The notes under the pieces are model-generated. The model was given only the letters and a program-made list of their open reading frames with translations, made no database searches and had not been told where the DNA came from. 64,000 nt of DNA. Source: Verrucomicrobiota bacterium. GTDB taxonomy: Bacteria; Verrucomicrobiota; Verrucomicrobiia; Palsa-1439. A program made the position numbers and the translations under genes. The DNA lies in assembly GCA_003164675.1 (NCBI GenBank), contig PLTX01000018.1:18765-82764 (forward strand). The letters run 5' to 3'. The first letter of the stretch is position 1; each line of letters begins with the position of its first letter. Shown here one piece after another: positions 1-64,000 of the stretch.

Positions 1-1676
1 GACATTTCGTTGGAGTCGACGTCGTGATACGAGCCGTCATACACAATCGCCCGCACATCAACCACGGGAAAACCGGCCACCACTCCCCCCTGCATTCCTT
101 CGACGCAGCCTTTCTCGACCGCCGGAATAAAATTGCGCGGGATGGACCCGCCGACCACTTCGCTGTCAAACTCGAAGCCCTTCCCGCGCGGCTGCGGCTC
201 GATCTTCACGTAGGCCTCGCCGTACTGGCCGTGGCCACCGGATTGTTTCTTGTGCTTGTAGTGACCGTCGCCTTTGGCGGTGATGGTTTCCTTGTAATCA
301 ACCTTCGGCGTGCTGAGATCGACGTTGACGCCCAGCCGCTTCTTCAAATTGTCCACGACCACCGCCAGATGCTGGTCGCCCATCCCCGAAATGATCAACT
401 CCTTCGTGTTCGGGTTCCGCTCCATGTGAAACGTCGGGTCCTCCTCGATCAGCCGATGTAGCGCAATGCTGATTTTCTCCTCGTCCTTCGCCGTGTGCGG
501 ATGCACCGCGTAACTCATCACCGACCTCGGGAACCGGATCGGCGGGAACTTCACGACCTTGGCGGGATCGCACAGCGTATTGTTGATATGCGTGTCCTTG
601 AGCTTGGCCAACGCGACAATCTCGCCGGGACCGGCCTCCCCGACGATGGATTGCGTCTTGCCCTGCATGCTCAGCAACTGCGGGATGCGTTCCTTCCCGC
701 CGCGCGTCGCGTTGAGCACATCCAGGTCGGGTTTCAACGTGCCCGAAACCACGCGCACGTACGCCAAGTGTCCCGCATACGGGTCCACCGTCGCCTTGAA
801 CACGAACCCGCTGAACGGCGCGTCCGCTTTCGGCTCGACACTGCCTCCGTCTTCCGTGGCGACAGCGCCAACATCCGCCGGCGATGGCAGCAACGCGGTG
901 ACGCCTTCCAATAAATTGCGCACGCCGACCTCTTTCTCCGCGCAGCCGCAGTAAATGGGCACGGTCGTACCACGGGCGACGCCGACGTGCGTGCCCTTGG
1001 TGATCTCGTCGACCGTCAGCGCCTGGCCGCCGAGGAATTCCTCGAGCAACTTGTCGTCCTGCTCGGCGGCGGCTTCCTCCAGGCTCTCGTGCGCCTTGTG
1101 AAATTGATCGCGTAACTCCGCCGGCACGTCGGCTTCGGCCGTGGTGCGCAGGTTCAGCACCTTCGAAAAGCCCGATTCCTTGCCGAGCGGCAATTCGAAC
1201 GGGATGCAGTTCTTCCCAAACACGCCGCGAATCTGCTCGACGCACCGGAAAAAGTCGCTGTTCTCCTTGTCGAGCTTGCTGACGAATATCAGCCGCGGCT
1301 TCTGCATTGCGTCGAGCATCTTCCAGATCCGGCGCGCCCCGACCTCGATGCCGCCCACCCCGTCGATGACGACGATCGCCGCGTCCGCCGCGCGGACGGC
1401 GGCCAGCGTGTCCCCGAAGAAATCGGAAAAACCCGGCGTGTCCAGCAGCGTGACGCGATGGCCCTCCCACTGGCAGTGAAACGTCTTGGCGTGAATCGTG
1501 ATTTTGCGTTCGATCTCGTCGGGCAAACAATCCGCGGCGCTGGTCCCGTTGGCGACCCGGCCGTGGGTGTTCACCGCTTTGGAGATGAACAGCACGGCGT
1601 CGACCAGGGAGGTCTTGCCGCTGGAAGCGTGGCCGACGACGGCCACAGTGCGAATCTTCGCGATGTCAACTGGCAT
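1..1676 (-). CDS. Elongation factor G-like translational GTPase (3' part off the window)
   Basis: Reading the minus strand from the ATG at 1676 gives an open frame to the window edge (558 residues; the family is about 690). The G1 motif GHASSGKT lies near residue 15, G3 is DTPGF near residue 85, and the G4 site reads SKLD where most EF-Gs have NKMD. Further on come typical EF-G domain II-IV strings such as PRNFIPAVEKG and DGSYHDVDSNEM. EF-G drives GTP-dependent translocation on the ribosome. This divergent type with a GHAxSGKT loop resembles the second, EF-G2-like paralogue many bacteria carry, so a specialised role is possible. A GGAG ribosome site precedes the start. The C-terminus lies outside the window. 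Confidence 0.9.
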   Translation of the reverse strand, partial: MPVDIAKIRTVAVVGHASSGKTSLVDAVLFISKAVNTHGRVANGTSAADCLPDEIERKITIHAKTFHCQWEGHRVTLLDTPGFSDFFGDTLAAVRAADAAIVVIDGVGGIEVGARRIWKMLDAMQKPRLIFVSKLDKENSDFFRCVEQIRGVFGKNCIPFELPLGKESGFSKVLNLRTTAEADVPAELRDQFHKAHESLEEAAAEQDDKLLEEFLGGQALTVDEITKGTHVGVARGTTVPIYCGCAEKEVGVRNLLEGVTALLPSPADVGAVATEDGGSVEPKADAPFSGFVFKATVDPYAGHLAYVRVVSGTLKPDLDVLNATRGGKERIPQLLSMQGKTQSIVGEAGPGEIVALAKLKDTHINNTLCDPAKVVKFPPIRFPRSVMSYAVHPHTAKDEEKISIALHRLIEEDPTFHMERNPNTKELIISGMGDQHLAVVVDNLKKRLGVNVDLSTPKVDYKETITAKGDGHYKHKKQSGGHGQYGEAYVKIEPQPRGKGFEFDSEVVGGSIPRNFIPAVEKGCVEGMQGGVVAGFPVVDVRAIVYDGSYHDVDSNEM

Positions 1677-1819
1677 GTGGAGAGTCTCCGTCAAAAAAAC
1701 TGGTTTCGGTTTGTGAAACTCCGCCTGACTCGCCGGGGGCGAGGCTGTCTGAGATTGAACCCGAAGACCCGGCGAATCAAGCAAAAAGCCCGTGATGCCT
1801 GATGCCCATGATTCCCGGC

Positions 1820-1848
1820 TTGACGGACTACCTGATTTGCTCTAAAGA
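1820..1848 (+). promoter_or_regulatory. Possible sigma-70-type promoter of the small secreted protein gene
   Basis: TTGACG (1820-1825), a 17-base spacer and TAAAGA (1843-1848) lie about 57 bases before the start at 1905. The -35 box is good and the -10 box is weak, so this is a tentative call from sequence alone. Confidence 0.35.
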
Positions 1849-1904
1849 CCAACCCAAAGCTATCGAGGGGATACTTAACCTTCATAACAAATAGAGGAGA
1901 AGAC

Positions 1905-2285
1905 ATGAGCAGACATCTACTGCGCACAGCGATGGTTTTGGGCATTGCCGCGCTCGCGCTTTCGTTCACAGGCCTGGTTCAGGCCGCCGATACGTCCACG
2001 CCCACAAACGCGACGGCGCAGACGCCCAAGCCCAAACGGCATCAATACACGGGTATCATTACGTCGATTGACGCTAAGGCCAGCACCGTCATCGTCAAGA
2101 AGGAAGGGGCCGAGAGCAAGACCTTTAAGATTGGCGAAAAGACCCGATATGCCACCATCGACAAGAAGGACGCGGCGCTCACGGACATCAAAGTCGGCGA
2201 CAAGGTCACCGTGTCGTTTACCGAAGAAGATGGCGTCTTGATCGCGCACAGGATCGGCGTGCCCAAGTCCACCACCGAAAAGTAA
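1905..2285 (+). CDS. Small secreted protein with an OB-like beta domain, unknown function
   Basis: The 126-residue product starts with a clear signal peptide (basic MSRHLLR, hydrophobic stretch, cleavage likely after LVQAADT), then a Thr/Pro-rich linker and a roughly 75-residue domain. That domain alternates short strands and contains GIITSIDAKASTVIVKK and DIKVGDKVTVSF, the pattern of small periplasmic beta-barrel domains (DUF5666-like). A GGAGAAG ribosome site sits 6 bases before the ATG. The gene stands alone, with a promoter candidate before it and a strong terminator after it. The secreted protein encoded at 11742-12182 shares the same strand pattern, so the two look like distant paralogues. 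No enzymatic motif is seen. Confidence 0.75.
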   Translation: MSRHLLRTAMVLGIAALALSFTGLVQAADTSTPTNATAQTPKPKRHQYTGIITSIDAKASTVIVKKEGAESKTFKIGEKTRYATIDKKDAALTDIKVGDKVTVSFTEEDGVLIAHRIGVPKSTTEK

Positions 2286-2325
2286 AGTAACGACTGACTG
2301 TATCGACTTGCAGTTCAGCACTGCA

Positions 2326-2356
2326 ACAGGGAATCCTCCAACGGATTCCCTGTTTT
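2326..2356 (+). terminator. Rho-independent terminator
   Basis: An 11-base-pair perfect stem (ACAGGGAATCC with GGATTCCCTGT, 6-base loop) is followed by TTTCGTTT. It lies 41 bases after the stop of the small secreted protein gene and reads in its direction. On the other strand no T run follows, so it probably serves only the plus-strand gene. Confidence 0.85.
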
Positions 2357-2363
2357 CGTTTCA

Positions 2364-3260
2364 TCACGCATCGCGGCTGAGGTACCGCGCCAGGCCTTCC
2401 TCGAATCTCGGCTGTTCCAACACGAAGTCGCGCTCCGCCGGCCCGGGATCGCCAACGTTGTCCTCCTGCAGCATCAGAAGCTGATCGCGTGTGAACGGCG
2501 GATTCGCGAGAAACTTCTCGAAGATTAAAGCCTGCGCCCGCGCGATTGGCAATGGCAGGTGGACTTTCTTCTTCCGCGTGCCGAGAATCCCCTGCAGCTT
2601 GTCATACAATTCGTTCCACGTGAACGCGTCCGGCCCGCATAGATCGTAGGTCTTGCCAATGCTCCCGTCGTTCCGCACCGCCCCGACAAACGCTTTCGCG
2701 ACGTTCTCCACCGAAATGGGCTGGATCTTGGTGTTGCCGCTCCCCAACACCGGGACAAACGGCAGCCGCCGCACTATCTGCGCCAGCGTGTTGATCCCCT
2801 TGTCCCTCGGGCCGTAGATGAACGACGGACGGAAGATCGTCCAGGCCAACCCGCTCTTGCGCACGTATCCCTCGCCAGCCCACTTGGTCTGGTGATAACG
2901 GCTCCGCGCGTTCTCGTGCGCGCCGAGCGCGCTCATGTGCACGAACCGTTTCACCCCCGCCTTCTTTGCCTCATCGATCACATACCGGGTCGCCTGCGCG
3001 TGCGTCCGCTCGAACGTGTTCTCCTTCGATTCATAGATGATGCCCACGAGATGAATGACGCAGTTCGCGTCCCGCATCGCTCCTTCAATCGAGGGCGCAG
3101 ACAACACGTTGCCGCGAAACAATTCCACGCCGTATCGCTCCGCCAGCCATTGGGCCCGCTGCGGCTCCCGCACGATGGCGCGGACGGGATAACCCGCCGC
3201 GCGCGCCTGCTTGACGACCTCTTCGCCAACGAAGCCCGTTGCCCCGGTAATCACGATCAT
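2364..3260 (-). CDS. NAD(P)-binding atypical SDR epimerase (NDUFA9/NmrA-like)
   Basis: The 298-residue product opens with the Rossmann motif TGATGFVG at residues 5-12, has the acidic and basic cofactor strip of atypical short-chain dehydrogenases, and carries a YHQTK motif near residue 122 in the place of the YxxxK catalytic pair. FRPSFIYGP and IQPISVENVA are hallmarks of the complex I NDUFA9-like and NAD-dependent epimerase group. Members bind NAD(P) and act as sugar epimerases or reductases, or as non-catalytic subunits, so the substrate cannot be stated. The gene is convergent with the small secreted protein gene. A palindromic repeat follows upstream, between it and nagA. Confidence 0.8.
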   Translation of the reverse strand: MIVITGATGFVGEEVVKQARAAGYPVRAIVREPQRAQWLAERYGVELFRGNVLSAPSIEGAMRDANCVIHLVGIIYESKENTFERTHAQATRYVIDEAKKAGVKRFVHMSALGAHENARSRYHQTKWAGEGYVRKSGLAWTIFRPSFIYGPRDKGINTLAQIVRRLPFVPVLGSGNTKIQPISVENVAKAFVGAVRNDGSIGKTYDLCGPDAFTWNELYDKLQGILGTRKKKVHLPLPIARAQALIFEKFLANPPFTRDQLLMLQEDNVGDPGPAERDFVLEQPRFEEGLARYLSRDA

Positions 3261-3301
3261 CGGATCGCCACCTGACTCATCACGCTCATTCCTAAAACCG
3301 C

Positions 3302-3389
3302 CCCCTCACCTTGATCCTCTCCCCGCTTGCGGGGAGAGGAGACGGAATACTCCCCTCTCCCTTTTTAAGGGAGAGGGTCAGGGTGAGGG
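3302..3389. repeat. Palindromic intergenic repeat (CCCTCACC...GGGTGAGGG type)
   Basis: The outer arms CCCTCACC and GGGTGAGGG enclose two inner hairpins: CCTCTCCCCGC with GCGGGGAGAGG, and CCTCTCCCTT with AAGGGAGAGG. The whole can fold as a multi-stem structure. Elements of this sequence type are scattered between genes in many GC-rich genomes. It separates nagA and the epimerase gene. Confidence 0.7.
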
Positions 3390-3436
3390 TTCATTTTCGG
3401 TCGTGGTGCTCCCATCAGATAAAGCATGTCGTTGCA

Positions 3437-4621
3437 CTAGTTCTCTGTCCTCGCCTCGTACTCGAGGCGTCCACCAATGATCGTCTTCAACACTGCGAAC
3501 TTGTCCGTGAAAATCACCATGTCCGCGTCCTTGCGCGGTTCGATACTGCCTTTGCGACCGCCTATTCCCAACGCGCGCGCGGGATTCAGGCTCGCCATCC
3601 GCACCGCGTCGCTCAGCGACGCGCCCGCCAACTCGACCATGTTCCGGACCATCTGAACCATCGTCGATACGCTGCCCGCCAGCGACGAACCATCCGCAGT
3701 CATCCCCACGCCGTCGCTGACCACGGCGCTGGTCTCCCCGACCAAAAACCCGGCGCCTTCCGCCAATCCCGCGCCCGCCGTCGCATCGGTGATCAGGCAC
3801 ACCTTGTCCACGCCCTTCGCCCGTACCGCCAGCCGCATCAGTTCCGGATGCACGTGCTTGCCGTCCGCGATCAATTCCACCATGACCCGCTCGTCGGCCA
3901 GAAACGTCTCCAGCGCCCCGGGCAATCGATACGCGCCCGACTTGGTCGCGCTCGACATGCAATTGAACAAATGCGTCGCGTGACACAGGCCGCGATCCAC
4001 CGCCGCGCGCGCCTGTTCGTAGCTGGCGGCGGTGTGACCGCCGCTCGGCAGGATTTCCCGCTCCAGCAGCGCGTCGATGAGTTCCAGGGCGCCGGCCGCT
4101 TCGGGCGCGAGCGTCATTTGCGTCACCAACCCGTCGCGGTCGAGCCACGGCAGGTACTCCGCCGGGTTCGCGTCGCGGATGTATTGCGCCGGCTGCGCGC
4201 CGTTGCGTTCCCGTGAAATATACGGCCCTTCGACGTGTGCCCCGACGATCTGCGCCCCGCCAAAATCGTGTCCCATCGCGTCGGCAATCGCCTGCAACGC
4301 AGCAGAAATTTTCTCCGTCGAATGCGTCGTGGTCGTCGGCGTCATCGCCGTCGTCCCGCCGGTCACATGGAACTTCGTGATCTGCGCCAGGGCTTCGACC
4401 GTGCCATCCATCGTGTCGCGGCCCAACGCGCCGTGCACGTGCATGTCGACAAAGCCGGGGGCGACGAAGTTGTTTTGCGCGTCGATCACCTGCGCGTCTT
4501 CGGGCCACAACACCTGCGACGTTGGCGCCACCTGTTTGATCTTGCCGCCATCAATCACGACGCAATGCTGTTCCAGCACACTGTGCGGAGCGATCACCCG
4601 TCCATTGATGATGACCACCAT
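3437..4621 (-). CDS. nagA: N-acetylglucosamine-6-phosphate deacetylase
   Basis: The enzyme removes acetate from GlcNAc-6-phosphate to give glucosamine-6-phosphate, in amino-sugar and cell-wall recycling. The 394-residue length is normal. Visible amidohydrolase-superfamily marks are HVHG (H61, H63), HVEGPY with the metal-ligand Glu131, GGHT (H196), THLFN (H217), DGKHVHP and the catalytic Asp in ITDAT (D279). A short GGGA precedes the ATG. No nagB or transporter gene is adjacent; the neighbours are an epimerase and an accessory patch. In a polysaccharide-making organism it could also feed the UDP-GlcNAc pool used by the wecB-type genes further along, which is an inference. Confidence 0.93.
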   Translation of the reverse strand: MVVIINGRVIAPHSVLEQHCVVIDGGKIKQVAPTSQVLWPEDAQVIDAQNNFVAPGFVDMHVHGALGRDTMDGTVEALAQITKFHVTGGTTAMTPTTTTHSTEKISAALQAIADAMGHDFGGAQIVGAHVEGPYISRERNGAQPAQYIRDANPAEYLPWLDRDGLVTQMTLAPEAAGALELIDALLEREILPSGGHTAASYEQARAAVDRGLCHATHLFNCMSSATKSGAYRLPGALETFLADERVMVELIADGKHVHPELMRLAVRAKGVDKVCLITDATAGAGLAEGAGFLVGETSAVVSDGVGMTADGSSLAGSVSTMVQMVRNMVELAGASLSDAVRMASLNPARALGIGGRKGSIEPRKDADMVIFTDKFAVLKTIIGGRLEYEARTEN

Positions 4622-4852
4622 GTCCCGCGCAGTATGGCCAGCGACCGCCGGCCAGACAAGCCGGAATGATTCGACAGAACAAATCTACCGGGAATCTGGC
4701 GCGTGAATACGGCTATCGAAGCGGAGCCGAGGTAGACGCTACTGGTGCGCCGCTTGCCGCTGACCTCTTTCTGAGAATCGCCCCACCCAAATCGAGGATC
4801 GACCCGGGCAACAGTATTATTGTCACGAGTGCGGGGTTGACCCAGATCCAGG

Positions 4853-5545
4853 TCAGCACGGCGGTCTTTTTCTTTTTATGATACCTTCAATTACGGATGC
4901 CATGCTAGTATAGCTCACACGCGAAAAGTGCTTTACCGAGAGAACTTCTGCCCCGTTAGGAAGAGTTTGGAATCCCCCATATTTTAATCCGCCGTTTAGA
5001 ACAAAGACTCGATTTGCGGCGCTGCATCCGTCATGGCCGCCAACGATAATGATTTCTGGATCAAGTATTCTGAACTGTTCTTGTAAAAGCTTAAGCCACT
5101 CGCCAGTCGAGAACTTGTTGATTGATTGCGTATCCAGCTTGGAAACCGTGTTGGATGTCTTTCTTATATTTAAATAAGAAATTTTAGACATCGCAGAAAG
5201 TAAATCATCAAAGTCATGATAACTCTTTTTCAGGTCGGCTGGTGACACTGGGGTGTTCGATGCAAAGGATCGTTGTAGGCCAGCCACGAAAACGGATGTG
5301 TATCGTGTTGTCTTGGTTCTGATTTTTCCCCCAGTGGCCTGCATCCACCCTCTTATGAGGTCTAAGTTCAGGCCGACCTCATGGCACTTCTCATACTCAT
5401 AGGCTTCAAGGTGTAATACGGCAATACGCGGTCTAGCGCTCCAGTAGGCATCCGTCACTGGTCCATCAAGAAAGTAGTTTTCAATCCCGGCCGAAGCGCA
5501 CACTTGACGCATTCTATCTTGTAGTTTGGCATACTCGCTTTTCAT
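4853..5545 (-). CDS. Hypothetical protein, possibly uracil-DNA-glycosylase-like fold
   Basis: A 230-residue soluble protein. Base use is visibly lower in GC than the flanking nagA and comEC genes, suggesting transfer. The segment RPRIAVLHLEAYEYEKCH near residue 40 and DPEIIIVGGHDGCSAAN near residue 165 resemble the first and later strands of a group of UDG-superfamily-like proteins with a strand-loop PxILVLNxEPxGYE pattern. That is a fold-level impression from memory and no catalytic residue set could be confirmed. It is followed upstream by the repeat protein gene at 5550-5858 with a 4-base gap, so the two probably form one unit. Confidence 0.55.
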   Translation of the reverse strand: MKSEYAKLQDRMRQVCASAGIENYFLDGPVTDAYWSARPRIAVLHLEAYEYEKCHEVGLNLDLIRGWMQATGGKIRTKTTRYTSVFVAGLQRSFASNTPVSPADLKKSYHDFDDLLSAMSKISYLNIRKTSNTVSKLDTQSINKFSTGEWLKLLQEQFRILDPEIIIVGGHDGCSAANRVFVLNGGLKYGGFQTLPNGAEVLSVKHFSRVSYTSMASVIEGIIKRKRPPC

Positions 5546-5549
5546 GTTG

Positions 5550-5858
5550 TCACCCTGGTCGCGTGTTCAGCTTCTTGCCGTTTCGGTCGTAAGTGTCGAT
5601 CCAGTTCCCTTTCTTGAAAACAATGGTGTTTCCTGATGCATTCTCAAACTCTCCGACTGCTGAGACGGCCAGATCTTTGATTTTCTTCCCTCCCTCGTCG
5701 TAGATTCCATACCAGCTCCCCTTGAGAAAGACGATGAAGTCGCTTCCATTGCCACAAAGGTCGCCGACGGCAGAAGCCGATAAATCTTTTGTCTTCTTTC
5801 CATTGCCATCGAATACTGCGTACCAGCTTCCCTTTAGTTCTACGCCTGAGATTGCCAC
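5550..5858 (-). CDS. Small repeat protein with tandem KGSWY...NGKK units
   Basis: The 102-residue product consists of about two and a half tandem repeats of roughly 38 residues. The units share KGSWYxxxDxxGKKxKDL, then SAVGxxxxxxGxxxIVF; the third begins KKGNWIDTYDRNGKK and stops. Aromatic residues and Gly at fixed positions suggest beta hairpins of the kind found in small propeller or WG-type repeats. There is no signal peptide or membrane segment. It lies 4 bases before the start of the UDG-like gene, suggesting co-translation. The function is unknown. Confidence 0.6.
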   Translation of the reverse strand: MAISGVELKGSWYAVFDGNGKKTKDLSASAVGDLCGNGSDFIVFLKGSWYGIYDEGGKKIKDLAVSAVGEFENASGNTIVFKKGNWIDTYDRNGKKLNTRPG

Positions 5859-5940
5859 AGGTCTCCGCTCCTTTCTTCGGGGTTGTTGGGTAGTTGTTAC
5901 ACGTCACCACCAACTGTCGGACAAGTCAATAGTTTTATTT

Positions 5941-7119
5941 CTAGGTGATCAAATTATCGGGCTGAGCGGCAAAGCCGATGTGCGGGCGGTCAAGTTCTTC
6001 TGTGTCATGTCCGGCAAAGACTTCAGCGAGGGAATAATCACGGACCAATGGCAATTTTCTGCCGAGACTCTCGGCGAGTCGGAATGCCTGGGGGTAGTCG
6101 AGCCTGCCGAAGACGCGATGGCAAAGCAGGCGACCGGGGCGAAGGAGTGCCGGATCGATGTCCGCGCTGGGGCAGTTGATCGTGCAGATGATCTGAAGGC
6201 GAAGGAAATCGGCGAGCATCCCATCGGAGAGATTTAGGATCGCGCTAACCTCGTCACGATTGTCAGAGCCACGAGTCATCAGCGCCGCATCGGAATCCTC
6301 CAGGATGACAACGAATTTCCGGTTGGAATGCATGCGGCGCTGGTCGGCCCAGAAAACAATGAATTGGGGTTTTGACAGAATGCCCATGGTCGATGTCGGG
6401 ATAAAGTAGAAGCGATGCGACTCCTTGAGCACACCCATCAGGTGGCGCAGGTAAAATGTTTTGCCCGTCCCAGGCGCTCCTTCAAAGATCGAAAGGCCGT
6501 GGCGTCGCTCGCGCAGTTTCCCGGTAAAATCCTGGTGCCATTCCCCGCTTCCACTGCCGTAGTGGAGGCTGAGCGCTTCCGCGCTGAGAATCGTGTCCGG
6601 AGGTAAGGAGACTTCGTGACACCTGATGTCGTCTCCAACTAGCGCGATCAGATTAAAAGTCCCGCCAGAAGAAGTGGGGGGCTTGATACAAGTCTTGCCA
6701 AACCGCGTCGCCAGACGCTCTGCTTCACTCGGGGTGGAAGCGAAGCCCACAATCATGTCGTGAACGACATAAACAAAGGCCCGAGGCCCGAATTGGAATG
6801 TGAGATCATCCCATTCCACCAATCTGTCGTTGGGGGAAACCCTGCGGACGGATCGGAACAGGGCATTAGTATTCCCCGAGACCGCGCGATCCAGATCCCA
6901 GGAACCCGCTAATCTATATGCGTGCAAACGATCCCCGCCAAAAGCGGCCAATACCGGAACATGCGGACTTCGGAAACCCCCGTAAAAGGCATTGGCTTCA
7001 GCCAGGTCGCAGACCACACTCGTTGCAAAATTGGGTTTTCCTTGTCCATGGGATGCCGTCTCAGACACTTGTACGGATTGGGTAGTGGCAATATTTACGG
7101 TTTCAGGTGCGTTGAACAT
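5941..7119 (-). CDS. AAA+ ATPase (BCS1/DUF5925-like architecture)
   Basis: The protein has an approximately 210-residue N-terminal domain without recognised motifs and a single C-terminal AAA+ module. Walker A is GAPGTGKT (residues 214-221), Walker B is VVILEDSD, sensor 1 is IICTINC, and the arginine finger region is DPALLRPGR. This layout matches stand-alone AAA ATPases of the BCS1/FtsH-like clade. The ATG at 7119 was preferred because the upstream extension to a GTG at 7224 has no ribosome site and looks non-coding, but neither start is well supported. The upstream gene ends at 7254. Its partner and substrate are unknown. It sits in the accessory patch. Confidence 0.75.
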   Translation of the reverse strand: MFNAPETVNIATTQSVQVSETASHGQGKPNFATSVVCDLAEANAFYGGFRSPHVPVLAAFGGDRLHAYRLAGSWDLDRAVSGNTNALFRSVRRVSPNDRLVEWDDLTFQFGPRAFVYVVHDMIVGFASTPSEAERLATRFGKTCIKPPTSSGGTFNLIALVGDDIRCHEVSLPPDTILSAEALSLHYGSGSGEWHQDFTGKLRERRHGLSIFEGAPGTGKTFYLRHLMGVLKESHRFYFIPTSTMGILSKPQFIVFWADQRRMHSNRKFVVILEDSDAALMTRGSDNRDEVSAILNLSDGMLADFLRLQIICTINCPSADIDPALLRPGRLLCHRVFGRLDYPQAFRLAESLGRKLPLVRDYSLAEVFAGHDTEELDRPHIGFAAQPDNLIT

Positions 7120-7253
7120 ACAGTGTGCTTTTTTCAGAGCATGCACCTGTCCTAATGGCGGTTCAAAGGAACAGAATGTCCCCAAACATTGTCCCAAGCG
7201 GGACGCCATACAGAGGCTTCGCACAGCAGATTCGAGACGCGGCGGGTGGAAAA

Positions 7254-8231
7254 TTACTTCGCTTTGTTCACGGGCCGACTGTTCTTGAACTCTGCCCGTA
7301 GTCTGCTGATGCGCTTTGGGCTTGTGCGAGGCACCCAGCCAAGACCTTTACAGAGGAACTCATGCTTCTTTTCACCTTTTAAGCCAAGGCGTAGGGCTTC
7401 TTTGTCGAGGTGGCGGAGTTTCTCGGCGGCCTTCATCCGTTCGGCAAGTCCTTCGGCAAGAGCGGAGCCTTGACGCCCCGGGACGCGTGCGCGGTGGAGG
7501 CTGGCGATTGCGCCCCAGCGGATGTCTCTCTTCGGGTCAAATGACCAATAGGCGGGGATGTGGATCATCGTCCCGAAGGGCGTAATGTTGACAGCGAGTT
7601 TGAGCAGGAGAGGTTCGTCGTTCTGCATGCCATAGAGGTTCCAGCGTAGGCAGAAAGCATCGAACGCGGCACGAAAAGCGTCTTCGCGGCGATGCAGGTT
7701 TACATGAAACGACGGGCGCAGGTTGCGCTCTGCGCCCATCGTTCGGCGGATGACGCCCTTATGGTCGCGGTAGTCCTGAACATTGAATGCAGCTTTGATG
7801 CGCTCCCACTGGCTGCGAAGTTGTGGATCGGTGCGGATGGCAAGTTCGTTCTGAGAATACTTGGCCTGCGTTTTGACAAGGTTTTCGTACGCGCCTTTCT
7901 GAACGTACAGTTCGTGGTCAGCCACGGCATTACAGATGTTTTTGTCCGGTGGTTCAGGCAGCAGGTCGATGAGAAGACGTTGCCGGGAGTTCAGGCGTTT
8001 CCCCTTTTCCAGAGCCGCAAGGCAATCCGCCAGCACATCTTGGACATTGAACGGCCATAGCGTTGGTGGAACGAGCATCCAGTTGTGAAGCAGGTGCAGT
8101 TGTTGAACATCCAGATTGCTGAGATTCTGGATCGCGGAATGGTAACGACCGAGAACCGCCTCGGCCCATTCGGCCCTGTGATAGGCACGACCTTTGAGTT
8201 TTTTCAGGTCGAGATCGAGCGCTTTTGTCAT
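7254..8231 (-). CDS. Hypothetical protein of the accessory patch
   Basis: A 325-residue soluble, Arg/Lys- and Leu-rich protein that I do not recognise. The ATG at 8231 is chosen because GGGGAAAAACCC precedes it; a longer frame to 8411 exists but lacks such a site. The N-terminal half looks helical (residues 1-150, many Leu and Trp). The middle contains RRTMGAERNLRPSFHVN and FCLRWNLYGMQNDEPLLLKL. The C-terminus is strongly basic (SPKRISRLRAEFKNSRPVNKAK region). It lies upstream of the AAA ATPase on the same strand, so it may be its partner. No catalytic motif is evident. Confidence 0.6.
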   Translation of the reverse strand: MTKALDLDLKKLKGRAYHRAEWAEAVLGRYHSAIQNLSNLDVQQLHLLHNWMLVPPTLWPFNVQDVLADCLAALEKGKRLNSRQRLLIDLLPEPPDKNICNAVADHELYVQKGAYENLVKTQAKYSQNELAIRTDPQLRSQWERIKAAFNVQDYRDHKGVIRRTMGAERNLRPSFHVNLHRREDAFRAAFDAFCLRWNLYGMQNDEPLLLKLAVNITPFGTMIHIPAYWSFDPKRDIRWGAIASLHRARVPGRQGSALAEGLAERMKAAEKLRHLDKEALRLGLKGEKKHEFLCKGLGWVPRTSPKRISRLRAEFKNSRPVNKAK

Positions 8232-8453
8232 GGGTTTTTCCCCGGAGCCGAGAGTAACCCGGCGTCTGAGCGAATCCAAGCACCCCGTCAGCCGCATACG
8301 CAGGAACTGCTCGGAACGCCCTTTACGCCGAAATTGAAGAGAAAACTTCGCTGATGCAAAAGGAGCAGGCCGAGCTTTGGAAGTGACTCTGTTGAGAGCA
8401 CACAAAATCAAGCGTCGAAAATTCGTGGGGAGTCTGAGTCCACGGTTCGCATT

Positions 8454-10880
8454 TCAGTTATTCAGAAACGTCTTCACTTCGCATCCAGTCTTTGTCAATC
8501 GGATGGTCACGGCGCCATCATCATCGGTGCGGAGGTAGGTGATGCCGCGCGCCGTTAGCCGGTCACGCAACGCCGATTCGGGATAACGGTGGCTGTTGTC
8601 AGTGTTGACGACTTGCACAACGGTTTCGGGCCGGACGGCGTCGAGAAATTCCGCCGTGCACGATGATTCTTTGGAATGTTGTCCCTTCACCACGACCTGG
8701 GCGCGAAGGTCGCTGTAGTCCTTCAACAGCCGTTTCTCGACGGTCTCGCCGGCATCGGACATCAACAGCACACGCGTCGGCCCGTACTCGACGGCCAGCA
8801 CCAGCGCGTTGTCATCGGCGCGGCTGGCGACCACGCCGGGCGGCGGGCTGAGCACCCGAATGCGCGCATTCGACGCGGAACCAAGTTCGTCGCCGGCTTT
8901 GACCACGCGCAGCGGGATCTCCCGCGCCTTGATTTGGTTAACCCATTCCGAGCAATACTTCGAGCGCGAGAGGATGCCGCTCCAGACGGCCTGCCGGGCG
9001 CCAACTTCGGCCGCGACGACCGTCAACCCCGCCGCATGGGGCTTGTCGCCGCAGGTGAGCACGGTCGCGGCCAGCCGATTCACGCCTTCCGACCGCAGGA
9101 ACGGGACCACGACGTGCGACCCACCCCAGCCTCCGCCGCCGTCGATCAACAGGTCGTGGTGGCTTCCGAGCACCCTGGCAAAGATCGCCGTGCCGTCGGT
9201 CAACGACAGCACGGTGAGATCGACCTTGTTCGACGGTCCGTCATGCAGGAACAACGCCAGGCCCATGCCCGGCACCGCCAGGGCCGCGACGAGCCGGCGG
9301 CGTTGCACGGCAATCCGCTTGCTCAGCGCCAGCACGCCGAATCCGTAATACGTCCACACGAACCACACGGGCGGCGCCCGGACAAACCAGTGACCCAAAG
9401 GCACGGCTCCGAGCCATCCCACGCCGCGGACCATCGTGGCGATCAGGAGACTGTTCGCGCTATTCAGGGTCAACGCCAACCATGCGCTCGCGGCGTGCGC
9501 CAAGGCGGCAAGCAGCCCGAGCGCGATGATGCACCCGAGCAACGGGATCACAAGGAGGTTGGCGACGATGCTGATCGGCGTGAACAGATGGAAATATAAC
9601 GCCATCAATGGCAGGAGGCCGAGCCACGCCGCCACGGAACAACTCAGCAGTTGGATGACCCGCCGCAGCCACCAGCCCAGTTTCACCCGCCACTTCGGCA
9701 CGAATTGTTCCGGTAGCAGCGGGTCCGTCTCGACCCACGGCGACAACCGCGCTTCAATGTGCGGTGTCAGCGTCACGATGGCCAACACGACGGAAAACGA
9801 AAGCAGGAACCCGCTGTTGAACAGTTGCGTCGCGTCGTAAAGGAGAATCACCAGCGCCGCCGCAGCCAGGCTGTTCAAGGTGTCGGCAGGACGCACCAAC
9901 ATCCACCCGATCAACCACGCGCACGCCATGAGGAGCGCCCGCACCGCGCCGGGATGCGCGCCGGTGGCGAACACGTAGAGAACCAGCACCGGCACCGCTG
10001 CGACCGCACACCATCGGCGTGGAATCCGCGCCATGCGCAACACGATCAGCACGATTCCTGTCACCAGGCCGACGTGCAGTCCGTTGATGGCAAATACGTG
10101 GAAGACCCCCGTGCGCTGGAAATCCTTGTACGTCTCCGTCGGGATTTCCGAGCGCTCGCCGATCACCATTCCCGCAAGCGCGCCGGCCACCTTCGGCTCG
10201 TCCTCGAGGCCGAGGCGCAGTGAGCGTTCGAGATACCGGCTCAACCGCAACGACAAAGCGATCACGGGATTGCCCCGGTCGTGGGCTTCCACTTCCAGCG
10301 AATCGTCCTTGCGGATGGTTGCGGTGAAATGAATCCCGCGCTGCTCCAGCCACCCGCGCCAATCGAATGCGCCCGGATTGCGGACCAGCGCCGGCACGCG
10401 CAACACTCCCGAAAACCGGATGAGATCGCCGTAACGCAACGGCGCGACCTCGCGCGCGTCGCTCACGAATACCAGGACCGTCCCGGTCGCGGGAACCCAT
10501 TGGCCATTTCGCTGCACCGCCCGCAGTTCGAGGGAAAAGCGCAGTCGCTCCGTATCAGTTTCGCCGGCGGGTGTGTCGCGCTCGCCCGTGTCGGTGACGA
10601 TCACGCCTTGCAGATTGGCGCTTTGGTCGCGAAGATCGACCATGCACGTGATTTCGATCGGGGACGAAATCGTTGTGGCCTGGCGATACCCGGCCATCCC
10701 CAACACGAAAACCGCCGCGAACAGTGCGATCCGGGCCAATGGCGTTCGCCGCAAGAAAAGGAAGAGAATGAGGCAACCAGCCGACGCCACGAGCAAGGGC
10801 GTTAGCGCCCAACCAACGAGCGACCCGATCCAAATCCCCGAGGCGTAGGTGACCACAAGCCCCGCGAGTGGACGTTTCAT
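8454..10880 (-). CDS. comEC: ComEC/Rec2-family DNA uptake channel protein
   Basis: ComEC forms the inner-membrane channel for single-stranded DNA during natural transformation. The 808 residues show the family order: N-terminal membrane helices, a soluble OB-like DUF4131 domain, the competence membrane domain with the signature VFAINGLHVGLV near residue 265, and a C-terminal metallo-beta-lactamase-like domain from about residue 545. In that last domain the metal motif normally written THxDxDH reads TCGDKPH near residue 608 (His to Cys, Asp to Pro), and the later GHHG site reads KGQHS, so nuclease activity is doubtful. The start overlaps the thiD stop as ATGA, so the two genes are translationally coupled. 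Confidence 0.93.
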   Translation of the reverse strand: MKRPLAGLVVTYASGIWIGSLVGWALTPLLVASAGCLILFLFLRRTPLARIALFAAVFVLGMAGYRQATTISSPIEITCMVDLRDQSANLQGVIVTDTGERDTPAGETDTERLRFSLELRAVQRNGQWVPATGTVLVFVSDAREVAPLRYGDLIRFSGVLRVPALVRNPGAFDWRGWLEQRGIHFTATIRKDDSLEVEAHDRGNPVIALSLRLSRYLERSLRLGLEDEPKVAGALAGMVIGERSEIPTETYKDFQRTGVFHVFAINGLHVGLVTGIVLIVLRMARIPRRWCAVAAVPVLVLYVFATGAHPGAVRALLMACAWLIGWMLVRPADTLNSLAAAALVILLYDATQLFNSGFLLSFSVVLAIVTLTPHIEARLSPWVETDPLLPEQFVPKWRVKLGWWLRRVIQLLSCSVAAWLGLLPLMALYFHLFTPISIVANLLVIPLLGCIIALGLLAALAHAASAWLALTLNSANSLLIATMVRGVGWLGAVPLGHWFVRAPPVWFVWTYYGFGVLALSKRIAVQRRRLVAALAVPGMGLALFLHDGPSNKVDLTVLSLTDGTAIFARVLGSHHDLLIDGGGGWGGSHVVVPFLRSEGVNRLAATVLTCGDKPHAAGLTVVAAEVGARQAVWSGILSRSKYCSEWVNQIKAREIPLRVVKAGDELGSASNARIRVLSPPPGVVASRADDNALVLAVEYGPTRVLLMSDAGETVEKRLLKDYSDLRAQVVVKGQHSKESSCTAEFLDAVRPETVVQVVNTDNSHRYPESALRDRLTARGITYLRTDDDGAVTIRLTKTGCEVKTFLNN

Positions 10881-11665
10881 ATTCTCAGCGCCCGGTGTCG
10901 CCCCACTTTCAGGGCGTCACGAATGGCCATCGTCACAAATCGTTTCGCGCGCGCGATGGACCCGGTCAACCCGTGACCCAGTGCCAGATTGGCGGCGATC
11001 GCCGCCGAGAACGTGCATCCCGTGCCGTGGGTCTTGATCTTCGGCACAATCGCCGCGCGGTATTCATAAAAGCGTTTGCCGTCAAACAAGACGTCCACAG
11101 CGCGGTTCGCCCCGGGCAGATGTCCGCCCTTGACCAGAAACGGGATGCCGTATTTCTCCGCGAGCGCACGGGCGGCCATGCGTAAATCATCCAGTGTACG
11201 GATGGTGCAACGCGCGAGCACTTCCGCCTCGGCGAGGTTCGGAGTGACGACCGTCGCGAGCGGAAAGAGTCTTGTTGTGAGCGCGGTGACGGCGTTTTTC
11301 TTGAGCAACAACGCGCCGCTGCTGGCCATCATGACCGGATCGACCACCAAATTGGCAAACTTGCGACGGGCAAATCCGTGTGCGACCGCCTCGATGATCG
11401 CCGCGTCGTACAACATGCCGGTTTTCGCGGCGCCGACAGGGAACGCTTCAAAGACGCGGTCCATCTGCTCGGTCACGAGGCGCGGGCTGATCGGTTGCAC
11501 GGCGCTGACGCGAGCGGGATTCTGCGCCGTGATGCACGTGATGGCGCTCGTGCCGAAAACGCCGTGCGCGCGAAAGGTCTTCAGGTCGGCTTGAATGCCC
11601 GCGCCACCGCCGCTGTCGGACCCGGCGACCGTGAGCGCGACTGCTGTTGTGCCTCTCCGTTTCAT
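10877..11665 (-). CDS. thiD: Hydroxymethylpyrimidine/phosphomethylpyrimidine kinase
   Basis: ThiD phosphorylates HMP and then HMP-phosphate with ATP in thiamine synthesis. The 262-residue form starting at MKRRGTTAVALTVAGSDS (11665) has the normal family length and a GGAAG ribosome site; a longer open frame upstream looks non-coding. Marks include AGSDSGGGAGIQADLKTF near the N-terminus, the AAKTGMLY segment, DPVMMASSG and the anion-hole string THGTGCTFSAAIAA with the catalytic Cys. The stop overlaps the comEC start (ATGA). No other thiamine gene is nearby. Confidence 0.94.
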   Translation of the reverse strand: MKRRGTTAVALTVAGSDSGGGAGIQADLKTFRAHGVFGTSAITCITAQNPARVSAVQPISPRLVTEQMDRVFEAFPVGAAKTGMLYDAAIIEAVAHGFARRKFANLVVDPVMMASSGALLLKKNAVTALTTRLFPLATVVTPNLAEAEVLARCTIRTLDDLRMAARALAEKYGIPFLVKGGHLPGANRAVDVLFDGKRFYEYRAAIVPKIKTHGTGCTFSAAIAANLALGHGLTGSIARAKRFVTMAIRDALKVGRHRALRI

Positions 11666-11741
11666 CCAGCTTCCATGACCGATTCTACCGTGTGACCCGT
11701 GAAATGCAACGCAACGTGGAATTGCCGCCAGAGGAAGGGAA

Positions 11742-12182
11742 TCAAGGTGAGAGGCTGCTGGACGGCTCCGGTCCCGGCGGAGGAGCGCCGGGGACGGGTG
11801 GCCCATACGCTTTGATGCGGACAACGGTGCTGACGCCGTCGTTGCCGGTATTGAAGCTCAGGGCAATGATCTCGCCAATTTTCAATTTGTCCACCGTAAC
11901 CTTGTCCTTGTCCCGGAAGATGTACGTTCGCGGCGTGTAGGTAAACGTCCGCACGCCATCGACCGTCTTGAGCTTGAGTTCGTGTCGCAGAAAATCAATT
12001 CCCTTGAGCGTGCCCTTGGCGAACGGCAGGTTCTGGCGCTGCTGCCGGGCCTGTTCCCGCGCGAGGTCTGTGGCTGACTTGACCCGATTCGTGGAATCTT
12101 CGGATCGGACCGTCGCGGACGCAACACACATCAGGCAGGCAGCGAGAAAAAAGATCAGCACAGGCTGTCGCGCCACGTTCAT
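11742..12182 (-). CDS. Secreted small protein with OB-like domain
   Basis: The 146-residue product, read from MNVARQPVLIFFLAACLMC at 12182, has a signal peptide (likely cut after VRSED or nearby), a basic Gln-rich helix, a beta domain and a Pro/Ser-rich tail. The domain string GTLKGIDFLRHELKLKT, later DKLKIGEIIALSF, follows the same pattern as the protein at 1905-2285. A longer open frame to 12425 overlaps the FHA gene and is not credible. The start lies 18 bases after the FHA stop, so this is probably the last gene of a DUF1802-FHA-secreted protein operon. The function is unknown. Confidence 0.7.
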   Translation of the reverse strand: MNVARQPVLIFFLAACLMCVASATVRSEDSTNRVKSATDLAREQARQQRQNLPFAKGTLKGIDFLRHELKLKTVDGVRTFTYTPRTYIFRDKDKVTVDKLKIGEIIALSFNTGNDGVSTVVRIKAYGPPVPGAPPPGPEPSSSLSP

Positions 12183-12199
12183 GGGGCGACGGAGAAAGG

Positions 12200-12646
12200 T
12201 CACTTGGGTTTGACGCCGGGTGATGCCGGCCGGCTTGCCGGCGGGTTCACCGGCGCGGTCACTTGTTTGAGGTCCGGGCGGGGAGGCGTCGATCCTCCGA
12301 CCGTGAGCGGCGGCGCGACCATCTGCGGGATCTGCCGCAGGGACGCGTTGTTGTTTTTCGAGTCGATCTCGAACACCAGCGTCGTGTTGCCGACCTGGAT
12401 TTTGTCGCCCGAGGAGAGTGCGCACTCGAACACGCGTGCGCCATTGCGGTAGGTGCCGTTGGTGGAACCAAGATCCTTGAGCGAGAACTGGTTGTTGGCG
12501 AAGGTGAATCCGCAGTGCACGCGCGAAATGAACGAGTCGCGCACGGAGATTTCTGACTCGGGCAGACGACCGACGATCAGAGGCTTATTGGTGAACTCGA
12601 GGGTCTTTTCCGTCCCATCGGGCCGTTTATGAATGAGCATGGGCAT
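12200..12646 (-). CDS. FHA-domain protein
   Basis: The 148 residues carry one forkhead-associated domain (residues 1-100) and a Pro-rich tail. Conserved marks are VGRLPESEISV with the first Arg, SRVHC with Ser and His, and GSTNGTYRNG. FHA domains bind phosphothreonine peptides, so the protein probably docks to a Ser/Thr-kinase substrate; no kinase gene is present here. The gene overlaps the end of the DUF1802 gene by 20 bases. A signal or membrane segment is absent, so it is cytoplasmic. Confidence 0.88.
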   Translation of the reverse strand: MPMLIHKRPDGTEKTLEFTNKPLIVGRLPESEISVRDSFISRVHCGFTFANNQFSLKDLGSTNGTYRNGARVFECALSSGDKIQVGNTTLVFEIDSKNNNASLRQIPQMVAPPLTVGGSTPPRPDLKQVTAPVNPPASRPASPGVKPK

Positions 12647-13214
12647 GATCGACTAGCATCTCCAAAATTTCTTCCCGATGGGCGCTATATTCAACATCTG
12701 GAAGCACTGGCGTCAAGCTTTCAGTGGATAACGCGCGCTCCAACTCCACCCAGCTCTTGCAACCGCTGTAGGACCCACGCAGGGCAAACCTCTCGGGAGC
12801 AGGCCGACGATAGACGCGCGTGAGGAGCGCATGCAACCCCGGTTCGCGTCCGAACTGGAATCGCTCCTGCAGGATTTGCTTGCTCCAAACATGTCGTCCC
12901 TGCAGGCGCTTGAGCACTTCGGGGCCGGTGATTTGCACGACGGAATCGGCGACCGCGTAATACTCGATGTCGACGGCATCTTTCGGCGCGCTGGCGGCGA
13001 TGTCGCGCAACCGGGGGCGCTTGGATGGAATGATGGAGCGCTCAGCCTCGTGATATTGCGTCGGGAACAGCCAGAATTCGCGGTGGTCGACGTGGAATTG
13101 GCCGCGTTCCTCGCGAATGCCGCCTTTGCGGAGGATCAGCACCTGCTCGCCCTGGCCCAACGCATCCACAACGACCGCCCATTCTTTAAACGCGATATGG
13201 TTGCTCGGTTGCAT
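12627..13214 (-). CDS. DUF1802 family protein
   Basis: The 195 residues start with AFKEWAVVVDALGQGEQVLILRKGGI, followed by FWLFPTQYH near residue 50, the signature of DUF1802. The family's biochemical role is not established. The gene heads the likely operon with the FHA protein, overlapping it by 20 bases, and is divergent from the lipoprotein gene at 13359. Confidence 0.85.
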   Translation of the reverse strand: MQPSNHIAFKEWAVVVDALGQGEQVLILRKGGIREERGQFHVDHREFWLFPTQYHEAERSIIPSKRPRLRDIAASAPKDAVDIEYYAVADSVVQITGPEVLKRLQGRHVWSKQILQERFQFGREPGLHALLTRVYRRPAPERFALRGSYSGCKSWVELERALSTESLTPVLPDVEYSAHREEILEMLVDHAHAHS

Positions 13215-13270
13215 TGCCCGGTAACTACTTAACGCATCCGCCCCAACCTGTCCATCGGAAATCCGGCCGC

Positions 13271-13299
13271 TTGACAGTGATTGGGGCGCGCTGCTACAA
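13271..13299 (+). promoter_or_regulatory. Possible promoter of the lipoprotein gene
   Basis: A consensus TTGACA (13271-13276) is followed after 17 bases by CTACAA (13294-13299), about 60 bases before the start at 13359. The -10 box is weak. Confidence 0.4.
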
Positions 13300-13358
13300 G
13301 GAAGGCCATGCGTGCGCCGGTTGGTCGGCGCCGCGCGCCAGAACAGGAGGAACGTTGG

Positions 13359-13784
13359 ATGAAGGATCGCATCTCAAGGCCGGCCGTCATTTCATGCTCA
13401 CTGGCGGCATTCGTTCTGTTGTTCACGACCTCCTGCTCCAAGCTCGACGACATTCAGCAGCAGGCGGGCAAGACCCGGGACGAAGTCAACAAGGCGCAGG
13501 CTCGCCTCACCCGCATTGAGGAGAAACTCGACCAGTCTGGCACGGGTCGATTTCAAATCGTCGTGGCCAACCAGGGCGAACGCGGGACGGTGTTATTCCT
13601 GATCGATACGCAGCGCGGCGAGACGTCCATCTACCGTCCGCCCATCGGCGGCATGATCAACGGGTTTTGGAGCAACATCCCGAAGCTGACGTACTCCGAC
13701 GAGTATTGGCAGAAAGCAATCACGCAAGCTCAACAGCCAGCGACGGAAGCCACGCAACCGACTCCGAGCACGCCGCAAAAGTGA
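13359..13784 (+). CDS. Small coiled-coil lipoprotein
   Basis: The start at 13359 is set by an AGGAGG ribosome site. The 141-residue product has a lipoprotein signal (hydrophobic VISCSLAAFVLLF, lipobox TTSC with the lipidated Cys near residue 25). A short heptad-rich helix follows (DDIQQQAGKTRDEVNKAQAR region), then a compact domain with RFQIVVANQ and SIYRPPIGG and a Gln/Thr/Pro tail. It is likely anchored in a membrane facing the periplasm. No family was recognised. It is the only plus-strand gene in this part. Confidence 0.7.
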   Translation: MKDRISRPAVISCSLAAFVLLFTTSCSKLDDIQQQAGKTRDEVNKAQARLTRIEEKLDQSGTGRFQIVVANQGERGTVLFLIDTQRGETSIYRPPIGGMINGFWSNIPKLTYSDEYWQKAITQAQQPATEATQPTPSTPQK

Positions 13785-13928
13785 CCGGGACCGGCCAGCG
13801 TCTACGGCGGCAGGAAATTGGTCCCAACCGGATAGTCAACGAGCTTGTGCGCCCCTCATGGTGCGCCTTACAAAACTCCGCTTGCAGGCTTGCTCTTCCC
13901 CGCGACACTCCGAACAGGACAGAGGCGC

Positions 13929-14051
13929 TCAGCTTGCAGCCGCGGCGGATGGCGTAGCTTTGGGGGCGGATTTCTTCTGGCGCGCTTTGCGGCGTCTCAG
14001 GTAGGCGGTGCGGCGGCGGCGTTTTTCGACTTTATTATATTGTTGGCTCAT
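13929..14051 (-). CDS. 40-residue highly basic protein
   Basis: The product begins MSQQYNKVEKRRRRTAYLRR and continues with Lys/Arg and then Ala-rich sequence. The start ATG overlaps the TGA of the MBL-fold gene (ATGA), so it should be translated by coupling. I associate short proteins of this MSQQYNKVxKRRRR type with Verrucomicrobiota. The charge suggests nucleic acid or ribosome binding, but that is only an inference. Confidence 0.65.
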   Translation of the reverse strand: MSQQYNKVEKRRRRTAYLRRRKARQKKSAPKATPSAAAAS

Positions 14052-14701
14052 GGGGCATTCTTCTTGGGTTTCTTCACGAAGCGCGCGATGGCTTTCCTGG
14101 CTTCCTGGACAATCGGGTCGCCATGGGCGAACGTGGCGATCTTGAAGTTGAGTTTGAGAAGCTTTTGGAGCGACTCTAAGACTTGCTTCTTGTCTTCGAT
14201 ATAGGCGTCCGGCAGCAGCGCCAATCCTTTGTCGCATTGATTAACCAGGGTGTCCCCCATCAGAACGATGCCGCCGCCGGTTTTTGCATAGTAGGCCGTC
14301 TCGCCTTCCGAACTGCCGGGAAGATGCACCGCTCTCACTCCGCCCGGCAGGCGCTCGCCATCCATAAGCAGGACATCGATCTTCGTCTCACAATCTGCCT
14401 TCGCCTTTTCATGGGCGTACACCTGAATCTCGTATTGTTTGCGGAACCAGTCGGCGTCCCGGTTGTGGTGGGCGTTGGTCAGGAGAATCCCGATGGGTTC
14501 GCCGAGGGCCTCCAGCTTCGCGATCACGTCAGGATCCGGCTTCAGCGGGTCCACGAAGACGACTCCCTCGGACGTTCTCAGCGCGTAACTATTGAAATCG
14601 GTCTTCCACTGGGGGTGAAAGCTGGCCCAACCGTAGAGATTCCTCGTGACCTTGCGCAGTTCCGTCGCTGGTTTCAAATCCATAGCCGATCCCTCAATCA
14701 A
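14048..14701 (-). CDS. MBL-fold protein with degenerate metal site
   Basis: The 217 residues follow a metallo-beta-lactamase fold: FNSYALRTSEGVVFVDPLKP, then ILLTNAHHNRDADWF at the place of THxHxDH, a GSSEGETAYY segment at the GHTPG place, LMGDTLV and FAHGDPIV. The first motif keeps one His and the Asp but has Asn and Ala for two other ligands, and the second His site is Ser. It may bind one metal or none. An inner ATG at residue 7 is an alternative start. It is coupled to the small basic protein gene downstream. Confidence 0.75.
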   Translation of the reverse strand: MIEGSAMDLKPATELRKVTRNLYGWASFHPQWKTDFNSYALRTSEGVVFVDPLKPDPDVIAKLEALGEPIGILLTNAHHNRDADWFRKQYEIQVYAHEKAKADCETKIDVLLMDGERLPGGVRAVHLPGSSEGETAYYAKTGGGIVLMGDTLVNQCDKGLALLPDAYIEDKKQVLESLQKLLKLNFKIATFAHGDPIVQEARKAIARFVKKPKKNAP

Positions 14702-14799
14702 GCTCCCGTTTCAGCAGCCGCTTCTCCCATCGGTGATACGATCCAATAGACAGCCAGTGTACCGCGTCGGGGCGGTGCTAGGCAAGCCATGTTCCCAGG

Positions 14800-15105
14800 T
14801 CAATCCAAGGCAGGCGAGGTTATGCAAGTGATATTTCCCATGACCTGACATTGACAGCTCAGGCGGCGATTGGCCAACTGGCCCTTCAATCGCAGCTTTT
14901 CGCGGCGTGTTTTCGGTGAAAGATTCTAGGCCCCTTCCACAACTTCCACGACACATGTGCCGCACAGGCCGTTCCCCTGGCAATTGATCTTCTCACTGAT
15001 CCCCTTGTACATGCGAACATTATGCAGCAGCGCAACCTTGCGGAGGTTCGCATATTGCCCGCAATCCGCCTTCTTTCCTTCATTCAAGAATCCAACCGTC
15101 GGCAT
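14800..15105 (-). pseudogene. 2Fe-2S ferredoxin interrupted by an in-frame amber codon
   Basis: From the ATG at 15105, preceded by a good AGGAGA site, the frame codes 59 residues ending NCQGNGLCGTCVVEVVEGA and then meets TAG (14926-14928). In the same frame the reading continues for 41 residues, NLSPKTRREKLRLKGQLANR and then RLSCQCQVMGNITCIT, to TGA at 14800. Both halves match a 2Fe-2S ferredoxin: Cys-x5-Cys-x2-Cys before the stop and the fourth Cys in RLSCQ after it. The stop sits where such proteins have a hydrophilic residue before NLSP. It is either a recent nonsense mutation, a sequence error or read-through; the short 59-residue product would lack one cluster ligand. Confidence 0.8.
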
Positions 15106-15294
15106 AAATCTCCTGTGCTCTCGTCAAGTGGGCACAATGACCCAACCGGTTTTGCTGTCCCCTGTATACGAGAAACGCCGCTGGTTTGCAACGGTTTCGG
15201 CTCTAGCGCGGTTTCACCGTTTGCGTGGCCGTTGAATGGCCACTTTTTCAGGAGTTTTCGGAGTTTATGCGGCTACGCTTCTACTTAAACCGCT

Positions 15295-15828
15295 CTAGTC
15301 CGCGTGGCGCGCGACCGACCAAAGGCATTTTCGATCGAATTCCTTGAAAACCAGCAAAAAACCGCGGGCGAACTGCTCGGGATACGAGGCCAGCATTGAT
15401 TTGCAGTGCTGCTGCGTCCAGAACTCGCCAGATTCCAGCTCGTCGAGGTTGATTCTGGGCTGTTTGTCCGTAACCACACTGTAAACCCAAACGAACTCCC
15501 AACCCGTGTCTTCACAGGCTTCAATCTTGAAATGCTTGAGAAACCCGTGCGCCGGCAGGATCACTCCAAGCTCCTCTTGTAGCTCGCGTTTCGCGCACGG
15601 GTCGTAATCCTCGCCACTGTTCAGGTGGCCAGAAGCGCTTGAATCGTAACGTCTTGGAAACGAGTCTTTTGTGGCTGCCCGCTTCTGAACGAAAAGTTCG
15701 CCTTCGAGGTTAAAGAGAAAGACATGCACGGCTCGATGACGCAGCCTTCGTGCATGAACGTCAGAGCGCGTCGCCGCGCCAACGACCTGATCACGGTCGT
15801 CAACGACATCAAAAATTTCCTCGGCCAT
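15295..15828 (-). CDS. Nudix hydrolase
   Basis: The 177-residue form starts at MAEEIFDVVDD (15828). The Nudix box GHLNSGEDYDPCAKRELQEELGV matches Gx5Ex7REUxEExGU near residue 70-92. The N-terminal EEIFDVVDDRDQVVG and HRAVHVFLFN strings are typical of the IPP-isomerase-like/YfcD group, which hydrolyses nucleoside diphosphate derivatives or isomerises isopentenyl diphosphate. The substrate is not predictable. A GTG seven codons upstream is an alternative start; no strong ribosome site is seen at either. The C-terminus ends shortly after a Trp (KCLWSVARHAD). Confidence 0.85.
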   Translation of the reverse strand: MAEEIFDVVDDRDQVVGAATRSDVHARRLRHRAVHVFLFNLEGELFVQKRAATKDSFPRRYDSSASGHLNSGEDYDPCAKRELQEELGVILPAHGFLKHFKIEACEDTGWEFVWVYSVVTDKQPRINLDELESGEFWTQQHCKSMLASYPEQFARGFLLVFKEFDRKCLWSVARHAD

Positions 15829-15870
15829 GACACGCGAATGAAAGCACACCGGACGCGGTGCGGCCCAGAC

Positions 15871-15906
15871 AAAAAGAAGGCCCCCCGCATTCCGCGGGGG
15901 GCCTTC
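15871..15906 (-). terminator. Rho-independent terminator of the porin gene
   Basis: A 13-base-pair perfect stem (GAAGGCCCCCCGC with its complement, 5-base loop) is followed on the minus strand by a run of five T. It lies 26 bases after the porin stop. Confidence 0.9.
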
Positions 15907-15931
15907 GGCAGTTGCTTACCCTGAAGTAAGA

Positions 15932-17314
15932 CTAGAACTTGACGTTGACTTCGGCTCGGACTTCCTCCGCAACGCGACTGATGCCTGCGTTTTGATAAGC
16001 TTTCTCCGGCAAGAACGCGCCGTAGACAAGCTGCGCACGAACATCCTTGCTATAGTCGTAGCCGAGAATGCCATCCAATTCCCATCCCAAGTCGGCGTCG
16101 TTGCCGGTGTTGCCAGCGGCAAGAGTCGCCCACGACGGGCCGCCCCAGTCGACGTTGCCGTTGCTACCAGCGAGACCGTACTTGTCAGCCTTCATGTAAT
16201 AGTAACATTGCAGCGCGAGCGTGGTGTTCTCGTAAGGCTTCACCGAAGCGCCCAAGTTGAAGATCGCAATATCCGTCAGGGCTGGCATGAACAGATAGCC
16301 ATTGTACCCGTCCGCGTAGTCGAACCACGGGCGGAACTGGGCATTTCCAACACCCGTGTCAGTGCCCCTGCCACCACCAGACGCGTAAATGAAGTTTCCG
16401 TTCAATACCGGCACCCACTGCACGTCCTTGAACGTGTATTTACCACCGGCGTTCAGAAGAAACGCGCCGATCGTGCCTGTAACATTCGTGCCATTGGCGC
16501 CAAACTCATAGGCGGCTTCCACCCAGGTCTGCAGCGCATCCACTGGATTGATGTCGGCGCGCAACCCGACAATGATTGGGGAACTGCCCGCCAATGTCGC
16601 CGGCACGCGGCTCGAGGTGATCGATCCGCTGTGGCCCTGCGAAACCCAGCCGACGTAGGCCTCGATGTCCTTGATCGATGAGTCGCTCAGCTCATAGCGG
16701 GCGTTGACGAACAACAGATCGTTCGCGCCATCATGACTTGGCTGTCCACCGAAGGACTGGTTGTTGACCAACTCGGCGCCGACGATGTCGATCGTCAGCG
16801 GGTAATAGTCGAGCACGAGCCGGCCCGCGTCATAGTTGTATTCCTGCTCCACGCTGCTGAGGATCAACCCTCGGCCGTATTGCAGGAACTGGCGACCCAA
16901 TTTGAGGGTTGCCGGTGTGTAGAATATCTCGTTGAACTGGATGTAGGCCTCGTCCACGCCAATATCCCAAGCGCGGTCGATACTCCCGTTGAATCCGGCA
17001 TTGCCTGCCCCGGACGCATTATTAACGGCCTCGTCGTCACTGCCCCACAAACTCTCGGCTTTGAGAGTCACGACCACCAACACGTGGTCCTCGAGGTCGG
17101 CTTCGCAGGAAACCCGCGTTCGTTGTGAGATAAACGACTCGTTGCCCTTGTACTGACCCACGGGAGCGATGTCAGTCGACGCCCCTGCACTATCAAGAAA
17201 ATACCCGCGGATACGGATGTCCCCGCTGAGGCGGATATTCTGGACATCGGCGAATGTCTTGCCGGGCAATCCCCCCAAGGCTGCCAGCGCGACTACCAGC
17301 CATACTTTCTTCAC
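15932..17314 (-). CDS. Outer-membrane porin (alginate-export/AlgE-like beta barrel)
   Basis: The GTG at 17314 is the start because AAAGGAGGACTCA directly precedes it and a signal peptide follows (VKKVWLVVALAALGGLPGKT, cut after FADV or nearby). The 460-residue mature chain is rich in alternating aromatic/polar strands and Gly/Asn turns, and ends in VRAEVNVKF with a C-terminal Phe, the outer-membrane barrel signal. Strings such as LSGDIRIRGYF and LKLGRQFLQYGRG are typical of alginate_exp-type porins. It implies a diderm envelope. It is expressed from its own promoter with a leader of about 170 bases and has a strong terminator. The transported solute is unknown. Confidence 0.85.
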   Translation of the reverse strand: MKKVWLVVALAALGGLPGKTFADVQNIRLSGDIRIRGYFLDSAGASTDIAPVGQYKGNESFISQRTRVSCEADLEDHVLVVVTLKAESLWGSDDEAVNNASGAGNAGFNGSIDRAWDIGVDEAYIQFNEIFYTPATLKLGRQFLQYGRGLILSSVEQEYNYDAGRLVLDYYPLTIDIVGAELVNNQSFGGQPSHDGANDLLFVNARYELSDSSIKDIEAYVGWVSQGHSGSITSSRVPATLAGSSPIIVGLRADINPVDALQTWVEAAYEFGANGTNVTGTIGAFLLNAGGKYTFKDVQWVPVLNGNFIYASGGGRGTDTGVGNAQFRPWFDYADGYNGYLFMPALTDIAIFNLGASVKPYENTTLALQCYYYMKADKYGLAGSNGNVDWGGPSWATLAAGNTGNDADLGWELDGILGYDYSKDVRAQLVYGAFLPEKAYQNAGISRVAEEVRAEVNVKF

Positions 17315-17487
17315 TGAGTCCTCCTTTGTTTGTTTACGTTTGCTGTGCTTTGCGGCACAAGTCTTCTGATTTTCAGTTTTCTGGGTCAGTTTCCGCTTCG
17401 ATGACGAGCCTCTACTGCTCTCCCCTGTACGAACTTCCATCCCGAAGCGAAACCGGAAACCTCCCCCATCCTCCACTATTCGGGCGA

Positions 17488-17515
17488 AGTATAGACTTCG
17501 CCCAAAATGTGTCAA
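17488..17515 (-). promoter_or_regulatory. Consensus promoter of the porin gene
   Basis: On the minus strand TTGACA (17515-17510), a 16-base spacer and TATACT (17493-17488) form a near-perfect sigma-70 promoter. The same two hexamers and spacing occur before the NIDO protein gene. Confidence 0.8.
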
Positions 17516-17545
17516 GTCCCAAAACCCATTTCTTCCGGCCCCAGC

Positions 17546-18610
17546 TTACCGGGGCGCGAGTCGCCCCTTCAGCGCTTTCAAACGGGTCTCCTCTGACGAT
17601 GTTGGCGTTGAAGAAGCCAGGGTTGCGCAGCAGCTGACGAGCGAGTCCGCTGTGGATTGGTCCATCAGCCCCATCCGCACCAACGCCTGCACTTTTCGGT
17701 CAAACACTCCACAGTCCTTGCGTGCCGCGTAGAAGTTTCTCCGTTGCACCGCTTTGTTGACGATACTTATGCTCCTGTATAGCGTCCACTTTTGCGAACG
17801 GGAGATGCTCAGGCCGCTGATTTGCGCCTCGAATCCTTCAATGCCGGAGCACGCTCCGAGAACAGTGCCACCGCGCGCCTGGAACACAAACCGTCCGGGC
17901 ACACTGCTATTGAAGCTTCGATGAACCAAACCGGTTACGGAGTTGGAATCCAAAAAAGCCCCATTTATGGCCGAACCACTAATCTCATACGAGGTGTTGC
18001 TTCCGTTCGAATAGCCGGCGCGAGCAGAATCGCCACCCAAACCGTTAGTATTACTCCCACTGGCTGTGCCAGCTTCCCACTGAATCTGATCATAGTTGAA
18101 CTCAAAGTCAAAATCCCCCGCTGCAATGTCAGACCGGTCGATAATCACCAACTGGAAACTGTTACGATTCGTGTGCCCCAGTGACTCATTTTCTCCAAAA
18201 AAATCCACGTTAATCCAGTCGACACCGAACGCAGGGTGTCCATTGATCGTGTCTGTACCGTAAGTCACCGGTGAACCTCCCTCTCCCGTATCGACATCGG
18301 CAAAGAACGGCGCGATGATCGCTATGCTGTTGCTGGTCAATGGAAAGGGAGTATACGTCCCCAAGCTGTTCGTGATCGTCACGTTGCCGTTGTTGTTAAC
18401 GTACAGGTTCGAAAACGAAAGCCCGAAAAGATTCACCGTAAAGCCCATCGGCACAAGACCTGTCGAACCATCATCGTTGGCCGCGAAGGTGTTGTTGGTA
18501 AATCCGGGCAAATCCCGAATTGCACCCGCATGACTGCCCACCACCAATGGACCGGCCAGATAAAGCCCCACGAGCATAACACTCAAGAACCATAGACTTG
18601 GTCTCTTCAT
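17546..18610 (-). CDS. Secreted NIDO-domain protein
   Basis: The start MKRPSLWFLSVMLVGLYLAG at 18610 has an AGGAGA site and begins a signal peptide (cut after SHA). The mature protein, about 325 residues, contains a nidogen-type NIDO domain: FAANDDGS, VNLFGLSFSNLYVNNNGNVT, PFFADVDT, FQLVIIDRSD and FDFEFNYDQIQWEAG, in the order known from extracellular matrix and bacterial surface proteins. The C-terminal 120 residues hold several Cys and a helical segment without known domain. No PEP-CTERM or other sorting tail is seen. It is probably a secreted adhesion or matrix protein. Confidence 0.82.
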   Translation of the reverse strand: MKRPSLWFLSVMLVGLYLAGPLVVGSHAGAIRDLPGFTNNTFAANDDGSTGLVPMGFTVNLFGLSFSNLYVNNNGNVTITNSLGTYTPFPLTSNSIAIIAPFFADVDTGEGGSPVTYGTDTINGHPAFGVDWINVDFFGENESLGHTNRNSFQLVIIDRSDIAAGDFDFEFNYDQIQWEAGTASGSNTNGLGGDSARAGYSNGSNTSYEISGSAINGAFLDSNSVTGLVHRSFNSSVPGRFVFQARGGTVLGACSGIEGFEAQISGLSISRSQKWTLYRSISIVNKAVQRRNFYAARKDCGVFDRKVQALVRMGLMDQSTADSLVSCCATLASSTPTSSEETRLKALKGRLAPR

Positions 18611-18869
18611 TATCTTCTCTCCTTTTTCCGGGTTAAATTCCCCTTCGCTTAACGCATGCTTCGAGCGAACCGAGTTAATCCACTCACGGCTCTTACAGGA
18701 CACGAGAACAACGCCGTCGGCGACTCTAGAATCACGACACTGCAACCTGGCTTCATCATCGTGTCCGCTCCCTGCTTGTTGATGGTCGTTTCTCTATACG
18801 CCATCTCGAGCACTTCATCTGCCCGCAGGCCTCCATCCTGCAGACCCAGCCTCCCATCAACCGTCGCCG
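18611..18869 (-). other. Long 5' leader of the NIDO gene
   Basis: About 250 bases separate the promoter from the NIDO start. An 82-codon open frame reaches over much of it, but it starts at the promoter and has no ribosome site, so I treat the stretch as untranslated leader. No riboswitch family was recognised. Confidence 0.45.
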
Positions 18870-18897
18870 AGTATAAAAACAGACCGAAGCATGTCAA
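18870..18897 (-). promoter_or_regulatory. Consensus promoter of the NIDO gene
   Basis: On the minus strand TTGACA (18897-18892), a 16-base spacer and TATACT (18875-18870). The -35, spacer length and -10 are the same as at the porin promoter. Confidence 0.8.
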
Positions 18898-18915
18898 GTC
18901 ATGAAATAAACAGGG

Positions 18916-19629
18916 CTACGGCGCCCCGGATATTGGCGGCAATTGCAAACCACCCGACGCCGGTGCAGGCGACGGATTTGCAGAAGGTTGATCGGCCTTT
19001 TCCGGAACCACATCACGATTGAGAACCACCATGCGGAGATACGCCTTCTCAAACCAAGGCGAGTTTTGTCCTGCAGCCAGCAACTCCTCGTACAACTGCC
19101 GTGCCTCCTTCTTTTGGCCTTGAATCTCCAAGCACCGCGCCAGCCCCAGCCTGGCGGCATTCGCAATATAGCCGCTCGGATCCGAGTTTATGATCTGCAA
19201 GTACTGGGCCTTGGCACCATCCAGATTGCTCTGCGCCTCCAGTACTGCCGCCAAACCCAGCTTGCCCGACACCGCCAGCGGATGACTGGGATAATCCCTC
19301 AAGAGCGATTGATAAACACTCGCGGCTTCGGGATATCGGCCATTCTGGTAATACAAATCCGCCAGCCGTGCCAACGCCTCGGCTGCAACTGGCGACTTGG
19401 GGAAATCGCGCACGACCGCCTGTAGTGCCATCGAGTCCGTCGCATGCGCCAGGCTCTCGGTAGCCTGTTGGGCCTGATAATTCGTTTGGTGCTGCCAGTA
19501 GAGCAGTACCAGACCAAACGCGGCAACGGCTATCACTCCCCCCGTGACCTGCTTCCCGTGCTTCTCCCAAAACACCTCAAAGTCAAATTGGTCCGTTATT
19601 CGTAAGTCGTCTTGCGCTTCTCGTGCCAT
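18916..19629 (-). CDS. Membrane-anchored TPR protein (YfgM/YbgF-like)
   Basis: The 237 residues have a cytoplasmic N-terminus, one membrane helix (residues about 29-46, VTGGVIAVAAFGLVLLYW) and tetratricopeptide repeats. Two clear repeats are AAEALARLADLYYQNGRYPEAASVYQ and its following unit, with ARLGLARCLEIQGQKKEARQLYEELL later. The tail is Pro/Ser-rich. This is the plan of YfgM-like proteins that hand over secreted proteins, or of YbgF-type scaffolds. Facing the periplasm is inferred from the positive-inside rule. It lies 94 bases after the wecG-like gene and may be co-transcribed with it. Confidence 0.75.
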   Translation of the reverse strand: MAREAQDDLRITDQFDFEVFWEKHGKQVTGGVIAVAAFGLVLLYWQHQTNYQAQQATESLAHATDSMALQAVVRDFPKSPVAAEALARLADLYYQNGRYPEAASVYQSLLRDYPSHPLAVSGKLGLAAVLEAQSNLDGAKAQYLQIINSDPSGYIANAARLGLARCLEIQGQKKEARQLYEELLAAGQNSPWFEKAYLRMVVLNRDVVPEKADQPSANPSPAPASGGLQLPPISGAP

Positions 19630-19641
19630 GATCCTCCGTCA

Positions 19642-19664
19642 ACCCCGACATCGGATGTCGGGGT
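19642..19664. repeat. Short perfect palindrome between wecG and TPR genes
   Basis: ACCCCGACAT and ATGTCGGGGT form a 10-base-pair hairpin with a CGG loop. No T run follows on either strand, so it is more like a dispersed palindromic repeat than an intrinsic terminator. Confidence 0.5.
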
Positions 19665-19723
19665 CAAAAGTGCGTCGAGCTATTCTTGTGAAACAAATCC
19701 AAAAGGCAAGCGGGAAACCGCCC

Positions 19724-20479
19724 CTACGACCGTTTCGCCCGCCATTCCCGCCAAACCAACCGGAAAAACGCCATGTCCTCATTCAAGTAACGTCGCCAAA
19801 GCCGCCGGGGCTCTTGAGCCAAACGGAACAGCCACTCCAACCCCAATCGCTGCATCCACTGCGGCGCACGCCGCAGAACTCCAGCTGTTACATCAAAGCT
19901 GCCGCCCACCCCCATCACGAACGGCACATGCATCTCCTGTTTCCATTTGCCCAGGAATAGCTCCTGTTTCGGTGACCCGACAGCCATGCAAAGCACATCC
20001 GGCTTGGCCTCTTTGATGTCCTGTACAATTTTGGACTCCTCGTCAGCTGCCCAATAGCCGTTTCGCCAGCCGGCCAAGTTCAATTTTGGATACATGGCTT
20101 TCAACACATCCACGGTCTTTGCCACGATCTCCTGACGTGCGCCCAGAAGGTATGGCCGAAGACCCCGTTCCGCGCAGCGGCCCATCAACGCATTGAATAA
20201 ATCTACTCCCGTAACCCGTTCTTTGATAGGACATTTGAACAATCTGGACACCCAAATCACCGGCTGTCCGTCGACGGTGATGAGGTCACAATCCAACACT
20301 GTCTTTCGCAGGCTTGGATTCGATTCCATTTTGACAATTTTGTCCACGTTGACAACAACATGCTGGTGAATTCCGCCATCCCCGATCATCGCTTCAATGC
20401 GATCAATCACCTCTGCCATGGTGAGGTTGTCTATCGGGACGCCAAATAGCGTAACTTTCTTTGGCAGATCTGGTTTCAT
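19724..20479 (-). CDS. WecG/TagA/CpsF-family glycosyltransferase (copy 2)
   Basis: GT26 family enzymes transfer ManNAc or ManNAcA (or another hexosamine/hexuronate) from UDP onto a lipid-linked acceptor. The 251-residue form starts at MKPDLPKKVTLFGVPIDNLT, whose ATG overlaps the upstream stop (ATGA). Marks are ITVDGQPVIW with the catalytic-type Asp, VTGVDLF, YLLGARQEIVAKT, VAVGSPKQELFLGKW-like AVGSPKQE, and GVGGSFDVTAGVLRRAPQWMQRLGLEWLFRL. It is the last gene of the eight-gene polysaccharide operon. The other copy in the same operon is about as long but differs in many places, so they probably use different acceptors. Confidence 0.9.
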   Translation of the reverse strand: MKPDLPKKVTLFGVPIDNLTMAEVIDRIEAMIGDGGIHQHVVVNVDKIVKMESNPSLRKTVLDCDLITVDGQPVIWVSRLFKCPIKERVTGVDLFNALMGRCAERGLRPYLLGARQEIVAKTVDVLKAMYPKLNLAGWRNGYWAADEESKIVQDIKEAKPDVLCMAVGSPKQELFLGKWKQEMHVPFVMGVGGSFDVTAGVLRRAPQWMQRLGLEWLFRLAQEPRRLWRRYLNEDMAFFRLVWREWRAKRS

Positions 20480-21528
20480 CGTGTTCGATCGATCACCGCA
20501 AGTAATTCCGCCAGTGCATAATACATCCACGCTTGCGTCCACCGCATGTAGCTGAGGCGGTTGGTCCCACGATGCCCGCGTTGATACCAGAAAAATCCGC
20601 GCTTGTCCCACATGTTTTCCACAGCCCATTCCGCTGCCTGAACGGCCTTCTCGACGCGCCCGAAAACCAGAAATGTCAGGATCCCCTGTGCGCTGCAATG
20701 GGCGTCAAATGGGTAGTCTCCGTTATGGTAATACCGCGGCGCGCCATCCGCCCGCCAGAATGTCTTCTCCCAAAACGCAAACCCACGCTCCGCGCTCTCC
20801 GCGAAGTCGTGGTCGCCGGTGCGTCTCTCGTACTCCTTGAGGGCCACGAGGCTGTATCCCGTGTGAAAATTGTCGATCCAATGTTGGTTCTCCGACTCGC
20901 CGTACCACCACGAACCGTCCGCTCGCTGGCGCTTGGCCGAGAATTCCATGCAATCGCGCCGCCCGAGCAACGCCGCCCCGATCATGTTAACGTTATGCAC
21001 CTGCGTATCGGAATGTGGCACATACGACAGCCAGCGCTCGCCGTTTCGGTCACGCAGCAACTGCCTTTCCAGGAAGCTCACGTCGCATTTCCGCCCCAAC
21101 CGTTCGTAGGCGCGCGCGGCAAACGCCGTGCAAATGAGATTGGGCGTCCCGCGCGGCGCAAAAAACGCCCGGGATTGCCAGGCGAAGGGATAGCCCCAGC
21201 CGCCTTGCGGCGTTCGCAGCGATTCCAGTTGATCCAATAACCGTTCGTCGCGACTTCCAAGCGCGGCCAGCGCCAGCGCTTTGGGGTTCAGTGTTGGTTG
21301 GATTCCGCACAGCGGCCGTAGGTTGATCGAACTGCGCCGATGCAATTGTGTCCACGCCTGACGCGCTAATTTTCCGGGCAACACGCGCGCCAGGGGCGAG
21401 TTCAAGCCGTCGTAGGGGTCGTACCCGCGCCAACCGCGCGAGGTGCCGTACTCGTGCAATTGCTGCCAGACTTCGCGAAATCGTTTGCTTCTGTCGGCGA
21501 CCGCCTTGGACATCTTCGGTGGGTTCAT
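20476..21528 (-). CDS. Alpha/alpha-toroid-like protein of the polysaccharide operon
   Basis: A 350-residue soluble protein with repeated helical hairpins and conserved aromatic/Gly strings: LRTPQGGWGYPFAWQSRAF, YGESENQHWIDNFHTGYSLVAL, YYHNGDYPFDAHCSAQGILT and LSYMRWTQAWMYYALAELL. This is the pattern of (alpha/alpha)6 barrels such as terpenoid cyclase/prenyltransferase-like or polysaccharide lyase/epimerase-like domains. Some relatives are mislabelled as delta-aminolevulinic acid dehydratase in databases; no ALAD motif is present. Its steady place next to the bi-domain oxidoreductase suggests a modifying step on the saccharide, which is an inference. Confidence 0.7.
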   Translation of the reverse strand: MNPPKMSKAVADRSKRFREVWQQLHEYGTSRGWRGYDPYDGLNSPLARVLPGKLARQAWTQLHRRSSINLRPLCGIQPTLNPKALALAALGSRDERLLDQLESLRTPQGGWGYPFAWQSRAFFAPRGTPNLICTAFAARAYERLGRKCDVSFLERQLLRDRNGERWLSYVPHSDTQVHNVNMIGAALLGRRDCMEFSAKRQRADGSWWYGESENQHWIDNFHTGYSLVALKEYERRTGDHDFAESAERGFAFWEKTFWRADGAPRYYHNGDYPFDAHCSAQGILTFLVFGRVEKAVQAAEWAVENMWDKRGFFWYQRGHRGTNRLSYMRWTQAWMYYALAELLAVIDRTR

Positions 21529-21534
21529 CAGCGG

Positions 21535-23631
21535 TTACAGTTCAATCGCTCGTCCTGTCCGGATCGATTCCAACACCGCCAGCGTCGCCCGTGTGCTGTC
21601 CACAATCTCTTCCAGCGGAATCGGCATCAGCCCGCCTGTCTTCACAGCGCGCACGAACTGCCTCACTTCCTCCGCCTGTCCTTTCTCGCGAACATCGTCT
21701 TCGATCACGTGCTTGCCGCCGGCGAACACCTCGACGTGTTCCTTTTTCAAATCCGTGTCGGCAACATTGAAGTAATCGATCGACCCCACTGATCCGTCGG
21801 CAAACCGAAGCGCGACCTGCACGTTCTCCCGGCCAAATCCCTGTGCAAACACCGACACCACTCGTGACCGCGCCGTAAACCGCAAGAAATCGATGAAATG
21901 GCACACCTCGCCGAGGATGCGACCGCCGCCCGTCTCCGGGTCGTTGATCCAATGATCCGACGGCAACGGCTGTACGCTCACGCGGTAGCGCATCACCAAC
22001 GGCCCCGCCAGGTCGCGCGCCCGCGCGGCAAACGGCGCAAACCGCCGATTGAAGCCGACCATCAACCGCGAATTGCCGCTTTTCTGGATGGTGCTGGTAA
22101 TTTCGTCGAGTTCCTCGCCGCGCAGACACAATGGCTTCTCGCAAAACACCGTTTTGCCCGCCTGCAATGCTTCGCAAACAATCTGCGCGTGCAAATCGTG
22201 CCGCGTCGCAATCAGGACCGCATTCACCGCCTTGTCCGCCAGCACGTCGCGCCAGTTGGTGGTGCTGGTCTCGAACCCAAATTTCTCTTTCGCCTTTTCC
22301 GCTTTCACGCCCGTGGCCGTGCACACCATGCGCAACGTCACGTCCGCGTTCGCTTTGAACTGCGGTAACAAGACTCCCTGCGCATAATTCCCGGCGCCAA
22401 TCACACCGAGCACCACCGACGAGTGGCGGGCAGCCGGATTGTTGGACAGGCGTCCCGCCTGTCCCGTTCCCTCCATGCCAAACAGGCGGGACGCCTGTTC
22501 AACTCGTTCCGGATACTTCAATAACACACCCACAAATCGCTCTTCGGTTTTCCCGGTGATCAACTCGTACGCCTTCGGTGCGTCCCCAATCGCGAACGTA
22601 TGCGTCATCAGCGGCGCGACATCCACCCGGTTGCCGGCCAGCAATTGCACGAACGCTTCCATGTTGCGTTGCTCGGTCCAGCGTACGTACCCAATCGGGT
22701 AATCGACGCCCTTTTCTTCGTAGAGCGGATCGTACCGTCCCGGGCCGTAGCTGCGGGAAAGCCTGAATTCGAGTTCCTTCTCATAGAACGGGCCGCGTGG
22801 AAGTTCCATGCCCGTTACGCCGACCATCACCACCCGTCCGCGTTCGCGGCAAATCTTCGCGGCCAATTCAATCGGGTCATTCGTGGGCGCCGCCGCCGTA
22901 ATAATCGCGGCGTCAACCCCGAACCCGTTCGTCAGCCGTGCTGCTGTGCGTTCGATGTCGCCGCTGGTACGCGTTGCCACCGCATCGCAGCCGCACCGCG
23001 CGGCCAATTCACAGGCCTCGGCGCTCACGTCGATTCCCAGCACGACGCAACCCGCCGCCTTCAATATCTGAACGGTCAATTGGCCAACCAATCCGAGGCC
23101 GATCACTGCCACAGATTCCCCAAGACGTGCATCCGCCTGTCGCACGCCCTGCATCGCAATCGCGCCGAGCGTGGTAAACACCGCGTGCTCCAGCGCCACG
23201 CCCTCCGGCAGCTTCGCGCAAAGGTTTTGCGGTACCACAACCTCCTCGGCGTGGCTCGCGTAGTCCTGTCCGCCGCACGCCACGCGGTCGCCGACCGACA
23301 ATCCGGTCACGCCTTCGCCCACCTCGATAATCGTGCCGGCGCATGAATAGCCGAGCGCTTTCCACTGATCGAGCCGCGATTGGACCTTGCGCACCGCGGC
23401 GGAAAGACCTTCGCGTTTAACCGTCTCGACCACGCGCTTGACCAGGTCCGGCCGCGACCGTGCCTTGCCGATCAGCGATTGCTGCGCGAGGTTGACCGTC
23501 GCCCGTTCCGTGCCCGCGCTGACCAGCGAGTACGCGTTGCGCACGCGCACGCAGCCCGGCGCCAGCGCTGGCGATGGTACGTCTACCAGCTTGATGTCGC
23601 CGGTCTTGAAATCCTGAACGAGTTGTTTCAC
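21535..23631 (-). CDS. Bi-domain oxidoreductase (zinc-ADH-like plus Gfo/Idh/MocA-like)
   Basis: The 698-residue product joins two dehydrogenase modules. Residues 1-380 are medium-chain ADH-like: LGYSCAGTIIEVGEGVTGLS, VGDRVACGG and the NAD motif VIGLGLVGQL. Residues about 408-698 are Gfo/Idh/MocA-like: GVIGAGNYAQGVLL, VFCEKPLCL with the EKP Lys. Such fusions occur in exopolysaccharide loci and are thought to oxidise or epimerise a sugar. The linker contains a translated palindromic repeat (22444-22499), giving the unusual string VEQASRLFGMEG...TGQAGRLS. The start is GTG, overlapping the hisC-like stop. Confidence 0.9.
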   Translation of the reverse strand: MKQLVQDFKTGDIKLVDVPSPALAPGCVRVRNAYSLVSAGTERATVNLAQQSLIGKARSRPDLVKRVVETVKREGLSAAVRKVQSRLDQWKALGYSCAGTIIEVGEGVTGLSVGDRVACGGQDYASHAEEVVVPQNLCAKLPEGVALEHAVFTTLGAIAMQGVRQADARLGESVAVIGLGLVGQLTVQILKAAGCVVLGIDVSAEACELAARCGCDAVATRTSGDIERTAARLTNGFGVDAAIITAAAPTNDPIELAAKICRERGRVVMVGVTGMELPRGPFYEKELEFRLSRSYGPGRYDPLYEEKGVDYPIGYVRWTEQRNMEAFVQLLAGNRVDVAPLMTHTFAIGDAPKAYELITGKTEERFVGVLLKYPERVEQASRLFGMEGTGQAGRLSNNPAARHSSVVLGVIGAGNYAQGVLLPQFKANADVTLRMVCTATGVKAEKAKEKFGFETSTTNWRDVLADKAVNAVLIATRHDLHAQIVCEALQAGKTVFCEKPLCLRGEELDEITSTIQKSGNSRLMVGFNRRFAPFAARARDLAGPLVMRYRVSVQPLPSDHWINDPETGGGRILGEVCHFIDFLRFTARSRVVSVFAQGFGRENVQVALRFADGSVGSIDYFNVADTDLKKEHVEVFAGGKHVIEDDVREKGQAEEVRQFVRAVKTGGLMPIPLEEIVDSTRATLAVLESIRTGRAIEL
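22444..22499. repeat. Palindromic repeat inserted in frame in the bi-domain oxidoreductase gene
   Basis: Two palindromes, GGACAGGCG-TCC-CGCCTGTCC (22444-22464) and AACAGGCG-GGA-CGCCTGTT (22481-22499), flank 16 bases, and share the core ACAGGCG/CGCCTGT. The sequence is open in the gene frame and adds about 20 residues between the two enzyme domains. It looks like a dispersed mobile palindrome accepted in a flexible linker. Confidence 0.75.
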
Positions 23632-24725
23632 GGCTCCAGCAATCCTTCGGCTCGAAGCTCCTGGACGATTCCCAGAAATCGTTGCGTCTGCTCGCCGTTG
23701 CCCATGGTCACGCGCAAACAGCCTTTCATTTGCGGGACCGAGTCCTTGTTGCTGACGTAGACGTTGCGCGCGGCCAGCGCCTGTACCGCGCGCGCCGGCT
23801 CGTGGACCTGCCAGATGATGAAATTCGCCTGCGTGTTGTGAACAACAAATCCGAGTCCCTTCAACCCGTCAACGACCTGGTGTCGCGCGCGACCACATTC
23901 CGCGACCGTCTTCCGCATGTACTCCAGGTCTTCCACCGCCGCGTGCGCCGCGACCTGCGTCAGACTGCTGACGGCCCACGGCGCGAGCACGCGCGCCAAT
24001 ATGTCCAGCACCGCCGGCTGGGCGACCACATAGCCGCACCGCATCCCCGCCAGGGAAAACGCCTTGGAAAACGAGCGCAACACCAGCAGATTCGGGTGCG
24101 TCTCGGTCAATCCAACACTGCTCTCGCCATAGTACTCGACGTACGCTTCGTCGAGCACGACCAGCGCGTCCCGCCGCTTCTCCAACAGAGCGCGGATCCG
24201 GTCCCGCGGATAACCAACGCCTGTCGGGTTGTTCGGGTTTGCGAGATAAATGATCTTGTGCGTGCCACCCTTGGCGAGCAGTTCCTGGAAATCAGGTGCA
24301 AACGGTTTGCTGAACTGGAACGACTCGATCCGCGCCTGTTGCAGTTTGCACTGCACCGAGAAGACGGCGTACACGGGCGTCACGATTAGCACCGGGTCAT
24401 CCTTGGTCAGAAAGGCGCGCGCGATCAACTCCATTGCCATGTTCGACCCGTTCGCCACGAGCAGGAACTCCGCCGGCACGTTCAGGTAACGGCCAAGCGA
24501 TCGCCGCAACGCCGTGCACGCGCTGTTGGGATACCAATTCAGGGTCGCGTCCTCGGCGACAGCGGCGCGTAACGCCGCCAGCACCCGTGGTGACGGCGGC
24601 GCCTGGCACTCGTTCAGATCCATCTTCAGCACGCCCGGGCCGCTGGCGACCGGCTCGACGGCGTGATAGCCGTCCAGAGCCGCCATGTGCGGCGGCACCC
24701 ATTTGTCCGTCGGGAAAGCGCTCAT
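23628..24725 (-). CDS. HisC-like PLP aminotransferase
   Basis: Class I/II fold aminotransferase of 365 residues. Marks are LIVTPVYAVFSV, ANPNNPTGVGYP, VVLDEAYVEYYG, RSFSKAFSLAGMRCGY with the PLP-binding Lys, and the C-terminal Arg in LRVTMGNGEQT. Histidinol-phosphate aminotransferase uses these same marks. No other his gene is here; in this operon it more likely transaminates a polysaccharide or lipid precursor, or an amino-acid-like decoration, which is an inference. Start ATG overlaps the PHP gene stop (ATGA) and its own stop overlaps the next start (GTGA). Confidence 0.85.
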   Translation of the reverse strand: MSAFPTDKWVPPHMAALDGYHAVEPVASGPGVLKMDLNECQAPPSPRVLAALRAAVAEDATLNWYPNSACTALRRSLGRYLNVPAEFLLVANGSNMAMELIARAFLTKDDPVLIVTPVYAVFSVQCKLQQARIESFQFSKPFAPDFQELLAKGGTHKIIYLANPNNPTGVGYPRDRIRALLEKRRDALVVLDEAYVEYYGESSVGLTETHPNLLVLRSFSKAFSLAGMRCGYVVAQPAVLDILARVLAPWAVSSLTQVAAHAAVEDLEYMRKTVAECGRARHQVVDGLKGLGFVVHNTQANFIIWQVHEPARAVQALAARNVYVSNKDSVPQMKGCLRVTMGNGEQTQRFLGIVQELRAEGLLEP

Positions 24726-25489
24726 CCGTGAAACTCTTTTCGTACAGGTTCGTGTGCCGCGCGCTCAATTTGGCGCCGCACGCGCAACCAGTTTACCTTT
24801 TTGGCGCAATTGCGCAATGCTCTCGGAAGCAGTTTGCGCACCTGCGGGGCCGTATTCGCGCGGAAATTCGAGTCCGCCGCATGCAAAACCGCCAGGTCCT
24901 GCGCCGGCCCGAACAGCTTGCGCGTCGCTTGCCGCAGCACCTCCGTCGTCAATTCGCCGGAGGCCTCCGGGAATTCCACACAGGCGCGCCCCACGTCCAC
25001 CGCATAATGCGCGTCGCTCCCCGCCTGTGCGGGCAGGCCCCGTTCGCGCGCCAGCCTGGCCGCCGACTCGTTACGAGAGGCCGGCTCGTAGCCGTTGCAT
25101 ACTTCGATGGCATCCACGTTCCGCAGCAATTCTTCGTCAACGCCACCGCGCAACAGTCCCGACGTCGGGTGAAACGGATGCGGCAACACGACAAAACCCC
25201 GTTGTGCCCGGATTTCGTCCGCTGCCTCCCGCCATTGGCGCGCGGCGATCTTGCGTTCCAGGAACAGACCGATGATGTGCGCCCCGCCTTCCAACGAGAC
25301 TTCCGCGCCCACGATGACCGCGAGACCGTGGTTCTTGTCGCGGGCGCGCAAGGCGCCTTCGATCTCGTCGTGGTCGGTGATCGCCAGGTGCGTCAGGCCG
25401 CGACGCGACGCATGTTCGAGCACCGCGTCCACCGCCGCGAAGCTGTCGTGCGAGTAGCACGTATGACAATGGAGGTCGGCGCGGATCAT
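24722..25489 (-). CDS. PHP-domain phosphoesterase
   Basis: The 255-residue protein has the polymerase-and-histidinol-phosphatase metal motifs: DLHCHTCYSHDS at residues 5-16, AITDHDEIEG near residue 37, GAEVSLEGG, VLPHPFHPTSG near residue 100 and AGSDAHY near residue 160. PHP enzymes hydrolyse phosphoesters with a trinuclear metal site. Together with the HisC-like gene next door it mimics the last two steps of histidine synthesis (aminotransferase plus phosphatase), so the pair could process a phosphorylated precursor in sequence. The start overlaps the CapK-like stop as ATGA. Confidence 0.85.
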   Translation of the reverse strand: MIRADLHCHTCYSHDSFAAVDAVLEHASRRGLTHLAITDHDEIEGALRARDKNHGLAVIVGAEVSLEGGAHIIGLFLERKIAARQWREAADEIRAQRGFVVLPHPFHPTSGLLRGGVDEELLRNVDAIEVCNGYEPASRNESAARLARERGLPAQAGSDAHYAVDVGRACVEFPEASGELTTEVLRQATRKLFGPAQDLAVLHAADSNFRANTAPQVRKLLPRALRNCAKKVNWLRVRRQIERAAHEPVRKEFHG

Positions 25490-26811
25490 GGTTTCACCAG
25501 CGACACCACGTTGCGAATCTTGCCGCTGGGCTCGGGTTGAATGTGCTCGACCAATTCGAAATCAATTTTGACGGCGGCACCCAAGAAGCGCTCCAGTTTA
25601 CCCCGCAATTCGTCGGTCTCGGCGCCATTGAACGCGCGGGCCGGTACGATGCGCACCACCACGGTGTTCGGCTCGGTTTGCACGACCTGGAACTGACGCA
25701 CCTTGTCGTACGTTTCAAACAGTGTATAGAACCGGACCGAAGGAATGTACTTCTGCTCGCCCGTGATAATCGTGTCGTTGACGCGCCCGAGAACGCGATC
25801 GATGCATGGCAGTCCGCGTCCGCAGCCGCACGGTTCCTTCGCCGGGAGCGCGAGATCGCCGAGATCGTACCGAATCAGCGGCATGGCGTGGTTGATCAAG
25901 CCGGTGCCGATCATCCGCTGGCCGGCGTCGCCCGTGGCATTCGGGAGCGGCACCAATTCGAGAATGCCGCTCTCGCCATTGACGTGGAACAGGCCGCGCC
26001 GCTCGCACTGACAGGCGGTGACGACGCGCTCGTTGCTGCCCCACCAGTCGTACACGGGACATTGCAGGACGCGCTCGATGACCGATCGCATCTCCGGGGA
26101 GAGTGTTTCGCTGGAGCAGAGCACGGCCTGCGGCGTATGCACGCGGAGTCCCTCGCTGGCCGCAAAATGGGCGAAAATATAAATCGATGACGGATAGCCG
26201 CGGACAAACCCCGGTTGGTACTGGTTGAATCTCTCCACGTAGGCGCGCAGGTTGGCCGGCTTCATGTCATACACGCTGAAGAACAGCGTGCGGGTGCGTC
26301 GGTCCAGATGCCACAGCGGATCGGTGGGACGTTTGGGAATGTAATGACGGAACGCCACGATGCGCGCCCCGGTGCGATACCCCGCCCAGCGCCAGAACCG
26401 GATCGAGTGCGCCATCTCACAGGCTTTCTGTTCGACGGTGAGGAAGAACCGTAACGGCTCGCCCGTTGATCCGCTCGTGTGATCTTCGATGAGGTGATCC
26501 CGGTCGCTGTAGCGATGGAAGAATTGCTCCGGATGTTCCCGCAACTGTTGTTTCTCCAGCACGGGAAGGCGAGCCAGATCGGACAGGTCGTGGAAATCGT
26601 CCGGCGTTGCGCCCAACGTTTGAAACAGCGAGCGGTAATACGGCACGTTCTCGGCCGCATCGCGCAGCAACCAGCGCAGTTGGGCCAACTGCCGCGCGTG
26701 GAATTCATCGGCGGACAACCACTGGGTGCGGCGCATCTCGCGCCAGTAGCGCCACGTGCCGTAGAGGTAGCGACGGACCACTCCGGGCTGTGCGCGAGAA
26801 GCTATCGTCAT
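25486..26811 (-). CDS. CapK-like adenylate-forming ligase (phenylacetate-CoA ligase family)
   Basis: The 441-residue ANL-superfamily protein has the AMP-binding loop HTSGSTGEPLRFF near residue 112, YDWWGSNERV near residue 255 (A5 region), YDLGDLA and the hinge-like GRVNDTIITGEQKYI. CapK relatives sit in capsule operons and activate a carboxylate, amino acid or acyl group for attachment to the saccharide; the true substrate is unknown. A GAGG ribosome site lies 5 bases before the ATG. It comes 24 bases after the initiating transferase gene and overlaps the PHP gene. Confidence 0.85.
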   Translation of the reverse strand: MTIASRAQPGVVRRYLYGTWRYWREMRRTQWLSADEFHARQLAQLRWLLRDAAENVPYYRSLFQTLGATPDDFHDLSDLARLPVLEKQQLREHPEQFFHRYSDRDHLIEDHTSGSTGEPLRFFLTVEQKACEMAHSIRFWRWAGYRTGARIVAFRHYIPKRPTDPLWHLDRRTRTLFFSVYDMKPANLRAYVERFNQYQPGFVRGYPSSIYIFAHFAASEGLRVHTPQAVLCSSETLSPEMRSVIERVLQCPVYDWWGSNERVVTACQCERRGLFHVNGESGILELVPLPNATGDAGQRMIGTGLINHAMPLIRYDLGDLALPAKEPCGCGRGLPCIDRVLGRVNDTIITGEQKYIPSVRFYTLFETYDKVRQFQVVQTEPNTVVVRIVPARAFNGAETDELRGKLERFLGAAVKIDFELVEHIQPEPSGKIRNVVSLVKP

Positions 26812-26835
26812 CTTGACCTCACTGGTGTCTCCGGT

Positions 26836-28365
26836 TCAATACGCTCCACGACCGCGCACCACCACAGAGAACGTGCGCGCCATCAGGTATAAATCCAGCC
26901 ACATGGACCAGTTGCGAATGTAATACGTATCCAATCGTTGTTGGACCTCGATGTCCCCTTCGCTGCGGGCGCTCACCTGCCACAAGCCGGTCACGCCCGG
27001 CAGCACGCGGTGACGCAACGTCCGAAACTTCTCGTCGAATGCCTGCAAATGGTAATCCGGGAACGGTCTTGGCCCGACCAGGCTCATCTCGCCCGCGATC
27101 ACGTTCCACAATTGCGGAAGTTCATCCAAACTGAATTTACGCAAGAGGGTTCCCAGAAACGGAAGAATCCGCGGATCGTTCTTCAGCTTGAAATACCGTT
27201 GCCACTCATTCCGCGCCTCGGGATCCCGTTCCAAAAGCTTCTCCAGCCGCTTATCAGCGTCGATATACATCGTGCGAAGCTTCCAAATCCGGATGCGGCG
27301 ACCCTCGAGCCCCTCGCGCTCCTGGCCGTAGACCGGGTTTCCCGGGCTAACCAGCCGAATCCACACCATCAGGGCCAACAGCAACGGCGAGAGCAAAATG
27401 ATCAGCGGGATCGCCACGACCAGATCGAGACTGCGCTTGACCCAACGGTTGCTGGCGATGAGCAGATTATGGCGAATCTCCAAACCCAGAATGCCCCCCA
27501 CATCCCGCGCCACGATCCACAGGCTGGCCAGACCGGCCAGGTCCGGGATCACCATCATGTGCGGGAAGCAATCGCCGTATTCCTGATGGATATCGAACAT
27601 TCGCTTGTTGGAACCTTCGTCCAAGGCCACAATGCAATACGGAATCCCCCGTGTCCGACCAAACTGCCAGGCACGTTCCAACCCGCCCAGAATCGGCACG
27701 CCCTCAATCTGCGTCTCGCCGCAAGGGGTGTCGGTCAGAATGCCCACCGGTTTCAATCCGAGTTCGGGTTGATGCAAGAGAATATCGACGACCCGACGGG
27801 CTGTCTTGCCCGAACCAAAAATCGCCACCGACGATCCCCACCAGGATCGTCGGGCGCAGATATTCCGCAACAAGGCGCGCCCGCACGGCACCAAAATCAA
27901 GGCGATGATCCACGCGACACCGATAACCAGGCGCGAAATGAACAAAAACCCCAGCATAATATACATGCCCGCTACCGCGGTCATGAACGCCCAAGTTGTG
28001 CCCACCGTCGTGCGCCGCAATTCTTCCACCGGCGTCAGGAAAATCCTGGCGTTGAGACCCGCCCCACGGTACAGGCCCTCAATCCCGAACGCCAACACCC
28101 AGAGGAAGAGTGCCGGCCATAGCCGCAAGTATTGGGGATAGTCGAATTTGCCGAGCATTGTGAACCGCAGCGCCATGCCGATTCCCCAAGCCAAGCCGAC
28201 GCTACAGAGATCCGACAACACCAGCAAAGACATCATCGCCCAAGGCCGCGTTGACCGCATCACGCGAGGAAGCAGCGTGCCCCGCGTCCGATCAAGCCCG
28301 GACGACGCCGACCGATCCCCGGGTGTTCTATCGGGATTCTGTTGCAACGAAGGTGTGCCCATCAT
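26836..28365 (-). CDS. WbaP/WcaJ-type polyprenyl-phosphate sugar-1-phosphotransferase
   Basis: This enzyme starts the repeat unit by moving a sugar-1-phosphate onto undecaprenyl phosphate in the inner membrane. The 509 residues hold about four N-terminal membrane helices, a central nucleotide-binding-like domain (SVAIFGSGKTARRVVDIL), a re-entrant helix (SLDLVVAIPLIILLSPLLLA) and the catalytic domain: RRIRIWKLRTMY, DELPQLWNVIAGEMSLVGPRP with the Asp-Glu pair, and VLPGVTGLWQVSARS. Substrate could be galactose or glucose; not decidable. An AGGA site precedes the start, 9 bases after the first wecG-like stop. Confidence 0.93.
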   Translation of the reverse strand: MMGTPSLQQNPDRTPGDRSASSGLDRTRGTLLPRVMRSTRPWAMMSLLVLSDLCSVGLAWGIGMALRFTMLGKFDYPQYLRLWPALFLWVLAFGIEGLYRGAGLNARIFLTPVEELRRTTVGTTWAFMTAVAGMYIMLGFLFISRLVIGVAWIIALILVPCGRALLRNICARRSWWGSSVAIFGSGKTARRVVDILLHQPELGLKPVGILTDTPCGETQIEGVPILGGLERAWQFGRTRGIPYCIVALDEGSNKRMFDIHQEYGDCFPHMMVIPDLAGLASLWIVARDVGGILGLEIRHNLLIASNRWVKRSLDLVVAIPLIILLSPLLLALMVWIRLVSPGNPVYGQEREGLEGRRIRIWKLRTMYIDADKRLEKLLERDPEARNEWQRYFKLKNDPRILPFLGTLLRKFSLDELPQLWNVIAGEMSLVGPRPFPDYHLQAFDEKFRTLRHRVLPGVTGLWQVSARSEGDIEVQQRLDTYYIRNWSMWLDLYLMARTFSVVVRGRGAY

Positions 28366-28374
28366 CGTCAGTTC

Positions 28375-29151
28375 CTAATTTGCGCCTACGCGACGGTTAT
28401 CGATTCCCCCCAGCAGTTGCCGCGTGACCAGCCAGAGAAAGCGCGGGTTGTTTTTGAAATAGCGTCGCCACAGCCGACGCGGATCCATGAACAGACGAAA
28501 GAGCCATTCCAACCCGAACCGCTGCATCCACCGTGGGGCCTGCCTGACCCGGCCGGAGTGAAAATCGAATGCGGCGCCGACCGCCAACATCACGGCCTGT
28601 ATGCGATTCCGATGCCCGGCGACCCACTGTTCCTGTTTGGGACAGCCGAGCCCAACGAACAGGATGCGAGTTCCCGAGGCGTTGATCGCCTGCACAACCG
28701 CCTCATCCTCGTCGCGCGTCAATGGCCGAAACGGGGGTGAGTAGGCATAGCCGATTTCAAGCCGCGGAAACCGCGCGCGGTAGCTCTTCTGCAATGCATC
28801 CAAGATTTCTTGCGTGCCGCCGTACAATCCCACCGGAATTCCCGCCTCGGCGGCAGCCTGACACACGGTCAGGGTCAAATCCGGCCCATAAACCCGTGTT
28901 TGATCTTTCAGCCCGAGTCGCCGCAGGGCCCACACCAGCGGCATCCCGTCCGGCGTCACGAGGTCAGCGGCATTCACCACCCGCTGAATATCCTCCACAT
29001 CATGAGCTTCCATCACCATGTGGACGTTGCAGGCGCAAACGTAGCGCGACTCGCTCGCCCGCGCCCATTGCAGGATGCGCGCCGACGCGTCGGCATAACT
29101 CGTCGCGTCCACCCGCGTGCCGAGTATGAAACGATGTTGGAGATCGGTCAT
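28375..29151 (-). CDS. WecG/TagA/CpsF-family glycosyltransferase (copy 1)
   Basis: First gene of the eight-gene operon; 258 residues from MTDLQHRFILGTRVDATSY. GT26 marks are CNVHMVMEAHD, LVTPDGMPLVWALRRLG with the catalytic-type Asp, VYGPDLTL, LYGGTQEILDAL, GLGCPKQEQWVAGH and GAAFDFHSGRVRQAPRWMQR. Two UDP-GlcNAc 2-epimerase genes lie further along in the same locus, so UDP-ManNAc is a likely donor. The longer frame to 29193 has no better start. Copy 2 closes the operon. Confidence 0.9.
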   Translation of the reverse strand: MTDLQHRFILGTRVDATSYADASARILQWARASESRYVCACNVHMVMEAHDVEDIQRVVNAADLVTPDGMPLVWALRRLGLKDQTRVYGPDLTLTVCQAAAEAGIPVGLYGGTQEILDALQKSYRARFPRLEIGYAYSPPFRPLTRDEDEAVVQAINASGTRILFVGLGCPKQEQWVAGHRNRIQAVMLAVGAAFDFHSGRVRQAPRWMQRFGLEWLFRLFMDPRRLWRRYFKNNPRFLWLVTRQLLGGIDNRRVGAN

Positions 29152-29378
29152 CACAGCGTGTGGTATTCCCTCGTCACTCGTATCATAGGGCACCTAGAAT
29201 AGCAATTGGCCTACCAGACAGCTCAGCACCGAGATTTCCCAACGCGTTGATTAGAAGGCTGTTCCGTTTTGCCACCAACACAAAGATCGGGCTGGCGGCC
29301 TGCGTTCGCCTATTTATCGAGGACTACCCGCGTCGAACCAGCGAAGAATTCCGGAACCTACACCTGGCGAACCTTGGG
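29152..29378. other. Gap upstream of the operon: no gene seen
   Basis: Holds the presumed promoter region of the minus-strand operon. Small open frames on both strands show no family likeness. No clear promoter hexamers were found. Confidence 0.4.
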
Positions 29379-29648
29379 CTACGTCATTTTCCGCGGTCGC
29401 CGATTGGAGACGCCGATTACGGCACCTTGACTTCCTTTCATCGACTTCAACTGCGTTTCGATCCACCCGTATGCATCCTGTGGAAACGCGGGATAGGCGT
29501 CATCCTCCTTCAACGGGGTCAAGTTGGCATCCATTTGCTTGAACTCGGGATAAATGCAGGCAGAGGGCGTATAGAAGTAGCGCTTGATTCCGTTGACGTG
29601 CGCGGCGCGTTCGATGATGGTCGTCACTCATTTGGTGTTATTGCGCAT
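29379..29648 (-). pseudogene. Fragment of a GDP-mannose 3,5-epimerase-like gene
   Basis: The minus frame gives ERAAHVNGIKRYFYTPSACI, followed by YPEFKQMD and later LKEDDAYPAFPQDAYG, which is the active-site region of plant/bacterial GDP-D-mannose 3,5-epimerases (RFFYxSSACxYPE..., PxDAYG). A preceding NNTK in the same frame matches the upstream family string but is cut by a TGA at 29628-29630. The Tyr of the YGxxK motif is followed by unrelated sequence. No N-terminal Rossmann part is left. It is a relic, lying beside an intact gmd that also uses GDP-mannose. Confidence 0.7.
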
Positions 29649-29794
29649 ACACCCTGCAGACGCAAGTATGCGGCGGCACAAATAGGGAGAAATCGCTACG
29701 GACGTCACTGACACGCAGCATCGGGGCGTCTCGATACCTTCCCAGAAAATCTGGCGTGACGTAACGCCTCAAATATCATATCCATAAGGCATCC

Positions 29795-30817
29795 ATGAAA
29801 CGCGCTCTCATCACCGGCATCACGGGACAAGACGGATCGTATCTGGCGGAACTGCTGTTGAAGAAGGATTACGAGGTCCACGGCATCATTCGCCGCGCCA
29901 GCAGTTTCAACACCAGCCGCATCGACCACCTGTACCAGGATCGCCACATCCGCGGCGTCAAACTCTTCCTGCATTATGGCGACCTGAGTGATTCGGTGAA
30001 CCTGGTCAAAACGTTGTACGACCTGAAGCCCGACGAGATCTATCATCTCGGCGCGCAAAGCCACGTCCGCGTCAGCTTCGACATTCCCGAGTACACGGCG
30101 GACATCTCGGGCCTGGGAACGATTCGGATACTGGAAGCGATCCGTGAGACGGCCGGCAACCCGCGCTTCTACCAGGCTTCGTCGAGCGAGATGTTCGGCA
30201 AAGTCGCCGAAATCCCCCAGCGGGAGACAACCCCGTTTCATCCGCGCAGCCCGTACGCCGTGTCGAAGGTCTTCTCCTACTGGGCCACCGTTAACTATCG
30301 CGAAAGCTACAATCTGTTCGCCGCCAATGGCATCCTGTTTAACCATGAATCCCCTCGCCGCGGTGAAACGTTTGTGACCCGCAAAATCACCCAGGCGATC
30401 GCCCACATCAAACACGGGCTTCAGGAGAAACTCTATCTCGGCAACCTGGACGCCAAGCGCGACTGGGGATACGCTCCCGAATACGTCGAGGCCATGTGGT
30501 TGATCCTCCAGCAGGAGCGACCGGACGACTTCGTCATCGCCACCGGCGAAACGCATTCCGTGCAGGAATTTTGCGAACAAGCCTTCGGACACGCCGGCCT
30601 GGACTGGCGTAAGTACGTCGAAATTGACAAGGTCTATTACCGCCCCGCCGAAGTGGATGTGCTCATTGGCGATGCGTCGAAGGCCAGGAAGGTTCTGGGA
30701 TGGCAACCCAGGACACGATTCAAGGATCTGGTGAGCCTGATGGTCGATGCCGACATCAAAATGTTGGAAGACCAGTTGTCCGGCCGGGTCCCGAAAGTGG
30801 ATGTCGGTCAGCATTAA
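29795..30817 (+). CDS. gmd: GDP-mannose 4,6-dehydratase
   Basis: Gmd turns GDP-mannose into GDP-4-keto-6-deoxymannose, the first step to GDP-fucose, GDP-rhamnose or GDP-perosamine. The 340 residues show [57 protein letters not shown] with the catalytic Tyr/Lys, [16 protein letters not shown] and [14 protein letters not shown]. No partner reductase (fcl or rmd) was found in the window, though a degT aminotransferase relic at 36122 could have come from a perosamine-type branch. Weak ribosome site. Plus strand, divergent from the minus operon. Confidence 0.95.
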
Positions 30818-31317
30818 ACCTCAAAATATACGCACCCTGGTAACAGGACTCTCATAGCCTCCCGTCGAGACGGCGGGACTGTTCTTGCAGGTCATGGCGC
30901 TCGTGTTCGATAAGCGGTCACACCGCAAGACCTATCTGCAACGGACTGGCTTTCGTTACAGATGGCCAACATCGTGCAACATCTTGACGAATTTGGCTGG
31001 GATGCCGCGCGGCTTTGTCCGCAGTGTGGGTTGTACTTTGTGGGCTTCCGTCGACAGAAGTCTTACTCGCAGAAGTGCAATGAAGCGGCGAAGCGTGGTC
31101 GTCCCAAGCGGCAAGAATACCAAGCCCGGCTCATGTTCGAGCGCAACTACTCGGAATCTCACAATGGGCGGAAACCAAGCGACGACGTTATTGGTTGATG
31201 GCGTAAGGCGTACCACGCAAGACGCCGCAAGCGGCAGTCAGCAAAGACAAGGCACCACGATCGCGGGCAACTTCAAGTTTTCTCATCGGCACACCGCGTT
31301 GGCCTCTGGCTCAATAG
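30818..31317. other. Gap after gmd with little coding signal
   Basis: Between gmd and the stop of the next minus-strand gene. An imperfect hairpin TCCCGTC...GACGGCGGGA near 30858-30875 may terminate gmd. Apart from the small zinc-finger-like frame at 30962-31198 nothing was recognised. Confidence 0.4.
30962..31198 (+). CDS. Possible small zinc-ribbon protein or relic
   Basis: A 78-residue frame with CPQCGLYFVGFRRQKSYSQK and a further Cys, then a basic RGRPKRQEYQARL. The spacing recalls CGNR-type or SWIM-like zinc fingers (two Cys, aromatic, then a basic patch and Cys), but one expected ligand region differs. No ribosome site is seen. It could be a genuine small DNA-binding protein or the end of a decayed gene. 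Confidence 0.3.
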   Translation: MANIVQHLDEFGWDAARLCPQCGLYFVGFRRQKSYSQKCNEAAKRGRPKRQEYQARLMFERNYSESHNGRKPSDDVIG

Positions 31318-32856
31318 TCACCTCCGCCAGACAGTGAAGGAGGACAACACCTGTGACAGATTGTAATGGCCCTGTTCCAAATACGTGCGGACTCGCTGAT
31401 CTCGGTCCTGCGTGCCCGATCTGGATGACAAAACCGCCAATTGCGGTGGATCCAAGCTGGCCAGTAGGCGCTCCGTGGGATTCACCACCAGCCACACCTG
31501 ACCCGAAGCGGGGGTGCTGTTGGCTCGTGACATGGGCACGCCATAGTAAATGCCCGCGAGTTCATCGGCGCACCACCACACGCGCTCGCCGCGCGCGGCA
31601 GCTGCCGTGGCGATGGCCGCGGCCGTGCGGAGATCTTCTTTCGCGTGCCGTTCGCTGAAGCGCAGGTTCAGATCAGAAACGAGGTTCAATCCCACGAACG
31701 CCACCGCCACTAGCTGCCCCGCCCACTTCCTTCGGCTCAGCAACGCCGCCACGCCCGCTCCCAACACGAACAGGACCGGGACCAACATGGAGGTGCAATG
31801 CCGTCCCAGCGCTCTCCACCGAAGCTCCGCACCGGCGGCCACAATGAATCCCGCCACAACCGCAAAAGCGGCTACCCAGCGTATTCGCGTCCGCCGCGAA
31901 GTGAAGGCTGCGATCTGCTTCCAACCCTGTGTCAGCACAATTAGGAGCACCACAGCATAAATCGCCAGCCACGGCAGCCAAGGCCAGAATACTCTCGATC
32001 CCTCATTGCGGATCGCCAGTCGTCCCGGTCCCAGCCCGCTGAAGCCGAGCAACTCGTAGACTATGAACATGACGTTCCTGATGTCCGTGGGACCCGGGGA
32101 GGCGCGCGCGCCAATGCTCAACGTCCAAAGATAGAACAACCCCAAAGCAAAGAGTAGCACCAGCGTCAGACCCCAATACACCCGATAGTCCAGTGCCAGC
32201 CTGCGCCGGTGATCTTTCGGCGTGCTCAACACTGCGGCGCCGAGATAGGCTCCCAGCCAAAGCATTGCCAGGATGCTACTGGCGGCCAGGAGCAAAGACC
32301 CGAGGCAAAGAGCGATCACCCAGCCCCGTTCTTGTGTCGATCCTTTCTGGTTCAAACCAAGTCGGTAAAGACCAGCGAAAACGACGAGGCTCAGGCCGAT
32401 CTCCATCGCGTAAGGGCGGGCATCGTTAAGATAGTACCAGGCAAATGGACTGCTCAGCAACACGGCTGAAAAGCTCGAGCGCAGCAGCGGCTTCCCTGCC
32501 AGCGCGCAGAAGATGGTGATCACGCCGGGCAGAAACCACAGCACATTGCCGGCGCGCATGGCGAATTCATTAAGCCCCACCAACTTCTCCCATGCCCAAG
32601 CGAACAGGTAATAAAGCGGGATCTGCACGTCGCTGTTGTGGTGTGAAACTGCCCGCCACAATTCTGCCAGGGTGGGCCGCTCCGCCATGAGGCCGGTGAA
32701 GGTCTCATCACACCAGAAGCTCTGATTATTGATGGCTAAACAACAGACAACTAGCGCCACCAAGGCGACGGCTGCGAGCAAATACCCACTGGAAAGGCAT
32801 TCTTGTTTCGGATTCTCAACTCGGGCATTTTTCTCTTCGCGGCTCATCGAATTCAT
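31318..32856 (-). CDS. GT-C type multi-membrane glycosyltransferase-like protein (copy A)
   Basis: The 512-residue form from MNSMSREEKNARVENPKQEC has about 10-12 membrane helices. The first outer loop carries SFWCDETF with the acidic pair that is catalytic in GT39/ArnT-like enzymes, and HHNSDVQIPLYYLFAWAWEK follows as in the PMT_2 family. The C-terminal soluble part contains VWWCADELAGIYYG. It probably transfers a sugar from a polyprenyl-phosphate donor at the outer face of the inner membrane. It is a clear paralogue of the protein at 60910-62463, with shared strings such as RPYAM and GFxGLGPGRLAIRN. The start is chosen to match that paralogue. Confidence 0.78.
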   Translation of the reverse strand: MNSMSREEKNARVENPKQECLSSGYLLAAVALVALVVCCLAINNQSFWCDETFTGLMAERPTLAELWRAVSHHNSDVQIPLYYLFAWAWEKLVGLNEFAMRAGNVLWFLPGVITIFCALAGKPLLRSSFSAVLLSSPFAWYYLNDARPYAMEIGLSLVVFAGLYRLGLNQKGSTQERGWVIALCLGSLLLAASSILAMLWLGAYLGAAVLSTPKDHRRRLALDYRVYWGLTLVLLFALGLFYLWTLSIGARASPGPTDIRNVMFIVYELLGFSGLGPGRLAIRNEGSRVFWPWLPWLAIYAVVLLIVLTQGWKQIAAFTSRRTRIRWVAAFAVVAGFIVAAGAELRWRALGRHCTSMLVPVLFVLGAGVAALLSRRKWAGQLVAVAFVGLNLVSDLNLRFSERHAKEDLRTAAAIATAAAARGERVWWCADELAGIYYGVPMSRANSTPASGQVWLVVNPTERLLASLDPPQLAVLSSRSGTQDRDQRVRTYLEQGHYNLSQVLSSFTVWRR

Positions 32857-33475
32857 TCTGCTACGCTGTCTGCCGACAAAGAACAAGGTGAAAGTGACCT
32901 TCTCTACGTGACAGCCGTGACGACCATTGAGCCAGCAACCGATTGTCACACTTAACCTGTGAGGCTCTTAGGAAGGGCTGTGACACTCGTGACACATTCC
33001 GCCATATTCTTGTCGCCACCGATAGCAGGTGCCTCCCGTAATCCCCCGCTTCTTACAAACCAGGAGAACGGGGCCTCCTCGCCCCAATTCAACTTCAGCC
33101 TCCCGCAGCTTGCTGATGATCTGCTCGGGTGTGTGTGTTGCTGCCTCGCCATCTTCCTGACTCCTTTCTGGTCCACTTGAGGCGTGAATCCTATCATCGC
33201 CTCTGGACCCGGTTTGGGGGTCAGGGCGGGGCACGCCCGCCTGGCTGTGTCGCCGAGACTGCCGCGGTTCTCCCGGTGGTTTTTCCGTCCAGGGTATGGA
33301 AGAACGACCTTCTGTTCTTGACCTCAGCCAGTCAAATTGGTTTAGTTCAGATTAGAATAGCGCGTGCGGCGGTTAATCCAATGAAAAGCCGAGGGAAGGT
33401 CCACATCAGAGCGGGGCAATCCTCCTGCCAAATTCGATCGCGGAAGGCATAAATCCCAGCGAGGGTGCTGGCACC
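32857..33475. other. Gap with an IS3-type relic
   Basis: Apart from the transposase relic at 32995-33152 no gene is seen. The right part (33240-33475) is the upstream region of the ligase-like gene, without clear promoter boxes. Confidence 0.4.
32995..33152 (-). pseudogene. IS3-family transposase OrfA relic, frameshifted
   Basis: MARQQHT at 33152 continues in the next frame as HTPEQIISKLREAEVELGRG and then CKKRGITGGTCYRWRQEYGG, the helix-turn-helix start of IS3 OrfA proteins (usual form TPEQIIxxLREAE...CRKxGISxxTYYRWRxxYGGM). The frame break lies in a CACACACAC run, a typical slippage site. OrfB is missing. Confidence 0.75.
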
Positions 33476-34999
33476 ATGAAGCTTCAGGAAATCGTCAGCA
33501 ACCCATACGAAGGACGGGAGGTGATCCGTCGCTGGATCGCCATGGCGGTCTGGGCCGTGATGGCGCTGATCATTGCGGACTGGATCGCGACCGAGCACCT
33601 GCTGCGGCTGGCGGCGTTGGGGGGCATCGCCTTGGGGATACTGGTGGCGGCAGGAATGAGACGAAATGCCTGGCTGTTGATTATCGTCGGCTACGCCTTT
33701 AGGGGTTCGATCCACGCGCTTCACGTGCCGTTGTCGCTCTATGACGTGTTGGTGCTGCTGACAACGTTCTCGTACATGTTGCAGCGTTTCGCGGCCGGCT
33801 CGTTCACTCAGCGGTCGTTGGGTGTGTTGGACTGGCTACTGGGCCTCAACTGCGCCCTGATGGCAGTGACATTTCTGTGTCACCCCGTGGGGTTGCGCTC
33901 ACTCGGCTCGCAAACCATGGGAGCCGCGCCGTACTTTAATATTTTTATTGCGTGCTGTGCGTTTTGGGTGATAGTGCATCTGCCGGATTCCTATCGGAGC
34001 GTCAGCCGAATTCCGTTGTGGCTGATTGCCGGGGTAAGCTTTTCTGCCCTTGTACCGATCATGGTGCACATCTTTCCTGCCATCACACCTTATGCCTGGT
34101 TTTTCTACGGCAACGTCGACATCTCGGAATATGCGGCGAGTCTCCATGCGGCCACTTCCACTGCGCTCGAGCCGCAAGTCAGACGCTTCACGGATCTGGC
34201 GCCCTTTGGGCTGATGCTGATACAGGTTCTGGCGGCTTATTACCCGCTGCGCACGTTGCTTAATCCACTGCGCCGGCGGTTTTATCTGTTTGTGTTGGGC
34301 ATTGCGGCCGTGCTGGCCTCGGGTTTCCGAAACACCTTGCTGTTCGCGTTCGCTTCGCTGGCGTTGGCGTCCTGGTTCCACCGTGGCTGGCGCGAAGTGA
34401 TCATGGGGGGCGCGACCGGGCTGTTGCTGCTGGGCCTGCTGGTGTTCGGCCAGGGGCGGTTCTATCAATTGCCGTTGCCGGCCCAACGGGCGCTTTCGTT
34501 TCTGCCCGGGCAGTGGGCGGAACCGATCGAGGGGGAAGTCAAGTCGAGTAATTCGCGTTTCGAATGGTGGCGTCAGATTCTCGAAGAAGGCACCATCAAG
34601 AACTGGTGGCTGGGCGACGGGTTCGGGGTCAGTGAGAACGACTATGAACTGCTAAGAGGCCCAGGCCATTTTGCGGAATTCGCCACGCTGAGCGGCGCCT
34701 TCCACAACGGCCCATTGACCACCATTCACTATGCCGGGGTAGTCGGGCTGGTTCTGTTCTATTCGCTCATGATCGCCGCGGCGATCCAGTCGGTGAAATG
34801 CGTTCAGCGGTGCCGTGGCACGCCGCTGCTGCCGGTGGCGATTTTCCTGGCCATCCAATTGGTGTGGATTCCCATCCATTACACATTTGCGTTCGGTGCG
34901 TTCAACGTACAACTGCCGGAGCACATCTTCCTGATTGGCCTGCTGTTGTTGGTCTGGCGCATGAGTGAAGCCAAGTGGGCCTGTTGCCCAAATCACTGA
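33476..34999 (+). CDS. O-antigen ligase/polymerase-like membrane protein (copy A)
   Basis: A 507-residue protein with about 10-12 membrane helices and a large outer loop with SGAFHNGPLTTIHYAGVVGL. This is the layout of Wzy polymerases and WaaL ligases, although no single signature decides between them. It matches the protein at 57247-58815 almost from end to end (AFRGSIHAL, HPVGLRSLGS, PYFNIFI, WLGDGFGVSEND). After RMSE the last residues AKWACCPNH come from an inverted-repeat element, so the original tail seems to have been lost. It acts on lipid-linked saccharide in the periplasm, by inference. Confidence 0.75.
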   Translation: MKLQEIVSNPYEGREVIRRWIAMAVWAVMALIIADWIATEHLLRLAALGGIALGILVAAGMRRNAWLLIIVGYAFRGSIHALHVPLSLYDVLVLLTTFSYMLQRFAAGSFTQRSLGVLDWLLGLNCALMAVTFLCHPVGLRSLGSQTMGAAPYFNIFIACCAFWVIVHLPDSYRSVSRIPLWLIAGVSFSALVPIMVHIFPAITPYAWFFYGNVDISEYAASLHAATSTALEPQVRRFTDLAPFGLMLIQVLAAYYPLRTLLNPLRRRFYLFVLGIAAVLASGFRNTLLFAFASLALASWFHRGWREVIMGGATGLLLLGLLVFGQGRFYQLPLPAQRALSFLPGQWAEPIEGEVKSSNSRFEWWRQILEEGTIKNWWLGDGFGVSENDYELLRGPGHFAEFATLSGAFHNGPLTTIHYAGVVGLVLFYSLMIAAAIQSVKCVQRCRGTPLLPVAIFLAIQLVWIPIHYTFAFGAFNVQLPEHIFLIGLLLLVWRMSEAKWACCPNH

Positions 35000-35117
35000 A
35001 TTGTGTTTTCCAAATGGTTTTCTCGATCCGGAGCCCTCGATTTCCAAGGAAACTCGGGGTGTCACAATACGAATATGGAGCCTCTTGTGGTGTGTGGAGC
35101 ATTTGGGCAACAGGCCC
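34977..35117. mobile_element. Small element bounded by perfect 17-base inverted repeats
   Basis: GGGCCTGTTGCCCAAAT (34977-34993) has its exact reverse complement at 35101-35117; 107 bases lie between. Internal sequence can form a hairpin (CCCTCG...CGGGG). There is no open frame. It covers the 3' end of the ligase-like gene. It could be a MITE-like insertion or the edges of a lost IS. Confidence 0.6.
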
Positions 35118-35159
35118 AAGTGACCTGACCCCCTTATACGCGGGTGATAGACATTGATG

Positions 35160-35935
35160 CTCTCAACTCGTTTCAAAGTTGGCGAGCCGTAAACTAGCAC
35201 ATTGTTGCCTCTGCGATCAACCTCATCAATTGTCCATGGTCCATCTGTAATCTCTGCCCCATGCGCCGGTGTCGTGCCTAGCGTGTTATGCACCTTGCAG
35301 AAGTTGAACACCGCCACAAACAAACTGATTGCGGCCTTGTGGTTGCCCGGCTTCCTTGACCAGCCGGGCCCTAGACGGGCAAATCGCTTGTTGAAGTGCC
35401 GGACGGTCAGATTGGTACGCTCCACGAAGCTGGTACCAATACGGTCTTTGCGAGGCACACCGGCGACTATGTCCACTCGGACCTCGGTGCACCGGGGCGG
35501 GGAATGGCGCCGATTCGGGTTTGTGTTGTTGGGGTCATGCTGGCTGTAAATCTTTTGCATAACGTCGTAGTTCAAGCGCGGCAGCAAATAGCGCCGGATG
35601 ATTTCGGGGTACGGTTGCCAGCCGTCAGTGGTGATCTGGATACGACCCGCAATCCGTTGCTCCACGTCGGCAATAAACGCCTCTGTGTTGGGGTAATCAC
35701 GCTTTCCCGTGTGGTAGGACACAATCAGCTTCTCACGGGCTGTGACGGCCAAATAGGTGTACTGGTCGCCTCATTCTGTGTCATCTGCTGAGGTGATGCG
35801 TTGTTGTCGGATACCGACCCGGCTCCAAAGCTCATCAATTTCGAGTGAACCGGTCTCCATGTTTCGCACCAGCTTGTCGTGGAGCTGGTCGCACTTGTCG
35901 CCAACCACCCGCAAGCCACGAACAGCCGCTGCGCA
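35160..35935 (-). pseudogene. IS1-like transposase relic
   Basis: One minus frame gives VRGLRVVGDKCDQLHDKLVR, the acidic segment IDELWSRVG, then a TGA (35771-35773), then GDQYTYLAVTAREKLIVSYH, ITTDGWQPYPEIIRR with a DDE Asp, VERTNLTVRHFNKRFARLG and SLFVAVFNFCKVHNTLGTTPA. These strings are diagnostic for IS1-type DDE transposases. The N-terminal helix-turn-helix part is missing and replaced by an IS5 fragment. Not functional as it stands. Confidence 0.8.
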
Positions 35936-36074
35936 ACAGATACAACAAGGCGTGGACGACCAACCGTCGATCCACCGGAGGGCGACCCCGTTTCTTGGGA
36001 AGCGGCAGCAGCGGTTCGAGCTGTTGCCATTGTGTTTCGGTCAAATCAGTCGGGTAACACTTGGGAGTTTGCAT
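35930..36074 (-). pseudogene. IS5-type transposase N-terminal relic
   Basis: CYPTDLTETQWQQLEPLLPL, then KKRGRPPVDRRLVVHALLYL and LRSGCSW, is the N-terminal DUF4096 part of IS5-family transposases. The frame then runs into the IS1-like relic, so one element interrupted or replaced the other. Confidence 0.8.
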
Positions 36075-36121
36075 CCCAAGTCTGAACCAAATCCCGTGCG
36101 CTACCGGAAGCCCAAAATCAT

Positions 36122-36274
36122 CTTTTCAAACACGCTCTAAGGAAATATCGCCAACTGCTGGCCAATGCCCGCGTGGACCCGCCGCAAGACGATCCGCGCA
36201 ACAAATGCGCCTATCACCTCTTCGTCGTCTATGTCGAGAACCGCAACGCCGTGCGCGCGGCGTTGGAGACGTGA
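36122..36274 (+). pseudogene. C-terminal fragment of a DegT/DnrJ-type sugar aminotransferase
   Basis: The plus frame codes RKYRQLLANARVDPPQDDPR, then NKCAYHLFVVYVENRNAVRA and ALET before TGA at 36272. The string YHLFVVxVENRxAxRxAL is the end region of DegT/DnrJ/EryC1/StrS enzymes, which aminate keto sugars. The rest of the gene and about ten C-terminal residues are gone. It lies against IS relics and overlaps the 3' end of the YfhO-like gene on the other strand. Confidence 0.7.
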
Positions 36275-38550
36275 GGTGTGCAGAGCATCACCACCAAAAG
36301 AATCCCGGTAAGACTCAGTGCCGCGCCCATCCCAAACGAGGCTGGAAGGTATTTCAACTCCACGAAACTGCTTCCCGCGCTGACCGGCACAGCCTGCCAT
36401 AAGCCTTGCGCTTCAACCAATGGTGTTGGCCGGCCATTAACCGTTGCCCGCCAGCCGGGGTACAACCGCTCGCGCACAATCAACCATCCCTCTTGCGGCG
36501 CGTTGACATGCACGCGGATGCGCCCCGACACGTACGATTCAATCTGGACCCAGTCGGTTTGGCTGTCCAGACCACTCGGTGCCGCCGCAAAACATACGCG
36601 CGGCTCGACACGAAGGTTCTCGTAGATGTCCACCTCCCGGCTGTATCGGAGCCGCCACTCCCCCGCGGGCGGCGTGGCGGCGGGCGGCACGATGAAATAT
36701 CTCACGTTCAACGCGTCCCAGTTATTCGCCTTCAGCAGTGGGTTCTTGGGGATAAGTGAATCATAGATGCGCGGATCATTGAGTCCGTGCATCATGAGCA
36801 TGTTCTCCCGCGCCGTCGGCGGATCGGTTTCCGCATTCCAAGTCGAAGCGACTCGGAAGGTGCCTTTCTGTTGTTGGAGAAAATCAAGCGCCGGCGTCTG
36901 AGGGTACTCAAATGCAGGCGGGACCGACGGCACAGTGCGCCACGAAAAGCCAACCAAATCCGCCGTATTGAAGATCAAGAATGCGACGGCAACTGTCTTA
37001 TGAAGTCGGGCCATCACCAACAAACCAACTGTGAGAAGAGCTAACAAGCTGAACCGCAACACAGCCCGACCTTTCAAGGTGAAATTGGCCACGGTGCCTT
37101 CGGCCTTTTGCCGTTGCCACGCCACGTCCGCTTTGTAAAAGCTGGTTTTCTTGGATCCAATCTGTTCCACCTGCTTGGTCACAGCCGCCCGTTTTGCGTT
37201 TACAACGCCCCCAACGCATAACGCCAGTCCAATTGCCGCAAGCAAAATCACAACAGCATTCCGCACATCGCGGGCCAGCTCCTTGTCCGGTTGCCAGAAA
37301 CGCTCCAAACCGAGCCCGGCGAGGATGGCAATTCCGACCGGTATTGGTGCTAGAGAGCGAAAATACAAGATGAGGTAAAGCGGCGTAATAAATCCCACAA
37401 TCACCGGCACCAAGATCAACACAACCGCCAGACATTTCGCATCACTACGGGCGCGTAACCCAAAAAAAGCAAGCACCACAGCGATCAACCCACAGTACAA
37501 GCGCAAATCCGCCATTCCGGGCATCGTAGCCCCCGTTCCAGGGTGCCCCAAACCGTGTAAGAGATCGAAAGTCTCGGAGTTGCCAATGGCGTCGGGGTTG
37601 ACCATTGCCGCCGCGCATGGAACAACCGCCAGCGGCCTCTGCAACATGAGTGCCGGCCACTCAATTTGATTGAAGCGCTTACGAGTGTTTTGTGTAAGTA
37701 GTTCAAGATTCGGCAGCCATGCCATCGCGCCGATGCACACACCCAAAACGGAAAATGTCATGATCGCCTTGAGAGATTCCCTGATGAAACGGGCACGGCG
37801 TTGCCGCCAAACCGCTGCCACCGCGAACCCGGCTACCGGTAGCCAGACGATGACGTGGGACTGTAACGACCCGTTCAGAATAGCAAGACCATAGAACAGT
37901 CCAGCGAGCGAATAGAAGCGTCCGCGACCGTGCTCCCTCTTGAGCCCTTCCCACAGTGCCCAGCAAATCCACGGCAGGATGGCCCAGGCTCCGATGGTGC
38001 AATTCAATTCAAGATCCTGAAAGATCCGGCTGTTCAAACCAAAAATGAGTGCGCCAAACAGCGCGGCGCTCCAGCGCACCCGAAGCGAGCACAACAACGC
38101 ATACATGCCCGCCATCGCTGCCAACAGTTGGGTCGAAAAGGTGAGAATCAAGGCGATGCGCGGTGGCGCAATCCACAGACACGGAGTCGTCAGCCCGAAA
38201 AGATTGATCTGGCCCTCCCCCACAACCGGAAAGCCGCAGCCTACATGTGTGCACCACAAGGGGAAACGACCTGCCTGCAACTCTTCGTGCACAAAGTGCC
38301 ACCAAGGATAGAACGTGGCGATCCCGTCAGCCAATGTGAAATTCTGGATATGGACGTTCTTCGGCAGGACGGCGCCCCAAGGCAACTCTTTGCTCAGCAA
38401 ATCCAGCGGCGCCAATACTTCGCCAAAGAAAATCGCGCGATGAAAAACCACAATGATTACAGCCACAAACAACGCCACAGCCACCGCATGGTGGCTCAAT
38501 CTCAAGGGCTGTCGGGCAGAATCGCTCAAAACGACGGAACTATCAAACAA
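36229..38550 (-). CDS. YfhO-like multi-membrane protein
   Basis: The 773 residues have about 12-14 membrane helices, an early outer loop with APLDLLSKELPWG, and a large C-terminal soluble domain with VRVHVNAPQEGWLIVRERLY-like ending (LYPGWRATVNGRPTPL). This is the plan of the YfhO family, GT-C-like proteins that glycosylate lipid-linked polymers such as teichoic acids. The first codon is TTG at 38550, next to an IS66 relic; no ribosome site or other Met is near. The last 14 residues overlap the DegT fragment on the other strand, so the true C-terminus may have been replaced. Confidence 0.8.
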   Translation of the reverse strand: MFDSSVVLSDSARQPLRLSHHAVAVALFVAVIIVVFHRAIFFGEVLAPLDLLSKELPWGAVLPKNVHIQNFTLADGIATFYPWWHFVHEELQAGRFPLWCTHVGCGFPVVGEGQINLFGLTTPCLWIAPPRIALILTFSTQLLAAMAGMYALLCSLRVRWSAALFGALIFGLNSRIFQDLELNCTIGAWAILPWICWALWEGLKREHGRGRFYSLAGLFYGLAILNGSLQSHVIVWLPVAGFAVAAVWRQRRARFIRESLKAIMTFSVLGVCIGAMAWLPNLELLTQNTRKRFNQIEWPALMLQRPLAVVPCAAAMVNPDAIGNSETFDLLHGLGHPGTGATMPGMADLRLYCGLIAVVLAFFGLRARSDAKCLAVVLILVPVIVGFITPLYLILYFRSLAPIPVGIAILAGLGLERFWQPDKELARDVRNAVVILLAAIGLALCVGGVVNAKRAAVTKQVEQIGSKKTSFYKADVAWQRQKAEGTVANFTLKGRAVLRFSLLALLTVGLLVMARLHKTVAVAFLIFNTADLVGFSWRTVPSVPPAFEYPQTPALDFLQQQKGTFRVASTWNAETDPPTARENMLMMHGLNDPRIYDSLIPKNPLLKANNWDALNVRYFIVPPAATPPAGEWRLRYSREVDIYENLRVEPRVCFAAAPSGLDSQTDWVQIESYVSGRIRVHVNAPQEGWLIVRERLYPGWRATVNGRPTPLVEAQGLWQAVPVSAGSSFVELKYLPASFGMGAALSLTGILLVVMLCTPHVSNAARTALRFST

Positions 38551-38696
38551 GCACCGGTGTCTTGCAACAGCATTCTTTCACCGCTAGTCTCTCCCGGCAC
38601 CAGACGCGCCACGTCCCACCTCGCGCCATCGCTCGCCACCACCCACAGCGCGTCATTCAGACTTAAACTGCCAGAGCGATCCATTCCTCCTTCGCC

Positions 38697-38909
38697 TTTA
38701 CTCTGGCCCCATGCTCGCGGTGTGAACTGCTTGATCTCCGTGATCTTCGCCGCTGGCAGGCGCGTGAACAAATCTTTCAGTAGTCGAATGGATCGAGGCC
38801 GCGCCGGCGACAACTGCCCCATGTAGATCACGGCGCTACGCTCCCCGGCCTCCGGATGTCCAATGAACACCCAGTTCTCTTTTCCAAGGGCACTGGGCCG
38901 AATGGCGTT
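38697..38909 (-). pseudogene. IS66-family transposase C-terminal relic
   Basis: RPSALGKENWVFIGHPEAGE, then RSAVIY, then after a frame change CRRRGLDPFDY, and after another LKDLFTRLPAAKITEIKQFT and PRAW. These are consecutive pieces of the IS66 TnpC C-terminus (NWLFxGHPxAGxRSAxIY...CRRxGxxPxxYLKDxxTRLP). At least two frameshifts show decay. It sits directly between the YfhO-like gene and galE. Confidence 0.8.
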
Positions 38910-39080
38910 CCCAGGCCGAAATACAGAGGCGGCAAATGCCCGACTACCAGAAGCCGTGGTTTCCGCGTTTCCACCGAATTGTGCCACACGCGCGCCCCGC
39001 GAAAGTCGAGAGGCGGCGATGTTCATGCGTCGGCGATAAAGAGCTTGCTGGGAAGCACGTCGCCAGCTACAAAACTGCGC

Positions 39081-40100
39081 ATGAAAGTCTTTGTCACCGG
39101 CGGGGCCGGCTATGTAGGAAGTGTCTGTGTCGAGGAACTACTGAATGCGGGTTACCAGGTCACTGTTTTCGACAATCTGACGGAGGGCCACCGACAGGCG
39201 GTCGACAAGCGCGCGGAGTTTATCGAGGGCGACCTGGCCAACCGGTCTGTGGTGCAGGAGAGCTTCCAGCGCCTGCGACCCGACGCCGTGATGCATTTTG
39301 CGTCGAACACGCTCGTTCCTGCCAGCATGGTCCACCCCGGTCAGTACCTCGGTGACAACATCTCCAACGCCGTGAACCTGCTGGATGCGTGTGTCGCGGC
39401 GGGCACGAAGCATTTCGTCTTCTCCTCCAGTTGCGCCATTTTCGGGGTTCCCAAGACCGTTCCGATCACCGAAGACCTGCCAAAAGAGCCGATCAATCCC
39501 TACGGCGAATCCAAATGGATGGTCGAACGGATCCTGGCATGGTACGAGAAACTCTTTGGCATACGCTACGTCTGTCTGCGCTACTTCAATGCGGCCGGGG
39601 CTTCGGAGAAGTTCGGCGAACATCATCGCGAAGAAACGCACCTGATCCCGAATGTCCTCAAAGTGGCGCTCGGCCAGAAGCCGTCTGTCGATATCTACGG
39701 CACGCAGTATCCCACTCCCGACGGCACGTGCATCCGGGACTACGTGCATATTATCGACCTGGCTCAGGGGCACCGGTTGGCGCTTGGCGCGAAACGGTCC
39801 GACGTGTTCAACCTCGGCAGCGGCAACGGCTACTCGGTGAAAGAAGTCATCGAGGTGGCCCGCAAGGTCTCCGGACGCCCCATCAAAGCCGTGGAACGCC
39901 CGAACCGGCCCGGCGACCCGCCGAAGCTGGTGGCCGATTCGACAAAAATCCGCAAAGTGCTTGGTTGGAAACCGCGGTTCGATTCGGTCGAACCGATCCT
40001 CGAAAGCGCGTGGCGCTGGCACCTTGCACACCCCAACGGCTACGAGAAGGAACGTGGGACCGACGGCCCGATCATCACGTTACCGACGACGGCAACTTGA
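39081..40100 (+). CDS. galE: UDP-glucose 4-epimerase
   Basis: GalE interconverts UDP-glucose and UDP-galactose (or the N-acetyl forms). The start at 39081 gives the normal 339-residue length: VTGGAGYVGSVCVEELL, VFDNLTEGH, FEGDLAN-like IEGDLANRS, HFASNTLVPASM, FSSSCAIFG, NPYGESKWMVERIL with catalytic Tyr/Lys, RYFNAAGAS, and DGTCIRDYVHIIDLA. A longer frame to 38856 overlaps the IS66 relic and is discarded. The family Ser/Thr site is SSSCAIFG, as usual. No strong ribosome site. Confidence 0.94.
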   Translation: MKVFVTGGAGYVGSVCVEELLNAGYQVTVFDNLTEGHRQAVDKRAEFIEGDLANRSVVQESFQRLRPDAVMHFASNTLVPASMVHPGQYLGDNISNAVNLLDACVAAGTKHFVFSSSCAIFGVPKTVPITEDLPKEPINPYGESKWMVERILAWYEKLFGIRYVCLRYFNAAGASEKFGEHHREETHLIPNVLKVALGQKPSVDIYGTQYPTPDGTCIRDYVHIIDLAQGHRLALGAKRSDVFNLGSGNGYSVKEVIEVARKVSGRPIKAVERPNRPGDPPKLVADSTKIRKVLGWKPRFDSVEPILESAWRWHLAHPNGYEKERGTDGPIITLPTTAT

Positions 40101-40441
40101 TTACGTGAAGGAGCGCGTCCTCATTCTTGGCTATGACATCGGCGATTTCGACACGGGTGGGGTGCGGCTCCGTCGCATTGCCCAGTTGCTGCCACCAATA
40201 TTGCGCTCGGCTGGTTTGGTGGCGGGCGCAAGGTAGCCCGGGGACGTAATTCCGCCTTCCACCCCCTCCAGCACGATCTGGAGCTTCTGTTTGCCTGTCC
40301 ACTGCCGACATTTCACCGAGTCCTCCCTCCGTTCGAGGACCCTCAAATCCTTGGCGATTCTTCAAGGGGAGCAGTGTAATTGAAATAGGGCTTGTAAACT
40401 CGTGCGGCGTGCGGAAAATCACGAACCAAGGATTGCTCAGA
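40101..40441. other. Gap with relics between galE and the next gene
   Basis: Contains a transposase OrfA relic on the minus strand (40183-40316). A GTG at 40106 begins VKERVLILGYDIGDFDTGG, which looks like the N-terminus of a GT4-type transferase but runs into the relic. No complete gene. Confidence 0.5.
40183..40316 (-). pseudogene. Transposase OrfA relic (IS3/IS66 orfA-like)
   Basis: VKCRQWTGKQKLQIVLEGVE in one frame and CARHQTSRAQYWWQQL in the next match the helix-turn-helix start of transposase OrfA proteins (RRxWTxxQKLQIVLEGL...CRxHQISxxQYYxWRxxL). One frameshift separates the two halves. Confidence 0.7.
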
Positions 40442-41836
40442 ATGTGGACGACGAACCAAATGGGGAAATCCGATTTCTATGAACACTCGCTGGCCGACTG
40501 TTATTCGTTCTTACGGTCGAAGAGATTGATTTGGTGGGTTTTATTTGTGGCGTTGATGATGCGAAGTGCTAATGCGTTGTTTCAGCCCATCGACGAGCAA
40601 GAGGGAAGATTCTACCGCGAGATTGGCCTCAATCTGGCTCACGGATTTGGTTACACATGGACTGGCGGGAGATTTGCCAGCGATCGTGCGCCGCTGACGT
40701 CCTTCATTGTTGCGATCATCTACCGTCTGGGAGGAAATGATTGGGCAGTCCGTCAGTGCTGGGCTGTTCTCAGTGTTCTGTGCGTAGCAGCGGCTTATTG
40801 TTTGGTAAGAGCACACCACGGAATTGTTGCTGCAAATTTGAGTGCTATCGGTGTGACAATCTATCCGTATAACATTCTCATTGGGGGATGGACTTCCACA
40901 GAAACCCCGGCGGTTCTTTTGACATTTCTGTGTATTCTTTGCTTCCTGAAATGGGAGGCCACAGGATCGCTAAAGACCGCTTGTATTACTGGCGGGGTCC
41001 TCGGCTTTGCGGTGCTCAATCGTCCCCCAATGGCAGCGTACGGTCTTGTCCTGCCTTTGCTGCTCTGGCGCCATGCCCGTCAGATTGGAATGACCGCGCA
41101 ACGCAGAATCGTCTCCATCGTCGGATTTGGTGTTGTCTCAATTGTTGTAGTTTCTCCTTGGACGATTTATGTATCTCGCAAAATACAAACTCCGTGCTTG
41201 GTCACAAGTGTGGGGCCAGGCAATCTCTGGCAGGGACTAAATCCGTGGGTGGCCGAATATCTTGATGGCCGTCTCAGTTCACAGGATTTCCTGAATGAAA
41301 TCGATAGCCGTACCTATGGATTGTGGGACAACTCAGTCTCTTGGAAAGAAAAGAATCGTGCCTACAAAGCAGCCGTCCGGCAGTTCATCCAAGAAAATCC
41401 CATGGCTTTCGCACGTCTTATGGTTTATCGAACGGTCAAGTTCTGGCAGATTCCCGGTTTGAGCACTGTACGGACTACTCCGGATAAACGAAACCATTTT
41501 AAGCCCGTTATCATAGTTGGGTGTCTGTCCTATGTCCCCTTGGCAGTTGTGACTCTCGTGGGAGTTGCCGTTCTTGGTCGGAAGCGGAAGCTAGATCTGA
41601 TCGGGATTTATCTCATTTGGATCGTTGTCGCCTTTGTGACAAACGTACCGTTTTCGTCGACGATTACGCGCTACCGCTTCGCTAGCGGGATTGATGACCT
41701 GATGATATTGATCGCAGCAATTTATCTCGCGGCACGGTTTAACCATTCCGATGCGACAGCTTGTCCTGAAAGGAATTATACTGCTTCCCCTGTGCGCTCA
41801 ATCGGGTCATCTGATGGACATTTGCCGATTTGCTGA
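40442..41836 (+). CDS. GT-C type membrane glycosyltransferase (GT39/PMT_2-like)
   Basis: The ATG at 40442 is preceded by AAGGA. The 464-residue protein has about 10 membrane helices. The first outer loop holds FQPIDEQEGRFYREIGLNLA, the acidic catalytic-type motif of PMT_2 proteins, and TWTGGRFASDRAPLTSFIVA follows. The C-terminal outer loop has NPMAFARLMVYRTVKFWQIPG. It likely moves a sugar from a polyprenyl-phosphate sugar to a growing saccharide. The sequence is less GC-rich than the neighbouring genes, which hints at separate acquisition. It is convergent with the GT2-GT4 fusion gene. Confidence 0.78.
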   Translation: MWTTNQMGKSDFYEHSLADCYSFLRSKRLIWWVLFVALMMRSANALFQPIDEQEGRFYREIGLNLAHGFGYTWTGGRFASDRAPLTSFIVAIIYRLGGNDWAVRQCWAVLSVLCVAAAYCLVRAHHGIVAANLSAIGVTIYPYNILIGGWTSTETPAVLLTFLCILCFLKWEATGSLKTACITGGVLGFAVLNRPPMAAYGLVLPLLLWRHARQIGMTAQRRIVSIVGFGVVSIVVVSPWTIYVSRKIQTPCLVTSVGPGNLWQGLNPWVAEYLDGRLSSQDFLNEIDSRTYGLWDNSVSWKEKNRAYKAAVRQFIQENPMAFARLMVYRTVKFWQIPGLSTVRTTPDKRNHFKPVIIVGCLSYVPLAVVTLVGVAVLGRKRKLDLIGIYLIWIVVAFVTNVPFSSTITRYRFASGIDDLMILIAAIYLAARFNHSDATACPERNYTASPVRSIGSSDGHLPIC

Positions 41837-41840
41837 TCTC

Positions 41841-43748
41841 CTACTTGCCGGCCAGTTTTCGCCTTGAGAGTAATTCATCAAATACAGCGGCCATGCGCTG
41901 ACCGTAGTGCTCGACGGTGTAGAAGTCGGCGTACTTCTGTTTGTTGGCTTCGGACATGCGGGCGCGGAGGGCCGGATCGTTGGCGAGCGCGACGATCTTT
42001 TCCGCCAAGTCGCGGGCATTCTGTTCGGCGACAAACAAACCGTTCACGCCGTCTTCCACAATTTCAGGAATGGCGGCCCGTCGTGTCGTGATGACCGGTA
42101 ACCCGGCGCCCATCGCCTCCAGCAACACCAAGCCGAGCGTCTCGTAACGAAAATACGTCGGAAACAACAACACATCACTCTGGGCAACGATTTCCCATTT
42201 GCGGTCGCCCGTCACCGTCCCCGTGAATTCCACGCACGAAGACAAACCGCGCTCCTGGACGAGGCGTGCCGCTTCCGCGCCGTCTTTTTCGGACCACCAC
42301 GCGCCGGCGAACACGAAATGGGCTTGGGGACAACGGGCCCGCACCAACGAAATCGCTTCAAGGATGACAAACACGCCCTTCTCCCGCACCAAATTGCCAA
42401 GATAGAGCACGGTGAATCGGCCGGGTTGTTTGGTCACCTTAGGCAACGGGGACGGCACTTCAATGCCGCTGGGGACCACAAACACCTGGTCTTCACGCAG
42501 GCGCCCAAGGAAATTAGACTGCAGGCCTTTGCCCAGGACCACGGCTGCGGCTGCGCCGCGGGTTGTCCAATCGATCAGAGATTTGAGCCACCGCGGCGAT
42601 TTCTCGCGAAACTCCGGCAGGCCGTTGCCGTGGCTGTAGAGCACGACGGGCACACCAAACGCGCGGGCAATCGCGAGGAGTAGTGTGTCTTTGAGAAATG
42701 CGTTGCGATTCAGCGAAACCGGGTAGAACGCAAAATCGAACCGCTGACTGGCGAGGTGCCGGAATTCGAGCCCGATCTGACGCGCCAGCAGGGCCAATTT
42801 TCGCCAGCGGAAAACCTCCAGCTCGCGGTAGTCGCGAACGACGTTCAGGTTAATGAAGGTCACATCGAACCGCTCGGGAAATGAGGAGCGTAACAACGCT
42901 TGATAGGTGATAGCCGGGCCGTAGATGGGCGGAGGCAGATAGCCGAACAGTAGCAGCCGGGCTTGGTGACTCGTACGCAACGGGTTCCGAATCTGCCGGA
43001 GGCGTTTGAACCGGTAATACCAGTTGACTAGCGGAAAGAATGGCTTCCATCCCAGAAGTGATGGCAGTCCGCCCGTTTCCCAGTATTCGCGCCGTATCTG
43101 GTCGGTGTCGGCCCATGTCCGCTGGACGGCGGCGATGGATTTGGCGTCGGCATGCACGCGAATCTGGCCGCGCAACTCCGGTACGTATTCCAGCCGTCCA
43201 TGCCGGGCCATCCGCAACCAGAGTTCATAGTCGAAGGCGTTATCGTATTCGAGGCGCAGCGGACCGGCCTTGTCGAGAAGCGTGCGGCGGAAGAACACGG
43301 ATTGCTGCCCGATATAATTGATGCCGTACAGCAGCACGCGATAATCAAACGGAATCCCGTAGAATATTCGGATGTGAGTGCTATCCTGATCGATGACGCG
43401 GACATCGCCGTACACCAGATCAGCGCCCGTGCGTTGCAGCGCCTCGACCGCGATGCGGACGGCTTGGGGGCTGATCGTGTCGTCGGAGTTCACCCAGGCC
43501 AGAATTTCGCCCGTTGTCATGGCGAAACCCTTGTTAAGCGCGTCCACCTGGCCGTGGTCAGGCTCCGAAACCCAGCGGATGCCCGGCGCGGCGCGAAGAA
43601 TGTCCACCGATCCGTCCGTCGAACCGCCGTCCACCACGATGTGCTCGATGCCCGAGTAATTCTGCGCGCGGATGCTCGCCAACGTTCGCGGCAGAAACCG
43701 TGCCTGGTTGAACGACGGTGTGACGATGGTAACCCTGTTCTCAGCCAT
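41841..43748 (-). CDS. Fused glycosyltransferase, GT2 domain plus GT4 domain
   Basis: Residues 1-250 are a GT-A fold family 2 domain: VTIVTPSFNQARFLPRTLAS, VVDGGSTDGS, NSDDTISPQA (DxD equivalent) and FDYELWLRMARHGRLEYVPE. Residues about 265-635 are a GT-B fold family 4 domain: LLLFGYLPPPIYGPAITYQA, VLYLGNLVREKGVFVILEA, and the ExxxExx acidic pair in ETLGLVLLEAMGAGLPVITT. One chain could add two successive sugars. It is the last gene of the long minus-strand operon from wecB. Both halves look complete. Confidence 0.9.
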   Translation of the reverse strand: MAENRVTIVTPSFNQARFLPRTLASIRAQNYSGIEHIVVDGGSTDGSVDILRAAPGIRWVSEPDHGQVDALNKGFAMTTGEILAWVNSDDTISPQAVRIAVEALQRTGADLVYGDVRVIDQDSTHIRIFYGIPFDYRVLLYGINYIGQQSVFFRRTLLDKAGPLRLEYDNAFDYELWLRMARHGRLEYVPELRGQIRVHADAKSIAAVQRTWADTDQIRREYWETGGLPSLLGWKPFFPLVNWYYRFKRLRQIRNPLRTSHQARLLLFGYLPPPIYGPAITYQALLRSSFPERFDVTFINLNVVRDYRELEVFRWRKLALLARQIGLEFRHLASQRFDFAFYPVSLNRNAFLKDTLLLAIARAFGVPVVLYSHGNGLPEFREKSPRWLKSLIDWTTRGAAAAVVLGKGLQSNFLGRLREDQVFVVPSGIEVPSPLPKVTKQPGRFTVLYLGNLVREKGVFVILEAISLVRARCPQAHFVFAGAWWSEKDGAEAARLVQERGLSSCVEFTGTVTGDRKWEIVAQSDVLLFPTYFRYETLGLVLLEAMGAGLPVITTRRAAIPEIVEDGVNGLFVAEQNARDLAEKIVALANDPALRARMSEANKQKYADFYTVEHYGQRMAAVFDELLSRRKLAGK

Positions 43749-43802
43749 AGAGATGAACCATCGTAGCCAGAGAGTCAGGCAATGTCCAGTTGCCCGTTCG
43801 TG

Positions 43803-45812
43803 TCAGGGGGTTGTCGACACGGCGGCATTTCCCGAAGCTTGCCCGACGGCCAGTTCGGTCTTTTCAACCGGCAGACGGATGACGTACCACGTGGCGGGTC
43901 CCAAGTGGGCTTTGATATCCAGGCTGACCCGGCCGATCACGGTGCCATTTACCCGCCCGAGCCATAGCCCTAGGCATTCATCGAGAGTCATATCGGACAT
44001 TTGCGTCGTATCTGCGTCGGAGCCGGCCACGATATATTCGATACCGCGCTCCCGCAGGTAGCTCAGCGGGTCGGACGGCAAGCAAGGCCAGATCCGCCGT
44101 GAACCAAATGGCCGCCAGATCGACGCCTCCGGTGGGTCACCAAAAGCCATGTAGCCGATATCACGGGTCCCGGGCGGCAACAGATCGCGCACAGGCTTCA
44201 GCACGTCCCAGCGCGCACCAAAAACCGTATAGACACGGTAAGCGCGCTCCACCAGAGCGCTGTTCGGATTCCGGTCATGCAATTCCGTCAATGCCCGGTG
44301 CGCCGGCCACAAGGGACGGCTCGGCGACAGCACGAGGACGACGAGCGCCAATAGAAAGGTTCCTGTGGCCAGGCGGCGCCACCATATGGCGCGAACGACC
44401 CTTGGTTGCGAAGCACTGGTTAGCAGCGGCGCGATGAGCAGGGCGTAATACGGAATAGTTAAGCGCGCGACCGTCGCCAAACCCAATTTCGCCATGAACG
44501 CGAGGAGCGAGACATACGGCGACCACCGCACCGCCCGGAGCCAATGTTGGTCTTCCGGTGGCGGCTCCTGGCGGTTGGATCCTTTTGCTCGTGGGGACCG
44601 CAGCCTCATGGCTCCGACAACGGAGGCGGCGAGCATCCAGCTAATGGCGAAACCGAGGCCCGCACTGTCCTCCAGCGGCAATTCACCCAGATTGGTGATG
44701 TGAAGACGCCCGCCTTCGAAATATCGCCAGCGTCGTGATGAAACGAGGCCAGCCGCGTGATGTTCAATAAAGTGATCCCACCACTTGGTCACGGGATAAA
44801 ACGTGGGCACCGCGTTTTGCACGACGAGCACCACTGAGTTGCCCACAATTCCCGGCAACGGACTGAGTCGGCCGAGTGAGGCCTCCTCGGGCAATGCGCC
44901 AGTCCAATCCCCACAATAGTGGGAGTTCAATACCGCGTTCGGAAGAAATGAAACCAGCAGCGATGCCGATACGACAACGCATCCAACCGCCATCCGCCGG
45001 GTCAGCAACCGCAACGACGGTGCCACCGCCACCAGCCAGGGCAACAACAGCGGTAGATTGCTCGCCTTGCTTCCGGCCAGCAGCCCGGCCGACAGGATGG
45101 ACAACCAGACGTCGGATACGCGACCCGATTCCCTCGCTCGCAGGGCAAAATCGACAGCCGCCAGCGCGTACACGGCAGCAAAGGCGTCATTGGTGACTCC
45201 ACCCGCTTGCAGGAGAAAACAATAGGCGGAGGGCAACAACCACATCCAATGCCAGGCGACCCGTGGACGCACCCCCAGCCGACGAAATACGCTGAATAAC
45301 AACCCCGGCAGCAGCAAATAGGAAATCGCATTGATCACAAACAGCCAACGGTCCGTATGCAGGACCAGGAGAAGTGGACTCGATAGCCATTCAAAACCGC
45401 AGGCCCGCGTATTCAGTCTGGCAGACGAAGTGTGGATCCCACTGTGGATCCAATGCCAGCGGCCGGCGGCCAACCAATGCAGACTGCGCGGGATGCGATA
45501 AGCAAGCGCGTCCCCGTTATCTGGCGGGTGAATAATCCCACCGACAATCGCCAGCATCGCCAAGAAAAGGAAAGCAGCAGGAAACAAACGACCGAACCGG
45601 CGCCGCCCTATCGCGCGCCAACGACGAGCCCGAGCCGGCGGAGGAGTCGATGGGTTGTGGACAGACAGCCAGATAATCCCGGTCACAATTCCCAGCAAGG
45701 CCACAACGCCATAGCCGAGCGTGTTCAACTCGTGAATAGCGGACAGCGTCCAGCCGGAAACAACCAGAATCGTAGAGACAACTATCCAGAAGGTAACCAT
45801 GACGGCAGTCAT
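43803..45812 (-). CDS. GT-C type multi-membrane protein
   Basis: The 669-residue protein has about 12 membrane helices, an N-terminal pair separated by a basic Pro-rich loop, and an outer loop IHPPDNGDALAYRIPRSLHW with the acidic motif placed as in oligosaccharyl-type GT-C enzymes. The final 150 residues form a soluble domain with YRVYTVFGARWDVLKPVRDL and RERGIEYIVAGSDAD. The donor and acceptor are unknown. It starts after a methyltransferase relic and lies 54 bases before the GT2-GT4 fusion gene; a second Met four codons on is an equally good start. Confidence 0.75.
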   Translation of the reverse strand: MTAVMVTFWIVVSTILVVSGWTLSAIHELNTLGYGVVALLGIVTGIIWLSVHNPSTPPPARARRWRAIGRRRFGRLFPAAFLFLAMLAIVGGIIHPPDNGDALAYRIPRSLHWLAAGRWHWIHSGIHTSSARLNTRACGFEWLSSPLLLVLHTDRWLFVINAISYLLLPGLLFSVFRRLGVRPRVAWHWMWLLPSAYCFLLQAGGVTNDAFAAVYALAAVDFALRARESGRVSDVWLSILSAGLLAGSKASNLPLLLPWLVAVAPSLRLLTRRMAVGCVVVSASLLVSFLPNAVLNSHYCGDWTGALPEEASLGRLSPLPGIVGNSVVLVVQNAVPTFYPVTKWWDHFIEHHAAGLVSSRRWRYFEGGRLHITNLGELPLEDSAGLGFAISWMLAASVVGAMRLRSPRAKGSNRQEPPPEDQHWLRAVRWSPYVSLLAFMAKLGLATVARLTIPYYALLIAPLLTSASQPRVVRAIWWRRLATGTFLLALVVLVLSPSRPLWPAHRALTELHDRNPNSALVERAYRVYTVFGARWDVLKPVRDLLPPGTRDIGYMAFGDPPEASIWRPFGSRRIWPCLPSDPLSYLRERGIEYIVAGSDADTTQMSDMTLDECLGLWLGRVNGTVIGRVSLDIKAHLGPATWYVIRLPVEKTELAVGQASGNAAVSTTP

Positions 45813-45848
45813 CAGAGCTGCGGTCGAGAAGCTGTCCCCCTCGTCCGT

Positions 45849-46475
45849 TCAACGGAGTGATGGCCACGAAGGCGCCCGCACCATTGTGTGCCGAGCCATT
45901 CTTTCGGCGATGCGCCCATGACCAATTATAGTTAACTGTCCTCCTGCGCTGCAATCAATTTTCTCGCGGCGGCACACGAGGGAACTTCGTTTTGCTTGCA
46001 AGAATATCGCTGACGACATACAAATAGTGCGAGTTCGCACAGATCCCTCCACACGCAGAACGAAATCCGCAAAGTCATCCCCCTGCTTGCGTGCCACCAA
46101 CAGATTATTCAGGCCCAGTTCGAACGTGCGGTGCCGGAATCTCTCGAACCTGATCTCACTCCGCATGGCATCGAGTGTGGGAAACGGGATGCCTTGTTTG
46201 TGCTTTTCGCTTTCATTTTCCTTGCTTGCCAGACCGATGCCATGCGGCAAATGGAGAACTGGGTCCGCAGCAGCCGTTGGCCGCGTCATGATTAACGAGC
46301 TGCTGGGAACGAGCACACGATGCGCCTCGCGCAGCACACTCTCGGGCTCTCGCAGATGCTCCGGTACCGCCAGCATTACCGCGTGGTCAAACTGTCCGCT
46401 CCTGACGGGCAAACTCCGAGTGATATCCGCAAGAACCACAACTGCGTGGGAAGCCGCGCCGCTAATCCATGGTCC
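45849..46475 (-). pseudogene. Remnant of a class I SAM methyltransferase
   Basis: The minus frame holds SGAASHAVVVLADITRSLPV, RSGQFDHAVMLAVPEHLREP, LREAHRVLVPSSSLIMTRPT and FRHRTFELGLNNLLVARKQ, the second half of a type 11 methyltransferase (motifs post-I to III). The N-terminal SAM-binding GxGxG part is absent; the frame enters from within the 3' end of the GMC oxidoreductase gene. The tail after VARKQ does not resemble the family. A GTG at 46439 could start a 196-residue product, but it would lack the cofactor site. Confidence 0.65.
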
Positions 46476-48078
46476 GCGCCACTTGCTGGCCCACGCGATT
46501 GGCGTTGGCCATCAGGGTGCCGGTCAATCCCTTCGCAGGCAAATACGCGAAGGCGGCGCCATCGGCGATGTACACGGCTTTCGTCCCCCGAAGCCGGCCG
46601 GACGGTTCCGTGGTCAACAGCTTGTCGGCAGTGTCAAAGGGCAATGTGGTGGCGTAGTGCACGCTGGATCCATGCTGGGGGCGCACGGGACGCATCGGCC
46701 AGCAACCCAACCGCCGCATGGCGCGCATCATGGCCCGTTCGCTGGATCGCTGCGAAGCTGTCTCCGTCGCTGACGGCTGCCACTCGATCTCCAGATAATC
46801 ACCAGCCCCGTCCGGACGCTGTCGGAGGACGCAATGTTTGTCCGCCGTCGGGTAATCTTCGTGCTGTATGACCCAGATTACGATGCTCGGTGCCAGCTCC
46901 CGCATCATGCGCAGGGATTCACGGTGGGGGAGCGGCAATTCTTTGAGCAACCGAAACAGCAGGAGCGAACGATACGAATACATCTGGCCCTGCGTCAGAT
47001 GCTGACGATCCCCCACCGGGTCGTAGATCATCGTCAGTTGCGCCAGGCTGTGACAGCGCTCGCAGGGTGGTCGACCGAGGTTGCGGTAGTGGAGGCACGG
47101 GACGTACGTGTGTGCGTTACAGGTGAGCGGAACGGGCACGTCGAACTGGCGGAGCGACCGCAAGACAATCCGCGCCGTGCCCAAGGCTCCGGCCGCAAGC
47201 ACCAGCCGTCGTGCTTCAAACGTCTCGATGCCTCCTCCGTCCAATGCGCAGGCACGCACGTTGACGCGACCGTCATTGGTCTCGGTGAAACTGTCGACCA
47301 GATACGGTCTGCGGTACAGAAAATTCCGAGACTTCTGCAACTGACGGACGGTGAGATCCGGTCGATACACGCTGTCGCCGGCGTTCGACCAAAAATCCAT
47401 GTCGTAACAGGGATTTGCCTGACGGTCGTTGAGCGCCTGGCTCAGTGTTGCCAACAAAGGCTTTCCAATCGAAATTCCTTCGCGCTGAAAGATCGCTTTT
47501 CGGCGTTCGTAACGGGCGAGAATTCGAGACGCATTGGCGTCGATTTCCAGTGGCACTTGCAGCGCTTCCAACTGGCCATGCAACGGCTCCAGATCATCAC
47601 GATCTCCGCTGATTCCGATGCGCCGCGCAACAATCTCATAGTGCTCGCGCATCTCGGCTGCCGGCAGACCGCATCGCGCCGACTCGTGCTCCAGAAACGG
47701 GAAACACACTGCTCCCCATGCGCCGCCGAGTCCTCCCAGAGCGAGGCTTTCCAACGCCGCGAAATCAGGCGCCTGCGTCGGGGTGAGTTCGTCGGAGTGC
47801 CTCACCACATATTGCCGCGGAGGCGTAACCTGCGGTCCGGCACCCAACACGCCGAGCGGGATCCCTTCAAATTCGTCTCCCAGAAAATAGCGGTGCTGGC
47901 GGTGATCAGATTGGCGCACATGGGAAAACGGGGCGTTCGGGATCAGTGCTGCATACGTGATATCCTCGTGGCCCACGTCCAACATCGTCACGGTGCGCCC
48001 GGCTTCCACCAATGCCTGGGCCGCCTGCACGGCGCTCGCGCCGGAGCCGACGACGATCACATCACCGGTAGCATTCAT
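46462..48078 (-). CDS. GMC-type FAD-dependent oxidoreductase
   Basis: The 538-residue form from MNATGDVIVVGSGASAVQAA is set by an ATGA overlap with the upstream stop. The FAD-binding motif GSGASAVQAAQALVEAG opens the chain; RRLVLAAGALGTARIVLRSL lies in the middle and VYIADGAAFAYLPAKGLTGTLMANANRVG ends it, as in glucose-methanol-choline oxidoreductases. CNAHTYVPCLHYRNLGRPPCERCHS contains four Cys that may bind a metal. Related proteins oxidise sugar or lipid hydroxyls. It is coupled to the epimerase gene, so it may act on the same sugar. Confidence 0.85.
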   Translation of the reverse strand: MNATGDVIVVGSGASAVQAAQALVEAGRTVTMLDVGHEDITYAALIPNAPFSHVRQSDHRQHRYFLGDEFEGIPLGVLGAGPQVTPPRQYVVRHSDELTPTQAPDFAALESLALGGLGGAWGAVCFPFLEHESARCGLPAAEMREHYEIVARRIGISGDRDDLEPLHGQLEALQVPLEIDANASRILARYERRKAIFQREGISIGKPLLATLSQALNDRQANPCYDMDFWSNAGDSVYRPDLTVRQLQKSRNFLYRRPYLVDSFTETNDGRVNVRACALDGGGIETFEARRLVLAAGALGTARIVLRSLRQFDVPVPLTCNAHTYVPCLHYRNLGRPPCERCHSLAQLTMIYDPVGDRQHLTQGQMYSYRSLLLFRLLKELPLPHRESLRMMRELAPSIVIWVIQHEDYPTADKHCVLRQRPDGAGDYLEIEWQPSATETASQRSSERAMMRAMRRLGCWPMRPVRPQHGSSVHYATTLPFDTADKLLTTEPSGRLRGTKAVYIADGAAFAYLPAKGLTGTLMANANRVGQQVARTMD

Positions 48079-49370
48079 GCGTTGCGTCTGGCCCAGAACA
48101 GCAGCGGAATGCCCACCGCGATTCTTGCAACGCCGCGGGTTCCCTGCCAGGCTACCCGCGCCATCAACCGCAGTGGCTTCTCCGGTGGTTTCAGAAAAAA
48201 CCCGGCGTATTCCGGGGTGGCTTCTAGCAGCGCGGTCATGAGAAACACTCGCTGGCGCACCGTCGAATGCGGACGGAGGATGCCGGTGGCGGCGTCCAGA
48301 AACGGCCAGAACCGTGGATGACGACGCGCGAATTGCAACTCCACGTCCGCATCCTCCCGCAACCGCGCCCGACACGCCGCAGCATAGCGATCTTGCAGTG
48401 CGGGCGATGGGGTCTGACCAATCAAGTACTGTGCGATGACGATGCTTTCCGTGGCGAGCACGTTTTCATCAATCCCGACGGGTCCCAGTACCCGTGACAG
48501 GCCACTGGAAAAATCGATCGGCTGAAACCCAAAGTCGCGACGGGCGGGTCCGATATCGATATTCGTATTCTGGTTGGATCCGAGCACGTTGCTCACAGTA
48601 ATTGGCGGTGAGGGCAAAAGCGTGGTGGCCACCCGGGCCCCCAAGAGCGAGAGTCCAAACGGAATGTGTAACTTCCGCCGACAGATTCCTCGCGCGGCAG
48701 CAATGCGGTCGATGAACTCGTCGAACGATATCTGCTCGGGACCACCCAGATCATAGCGTTGACCAATTGTGTTATCGTGTTCCAGGCATGAGTGAATGGC
48801 CCCCGCCACATCACCCACGTAGACCGGCGCCGAAATCCATCGACCATCTCCGAGGACGGGTACAATGGGCAGTTTCTTCACGAAGCCCAGGACGGTGCCG
48901 AACACTCCACTGGTTTCGTCCCCGTACACGATGCTCGGCAACAGTGTGGTCACCGCCAACCCGGAACTGTGGAACACCGCATCGGCGGCGCTCTTGGTGC
49001 GGGCATACACGCCCTGGCGGGGAATTTTCGCCGACTGCGTGCTGATGTTGATAATCCGGGCGCACCCGGTCGCGCGACACGCGGCCACCAAACGCCGGGC
49101 GCCACCGACGTTGATCTCATCACTGTCCCTCTCGTCGGCCATGGCGGCGGCGAGATGAACGACGGCGTTGGCGCCCTGTACCGCCCGGCGGAGCGACTCT
49201 GCATCCCGCATGTCGGCTTGAACCACTTCGAGACGATCGCTTTTCGGCAACCCGGTGGAAGTTTCCAGACGCCGCACCATCGCTTTCACGCGCCAGTCGC
49301 GCTCCAGAAGACAGGCGACGACGTTTCGGCCGATGAACCCGCCGGCCCCGGTCACCGCTACGGTTGGCAT
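48075..49370 (-). CDS. NAD-dependent epimerase/dehydratase with extra C-terminal domain
   Basis: The 431-residue form starts at MPTVAVTGAGGFIGRNVVAC, 10 bases after the GT2 stop. The Rossmann loop is TGAGGFIG, followed by HLAAAMADERDSDEINVGGA, ISTQSAKIPRQGVYARTKSA with the catalytic Tyr/Lys pair (YARTK), SIVYGDETSG and APVYVGDVAGAIH. The last 120 residues (from about VGIDENVLATESI) form a helical extension not usual for short epimerases. The substrate is presumably a nucleotide- or lipid-linked sugar. The stop overlaps the GMC start. Confidence 0.87.
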   Translation of the reverse strand: MPTVAVTGAGGFIGRNVVACLLERDWRVKAMVRRLETSTGLPKSDRLEVVQADMRDAESLRRAVQGANAVVHLAAAMADERDSDEINVGGARRLVAACRATGCARIINISTQSAKIPRQGVYARTKSAADAVFHSSGLAVTTLLPSIVYGDETSGVFGTVLGFVKKLPIVPVLGDGRWISAPVYVGDVAGAIHSCLEHDNTIGQRYDLGGPEQISFDEFIDRIAAARGICRRKLHIPFGLSLLGARVATTLLPSPPITVSNVLGSNQNTNIDIGPARRDFGFQPIDFSSGLSRVLGPVGIDENVLATESIVIAQYLIGQTPSPALQDRYAAACRARLREDADVELQFARRHPRFWPFLDAATGILRPHSTVRQRVFLMTALLEATPEYAGFFLKPPEKPLRLMARVAWQGTRGVARIAVGIPLLFWARRNA

Positions 49371-49380
49371 GCCGCCCCCG

Positions 49381-50562
49381 TCACTGCTGGAACTCTTTGT
49401 CGCCAACATAGGTACCGCGGCTGACGCCGAGCATGCTCATGAAGAAGGACGAGAACACGATCTGTGCCCCGATAAAAAACAACAGCGACCAAAACAAAAG
49501 CCATCGCATTTCCGAAAACGAGCCGAACCCCCCCTGTTTCCACTTCCAAAAGATGGCCACATCCCCAATGAAGCCTACGACCGCCAACACTGTTCCGGCC
49601 AGCAGCCCGCTTTCCAGCGGGAGCCGCCGCAGCCAACGGCTCAACCCAAGGTTCGAATGATCGAATCGTTCGGTGTACGAGAAAATCTTGGCGAACAATC
49701 CGATCGTCAAAATCTGCATGCCGAGCAGGGCAAAGAGAACCCCAAAGAACATGGTGTGAATATCAAACCGCACCTGACCGACCCACCGTGCTCCCGGCAA
49801 CAGCCAGATCACGAATGCCAATCCCACCACCATGAGCGCCAAGCCAGGACCGAGAAACAGCCAGTTGGGAGCGTACAGCAGCATGAAACGCAGGTGGCGC
49901 CAGCCGTCGCGAAAACTGCGCAAGTGTGGAGGCCGGCCGCGCCTGTCGGGCCAGAGCGTGATGGGGATTTCCGTCATGCGGACGTTCAACTTGGCGGCCT
50001 TGATGACAAACTCGCTGGCAAACTCCATGCCAGTGGTCCGCAGATCCATCCGCTGATACACCGACTTGGTGAATCCGCGCATCCCGCAATGTGAGTCGCC
50101 TATTTTCGTGTGGAACAATACCCGCAATACACCCGATAGCACCGGATTGCCGATATACTTGTGATGCCAGGGCATCGCGCCGGGTTTGATTTCGCCCCGG
50201 AAACGGTTTCCCATCACGACCTCAAATCCTTCTCGCCATTTGGCAACAAAACGGGGCGCTTCCGAGAAATCGTAACTGTCGTCGGCGTCGCCCATGATTA
50301 CAAACCGGCCTCGAGCCGTCGCAATCCCCCCCGCCAGCGCGTTGCCGTAACCCTTGGTTTGGACGCGGACTACCCGAGCCCCCAATCCTTCGGCGATCTC
50401 CACAGAACCGTCGGTGCTGCCGTTATCTGCCACCACAACTTCACCCGCAATGTTGTGCTCCCGAAAAGCGGTCTGCGCCTTGGTGATGCAGGCTGCCAGC
50501 GAGTTGGCCTCGTTGAGGCAAGGTATCACCACTGACACTTCAATTTCCTGGTCGCTCGACAT
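49381..50562 (-). CDS. Membrane-anchored GT2 glycosyltransferase (dolichyl-phosphate-sugar synthase-like)
   Basis: Residues 1-240 are a GT2 domain: VSVVIPCLNEANSLAACITK, VVVADNGSTDGS, GYGNALAGGIATA, MGDADDSYDFSE (DxD) and SHCGMRGFTKSVYQRMDL. Residues 250-390 have four membrane helices. Such enzymes make polyprenyl-phosphate sugars (for example Und-P-glucose or mannose), which are the donors for the GT-C proteins in this locus. That link is an inference. It follows a transposase relic and precedes the epimerase gene. Confidence 0.9.
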   Translation of the reverse strand: MSSDQEIEVSVVIPCLNEANSLAACITKAQTAFREHNIAGEVVVADNGSTDGSVEIAEGLGARVVRVQTKGYGNALAGGIATARGRFVIMGDADDSYDFSEAPRFVAKWREGFEVVMGNRFRGEIKPGAMPWHHKYIGNPVLSGVLRVLFHTKIGDSHCGMRGFTKSVYQRMDLRTTGMEFASEFVIKAAKLNVRMTEIPITLWPDRRGRPPHLRSFRDGWRHLRFMLLYAPNWLFLGPGLALMVVGLAFVIWLLPGARWVGQVRFDIHTMFFGVLFALLGMQILTIGLFAKIFSYTERFDHSNLGLSRWLRRLPLESGLLAGTVLAVVGFIGDVAIFWKWKQGGFGSFSEMRWLLFWSLLFFIGAQIVFSSFFMSMLGVSRGTYVGDKEFQQ

Positions 50563-50690
50563 GCAATCGTTCTCGATACTTACCAGCCAGCAAGTCTACC
50601 CGGGGGCAGCTACAGTGCCAACACAATATTGTTGCCCTGCCACACGATACTCAGGAACTGCTTGCACTGGCCGCTGTGGCCGTGGACTTA
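50563..50690. other. Short gap upstream of the GT2 gene
   Basis: Holds the presumed leader of the GT2 gene. No gene or clear promoter was recognised. Confidence 0.3.
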
Positions 50691-51020
50691 TTAGGGATGG
50701 ACAGGTAGATTGTGACTCCTCTTGGGAGGATAGCCGGGGAAGTATTGACGGAGTTCGGCGGCAAGGTCAAGTGGACGCCACGAGGCGATGGCCAGATCCA
50801 GCTTGGGATTGCGTTGGCGGAGGATTTGGAGCGGAGTCTTCCACTGTTGGTTGCGGTTGGGACGGGCGATATTGAAGAAGCGCCAGCAGGTGGTGAGCTT
50901 GGCCCAGAACTCGGCGCGACCGGCAACGCTCTCGCGGTCGAAGAACTCGTCTTCTTGCAGCCGATGGACGGTTTCCACGTCACTCTGCCAAGTGTGGGCC
51001 TGGGGCGGGATGTAGTGATG
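50691..51020 (-). pseudogene. C-terminal relic of an integrase-core transposase
   Basis: HHYIPPQAHTWQSDVETVHR, then LQEDEFFDRES, WAKLTTCWRFFNIARPNRNQ and PLQILRQRNPKLDLAIASWR match the end of IS481/ISNCY-like DDE transposases (TxQSDVETVHxxxEDEFFD...RPNxxKxxxTPxQI). The catalytic first two acids and the whole N-terminus are missing. It replaces most of a bi-domain oxidoreductase gene. Confidence 0.75.
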
Positions 51021-51038
51021 GCCGCTGCCCAACGCGCC

Positions 51039-51127
51039 CACGAGCAGCCGGCCGCGCGCCGGTGACGGCTCCAACGCCTCGGCGACGATCACCGCGCGGT
51101 CTTCAACTCCTGCAGAACTTGTTTCAT
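51039..51127 (-). pseudogene. N-terminal remnant of a second bi-domain oxidoreductase gene
   Basis: One base after the wecB stop an ATG (51127) begins MKQVLQELKTAR, then after a frame change VIVAEALEPSPARGRLLV. The pair aligns with the start of the intact oxidoreductase at 23631 (VKQLVQDFKTGDIKLVDVPS...PGCVRVR). The rest is replaced by a transposase relic. Confidence 0.65.
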
Positions 51128-51128
51128 A

Positions 51129-52226
51129 TCAGACTCCCAGCTTTTCCTGCAGCGCCAAAATGATTCGTGCGGCGGCGTGGCCGTCCCAGCCTTCGATGGG
51201 GCAGGCCCCAAGGCGGCGCCCGCGCTGAAGGGCGGCCTGGGCCGCCGCGCTGAGACTTTCTTTTTCTGGGTCCAGCAGACGGTTGGTCCCCTCGGTGATT
51301 GTGATGGGCCGTTCGGTGTTCGGCCGCACGGTCAGGCACGGAATGCCAAGATAAGAGGTCTCCTCCTGGATGCCGCCCGAATCGGTCACCACCAGCGCCG
51401 CCCGTGTTTCCAGCGCGATAAAATCCAGATAACTCAGCGGCTCCGTCAGCACCAAGCCCCGGGCTCCGGTGCCAATGCCAGCCTGGTCCAGCATCTTCCT
51501 CGTGCGCGGATGCACGGGGAAAACCACCGGCAACTGTTGGCTCAATTCCACCAGGTTGTCCCTCAGGAGTTTCAATCGTGCCGGCGCATCGACATTGGAC
51601 GGGCGGTGGAGTGTCACCAGGACAAACGGGCGCTCTTGCACTCCCAGCTCGCGGGGTTTGGTCGAGGCCGCCACGCGCGGCAGCAGCATCACCAGGCTGT
51701 CAATCATCACGTTGCCTACAAAGCGGATCTTGCTCGCCGGTATCCCTTCCCGGAGCAATTGTTCGTCGGCACTGCGGCAACTGGTCAACAGCAGGTCCGA
51801 CACGGCATCCGTCAGAAGACGGTTGATCTCTTCAGGCATCGTGCGGTCGAAGCTGCGCAGGCCCGACTCGATATGGGCCACCGGCACGCCCAGTTTTACC
51901 GCAGCCAACGCCCCCGCCATCGTTGAATTGACGTCGCCCACTACCACCAGCAGGTCGGGCCGGTCCCGCGTGAAGAGTTCTTCCAGCGCAATCAGCACCT
52001 TGGCCGTCTGCACTCCGTGAGGCCCCGAACCGACTCCAAGAAAATGCGTGGGCTTCTCCATCTCGAAGTCACTGAAAAAAACGTCCGACATCAGTTCATC
52101 GTAGTGCTGGCCGGTATGGACGAGCACCTGACGAATCGGCAGGCGGGCCGCGGCAGCGGCTTTCCAGACCGGAAAAACTTTCATGTAATTAGGCCGCGCG
52201 CCGGCCAGAAAGACGACTGTTTTCAT
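51129..52226 (-). CDS. wecB: UDP-N-acetylglucosamine 2-epimerase, non-hydrolysing (copy 1)
   Basis: WecB interconverts UDP-GlcNAc and UDP-ManNAc. The 365 residues start at MKTVVFLAGARPNYMKVFPV. Marks include VHTGQHYDELMSDVFF, VVGDVNSTMAGALAA, VAHIESGLRSFDRTMPEEINR, VFPVHPRTRKML and VVTDSGGIQEETSYLGIPCL. The GARPNYMK start is the variant common in one sub-group. It heads the long minus-strand operon to 41841. The product fits the WecG-type transferases. Confidence 0.93.
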   Translation of the reverse strand: MKTVVFLAGARPNYMKVFPVWKAAAAARLPIRQVLVHTGQHYDELMSDVFFSDFEMEKPTHFLGVGSGPHGVQTAKVLIALEELFTRDRPDLLVVVGDVNSTMAGALAAVKLGVPVAHIESGLRSFDRTMPEEINRLLTDAVSDLLLTSCRSADEQLLREGIPASKIRFVGNVMIDSLVMLLPRVAASTKPRELGVQERPFVLVTLHRPSNVDAPARLKLLRDNLVELSQQLPVVFPVHPRTRKMLDQAGIGTGARGLVLTEPLSYLDFIALETRAALVVTDSGGIQEETSYLGIPCLTVRPNTERPITITEGTNRLLDPEKESLSAAAQAALQRGRRLGACPIEGWDGHAAARIILALQEKLGV

Positions 52227-53422
52227 GATGCGATTTGCTCTTTCAACTTGCCGGACTAGGCTGGTTCCGGATGTAGCGCTGCCACCAAAGGACAAAATTG
52301 CAGAGATACCACATCTGGGTAGTCCGTCGGCGCCGGATCAGTTCTTCAACTTCGCGCAGATCGAAGTAATCCGTTTCGCGGGCGAACTCTCGAAGGGTGG
52401 AGCGCGCTATTCCGCACATGGCCTGCTCGAAACGGCCCCGGAAAGCAGGGCGGCCACGACTCCAAACTGGTGCCGCGGCGGCGCTTGACACCCCCGCATG
52501 CTCACCCAATGCAATGGTCTGAAGAGCATATTTCAAATGTGGCCAACATGAAACATCGATGCGCCACGACCCGTTTTGGCTATCAGAAGGGATTGGGCGA
52601 CGCAAGCTTTTTAACTGTCGTGATGCGATCAAAAGTGGAATAACGTGTTCGAGCGCGATGCTGTGGTTGCCTGATTTCTAAAGGGATTCATTCTGTGAGG
52701 CGCTTCAGCGGAGACAGGGCTCTGCGGGGACGCAACCTGAGCTTCGATTGAAGCCTTGCAAACGGCAGGTCGGGGGATTTGGCATAAGACTCACTGAGCT
52801 GGCGGACGCAGGCGTAACAGGCCTCTACGGTGCGCGGCTCGATAGGCAGGAGCTTAACCTCCCTCCCCAACTTCTGCGCCATGACGGTTGGGCGCTCTCC
52901 CCTCAGACGGATACAAAGGACTGGCGGCGGGTTTTAATCGCGCTGAAATTTGACCAGATACCAGGACTCATATTTGGCGGTCGCTCCTTCCAGCGAGGTG
53001 TTGCGCTCCATCGGACAACACGGCGCTGCGTAGCGGGTGATGTGGTCGGTAGGCAGCTTGGCCATTTGAGAGAAACAACCCACGACATTGTTTCACTGGT
53101 TCGCCAAAGTGAGATTCCCAGATCATAGAGGATCCCACTTGCCATTCCCCCCCCAAGCTAGTATAGAGTCCAAAAGCAAGGAAAACTGTGCGAGAGCGAG
53201 GCGGCCTGTGATAGGAGTTCTGTGGAACAGCGGGATTCATTGCCAACCGCGGCTGGTGGATGCGTTTGTGCCACCTCCCGTTTCTGGATGTGCCGCGCCG
53301 ACAATCATCGCGAGCACCCGGATCGCTCCGACGCGCCCCCGCTTCACTTCATCGTCGAAACCCGCCATCCGGTTAGTCGGTAGCACAAACGTCTACACAG
53401 TTCCCACCCAAGGGGCGTCGAT
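52227..53422. other. Divergent spacer with decayed coding remnants
   Basis: The stretch between the minus wecB operon and the plus GT-C operon has no complete gene. It carries a possible asparagine-synthetase end (52243-52632) and a minus-strand remnant ending KYESWYLVKFQRD before TAA at 52934 that I could not assign. Promoters for both operons should lie here, but no clear boxes were seen. Confidence 0.5.
52243..52632 (-). pseudogene. Possible C-terminal remnant of an asparagine synthetase-like gene
   Basis: The minus frame ends with STLREFARETDYFDLREVEE, then LIRRRRTTQMWYLCNFVLWW and QRYIRNQP. The series YFDxxxVxxL...RR...WxLxNFxLWWxxYI is typical of the last 60 residues of AsnB-type enzymes, which in polysaccharide loci amidate or act as exosortase-linked markers. 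The synthetase core is not found; some decayed frames follow upstream. Tentative. Confidence 0.35.
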
Positions 53423-54751
53423 ATGAAGACTCCAGACGTCGGCCAATCGGGTACGGAATCCAGTGGGGTCCCCCAGCTTCAGGAAGCTCCGTTCGCCGCG
53501 CGGATTCTCGCCTTCTGCCGTACTCACCGGCTTCTGCTTCTGTTCCTTGCTGCATTCGCAGTCCGGGTTGCGTTCATCCTTGCCTCCGGCCCGACAGCGC
53601 TGCCGTGGGATCGGGGTGACGACCATGCTTACGACGATATTGCTTATCGCCTGGTAAGCCAGCATGAGTACGCCAACACCCTGTACACGCCCGGGTACCC
53701 CTTGTTTCTGGCGCTAAATTACGCGGTGTTCGGACGGTCGTGGCCCCTTGCCCGCCTGGTCCAAGCCGGTCTCGGTGCGGCAACGTGTCTGCTGGTCTAC
53801 CGCCTCGGCACCAAAATGTTCTCGGAACGCGTGGGTTTGATCGCGGGTATTCTGCTGGCGGTTTATCCGGGCCACGCGTTCTTCGCTTGGCGGTTAATGC
53901 CTGAGTCGCTGTACATCCTGCTGCTGATATGGTGCCTGCTCCTGGCGCTCTCCCTTGCCGCGGATCCGCAGCCGTTTCGGGCGTTCGGTGTTGGCATGGT
54001 CGTTGGAGTGACCCAGTTGGTGAAGGCGAATCTTTTCCTTTTCCCGGCCCTGCTGATAATTTGGTTCGCCGTCTTCTCCCGCGGCAGCGTAAAATGGCGG
54101 GTGCTGTGTGTCGGCACATGGATCGCGGGTTTGGCTTTGACTGCACTCATCCAACCGATTGCCAGCTCAATGTCGCCCGGTCATCAGGCACACCTGTTGC
54201 CTGCGAATGGCGGGTTTAGCTTGTGGGTGGGCAACAACCCCTTATCTGTTGGGTACAATGATTCGGACGAAAACAACCCTGCCGTTCACGCATTCATCGT
54301 CAGTCACGGGTTCGCGGAGCGATTGAAGACCGCCAATGAGCCGGAGAAGTTCGAAATCTACCGCTCGCTGGCGTTGGCGTGGATTCGCGAGAACCCGGGC
54401 CGGTTTTTAGCTCTGATGCCCAAGAAGCTTAACAACGCCTTTGGCCTGTTCCCTCGGGCCGCAGTATTCCAGGGCAATTCGCGGGCCCAAATTGTCTATC
54501 TACTCTCGTATGGCATTATCGCGCCGTTTGCTCTGGGCGGCATGATTGCCGCGATCCGCCGGTGGCGCACCACCTCGCTGCTGTATGTCGCCGTGGCCAG
54601 TTGCGTGCCGACGGTTCTCCTGTTTTGTGGGACGCCGCGATTCACTCTATTGATTTTTCCCGAGTTGCTGATCTTTGCCAGCTTCGCCCTGCTTGCTTGC
54701 TACGATCACTTTGTTGGCCCCCGTAGGATGCCTTTGTGGGGCGGCGTATGA
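53423..54751 (+). CDS. GT-C type membrane glycosyltransferase (PMT_2-like)
   Basis: The 442-residue protein has about 10 membrane helices. The first outer loop WDRGDDHAYDDIAYRLV carries the acidic and aromatic residues of PMT_2/ArnT-like enzymes; NTLYTPGYPLFLALNYAVFG is the next family string. The C-terminus (RRWRTTSLLYVAVASCVPTV and on) is repeated as a decayed copy at 56881-57072. Its stop overlaps the start of the GT2 gene (ATGA). The donor made by that GT2 enzyme may be its substrate, as with ArnC/ArnT pairs; this is an inference. Confidence 0.8.
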   Translation: MKTPDVGQSGTESSGVPQLQEAPFAARILAFCRTHRLLLLFLAAFAVRVAFILASGPTALPWDRGDDHAYDDIAYRLVSQHEYANTLYTPGYPLFLALNYAVFGRSWPLARLVQAGLGAATCLLVYRLGTKMFSERVGLIAGILLAVYPGHAFFAWRLMPESLYILLLIWCLLLALSLAADPQPFRAFGVGMVVGVTQLVKANLFLFPALLIIWFAVFSRGSVKWRVLCVGTWIAGLALTALIQPIASSMSPGHQAHLLPANGGFSLWVGNNPLSVGYNDSDENNPAVHAFIVSHGFAERLKTANEPEKFEIYRSLALAWIRENPGRFLALMPKKLNNAFGLFPRAAVFQGNSRAQIVYLLSYGIIAPFALGGMIAAIRRWRTTSLLYVAVASCVPTVLLFCGTPRFTLLIFPELLIFASFALLACYDHFVGPRRMPLWGGV

Positions 54752-55500
54752 CCGTCATTTTTCTGTTGCCGGCATACAACGAAGCTGAAAACCTCGGTCC
54801 ATTGCTCGAGGAAATCTGCACCGCGATGGAACACGCGGCGCTCGCCTACAGAGTCATCGTGGTCGACGATGGCTCCACGGACGACACCTACGCCGTCGCG
54901 CAAGAGTATGGGAAGCGCTTGCCGATCCTGCTCGAGCAAAACATGCCCAACGAAGGTCTCGCTAGTGCCCTCCGAAAAGGCCTCAGGAAAGCGCTCGAGA
55001 TAGCCGCTTCCGACGATGTCATCATCACGATGGACGCGGACAACACGCACAAGCCCCAGCAAGTCCCCGAGATGTTGGCGGGATTGAGAAGGGGGGCTGA
55101 CATTGTGATTGCGTCCCGCTATCGCGCGGGCGCGGAGATCCACGGACTGACGGCCGGGCGCAAACTGCTCAGCCGGGGAGCCGGGCTGTTGTTTCAGGCT
55201 TGCTACCCCATTCACGGAGCGCGTGATTACACCTGCGGCTACCGAGCTTACCGCGCAGGGTTGTTGCGCGAAGCCGTAAAATTGTACGGCGAGAGTTTCG
55301 TTAGCGAGCAGGGCTTTTCTTGCATGATCGACGCGCTGTTGAAACTGCACAAATTGGGCGCGCGGGTCACGGAAATCCCGCTGGTGCTTCGGTACGACTT
55401 GAAAAAAGGTGAGAGCAAGATGCGTGTGGGCCGCACGATTCGTCAGACCCTTGTTTTGCTGTTGAAGCGCAGGCTCAATATTGGGATACTACGCCCCTAA
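54748..55500 (+). CDS. GT2 glycosyltransferase, DPM1-like
   Basis: The 250 residues start at MTVIFLLPAYNEAENLGPLL, whose ATG overlaps the upstream stop. GT2 marks: VVDDGSTDDTYAVA, MPNEGLASALRKGLRKAL, ITMDADNTHKPQQVPEML (DxD) and DYTCGYRAYRAGLLREA. No membrane tail is present. DPM1-like enzymes load mannose or another sugar on a polyprenyl phosphate at the inner face of the membrane. The tight coupling to a GT-C gene supports that role. Confidence 0.9.
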   Translation: MTVIFLLPAYNEAENLGPLLEEICTAMEHAALAYRVIVVDDGSTDDTYAVAQEYGKRLPILLEQNMPNEGLASALRKGLRKALEIAASDDVIITMDADNTHKPQQVPEMLAGLRRGADIVIASRYRAGAEIHGLTAGRKLLSRGAGLLFQACYPIHGARDYTCGYRAYRAGLLREAVKLYGESFVSEQGFSCMIDALLKLHKLGARVTEIPLVLRYDLKKGESKMRVGRTIRQTLVLLLKRRLNIGILRP

Positions 55501-55571
55501 ACAACCATCGATTCGCGGGTTTCGGTCTGCCGTAGGGGGAGCGTCACCCGCCCTTTTTCCGTGTGCACCTA

Positions 55572-56696
55572 ATGAAAATTATCGCCGTTATCGCCACACG
55601 CCCTGACGTCATTAAGATGGCGCCTGTCGTCCATGCCCTTCGCCAGCACCGCACCGCGCGAGTCCGAGTGGTGCTGACTTCCCAACACCGTGAACTGGTG
55701 ACGCCCTTGCTGAAGTTCTTCGATATCCCGGTTCACTACGACCTCAAGGTGATGATTCCAGGTCAGACACTGACCCATGTGACAACTGCGGTGCTGACCC
55801 GCTTGGAGACGGTGCTCATCAAAGAAAAACCCGACATTGTTCTTGTGCAAGGCGACACGACCAGTGCCTTCGCTGCGGCGCTGTCAGCTTTTTATCAGAG
55901 GATCCCCGTGGGTCACGTCGAGGCTGGGCTGCGAACCTATGATATGAATCATCCTTATCCCGAAGAAGCCAACCGCCGGCTGGTAGGCACCTTGGCGCGT
56001 TGGCATTTTGCGCCCACCCGGTTGGCCCGAGAGCACTTGCTGGGGGAACACGTGGCTCGGGCGCAGATTTATGTGACTGGCAACACGGTCGTCGACGCGC
56101 TTCGGTTTGCCATTGCCAAACAGAAGAAGAAGCTCACCTTATTGCAGAAGAAGTACGGATTGGCTGGGCGTCCCTACATCATCCTGACCTGTCATCGGCG
56201 AGAAAACCATGGCCCACCCTTGCGGCAAATCTGTGCAGCCATTCGGGAAGTGGCGGGGCGACACCCGGAATGCGACTATCTTATCCCTCTGCATCCCAAC
56301 CCTGCTGTCGGCGTGAAGATGCGCGCAGCGTTGTGCGATCTGCCATGCGTCAAGCTACTCCAGCCGCTGGACTACCCGGAGTTTGTACTGCTGATGGCGC
56401 GCTGCCTTTTCATTGTGACGGATTCCGGCGGGATCCAGGAGGAAGCGCCGGCAATCGGAAAACCGGTGTTGATCCTCCGCGAGCGCACCGAGCGGCCTGA
56501 AGTGGTCCAAGCCGGTGTCGCCAGGCTCATCGGTACCCGGCGTGAGGTGGTCGCGCAGCACATGTTGCGATTGATCGAGCAACCCGCCGCGCGAAAGCGC
56601 ATGTCTCATGCACGTTCCTTGTTTGGTGACGGTCGGGCAGGCAAGCGCATCGCGCGAGTGTTGCTTTCCACTGGCAGGGACCGCGGAATCGTGTAG
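55572..56696 (+). CDS. wecB: UDP-N-acetylglucosamine 2-epimerase, non-hydrolysing (copy 2)
   Basis: The 374-residue product shows the family marks VLTSQHRELVTPLLKFFDI, VQGDTTSAFAAALSAFY, VGHVEAGLRTYDMNHPYPEE, TCHRRENHG, PLHPNPAV and VTDSGGIQEEAPAIGKPVLI. The opening motif reads ATRPDVIKMAP where most have GTRPEAIKMAP. It belongs to the classic GTRPE sub-group and so differs from copy 1. It would supply UDP-ManNAc, as copy 1. The ATG at 55572 is preferred over a GTG three codons earlier. It lies 71 bases after the GT2 gene. Confidence 0.92.
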   Translation: MKIIAVIATRPDVIKMAPVVHALRQHRTARVRVVLTSQHRELVTPLLKFFDIPVHYDLKVMIPGQTLTHVTTAVLTRLETVLIKEKPDIVLVQGDTTSAFAAALSAFYQRIPVGHVEAGLRTYDMNHPYPEEANRRLVGTLARWHFAPTRLAREHLLGEHVARAQIYVTGNTVVDALRFAIAKQKKKLTLLQKKYGLAGRPYIILTCHRRENHGPPLRQICAAIREVAGRHPECDYLIPLHPNPAVGVKMRAALCDLPCVKLLQPLDYPEFVLLMARCLFIVTDSGGIQEEAPAIGKPVLILRERTERPEVVQAGVARLIGTRREVVAQHMLRLIEQPAARKRMSHARSLFGDGRAGKRIARVLLSTGRDRGIV

Positions 56697-57246
56697 AAAC
56701 CGTTAATGTTCTCCAGTTCGCTTGCTGTTCCCGCGCCCGTTGGCGCGAGATACGGTCTCGCTTCCGAGTTTGGTCGCGTGGATGACTCCTCTATGAGAAT
56801 TGCCAGAGGTGAACTCAGAATCTTCGGGTTCTGAGCTGGTAGTCATTGGGAATTGAGGAAGTGCAGGCCGTAGCTTGAGCGGTACGATTGCTGCCCTCCG
56901 GAGGTGGCGTGCCTGCTCCCCACTGTACGTCGTCGTGGCCGGCTACCTGCCGAGGGTTTTACTGTTTTACGGGACTCCGCCCTGAACTCTTATGATCATC
57001 CCCGAGCTAATGATCTTTGCCAGTTTCGCTCTGCTCGCCTGCTACGATTACCTAATTGGCTCGCGTCGGTTGGCTCAACCGGGGGCGCATCCGGACAACC
57101 TTCCTGACCATCTTTGCCGACATCCAAACCGTTGTCGCGAGAATCCGTAGGTTCGAGCAGTCCGGCTTGGTGGCACGGCACTTGCAGCTCAGTGCAGGTT
57201 CATGTAGTATCATCAACACGTTGAACGTGAAAAATCGGCCGACGCA
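56697..57246. other. Spacer with a decayed GT-C gene end
   Basis: Contains the relic at 56881-57072. The rest shows no gene. Confidence 0.4.
56881..57072 (+). pseudogene. Relic of the C-terminus of a GT-C protein
   Basis: The plus frame reads TIAALRRWRACSPLYVVVAG, YLPRVLLFYGTPP, a TGA, then TLMIIPELMIFASFALLACY and DYLIGSRR. This aligns residue for residue, without gaps, with the end of the GT-C protein at 53423-54751 (MIAAIRRWRTTSLLYVAVAS ... PELLIFASFALLACYDHFVG), where the stop replaces a Phe. It is what remains of a duplicate gene. Confidence 0.8.
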
Positions 57247-58815
57247 ATGAAGTTTTCCCAGATTATCAGTGACCAGCAGTTGGCCACCGAGGCCATTCGC
57301 CGTTGGATCACCATGGCTGTATGCATGGTGGTCGCCGTTGTCGCTGCGAACTGGATTGTCGACCAGCGGTTTTTCCTGTTTGCCGTCTTGGCTGGCCTGG
57401 TCGCAACGACCTTCGTGACCGTAGGAATGCAACGAAAAGCCTGGATTTTGATTGTCATCTGCTGGGGCTTCAGAGGTTCAATCCACGCGCTTCCCCTGCC
57501 GGTGACAACCCGTGATCTTGTGGTCATGGTGGTGGCATGTTCGTATGTTGCCCAGCGGGCTCTCGGCCGGACCGTTCAACCAATGAGGGGCGTGTTGAAC
57601 ACGCTCGTAAACATCAACTGCGCCTACATTGCCTTCACATTTTTTCTTCACCCCGTTGGCGTGCGGGTGCTCGGCTCAGGAACGATGGGCGGTCACCCTT
57701 ACTTTAATGTATTCATTGTTTGGTGCGCCTTTTGGATCATCGTACATATGCCCGAATCCTACAAGGACGTCACCAGGATTCCATTATGGCTGACGCTCAG
57801 CGCCACCTTTACCGCCGTGATCGCCGCCTCCGTTTACATTTTTCCCTCCCTTACACCGTATGTCTGGTTCTTTTATAGTGACATCGACGTCGGTGGTTAT
57901 CTGGGGAGTCTCAACATCACCGGGCAGGAGGCGGAGGTTCACCGATTCACATCATTTGGCCCGTTTGGGGTCATGCTCGTACAGTGTTTGTCGGCCTATT
58001 TCCCACCGCGCGCGTTAGCCAACCTGCTGCGATGGCAGTCTTATCTGTGCCTACTGGGCTTTGCCGCAATCCTCGCCTCGGGCTTCCGAAACCATCTGCT
58101 GCTTGCACTCGCATATCTGGCGTTGGCGGCATGGTTCCGCGGTGGCTGGCACGATGTGGTCATTGGAGGTTTGATCGGCACACTTTTCCTCGGATTCTTG
58201 GTCTTTGGTCAGGGTCGCCTCTTTGATCTGCCCTTGACTGCACAGCGCGCGCTAGGATCCCTGCCCGGTCAGTGGGACGAGGCCGTCAAGCGAGACGTGA
58301 AGACAAGTAATGCGCGCTGGGATTGGTGGCTCCAGATGATCAAAGAAGGAAGTTTCGTTGACAACTGGTGGGTTGGTGATGGCTTTGGCGTGAGTGAACA
58401 GGATTGGATGGCGATGGTGGGACAAAGGCTCAGTTTCGACGAAGCAACTACAGTGACTGGCGGCTTCCACAACGGCCCATTGACTGCGATTCGCCATGCA
58501 GGAGTGGTGGGACTGGTTCTGCTTTACGCGCTCACGATTACGGCAGCCGTTTACTCTGTCAAATGTGTTCGTCGATGCCGTGACACACCCTTGCTGCCTG
58601 TGTCGATCTTCCTCGCCGTCCAGTTAGTGTGGGCACCCATTCATTACACGTTTATCTTCGGATCGTATGATATGGAAATAACTGAACAAATATTCGTGAT
58701 CGGCCTGCTGGCACTGGTCTGGCGCATGAGTGAACATACCCCTCCTTCCCCGGCCCCGGTACTGACCACAAAATCTCTTTCCCGCAACAATGGAAGACCG
58801 TTGCTTTCCACATGA
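57247..58815 (+). CDS. O-antigen ligase/polymerase-like membrane protein (copy B)
   Basis: A 522-residue protein with about 10-12 membrane helices and the large outer loop TGGFHNGPLTAIRHAGVVGL. It matches copy A at 33476 almost throughout, with shared strings GFRGSIHAL, FLHPVGVRVLGS, WWVGDGFGVSEQD and LVWRMSE. Unlike copy A it has a full hydrophilic tail after RMSE. It is presumably a Wzy-like polymerase or a WaaL-like ligase. Its end overlaps the GT4 gene start. Confidence 0.77.
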   Translation: MKFSQIISDQQLATEAIRRWITMAVCMVVAVVAANWIVDQRFFLFAVLAGLVATTFVTVGMQRKAWILIVICWGFRGSIHALPLPVTTRDLVVMVVACSYVAQRALGRTVQPMRGVLNTLVNINCAYIAFTFFLHPVGVRVLGSGTMGGHPYFNVFIVWCAFWIIVHMPESYKDVTRIPLWLTLSATFTAVIAASVYIFPSLTPYVWFFYSDIDVGGYLGSLNITGQEAEVHRFTSFGPFGVMLVQCLSAYFPPRALANLLRWQSYLCLLGFAAILASGFRNHLLLALAYLALAAWFRGGWHDVVIGGLIGTLFLGFLVFGQGRLFDLPLTAQRALGSLPGQWDEAVKRDVKTSNARWDWWLQMIKEGSFVDNWWVGDGFGVSEQDWMAMVGQRLSFDEATTVTGGFHNGPLTAIRHAGVVGLVLLYALTITAAVYSVKCVRRCRDTPLLPVSIFLAVQLVWAPIHYTFIFGSYDMEITEQIFVIGLLALVWRMSEHTPPSPAPVLTTKSLSRNNGRPLLST

Positions 58816-60002
58816 AAACGAAGGTGGTTTGGCTCGCGCCTTATCCGATCCTGTCATTGGAGCCCGAGGTTTACGTTAAGCGAAGACCCTCCACGGAACA
58901 CCCTTGCAGTTGGATCGTGAACCTCTCGAATGCGCTTGCGGAGAGATCGGACGTGGAATTGCATCTGGTCACGGAAAGCAGCCGTGTCTCATCCACTCAG
59001 CGCACGCAGAAAGGTCGCATTGCATTCCATGTCGTGAAGACCGGCATCCCTTTCCTGAACCGCAGTTTTCCACCTTGGTTACCGCTCGACACCCTCACCG
59101 GCTTTCAAGCGAACGTCGTTCGGTTGCTCAAAGAAGTTCAGGCGATAGAACCTGACATCGTTCATGCACACGGAACGGAAGCTGCCTACGCACTCACGGC
59201 TATTCAGACGCGGCTGCCGTGTCTGATCTCCATCCAGGGCATCATCACGGAGTACTTCAAGACAGACCCGTGTCTGCGGTCCCGAATCGTCCGCCATTAC
59301 GAGCAGGATTGTGTGCGCCGCGCCAAGTACTTTGCCTGTCGAACCAGTTTTGACACGGGGTTCATCCGATCAGTCAACCCCGACGCACGTATTTTTACGA
59401 TCCACGAAGCCATGAACCCCATCTATTTTCAGAACGAATGGCGCGTGCGTGATGAGGATCAGCTTCTGTACGTCGGCTCACTCGAAGCGCGCAAGGGTCT
59501 GGATATCCTTCTGGAGGCGCTGAAGCTGGTAGTGCAAACGAAGCCGAAGGCCATGCTCACAGTCATCGGCGGCGGGAATCAGACGCCGTATCGGCAACTG
59601 TGTGAACGCCTGCAGATCACCGGCAACGTTCAGTTCCTGGGCTTTCAGTCAGCCGAGCAGATCGCCAAACGCCACCTCAAAAGCCAAATGTTCGTTTTAC
59701 CGTCGGGGAACGAGAACAGCCCCAACACGCTCGCTGAAGCGATGGTGTCAGGCCTGCCCGTGATCGCCACCGCCGTCGGCGGGATCCCCTCAATGGTCCA
59801 GCACGGCCAAAGCGGTTGGCTGATCCCTCCTCGTAATTCTGCCGAACTTGCGAATGCCATCCTCGAATTGCTCAACGACCCCGGGCAACGAGCGCGCCTG
59901 GGCCAGGCCGCACGCCAACGAGCCCGGGACCGCCATCTGCCCGAGCATGTCGCGGCGCAGACGGTGGAGGCGTACCAGGAAATCTTGAAGCTTGAAGACT
60001 GA
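58812..60002 (+). CDS. GT4 glycosyltransferase
   Basis: The 396 residues form a GT-B fold enzyme. The acceptor half has VVWLAPYPILSLEPEVYVKR and IVHAHGTEAAYAL. The donor half has LLYVGSLEARKGLDILLEAL, MLTVIGGGNQTPY, VQFLGFQSAEQIAKRH and the acidic pair in ENSPNTLAEAMVSGLPVIAT. GT4 enzymes retain the anomeric configuration and add a sugar from a nucleotide donor in the cytoplasm. The start overlaps the ligase-like stop (ATGA) and its stop is 24 bases before the acyltransferase gene. Confidence 0.92.
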   Translation: MKTKVVWLAPYPILSLEPEVYVKRRPSTEHPCSWIVNLSNALAERSDVELHLVTESSRVSSTQRTQKGRIAFHVVKTGIPFLNRSFPPWLPLDTLTGFQANVVRLLKEVQAIEPDIVHAHGTEAAYALTAIQTRLPCLISIQGIITEYFKTDPCLRSRIVRHYEQDCVRRAKYFACRTSFDTGFIRSVNPDARIFTIHEAMNPIYFQNEWRVRDEDQLLYVGSLEARKGLDILLEALKLVVQTKPKAMLTVIGGGNQTPYRQLCERLQITGNVQFLGFQSAEQIAKRHLKSQMFVLPSGNENSPNTLAEAMVSGLPVIATAVGGIPSMVQHGQSGWLIPPRNSAELANAILELLNDPGQRARLGQAARQRARDRHLPEHVAAQTVEAYQEILKLED

Positions 60003-60026
60003 AAACGTCGTTGATTAGATGGCTCC

Positions 60027-60683
60027 ATGACTAAGGCCCGCTTGCGGCAGTTCATCGCCAAATACGATTTCCCCACCCATCTGTTCGTACTGTTTGATGT
60101 CGTCGTCGGACATGTGTCCACCCTCTTCTGGACACTCCAAACCAAGTTGCTCCTCCTTCTGCTGGGCCGCTCCTACGGGTGGAACCTTCGCGCAGATGGC
60201 CGTGTCATCATCCAGGTCGCGCGGCGCGGCGCGATCCGTTTTGGCCATAACGTCACCATTAATTCGCGCATCGGCTCCAATCTGGTGGGACAAACGAATC
60301 CCACGATCCTGCACTGCATGGGGGATGGCCACATCACCTTCGGCGATAATAGCGGCTACTCCTTTGCAGCGCTCTCTTCCAAGAGCAGCATCCGCATCGG
60401 CGACCACACAAAAATCGGCGGAAACGCCCGCATCTACGATCACAATTATCACGCGCTGAATTATCTCTTGCGCCGCAGCCCGGATAACGATATCGCCAAT
60501 TGCAAAACGGCACCCGTGGTGATCGGCGACGATGTCTCGGTCGGCGCTCACGCGGTTGTTTTGAAGGGCGTGACCATCGGGGATCGTCGTGTCATTGGTG
60601 CCGGTACAGTCGTGGCACTGAAGAACATCCCAACCGATTCATTGGTAGCCGGCAATCCGGCACGGGTGTTCCACAGCATTTAG
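60027..60683 (+). CDS. Hexapeptide-repeat acyltransferase (copy 1)
   Basis: The 218-residue protein has a hydrophobic N-terminal segment (residues 15-45) and a left-handed beta-helix of hexapeptide repeats: IRFGHNVTINSRIGSN, ITFGDNSGYSF, IRIGDHTKIGGNARIYDHNYH with the catalytic His, and VVIGDDVSVGAHAVVLKGVTIGDRRVIGAGTVV. It is most likely an O-acetyltransferase for a sugar unit. A second copy begins at 63393, and the 20 bases before both starts are nearly the same. Confidence 0.9.
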   Translation: MTKARLRQFIAKYDFPTHLFVLFDVVVGHVSTLFWTLQTKLLLLLLGRSYGWNLRADGRVIIQVARRGAIRFGHNVTINSRIGSNLVGQTNPTILHCMGDGHITFGDNSGYSFAALSSKSSIRIGDHTKIGGNARIYDHNYHALNYLLRRSPDNDIANCKTAPVVIGDDVSVGAHAVVLKGVTIGDRRVIGAGTVVALKNIPTDSLVAGNPARVFHSI

Positions 60684-60909
60684 GAGCCGCCCCAAAAAGG
60701 TGTTCATGGCATCCCTTTGGTATTTCCCTGACGTGCCACGCAGCGCCGCACCAGGAGAGTAAGTCATCAATACGGGGGCAATTACCAAGCCAGCTGGCAG
60801 AGTACATCTGACATGCAGGATTCTGGCCCCCGCCCCAAATCCAGCAGTTTACTGGTTTGACAGGCGCCCAACGATGAGCGTATGATAGCTTGCCCTAGAA
60901 GATATTGCT
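60684..60909. other. Spacer, nothing recognised
   Basis: Upstream region of the GT-C gene at 60910. Small frames do not look coding. Confidence 0.3.
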
Positions 60910-62463
60910 ATGTTCAAGCAAATCGCTCCCTTAAGCGGCGCACGCACATCCTCAACGCGAGCCGATCGGCCGGCCGTTTCTGACACTGACCAATCCCCTC
61001 TGCTCGTGGCGGTCGCCCTGCTGGCATTGGTTATCTGTTGTTTAGCCATTAGCAACCAGAGCTTCTGGATCGATGAGGCCGGTGGCGGCCACGTGGCGAA
61101 GCAGCCCACTCTGGCCACATGGTGGCGGGCAGTTTTACACCACGGAGAAGATCTGCAGCTACCGCTCTACACGTTTTTCATCTGGGGGTGGGAGAAAGTG
61201 GTAGGGCTTCAAGAAGCCGGCATTCGTGCCGGCAATGCGCTGTGGTTCCTGCCCGGCGTGCTTGTGATGTTTTACGCGCTGGCGGGGAAACCGCTACTCC
61301 GCTGGAGCTTTTCTACCGTGTTGTTATGTAGTCCTTTTGTTTGGTATTATCTTAACGAAGCCCGCCCGTACGCAATGCAGATCGGCTTGAGCCTCATTGT
61401 TTTCGCTGCCCTTTACCAAATTGGCTCGACCCAGAACAGATCCACACAAGAACGAGGCTGGGTCATCGCGCTCTGCCTTGGGTCAGTGCTCTTTGGCGCC
61501 GTCAGCCTATTGGCAATGCTTTGGCTGGGAGCCTATTTGGGCGCTGGAGTGTTGGGCGCGCCGGAAGATCATCGGCGCAGACTGGCGCGGGACTATCGGA
61601 TGTATTGGGTTCCGACGCTGGCGCTGCTCTGTGCCGAGGGGTTGTTTTATCTCTGGACGCTGAGCCGGGGGACGCGCGGCGCTCCGCTTCCTGCCACGGG
61701 CTTTAGGAACGTCGTGTTCGTGATCTATGAGTTGCTCGGCTTCGGCGGTCTGGGACCGGGACGGCTGGCCATCCGAAACGGCGGTTTGGGCGCCTTTCGG
61801 CCATGGGTGCCGTGGTTGGCAATATATGGTGTGGTGCTCCTCATTGTGCTGATACAAGGTTGGAGGCAGGTCACGACTTTCACTTCTCGACGCACGCGAG
61901 TATGCTGGGTAGCCGCCCTGGTGATCGTGGTGGGATTCATTTCGATCGTCGGTGCGAAGGTTCAGTGGAGGGTGCTGGGGCGGCATTGCGCCTCCGCAGT
62001 TGTCCCGGTGTTATTCGTGTTGGGAGCCGGCGTGGCAACATTGCTGAGCCGCAGGACGAGATCGGGGCGGATCGTGGTGGCGGCCTTCGTAGGGTTGAGC
62101 TTCGTTTCGGATCTGAACCTGCGCTTTAGCGAACGGCACGCGAAAGAAGATTACCGCTCGGCTGCGGTCATCGCCACGGCGGCTGCGGCGCGCGGCGAGC
62201 ACGTGTGGTGGTGCGCCGACGGAGGCGCGGGCATTTACTACGGCGTACCGATGTCCCAACCGAATAGCACCCCCGCTCCGGGTCAGGTCTGGCTGCTGGT
62301 GGATCCCACGGAGCGCCTGCTGGCCAGCCAGCCTCCACCGCAAGTGGTCGTTTACTCATCCAAGATCGAACATGACCCGGGACAACGTCTCCGAGCGTAT
62401 TTGCAACAGGGCCATTACGGCCTGTCACAGGTGCTGCCCTCCTTCACGATCTGGCGGAGGTGA
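60910..62463 (+). CDS. GT-C type multi-membrane glycosyltransferase-like protein (copy B)
   Basis: The 517-residue protein has about 10-12 membrane helices, the outer loop NQSFWIDEAGGGHVAKQPTL with the acidic pair, and the string EDLQLPLYTFFIWGWEKVVG. It matches copy A (31318-32856) throughout, including GFGGLGPGRLAIRN and RFSERHAKED. Both keep the loop acids. The soluble end has HVWWCADGGAGIYYGVPM. The gene lies in a plus-strand series after the acyltransferase. Its role is probably transfer of a sugar from a lipid donor. Confidence 0.78.
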   Translation: MFKQIAPLSGARTSSTRADRPAVSDTDQSPLLVAVALLALVICCLAISNQSFWIDEAGGGHVAKQPTLATWWRAVLHHGEDLQLPLYTFFIWGWEKVVGLQEAGIRAGNALWFLPGVLVMFYALAGKPLLRWSFSTVLLCSPFVWYYLNEARPYAMQIGLSLIVFAALYQIGSTQNRSTQERGWVIALCLGSVLFGAVSLLAMLWLGAYLGAGVLGAPEDHRRRLARDYRMYWVPTLALLCAEGLFYLWTLSRGTRGAPLPATGFRNVVFVIYELLGFGGLGPGRLAIRNGGLGAFRPWVPWLAIYGVVLLIVLIQGWRQVTTFTSRRTRVCWVAALVIVVGFISIVGAKVQWRVLGRHCASAVVPVLFVLGAGVATLLSRRTRSGRIVVAAFVGLSFVSDLNLRFSERHAKEDYRSAAVIATAAAARGEHVWWCADGGAGIYYGVPMSQPNSTPAPGQVWLLVDPTERLLASQPPPQVVVYSSKIEHDPGQRLRAYLQQGHYGLSQVLPSFTIWRR

Positions 62464-62574
62464 GAGCGGCGGCACCGAATAAGATACGCTTACAACAAGA
62501 GGGAGCGAAGTTTTTCATTTTGGCTTGCCGCCCCCATCTTCAATGGGTATGATCCGGCTTTGCACATTTGAATC

Positions 62575-63291
62575 ATGACGAATTCCAACCCAATCACGTT
62601 GAGCTGCATCATGCCTGCCTACAACGAGGAGGCAGCCATCGCAGACGCTTTGCGTGAGCTGCAATGCTGGGTGCTCGCCGCGGTTCCTAACGCCGAGTTG
62701 ATCGTCGTGGATGATGGCAGCCGGGATGATACCGGGAAAATACTCGACAAGTTGGCCTCCGGCGAACCACGCTTGCGGGTTGTCCATCAGAAGAATGCGG
62801 GTCACGGTGCGGCGTTACGCGCGGGACTGGACCTCGCCCGAGGGGAATATGTATTCTTGTTGGACAGCGACCGGCAGGTGCCTTTGGAGGCGTTTGCGGA
62901 TCTTTGGCAAGTCGCCCAAGCACATGAAGGTGCATTAGGGGTCCGTTGGCCGCGCCGGGATCCACTCTTTCGTCTGGTGCTAACGAGAGCGGTTCGGTTC
63001 TCGATCTTTTTGCTTTTCCGCGTCCGTCTTCGCGATGCAAATTGTCCGTTTAAGATTTTTCGCCGATCCATCTGGACAGAAGCGCGTGCCCTTATCCCAG
63101 AGGGGACGATCACGCCCTCGTTGTTCCTGGCCATTTACATGGCGCGGCGCTGGCCCTCCATCGCGCAGCAGCCGGTTCCCCATCGCATCCGCACCACGGG
63201 AGTCGTGTCGATCCGGCGATGGAAGCTCGTGAAAACCTGTGCTCGGGCTTTTCGCCAGCTTTTGGATTTTAGAAAAGCGGTCAGCGCATGA
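62575..63291 (+). CDS. GT2 glycosyltransferase
   Basis: The 238-residue enzyme has MTNSNPITLSCIMPAYNEEA, LIVVDDGSRDDTGKIL, KNAGHGAALRAGLDLARGEY, LLDSDRQVPLEAFAD (DxD) and RDANCPFKIFRRSIW. It lacks a membrane tail. DPM1-like or polysaccharide GT2 enzymes share these marks. It follows the GT-C gene by 111 bases and precedes the second acyltransferase gene, so a donor-making role for that GT-C protein is possible. Confidence 0.9.
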   Translation: MTNSNPITLSCIMPAYNEEAAIADALRELQCWVLAAVPNAELIVVDDGSRDDTGKILDKLASGEPRLRVVHQKNAGHGAALRAGLDLARGEYVFLLDSDRQVPLEAFADLWQVAQAHEGALGVRWPRRDPLFRLVLTRAVRFSIFLLFRVRLRDANCPFKIFRRSIWTEARALIPEGTITPSLFLAIYMARRWPSIAQQPVPHRIRTTGVVSIRRWKLVKTCARAFRQLLDFRKAVSA

Positions 63292-63392
63292 GCGCAAGAA
63301 TCCTCCACCACGGATGGACACAACCGGCTCCGTTGCCACGAGCGACGGCAACTTTGCCCCTCTCCCCTGAAGGTCATTGATTAGACGGCTCT

Positions 63393-64000
63393 ATGAGCAA
63401 GACCCGTTGGCGGCAGTTCATCGGGAAGTACGATTTCCCCGCGCATTTGTTTGTGCTGTTTGACATCGCTGTCGGACACCTCTCCACCTTCTTCTGGACG
63501 CTTCAAACCAAGCTGCTCCTGCGCTTCTTGGGCTGTTCTTACGGGCGGAACCTTCGCGTGGATGGCCGCGTAATCATCCGCGTCGCACGCCGCAGCGCGA
63601 TCCGTTTCGGCCAGAACGTCGCGATCAACTCCCGCACCGGCTCCAATTTGGTGGGACGCACGAATCCCACAATTCTCCACTGCATGGGCAACGGCCAGAT
63701 CACCTTCGGCGACAACAGCGGCTGCTCGTTTGCGGTGCTCTCCTCTAAAAGCAGCATCCGCATCGGCAAGCATGTGAAAATCGGCGGGAACGCCCGGATT
63801 TACGATCACGACTTTCATCCCGTGGATCACCTCGCCCGCCGCGATCCCCAGCAGGACAGGACCCAGGGCAAGTCGGCGCCGACTGTAATTGGCGACGATG
63901 TGCTCATCGGCGCGAACGCAATCATATTAAAGGGTGTCGCCGTCGGCGACCGCTCTATCGTCGGCGCGGGCGCCGTCGTCTCCTTGAAAGATATTCCGCC
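63393..64000 (+). CDS. Hexapeptide-repeat acyltransferase (copy 2, 3' end off the window)
   Basis: The frame from the ATG at 63393 is open to the window edge (202 codons). It opens MSKTRWRQFIGKYDFPAHLF and continues with FGQNVAINSRTGSNLVGRT, ITFGDNSGCSFAVLSSK, IGKHVKIGGNARIYDHDFH with the catalytic His, and VIGDDVLIGANAIILKGVAV. It matches copy 1 along its whole length, so only some 15 residues should be missing. Both copies have kept the catalytic-type His and the repeat pattern. Confidence 0.9.
   Translation, partial: MSKTRWRQFIGKYDFPAHLFVLFDIAVGHLSTFFWTLQTKLLLRFLGCSYGRNLRVDGRVIIRVARRSAIRFGQNVAINSRTGSNLVGRTNPTILHCMGNGQITFGDNSGCSFAVLSSKSSIRIGKHVKIGGNARIYDHDFHPVDHLARRDPQQDRTQGKSAPTVIGDDVLIGANAIILKGVAVGDRSIVGAGAVVSLKDIP

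Follow-up and report, generated by a model that had tools for sequence, protein, structure and literature searches.

This locus raises the question of whether eight closely packed genes, among them those for a CapK-like ligase, a PHP-family protein and a HisC-like aminotransferase (together “the trio”), form a single pathway, and what the trio would contribute to it. The genes lie in the window, by which we mean the whole stretch of 64,000 nucleotides analysed here from contig PLTX01000018.1 of a Verrucomicrobiota bacterium. They are co-directional on the minus strand and run head to tail from 29193 down to 19724 (Table 1). From WecG1 to WecG2, read 5′ to 3′, the junctions measure +9, +24, -4, -4, -4, +6 and -4 bp, so that four of the gene pairs overlap by 4 bp (ATGA/GTGA type) and the other three are 6 to 24 bp apart. 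Such overlaps and short same-direction gaps are the pattern expected of a single translationally coupled operon. The initial annotation had described an eight-gene coupled operon, and this description is borne out, as are its gene assignments by Pfam and NCBIfam and its toroid by AlphaFold2 and Foldseek. Position 29151, which it gave as the end of the row, is an internal ATG of WecG1, the start codon being the GTG at 29193.

Table 1. Genes of the operon and the conserved gene downstream of it, in order of transcription.
Feature	Coordinates	Strand	Evidence	Remark
WecG1, WecG/TagA/CpsF-type glycosyltransferase (GT26)	28375..29193	-	PF03808, 213.1 bits	
WbaP-type undecaprenyl-phosphate sugar-1-phosphate transferase	26836..28365	-	TIGR03022, 430.8 bits (cut-off 403)	
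CapK, PaaK-family adenylate-forming ligase	25486..26811	-	Distant PaaK/AMP-ligase similarity and motifs	
PHP-family metallo-phosphoesterase-like protein	24722..25489	-	PF02811 and PF13263 (PHP, PHP_C)	
HisC-like PLP aminotransferase	23628..24725	-	TIGR01141, 277.0 bits (cut-off 276.55)	
Bi-domain oxidoreductase, N-terminal half MDR (ADH-like), C-terminal half Gfo/Idh/MocA	21535..23631	-	PF00107 (ADH_zinc_N), PF01408 (GFO_IDH_MocA)	Conserved core
Alpha/alpha-toroid protein, family-less	20476..21528	-	AlphaFold2 and Foldseek	
WecG2, WecG-type glycosyltransferase	19724..20479	-	PF03808, 213.7 bits	Conserved core
TPR protein directly downstream of WecG2	18916..19629	-	TPR matches	Conserved 3′ neighbour, synteny anchor

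Two features around the operon were recorded in passing. Downstream of the operon, a protein with a NIDO (nidogen-like) domain (17546-18745) adjoins one that resembles alginate-export porins (15932-17515). A minus-strand ORF at 34652-35752 looked in part like an IS1-type transposase by eye and had no match in Pfam; it is possibly an insertion-sequence remnant inside the glycan island.

Comparison with close relatives separated the operon into two parts. In two genomes of the same genus (G001 and G002) and in the family, the gene order is CapK, bi-domain oxidoreductase, toroid, WecB-type epimerase and WecG2. Identity to the window proteins within the genus is 72-74% for the bi-domain oxidoreductase, 68% for the toroid and 64% for WecG2, and within the family it is 60-74%, 59-69% and 60-67%, respectively. 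In G002 (locus L027), a TPR protein stands at the same place and has 237 amino acids, which is the length of the window TPR protein. On the other hand, the CapK in the same-genus slot is a different, distant form, about 35% identical to that of the window, and window-type PHP and HisC proteins were found neither in G001 and G002 nor in most of the family. Since the core is kept within one genus while CapK differs and PHP and HisC are absent, CapK-PHP-HisC is to be read as an accessory set. The same comparison places the boundary between old and exchanged genes at HisC/bi-domain oxidoreductase, near 23631. By GC and GC3, the exchanged genes were indistinguishable from the core.

Judged from gene order and identity, the operon is a composite, and its eight genes do not descend from a single ancestral pathway. 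The initial annotation had taken all eight for one private side pathway and had suggested comparing gene order across genomes. That comparison speaks against it and, for the set as a whole, gives an outcome that the annotation had itself named as refuting: in both same-genus genomes and most of the family, the bi-domain oxidoreductase-toroid-WecG2 core persists, but PHP and HisC are absent and CapK is of the distant form.

Several smaller differences were seen in the same region. The window has lost WecB from the core slot and carries two WecB-like genes at other places (51129-52295 and 55563-56696). CapK is preceded in family members by a gene for a DUF362 protein (for example L033 12917-14389), an unexpected companion in a polysaccharide operon. 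In G001 (locus L028, 9648-13065), three extra ORFs, one of them a carbamoyltransferase, stand between the bi-domain oxidoreductase and the toroid, so the oxidoreductase/toroid slot has been exchanged too.

The toroid protein had no match in Pfam or NCBIfam. It was modelled with AlphaFold2 from an alignment of nine homologues (A1), and the model reached a pLDDT of 90.1 and a pTM of 0.91. Foldseek searches with this model returned class II terpene cyclases, AGE epimerases, GH105 and GH76 at a TM of about 0.5. By its model, the protein is an alpha/alpha toroid; it shares the overall fold of these enzymes and differs from them in having no sequence family, and the fold gives no reading of its activity. 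A toroid also follows the oxidoreductase in another locus (L101, G376). In the MDR half of the window oxidoreductase, the GHE/GHD and CxxC motifs are both absent, so this half probably lacks the usual alcohol dehydrogenase zinc sites.

CapK-like ligases and bi-domain oxidoreductases are present in polysaccharide clusters of several phyla. Exopolysaccharide clusters that combine a bi-domain oxidoreductase with a heparinase II/III or “alginate lyase family” protein share with the window the oxidoreductase, often with a CapK-like ligase directly before it, as well as a sugar transferase and glycosyltransferases. They differ from the window in having neither PHP nor HisC. A further difference is the stand-alone toroid, which holds the slot where most bi-domain oxidoreductase operons carry a heparinase II/III-like protein; two heparinase queries found no match in the window.

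The trio itself recurs in other genomes. In G004, which belongs to another genus of the same family, WecG1, CapK, PHP and HisC follow one another in the window order at 59-61% identity (61-67% for CapK). WecG1 thus adjoins the trio there too, and is 60% identical. No WbaP stands amid this row, the bi-domain gene is not adjacent, and the toroid lies on another contig. A third arrangement was found in G222 and G225, members of another family of the class: PHP is followed by a single ORF of about 800 amino acids that joins CapK to HisC, after which come genes for the bi-domain oxidoreductase and a heparinase-like protein. This CapK::HisC fusion (L068 7087-9564, L069 10401-12797, L127-L134) occurs in 11 of the 48 genomes of one genus, and in one of the 11 it is split over two contigs. 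Ten of the 11 have PHP directly upstream of the fusion, and the remaining one stops at a contig edge. Downstream, where the contig permits, the bi-domain gene comes directly, after GT4 and WecG genes, or after another single gene. One genome of this genus (G234) keeps PHP, CapK and the bi-domain gene but not HisC, which is therefore not an obligatory member of the locus.

Among 384 genomes of the class, PHP of the trio type was confined to the window genome, G004 and the fusion genus, and the E-value fell from 5e-98 to 4e-29 at the next relative. No CapK or HisC was found in the vicinity of further PHP relatives in the phylum (L070-L082 and five of L215-L221). Approached from the bi-domain oxidoreductase, which 30 of 388 phylum genomes possess, the result was similar: in none of the 26 that lie outside the window and the fusion genus did the stretch around the gene contain PHP or HisC. 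Other phyla, as sampled through plasmid records, yielded no trio, and no plasmid record held both fusion domains in one place. A contig scan with PHP alone as the query gave one match, which was unrelated.

We built trees of HisC, CapK and PHP, all unrooted and covering one phylum; those of CapK and PHP also included a few plasmid records. In the HisC tree, a branch (98/92) set the window and G004 proteins and the 11 fused forms apart from 39 further HisC sequences of the phylum, including the his-operon and aromatic-neighbourhood copies of the window's own genome. A first HisC tree without G004 had joined the trio weakly (67/25); the higher support was due to the addition of G004, which broke a long branch. 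The CapK proteins of the trio formed one clade (82/84), and PHP, in a tree that left G004 out, gave a weak trio grouping (53/42). A shared origin of the set is therefore well supported for HisC and moderately for CapK. The recurrence and the trees give good support to the trio as a real unit, which would have been inherited together and have its own history. Its treatment as a unit in the initial annotation agrees with its joint occurrence in G004 and, with CapK and HisC fused, beside the bi-domain oxidoreductase in another family.

The HisC-like protein passes the TIGR01141 cut-off by the barest margin. It has the fold, the PLP lysine and most pocket residues of HisC in common, and the PLP-binding residues N165, D192, Y195, K221 (catalytic) and R229 are kept. 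In the HspAT of M. tuberculosis, the substrate phosphate is gripped by Arg337, Arg346 and Asn176 (PMC4703992). The position equivalent to Arg337, as assigned by alignment, is Ser325 in the window and G004 proteins (f1) and arginine in all 39 other HisC proteins and all 11 fused forms. The second arginine of the phosphate clamp (R338) is kept in the window protein, and the fused forms keep both. A pocket tyrosine supplied by the neighbouring protomer is replaced by Trp250 in the f1 proteins and by lysine in the fused forms. Thus, both branches have departed from the histidinol-phosphate pocket, each in its own way, and the replaced clamp arginine makes a phosphorylated substrate for the f1 HisC itself less likely.

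The same genome encodes two better-scoring HisC proteins. One is flanked by HisD and HisB on a different contig (G000:C15), and the other, which would by its neighbourhood serve aromatic synthesis, has prephenate dehydratase and DAHP synthase next to it (G000:C123). The trio protein is not the cell's only HisC, in line with the initial annotation. We rejected it as the cell's histidine enzyme: a better HisC sits in the his operon, and the window protein falls outside the housekeeping HisC clade, with no his genes nearby.

The metal-ligand motifs of PHP, namely HCH (HxH), TDHD, E63, PHP at 103-105 and SDAH, are intact in all nine aligned members (A2). By score, the protein is not of the HisJ subfamily of PHP-type histidinol phosphatases, with 21.6 bits over about 40 residues against a cut-off of 90.2. 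CapK keeps all of its motifs: TSGSTG at 112 (A3), WGSNE at 257 (A5), IRYDLGD at 313 (A7) and PSGK at 428 (C-terminal lysine). Its better scores against PaaK-family models were 57-128 bits, far under all cut-offs. With the PaaK/phenylacetate-CoA ligase family it shares the adenylation motifs and a weak overall similarity; it differs in its location in a polysaccharide operon and in the HisC fusion seen elsewhere. CapK is predicted to be a PaaK-like adenylate-forming ligase that activates a carboxylate. At the level of sequence, then, the comparison shows a composite structure and an exchange, as well as a recurring set with a CapK-HisC fusion and intact catalytic motifs.

On balance, we think it probable that an older polysaccharide core had its 5′ part swapped for the genes of the accessory set, and that the trio supplies a decoration of the polysaccharide. 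The older core would consist of the bi-domain oxidoreductase, the toroid and WecG2, followed by the TPR gene, and WecG1, WbaP and CapK-PHP-HisC would have replaced its 5′ part. From the protein families and the adjacency to a lipid-linked polysaccharide pathway, we infer that the trio most likely produces an amino compound and, by activating an acid, joins it to the polysaccharide. The HisC-like PLP enzyme would aminate a small keto compound from an amino donor, PHP would strip phosphate off that compound or a precursor, and CapK would adenylate a carboxylic acid to form an amide (or ester). The product would decorate a sugar precursor or a lipid-linked unit, with WbaP starting the polysaccharide and the WecG enzymes extending it. 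The CapK::HisC fusion points to consecutive reactions for CapK and HisC. CapK may also act for the core, because bi-domain oxidoreductases often adjoin CapK without PHP or HisC; in that case, HisC and PHP may change which compound is attached. The amino- or acyl-type decoration of a saccharide suggested by the initial annotation is plausible on this evidence.

Another possibility is a decoration with an amino acid and no phosphate step, in which HisC would make the amino acid from a keto acid, CapK would adenylate its carboxyl and join it to a sugar amine, and PHP would be a hydrolase acting on the polymer or another intermediate. The fusion would then unite the making of an amino acid with the activation of its carboxyl, and Ser325 in both f1 proteins fits a substrate that carries no phosphate. 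However, both clamp arginines are present in the fused HisC, and no partner is more constant than PHP, whose metal ligands are intact; we regard this alternative as rather unlikely.

It could also be speculated that chance shuffling in a glycan island brought the genes together and that the trio has no joint function. Polysaccharide islands are frequently reshuffled, and HisC is missing from G234. Yet the same three families are held together in three separate arrangements (the window, G004 and the fused form), these are related by the trees, and in one of them two of the three proteins are fused, so that shuffling is very unlikely. A role of the HisC-like and PHP proteins as a spare histidinol-phosphate aminotransferase and phosphatase backing histidine synthesis is likewise very unlikely. 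The 0.5 bit by which the TIGR01141 cut-off is exceeded and the weak similarity of PHP to HisJ would fit such a role, but the latter covers only the short, low-scoring segment described above, the true HisC stands between HisD and HisB, and the window protein belongs to a separate clade and lacks the otherwise invariant clamp arginine. A fusion to CapK would, moreover, be senseless for histidine.

Returning to the decoration of a polysaccharide with an amino compound, a search of the literature on the bi-domain oxidoreductase, on CapK with HisC and on CapK with PHP found no paper giving a product. We propose tentatively that CapK-PHP-HisC is a new defined polysaccharide decoration pathway, in which a PLP enzyme and an adenylating ligase, fused to each other in some lineages, would together with a PHP phosphatase build an unusual amine or amino-acid substituent and attach it. 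Automatic annotation would call the window HisC a histidine enzyme, despite the separate HisC in the genome. The natural CapK-HisC fusion and the constant PHP partner narrow the question to one testable three-enzyme pathway, and the set probably adds a nitrogen-containing ornament to the sugar chain.
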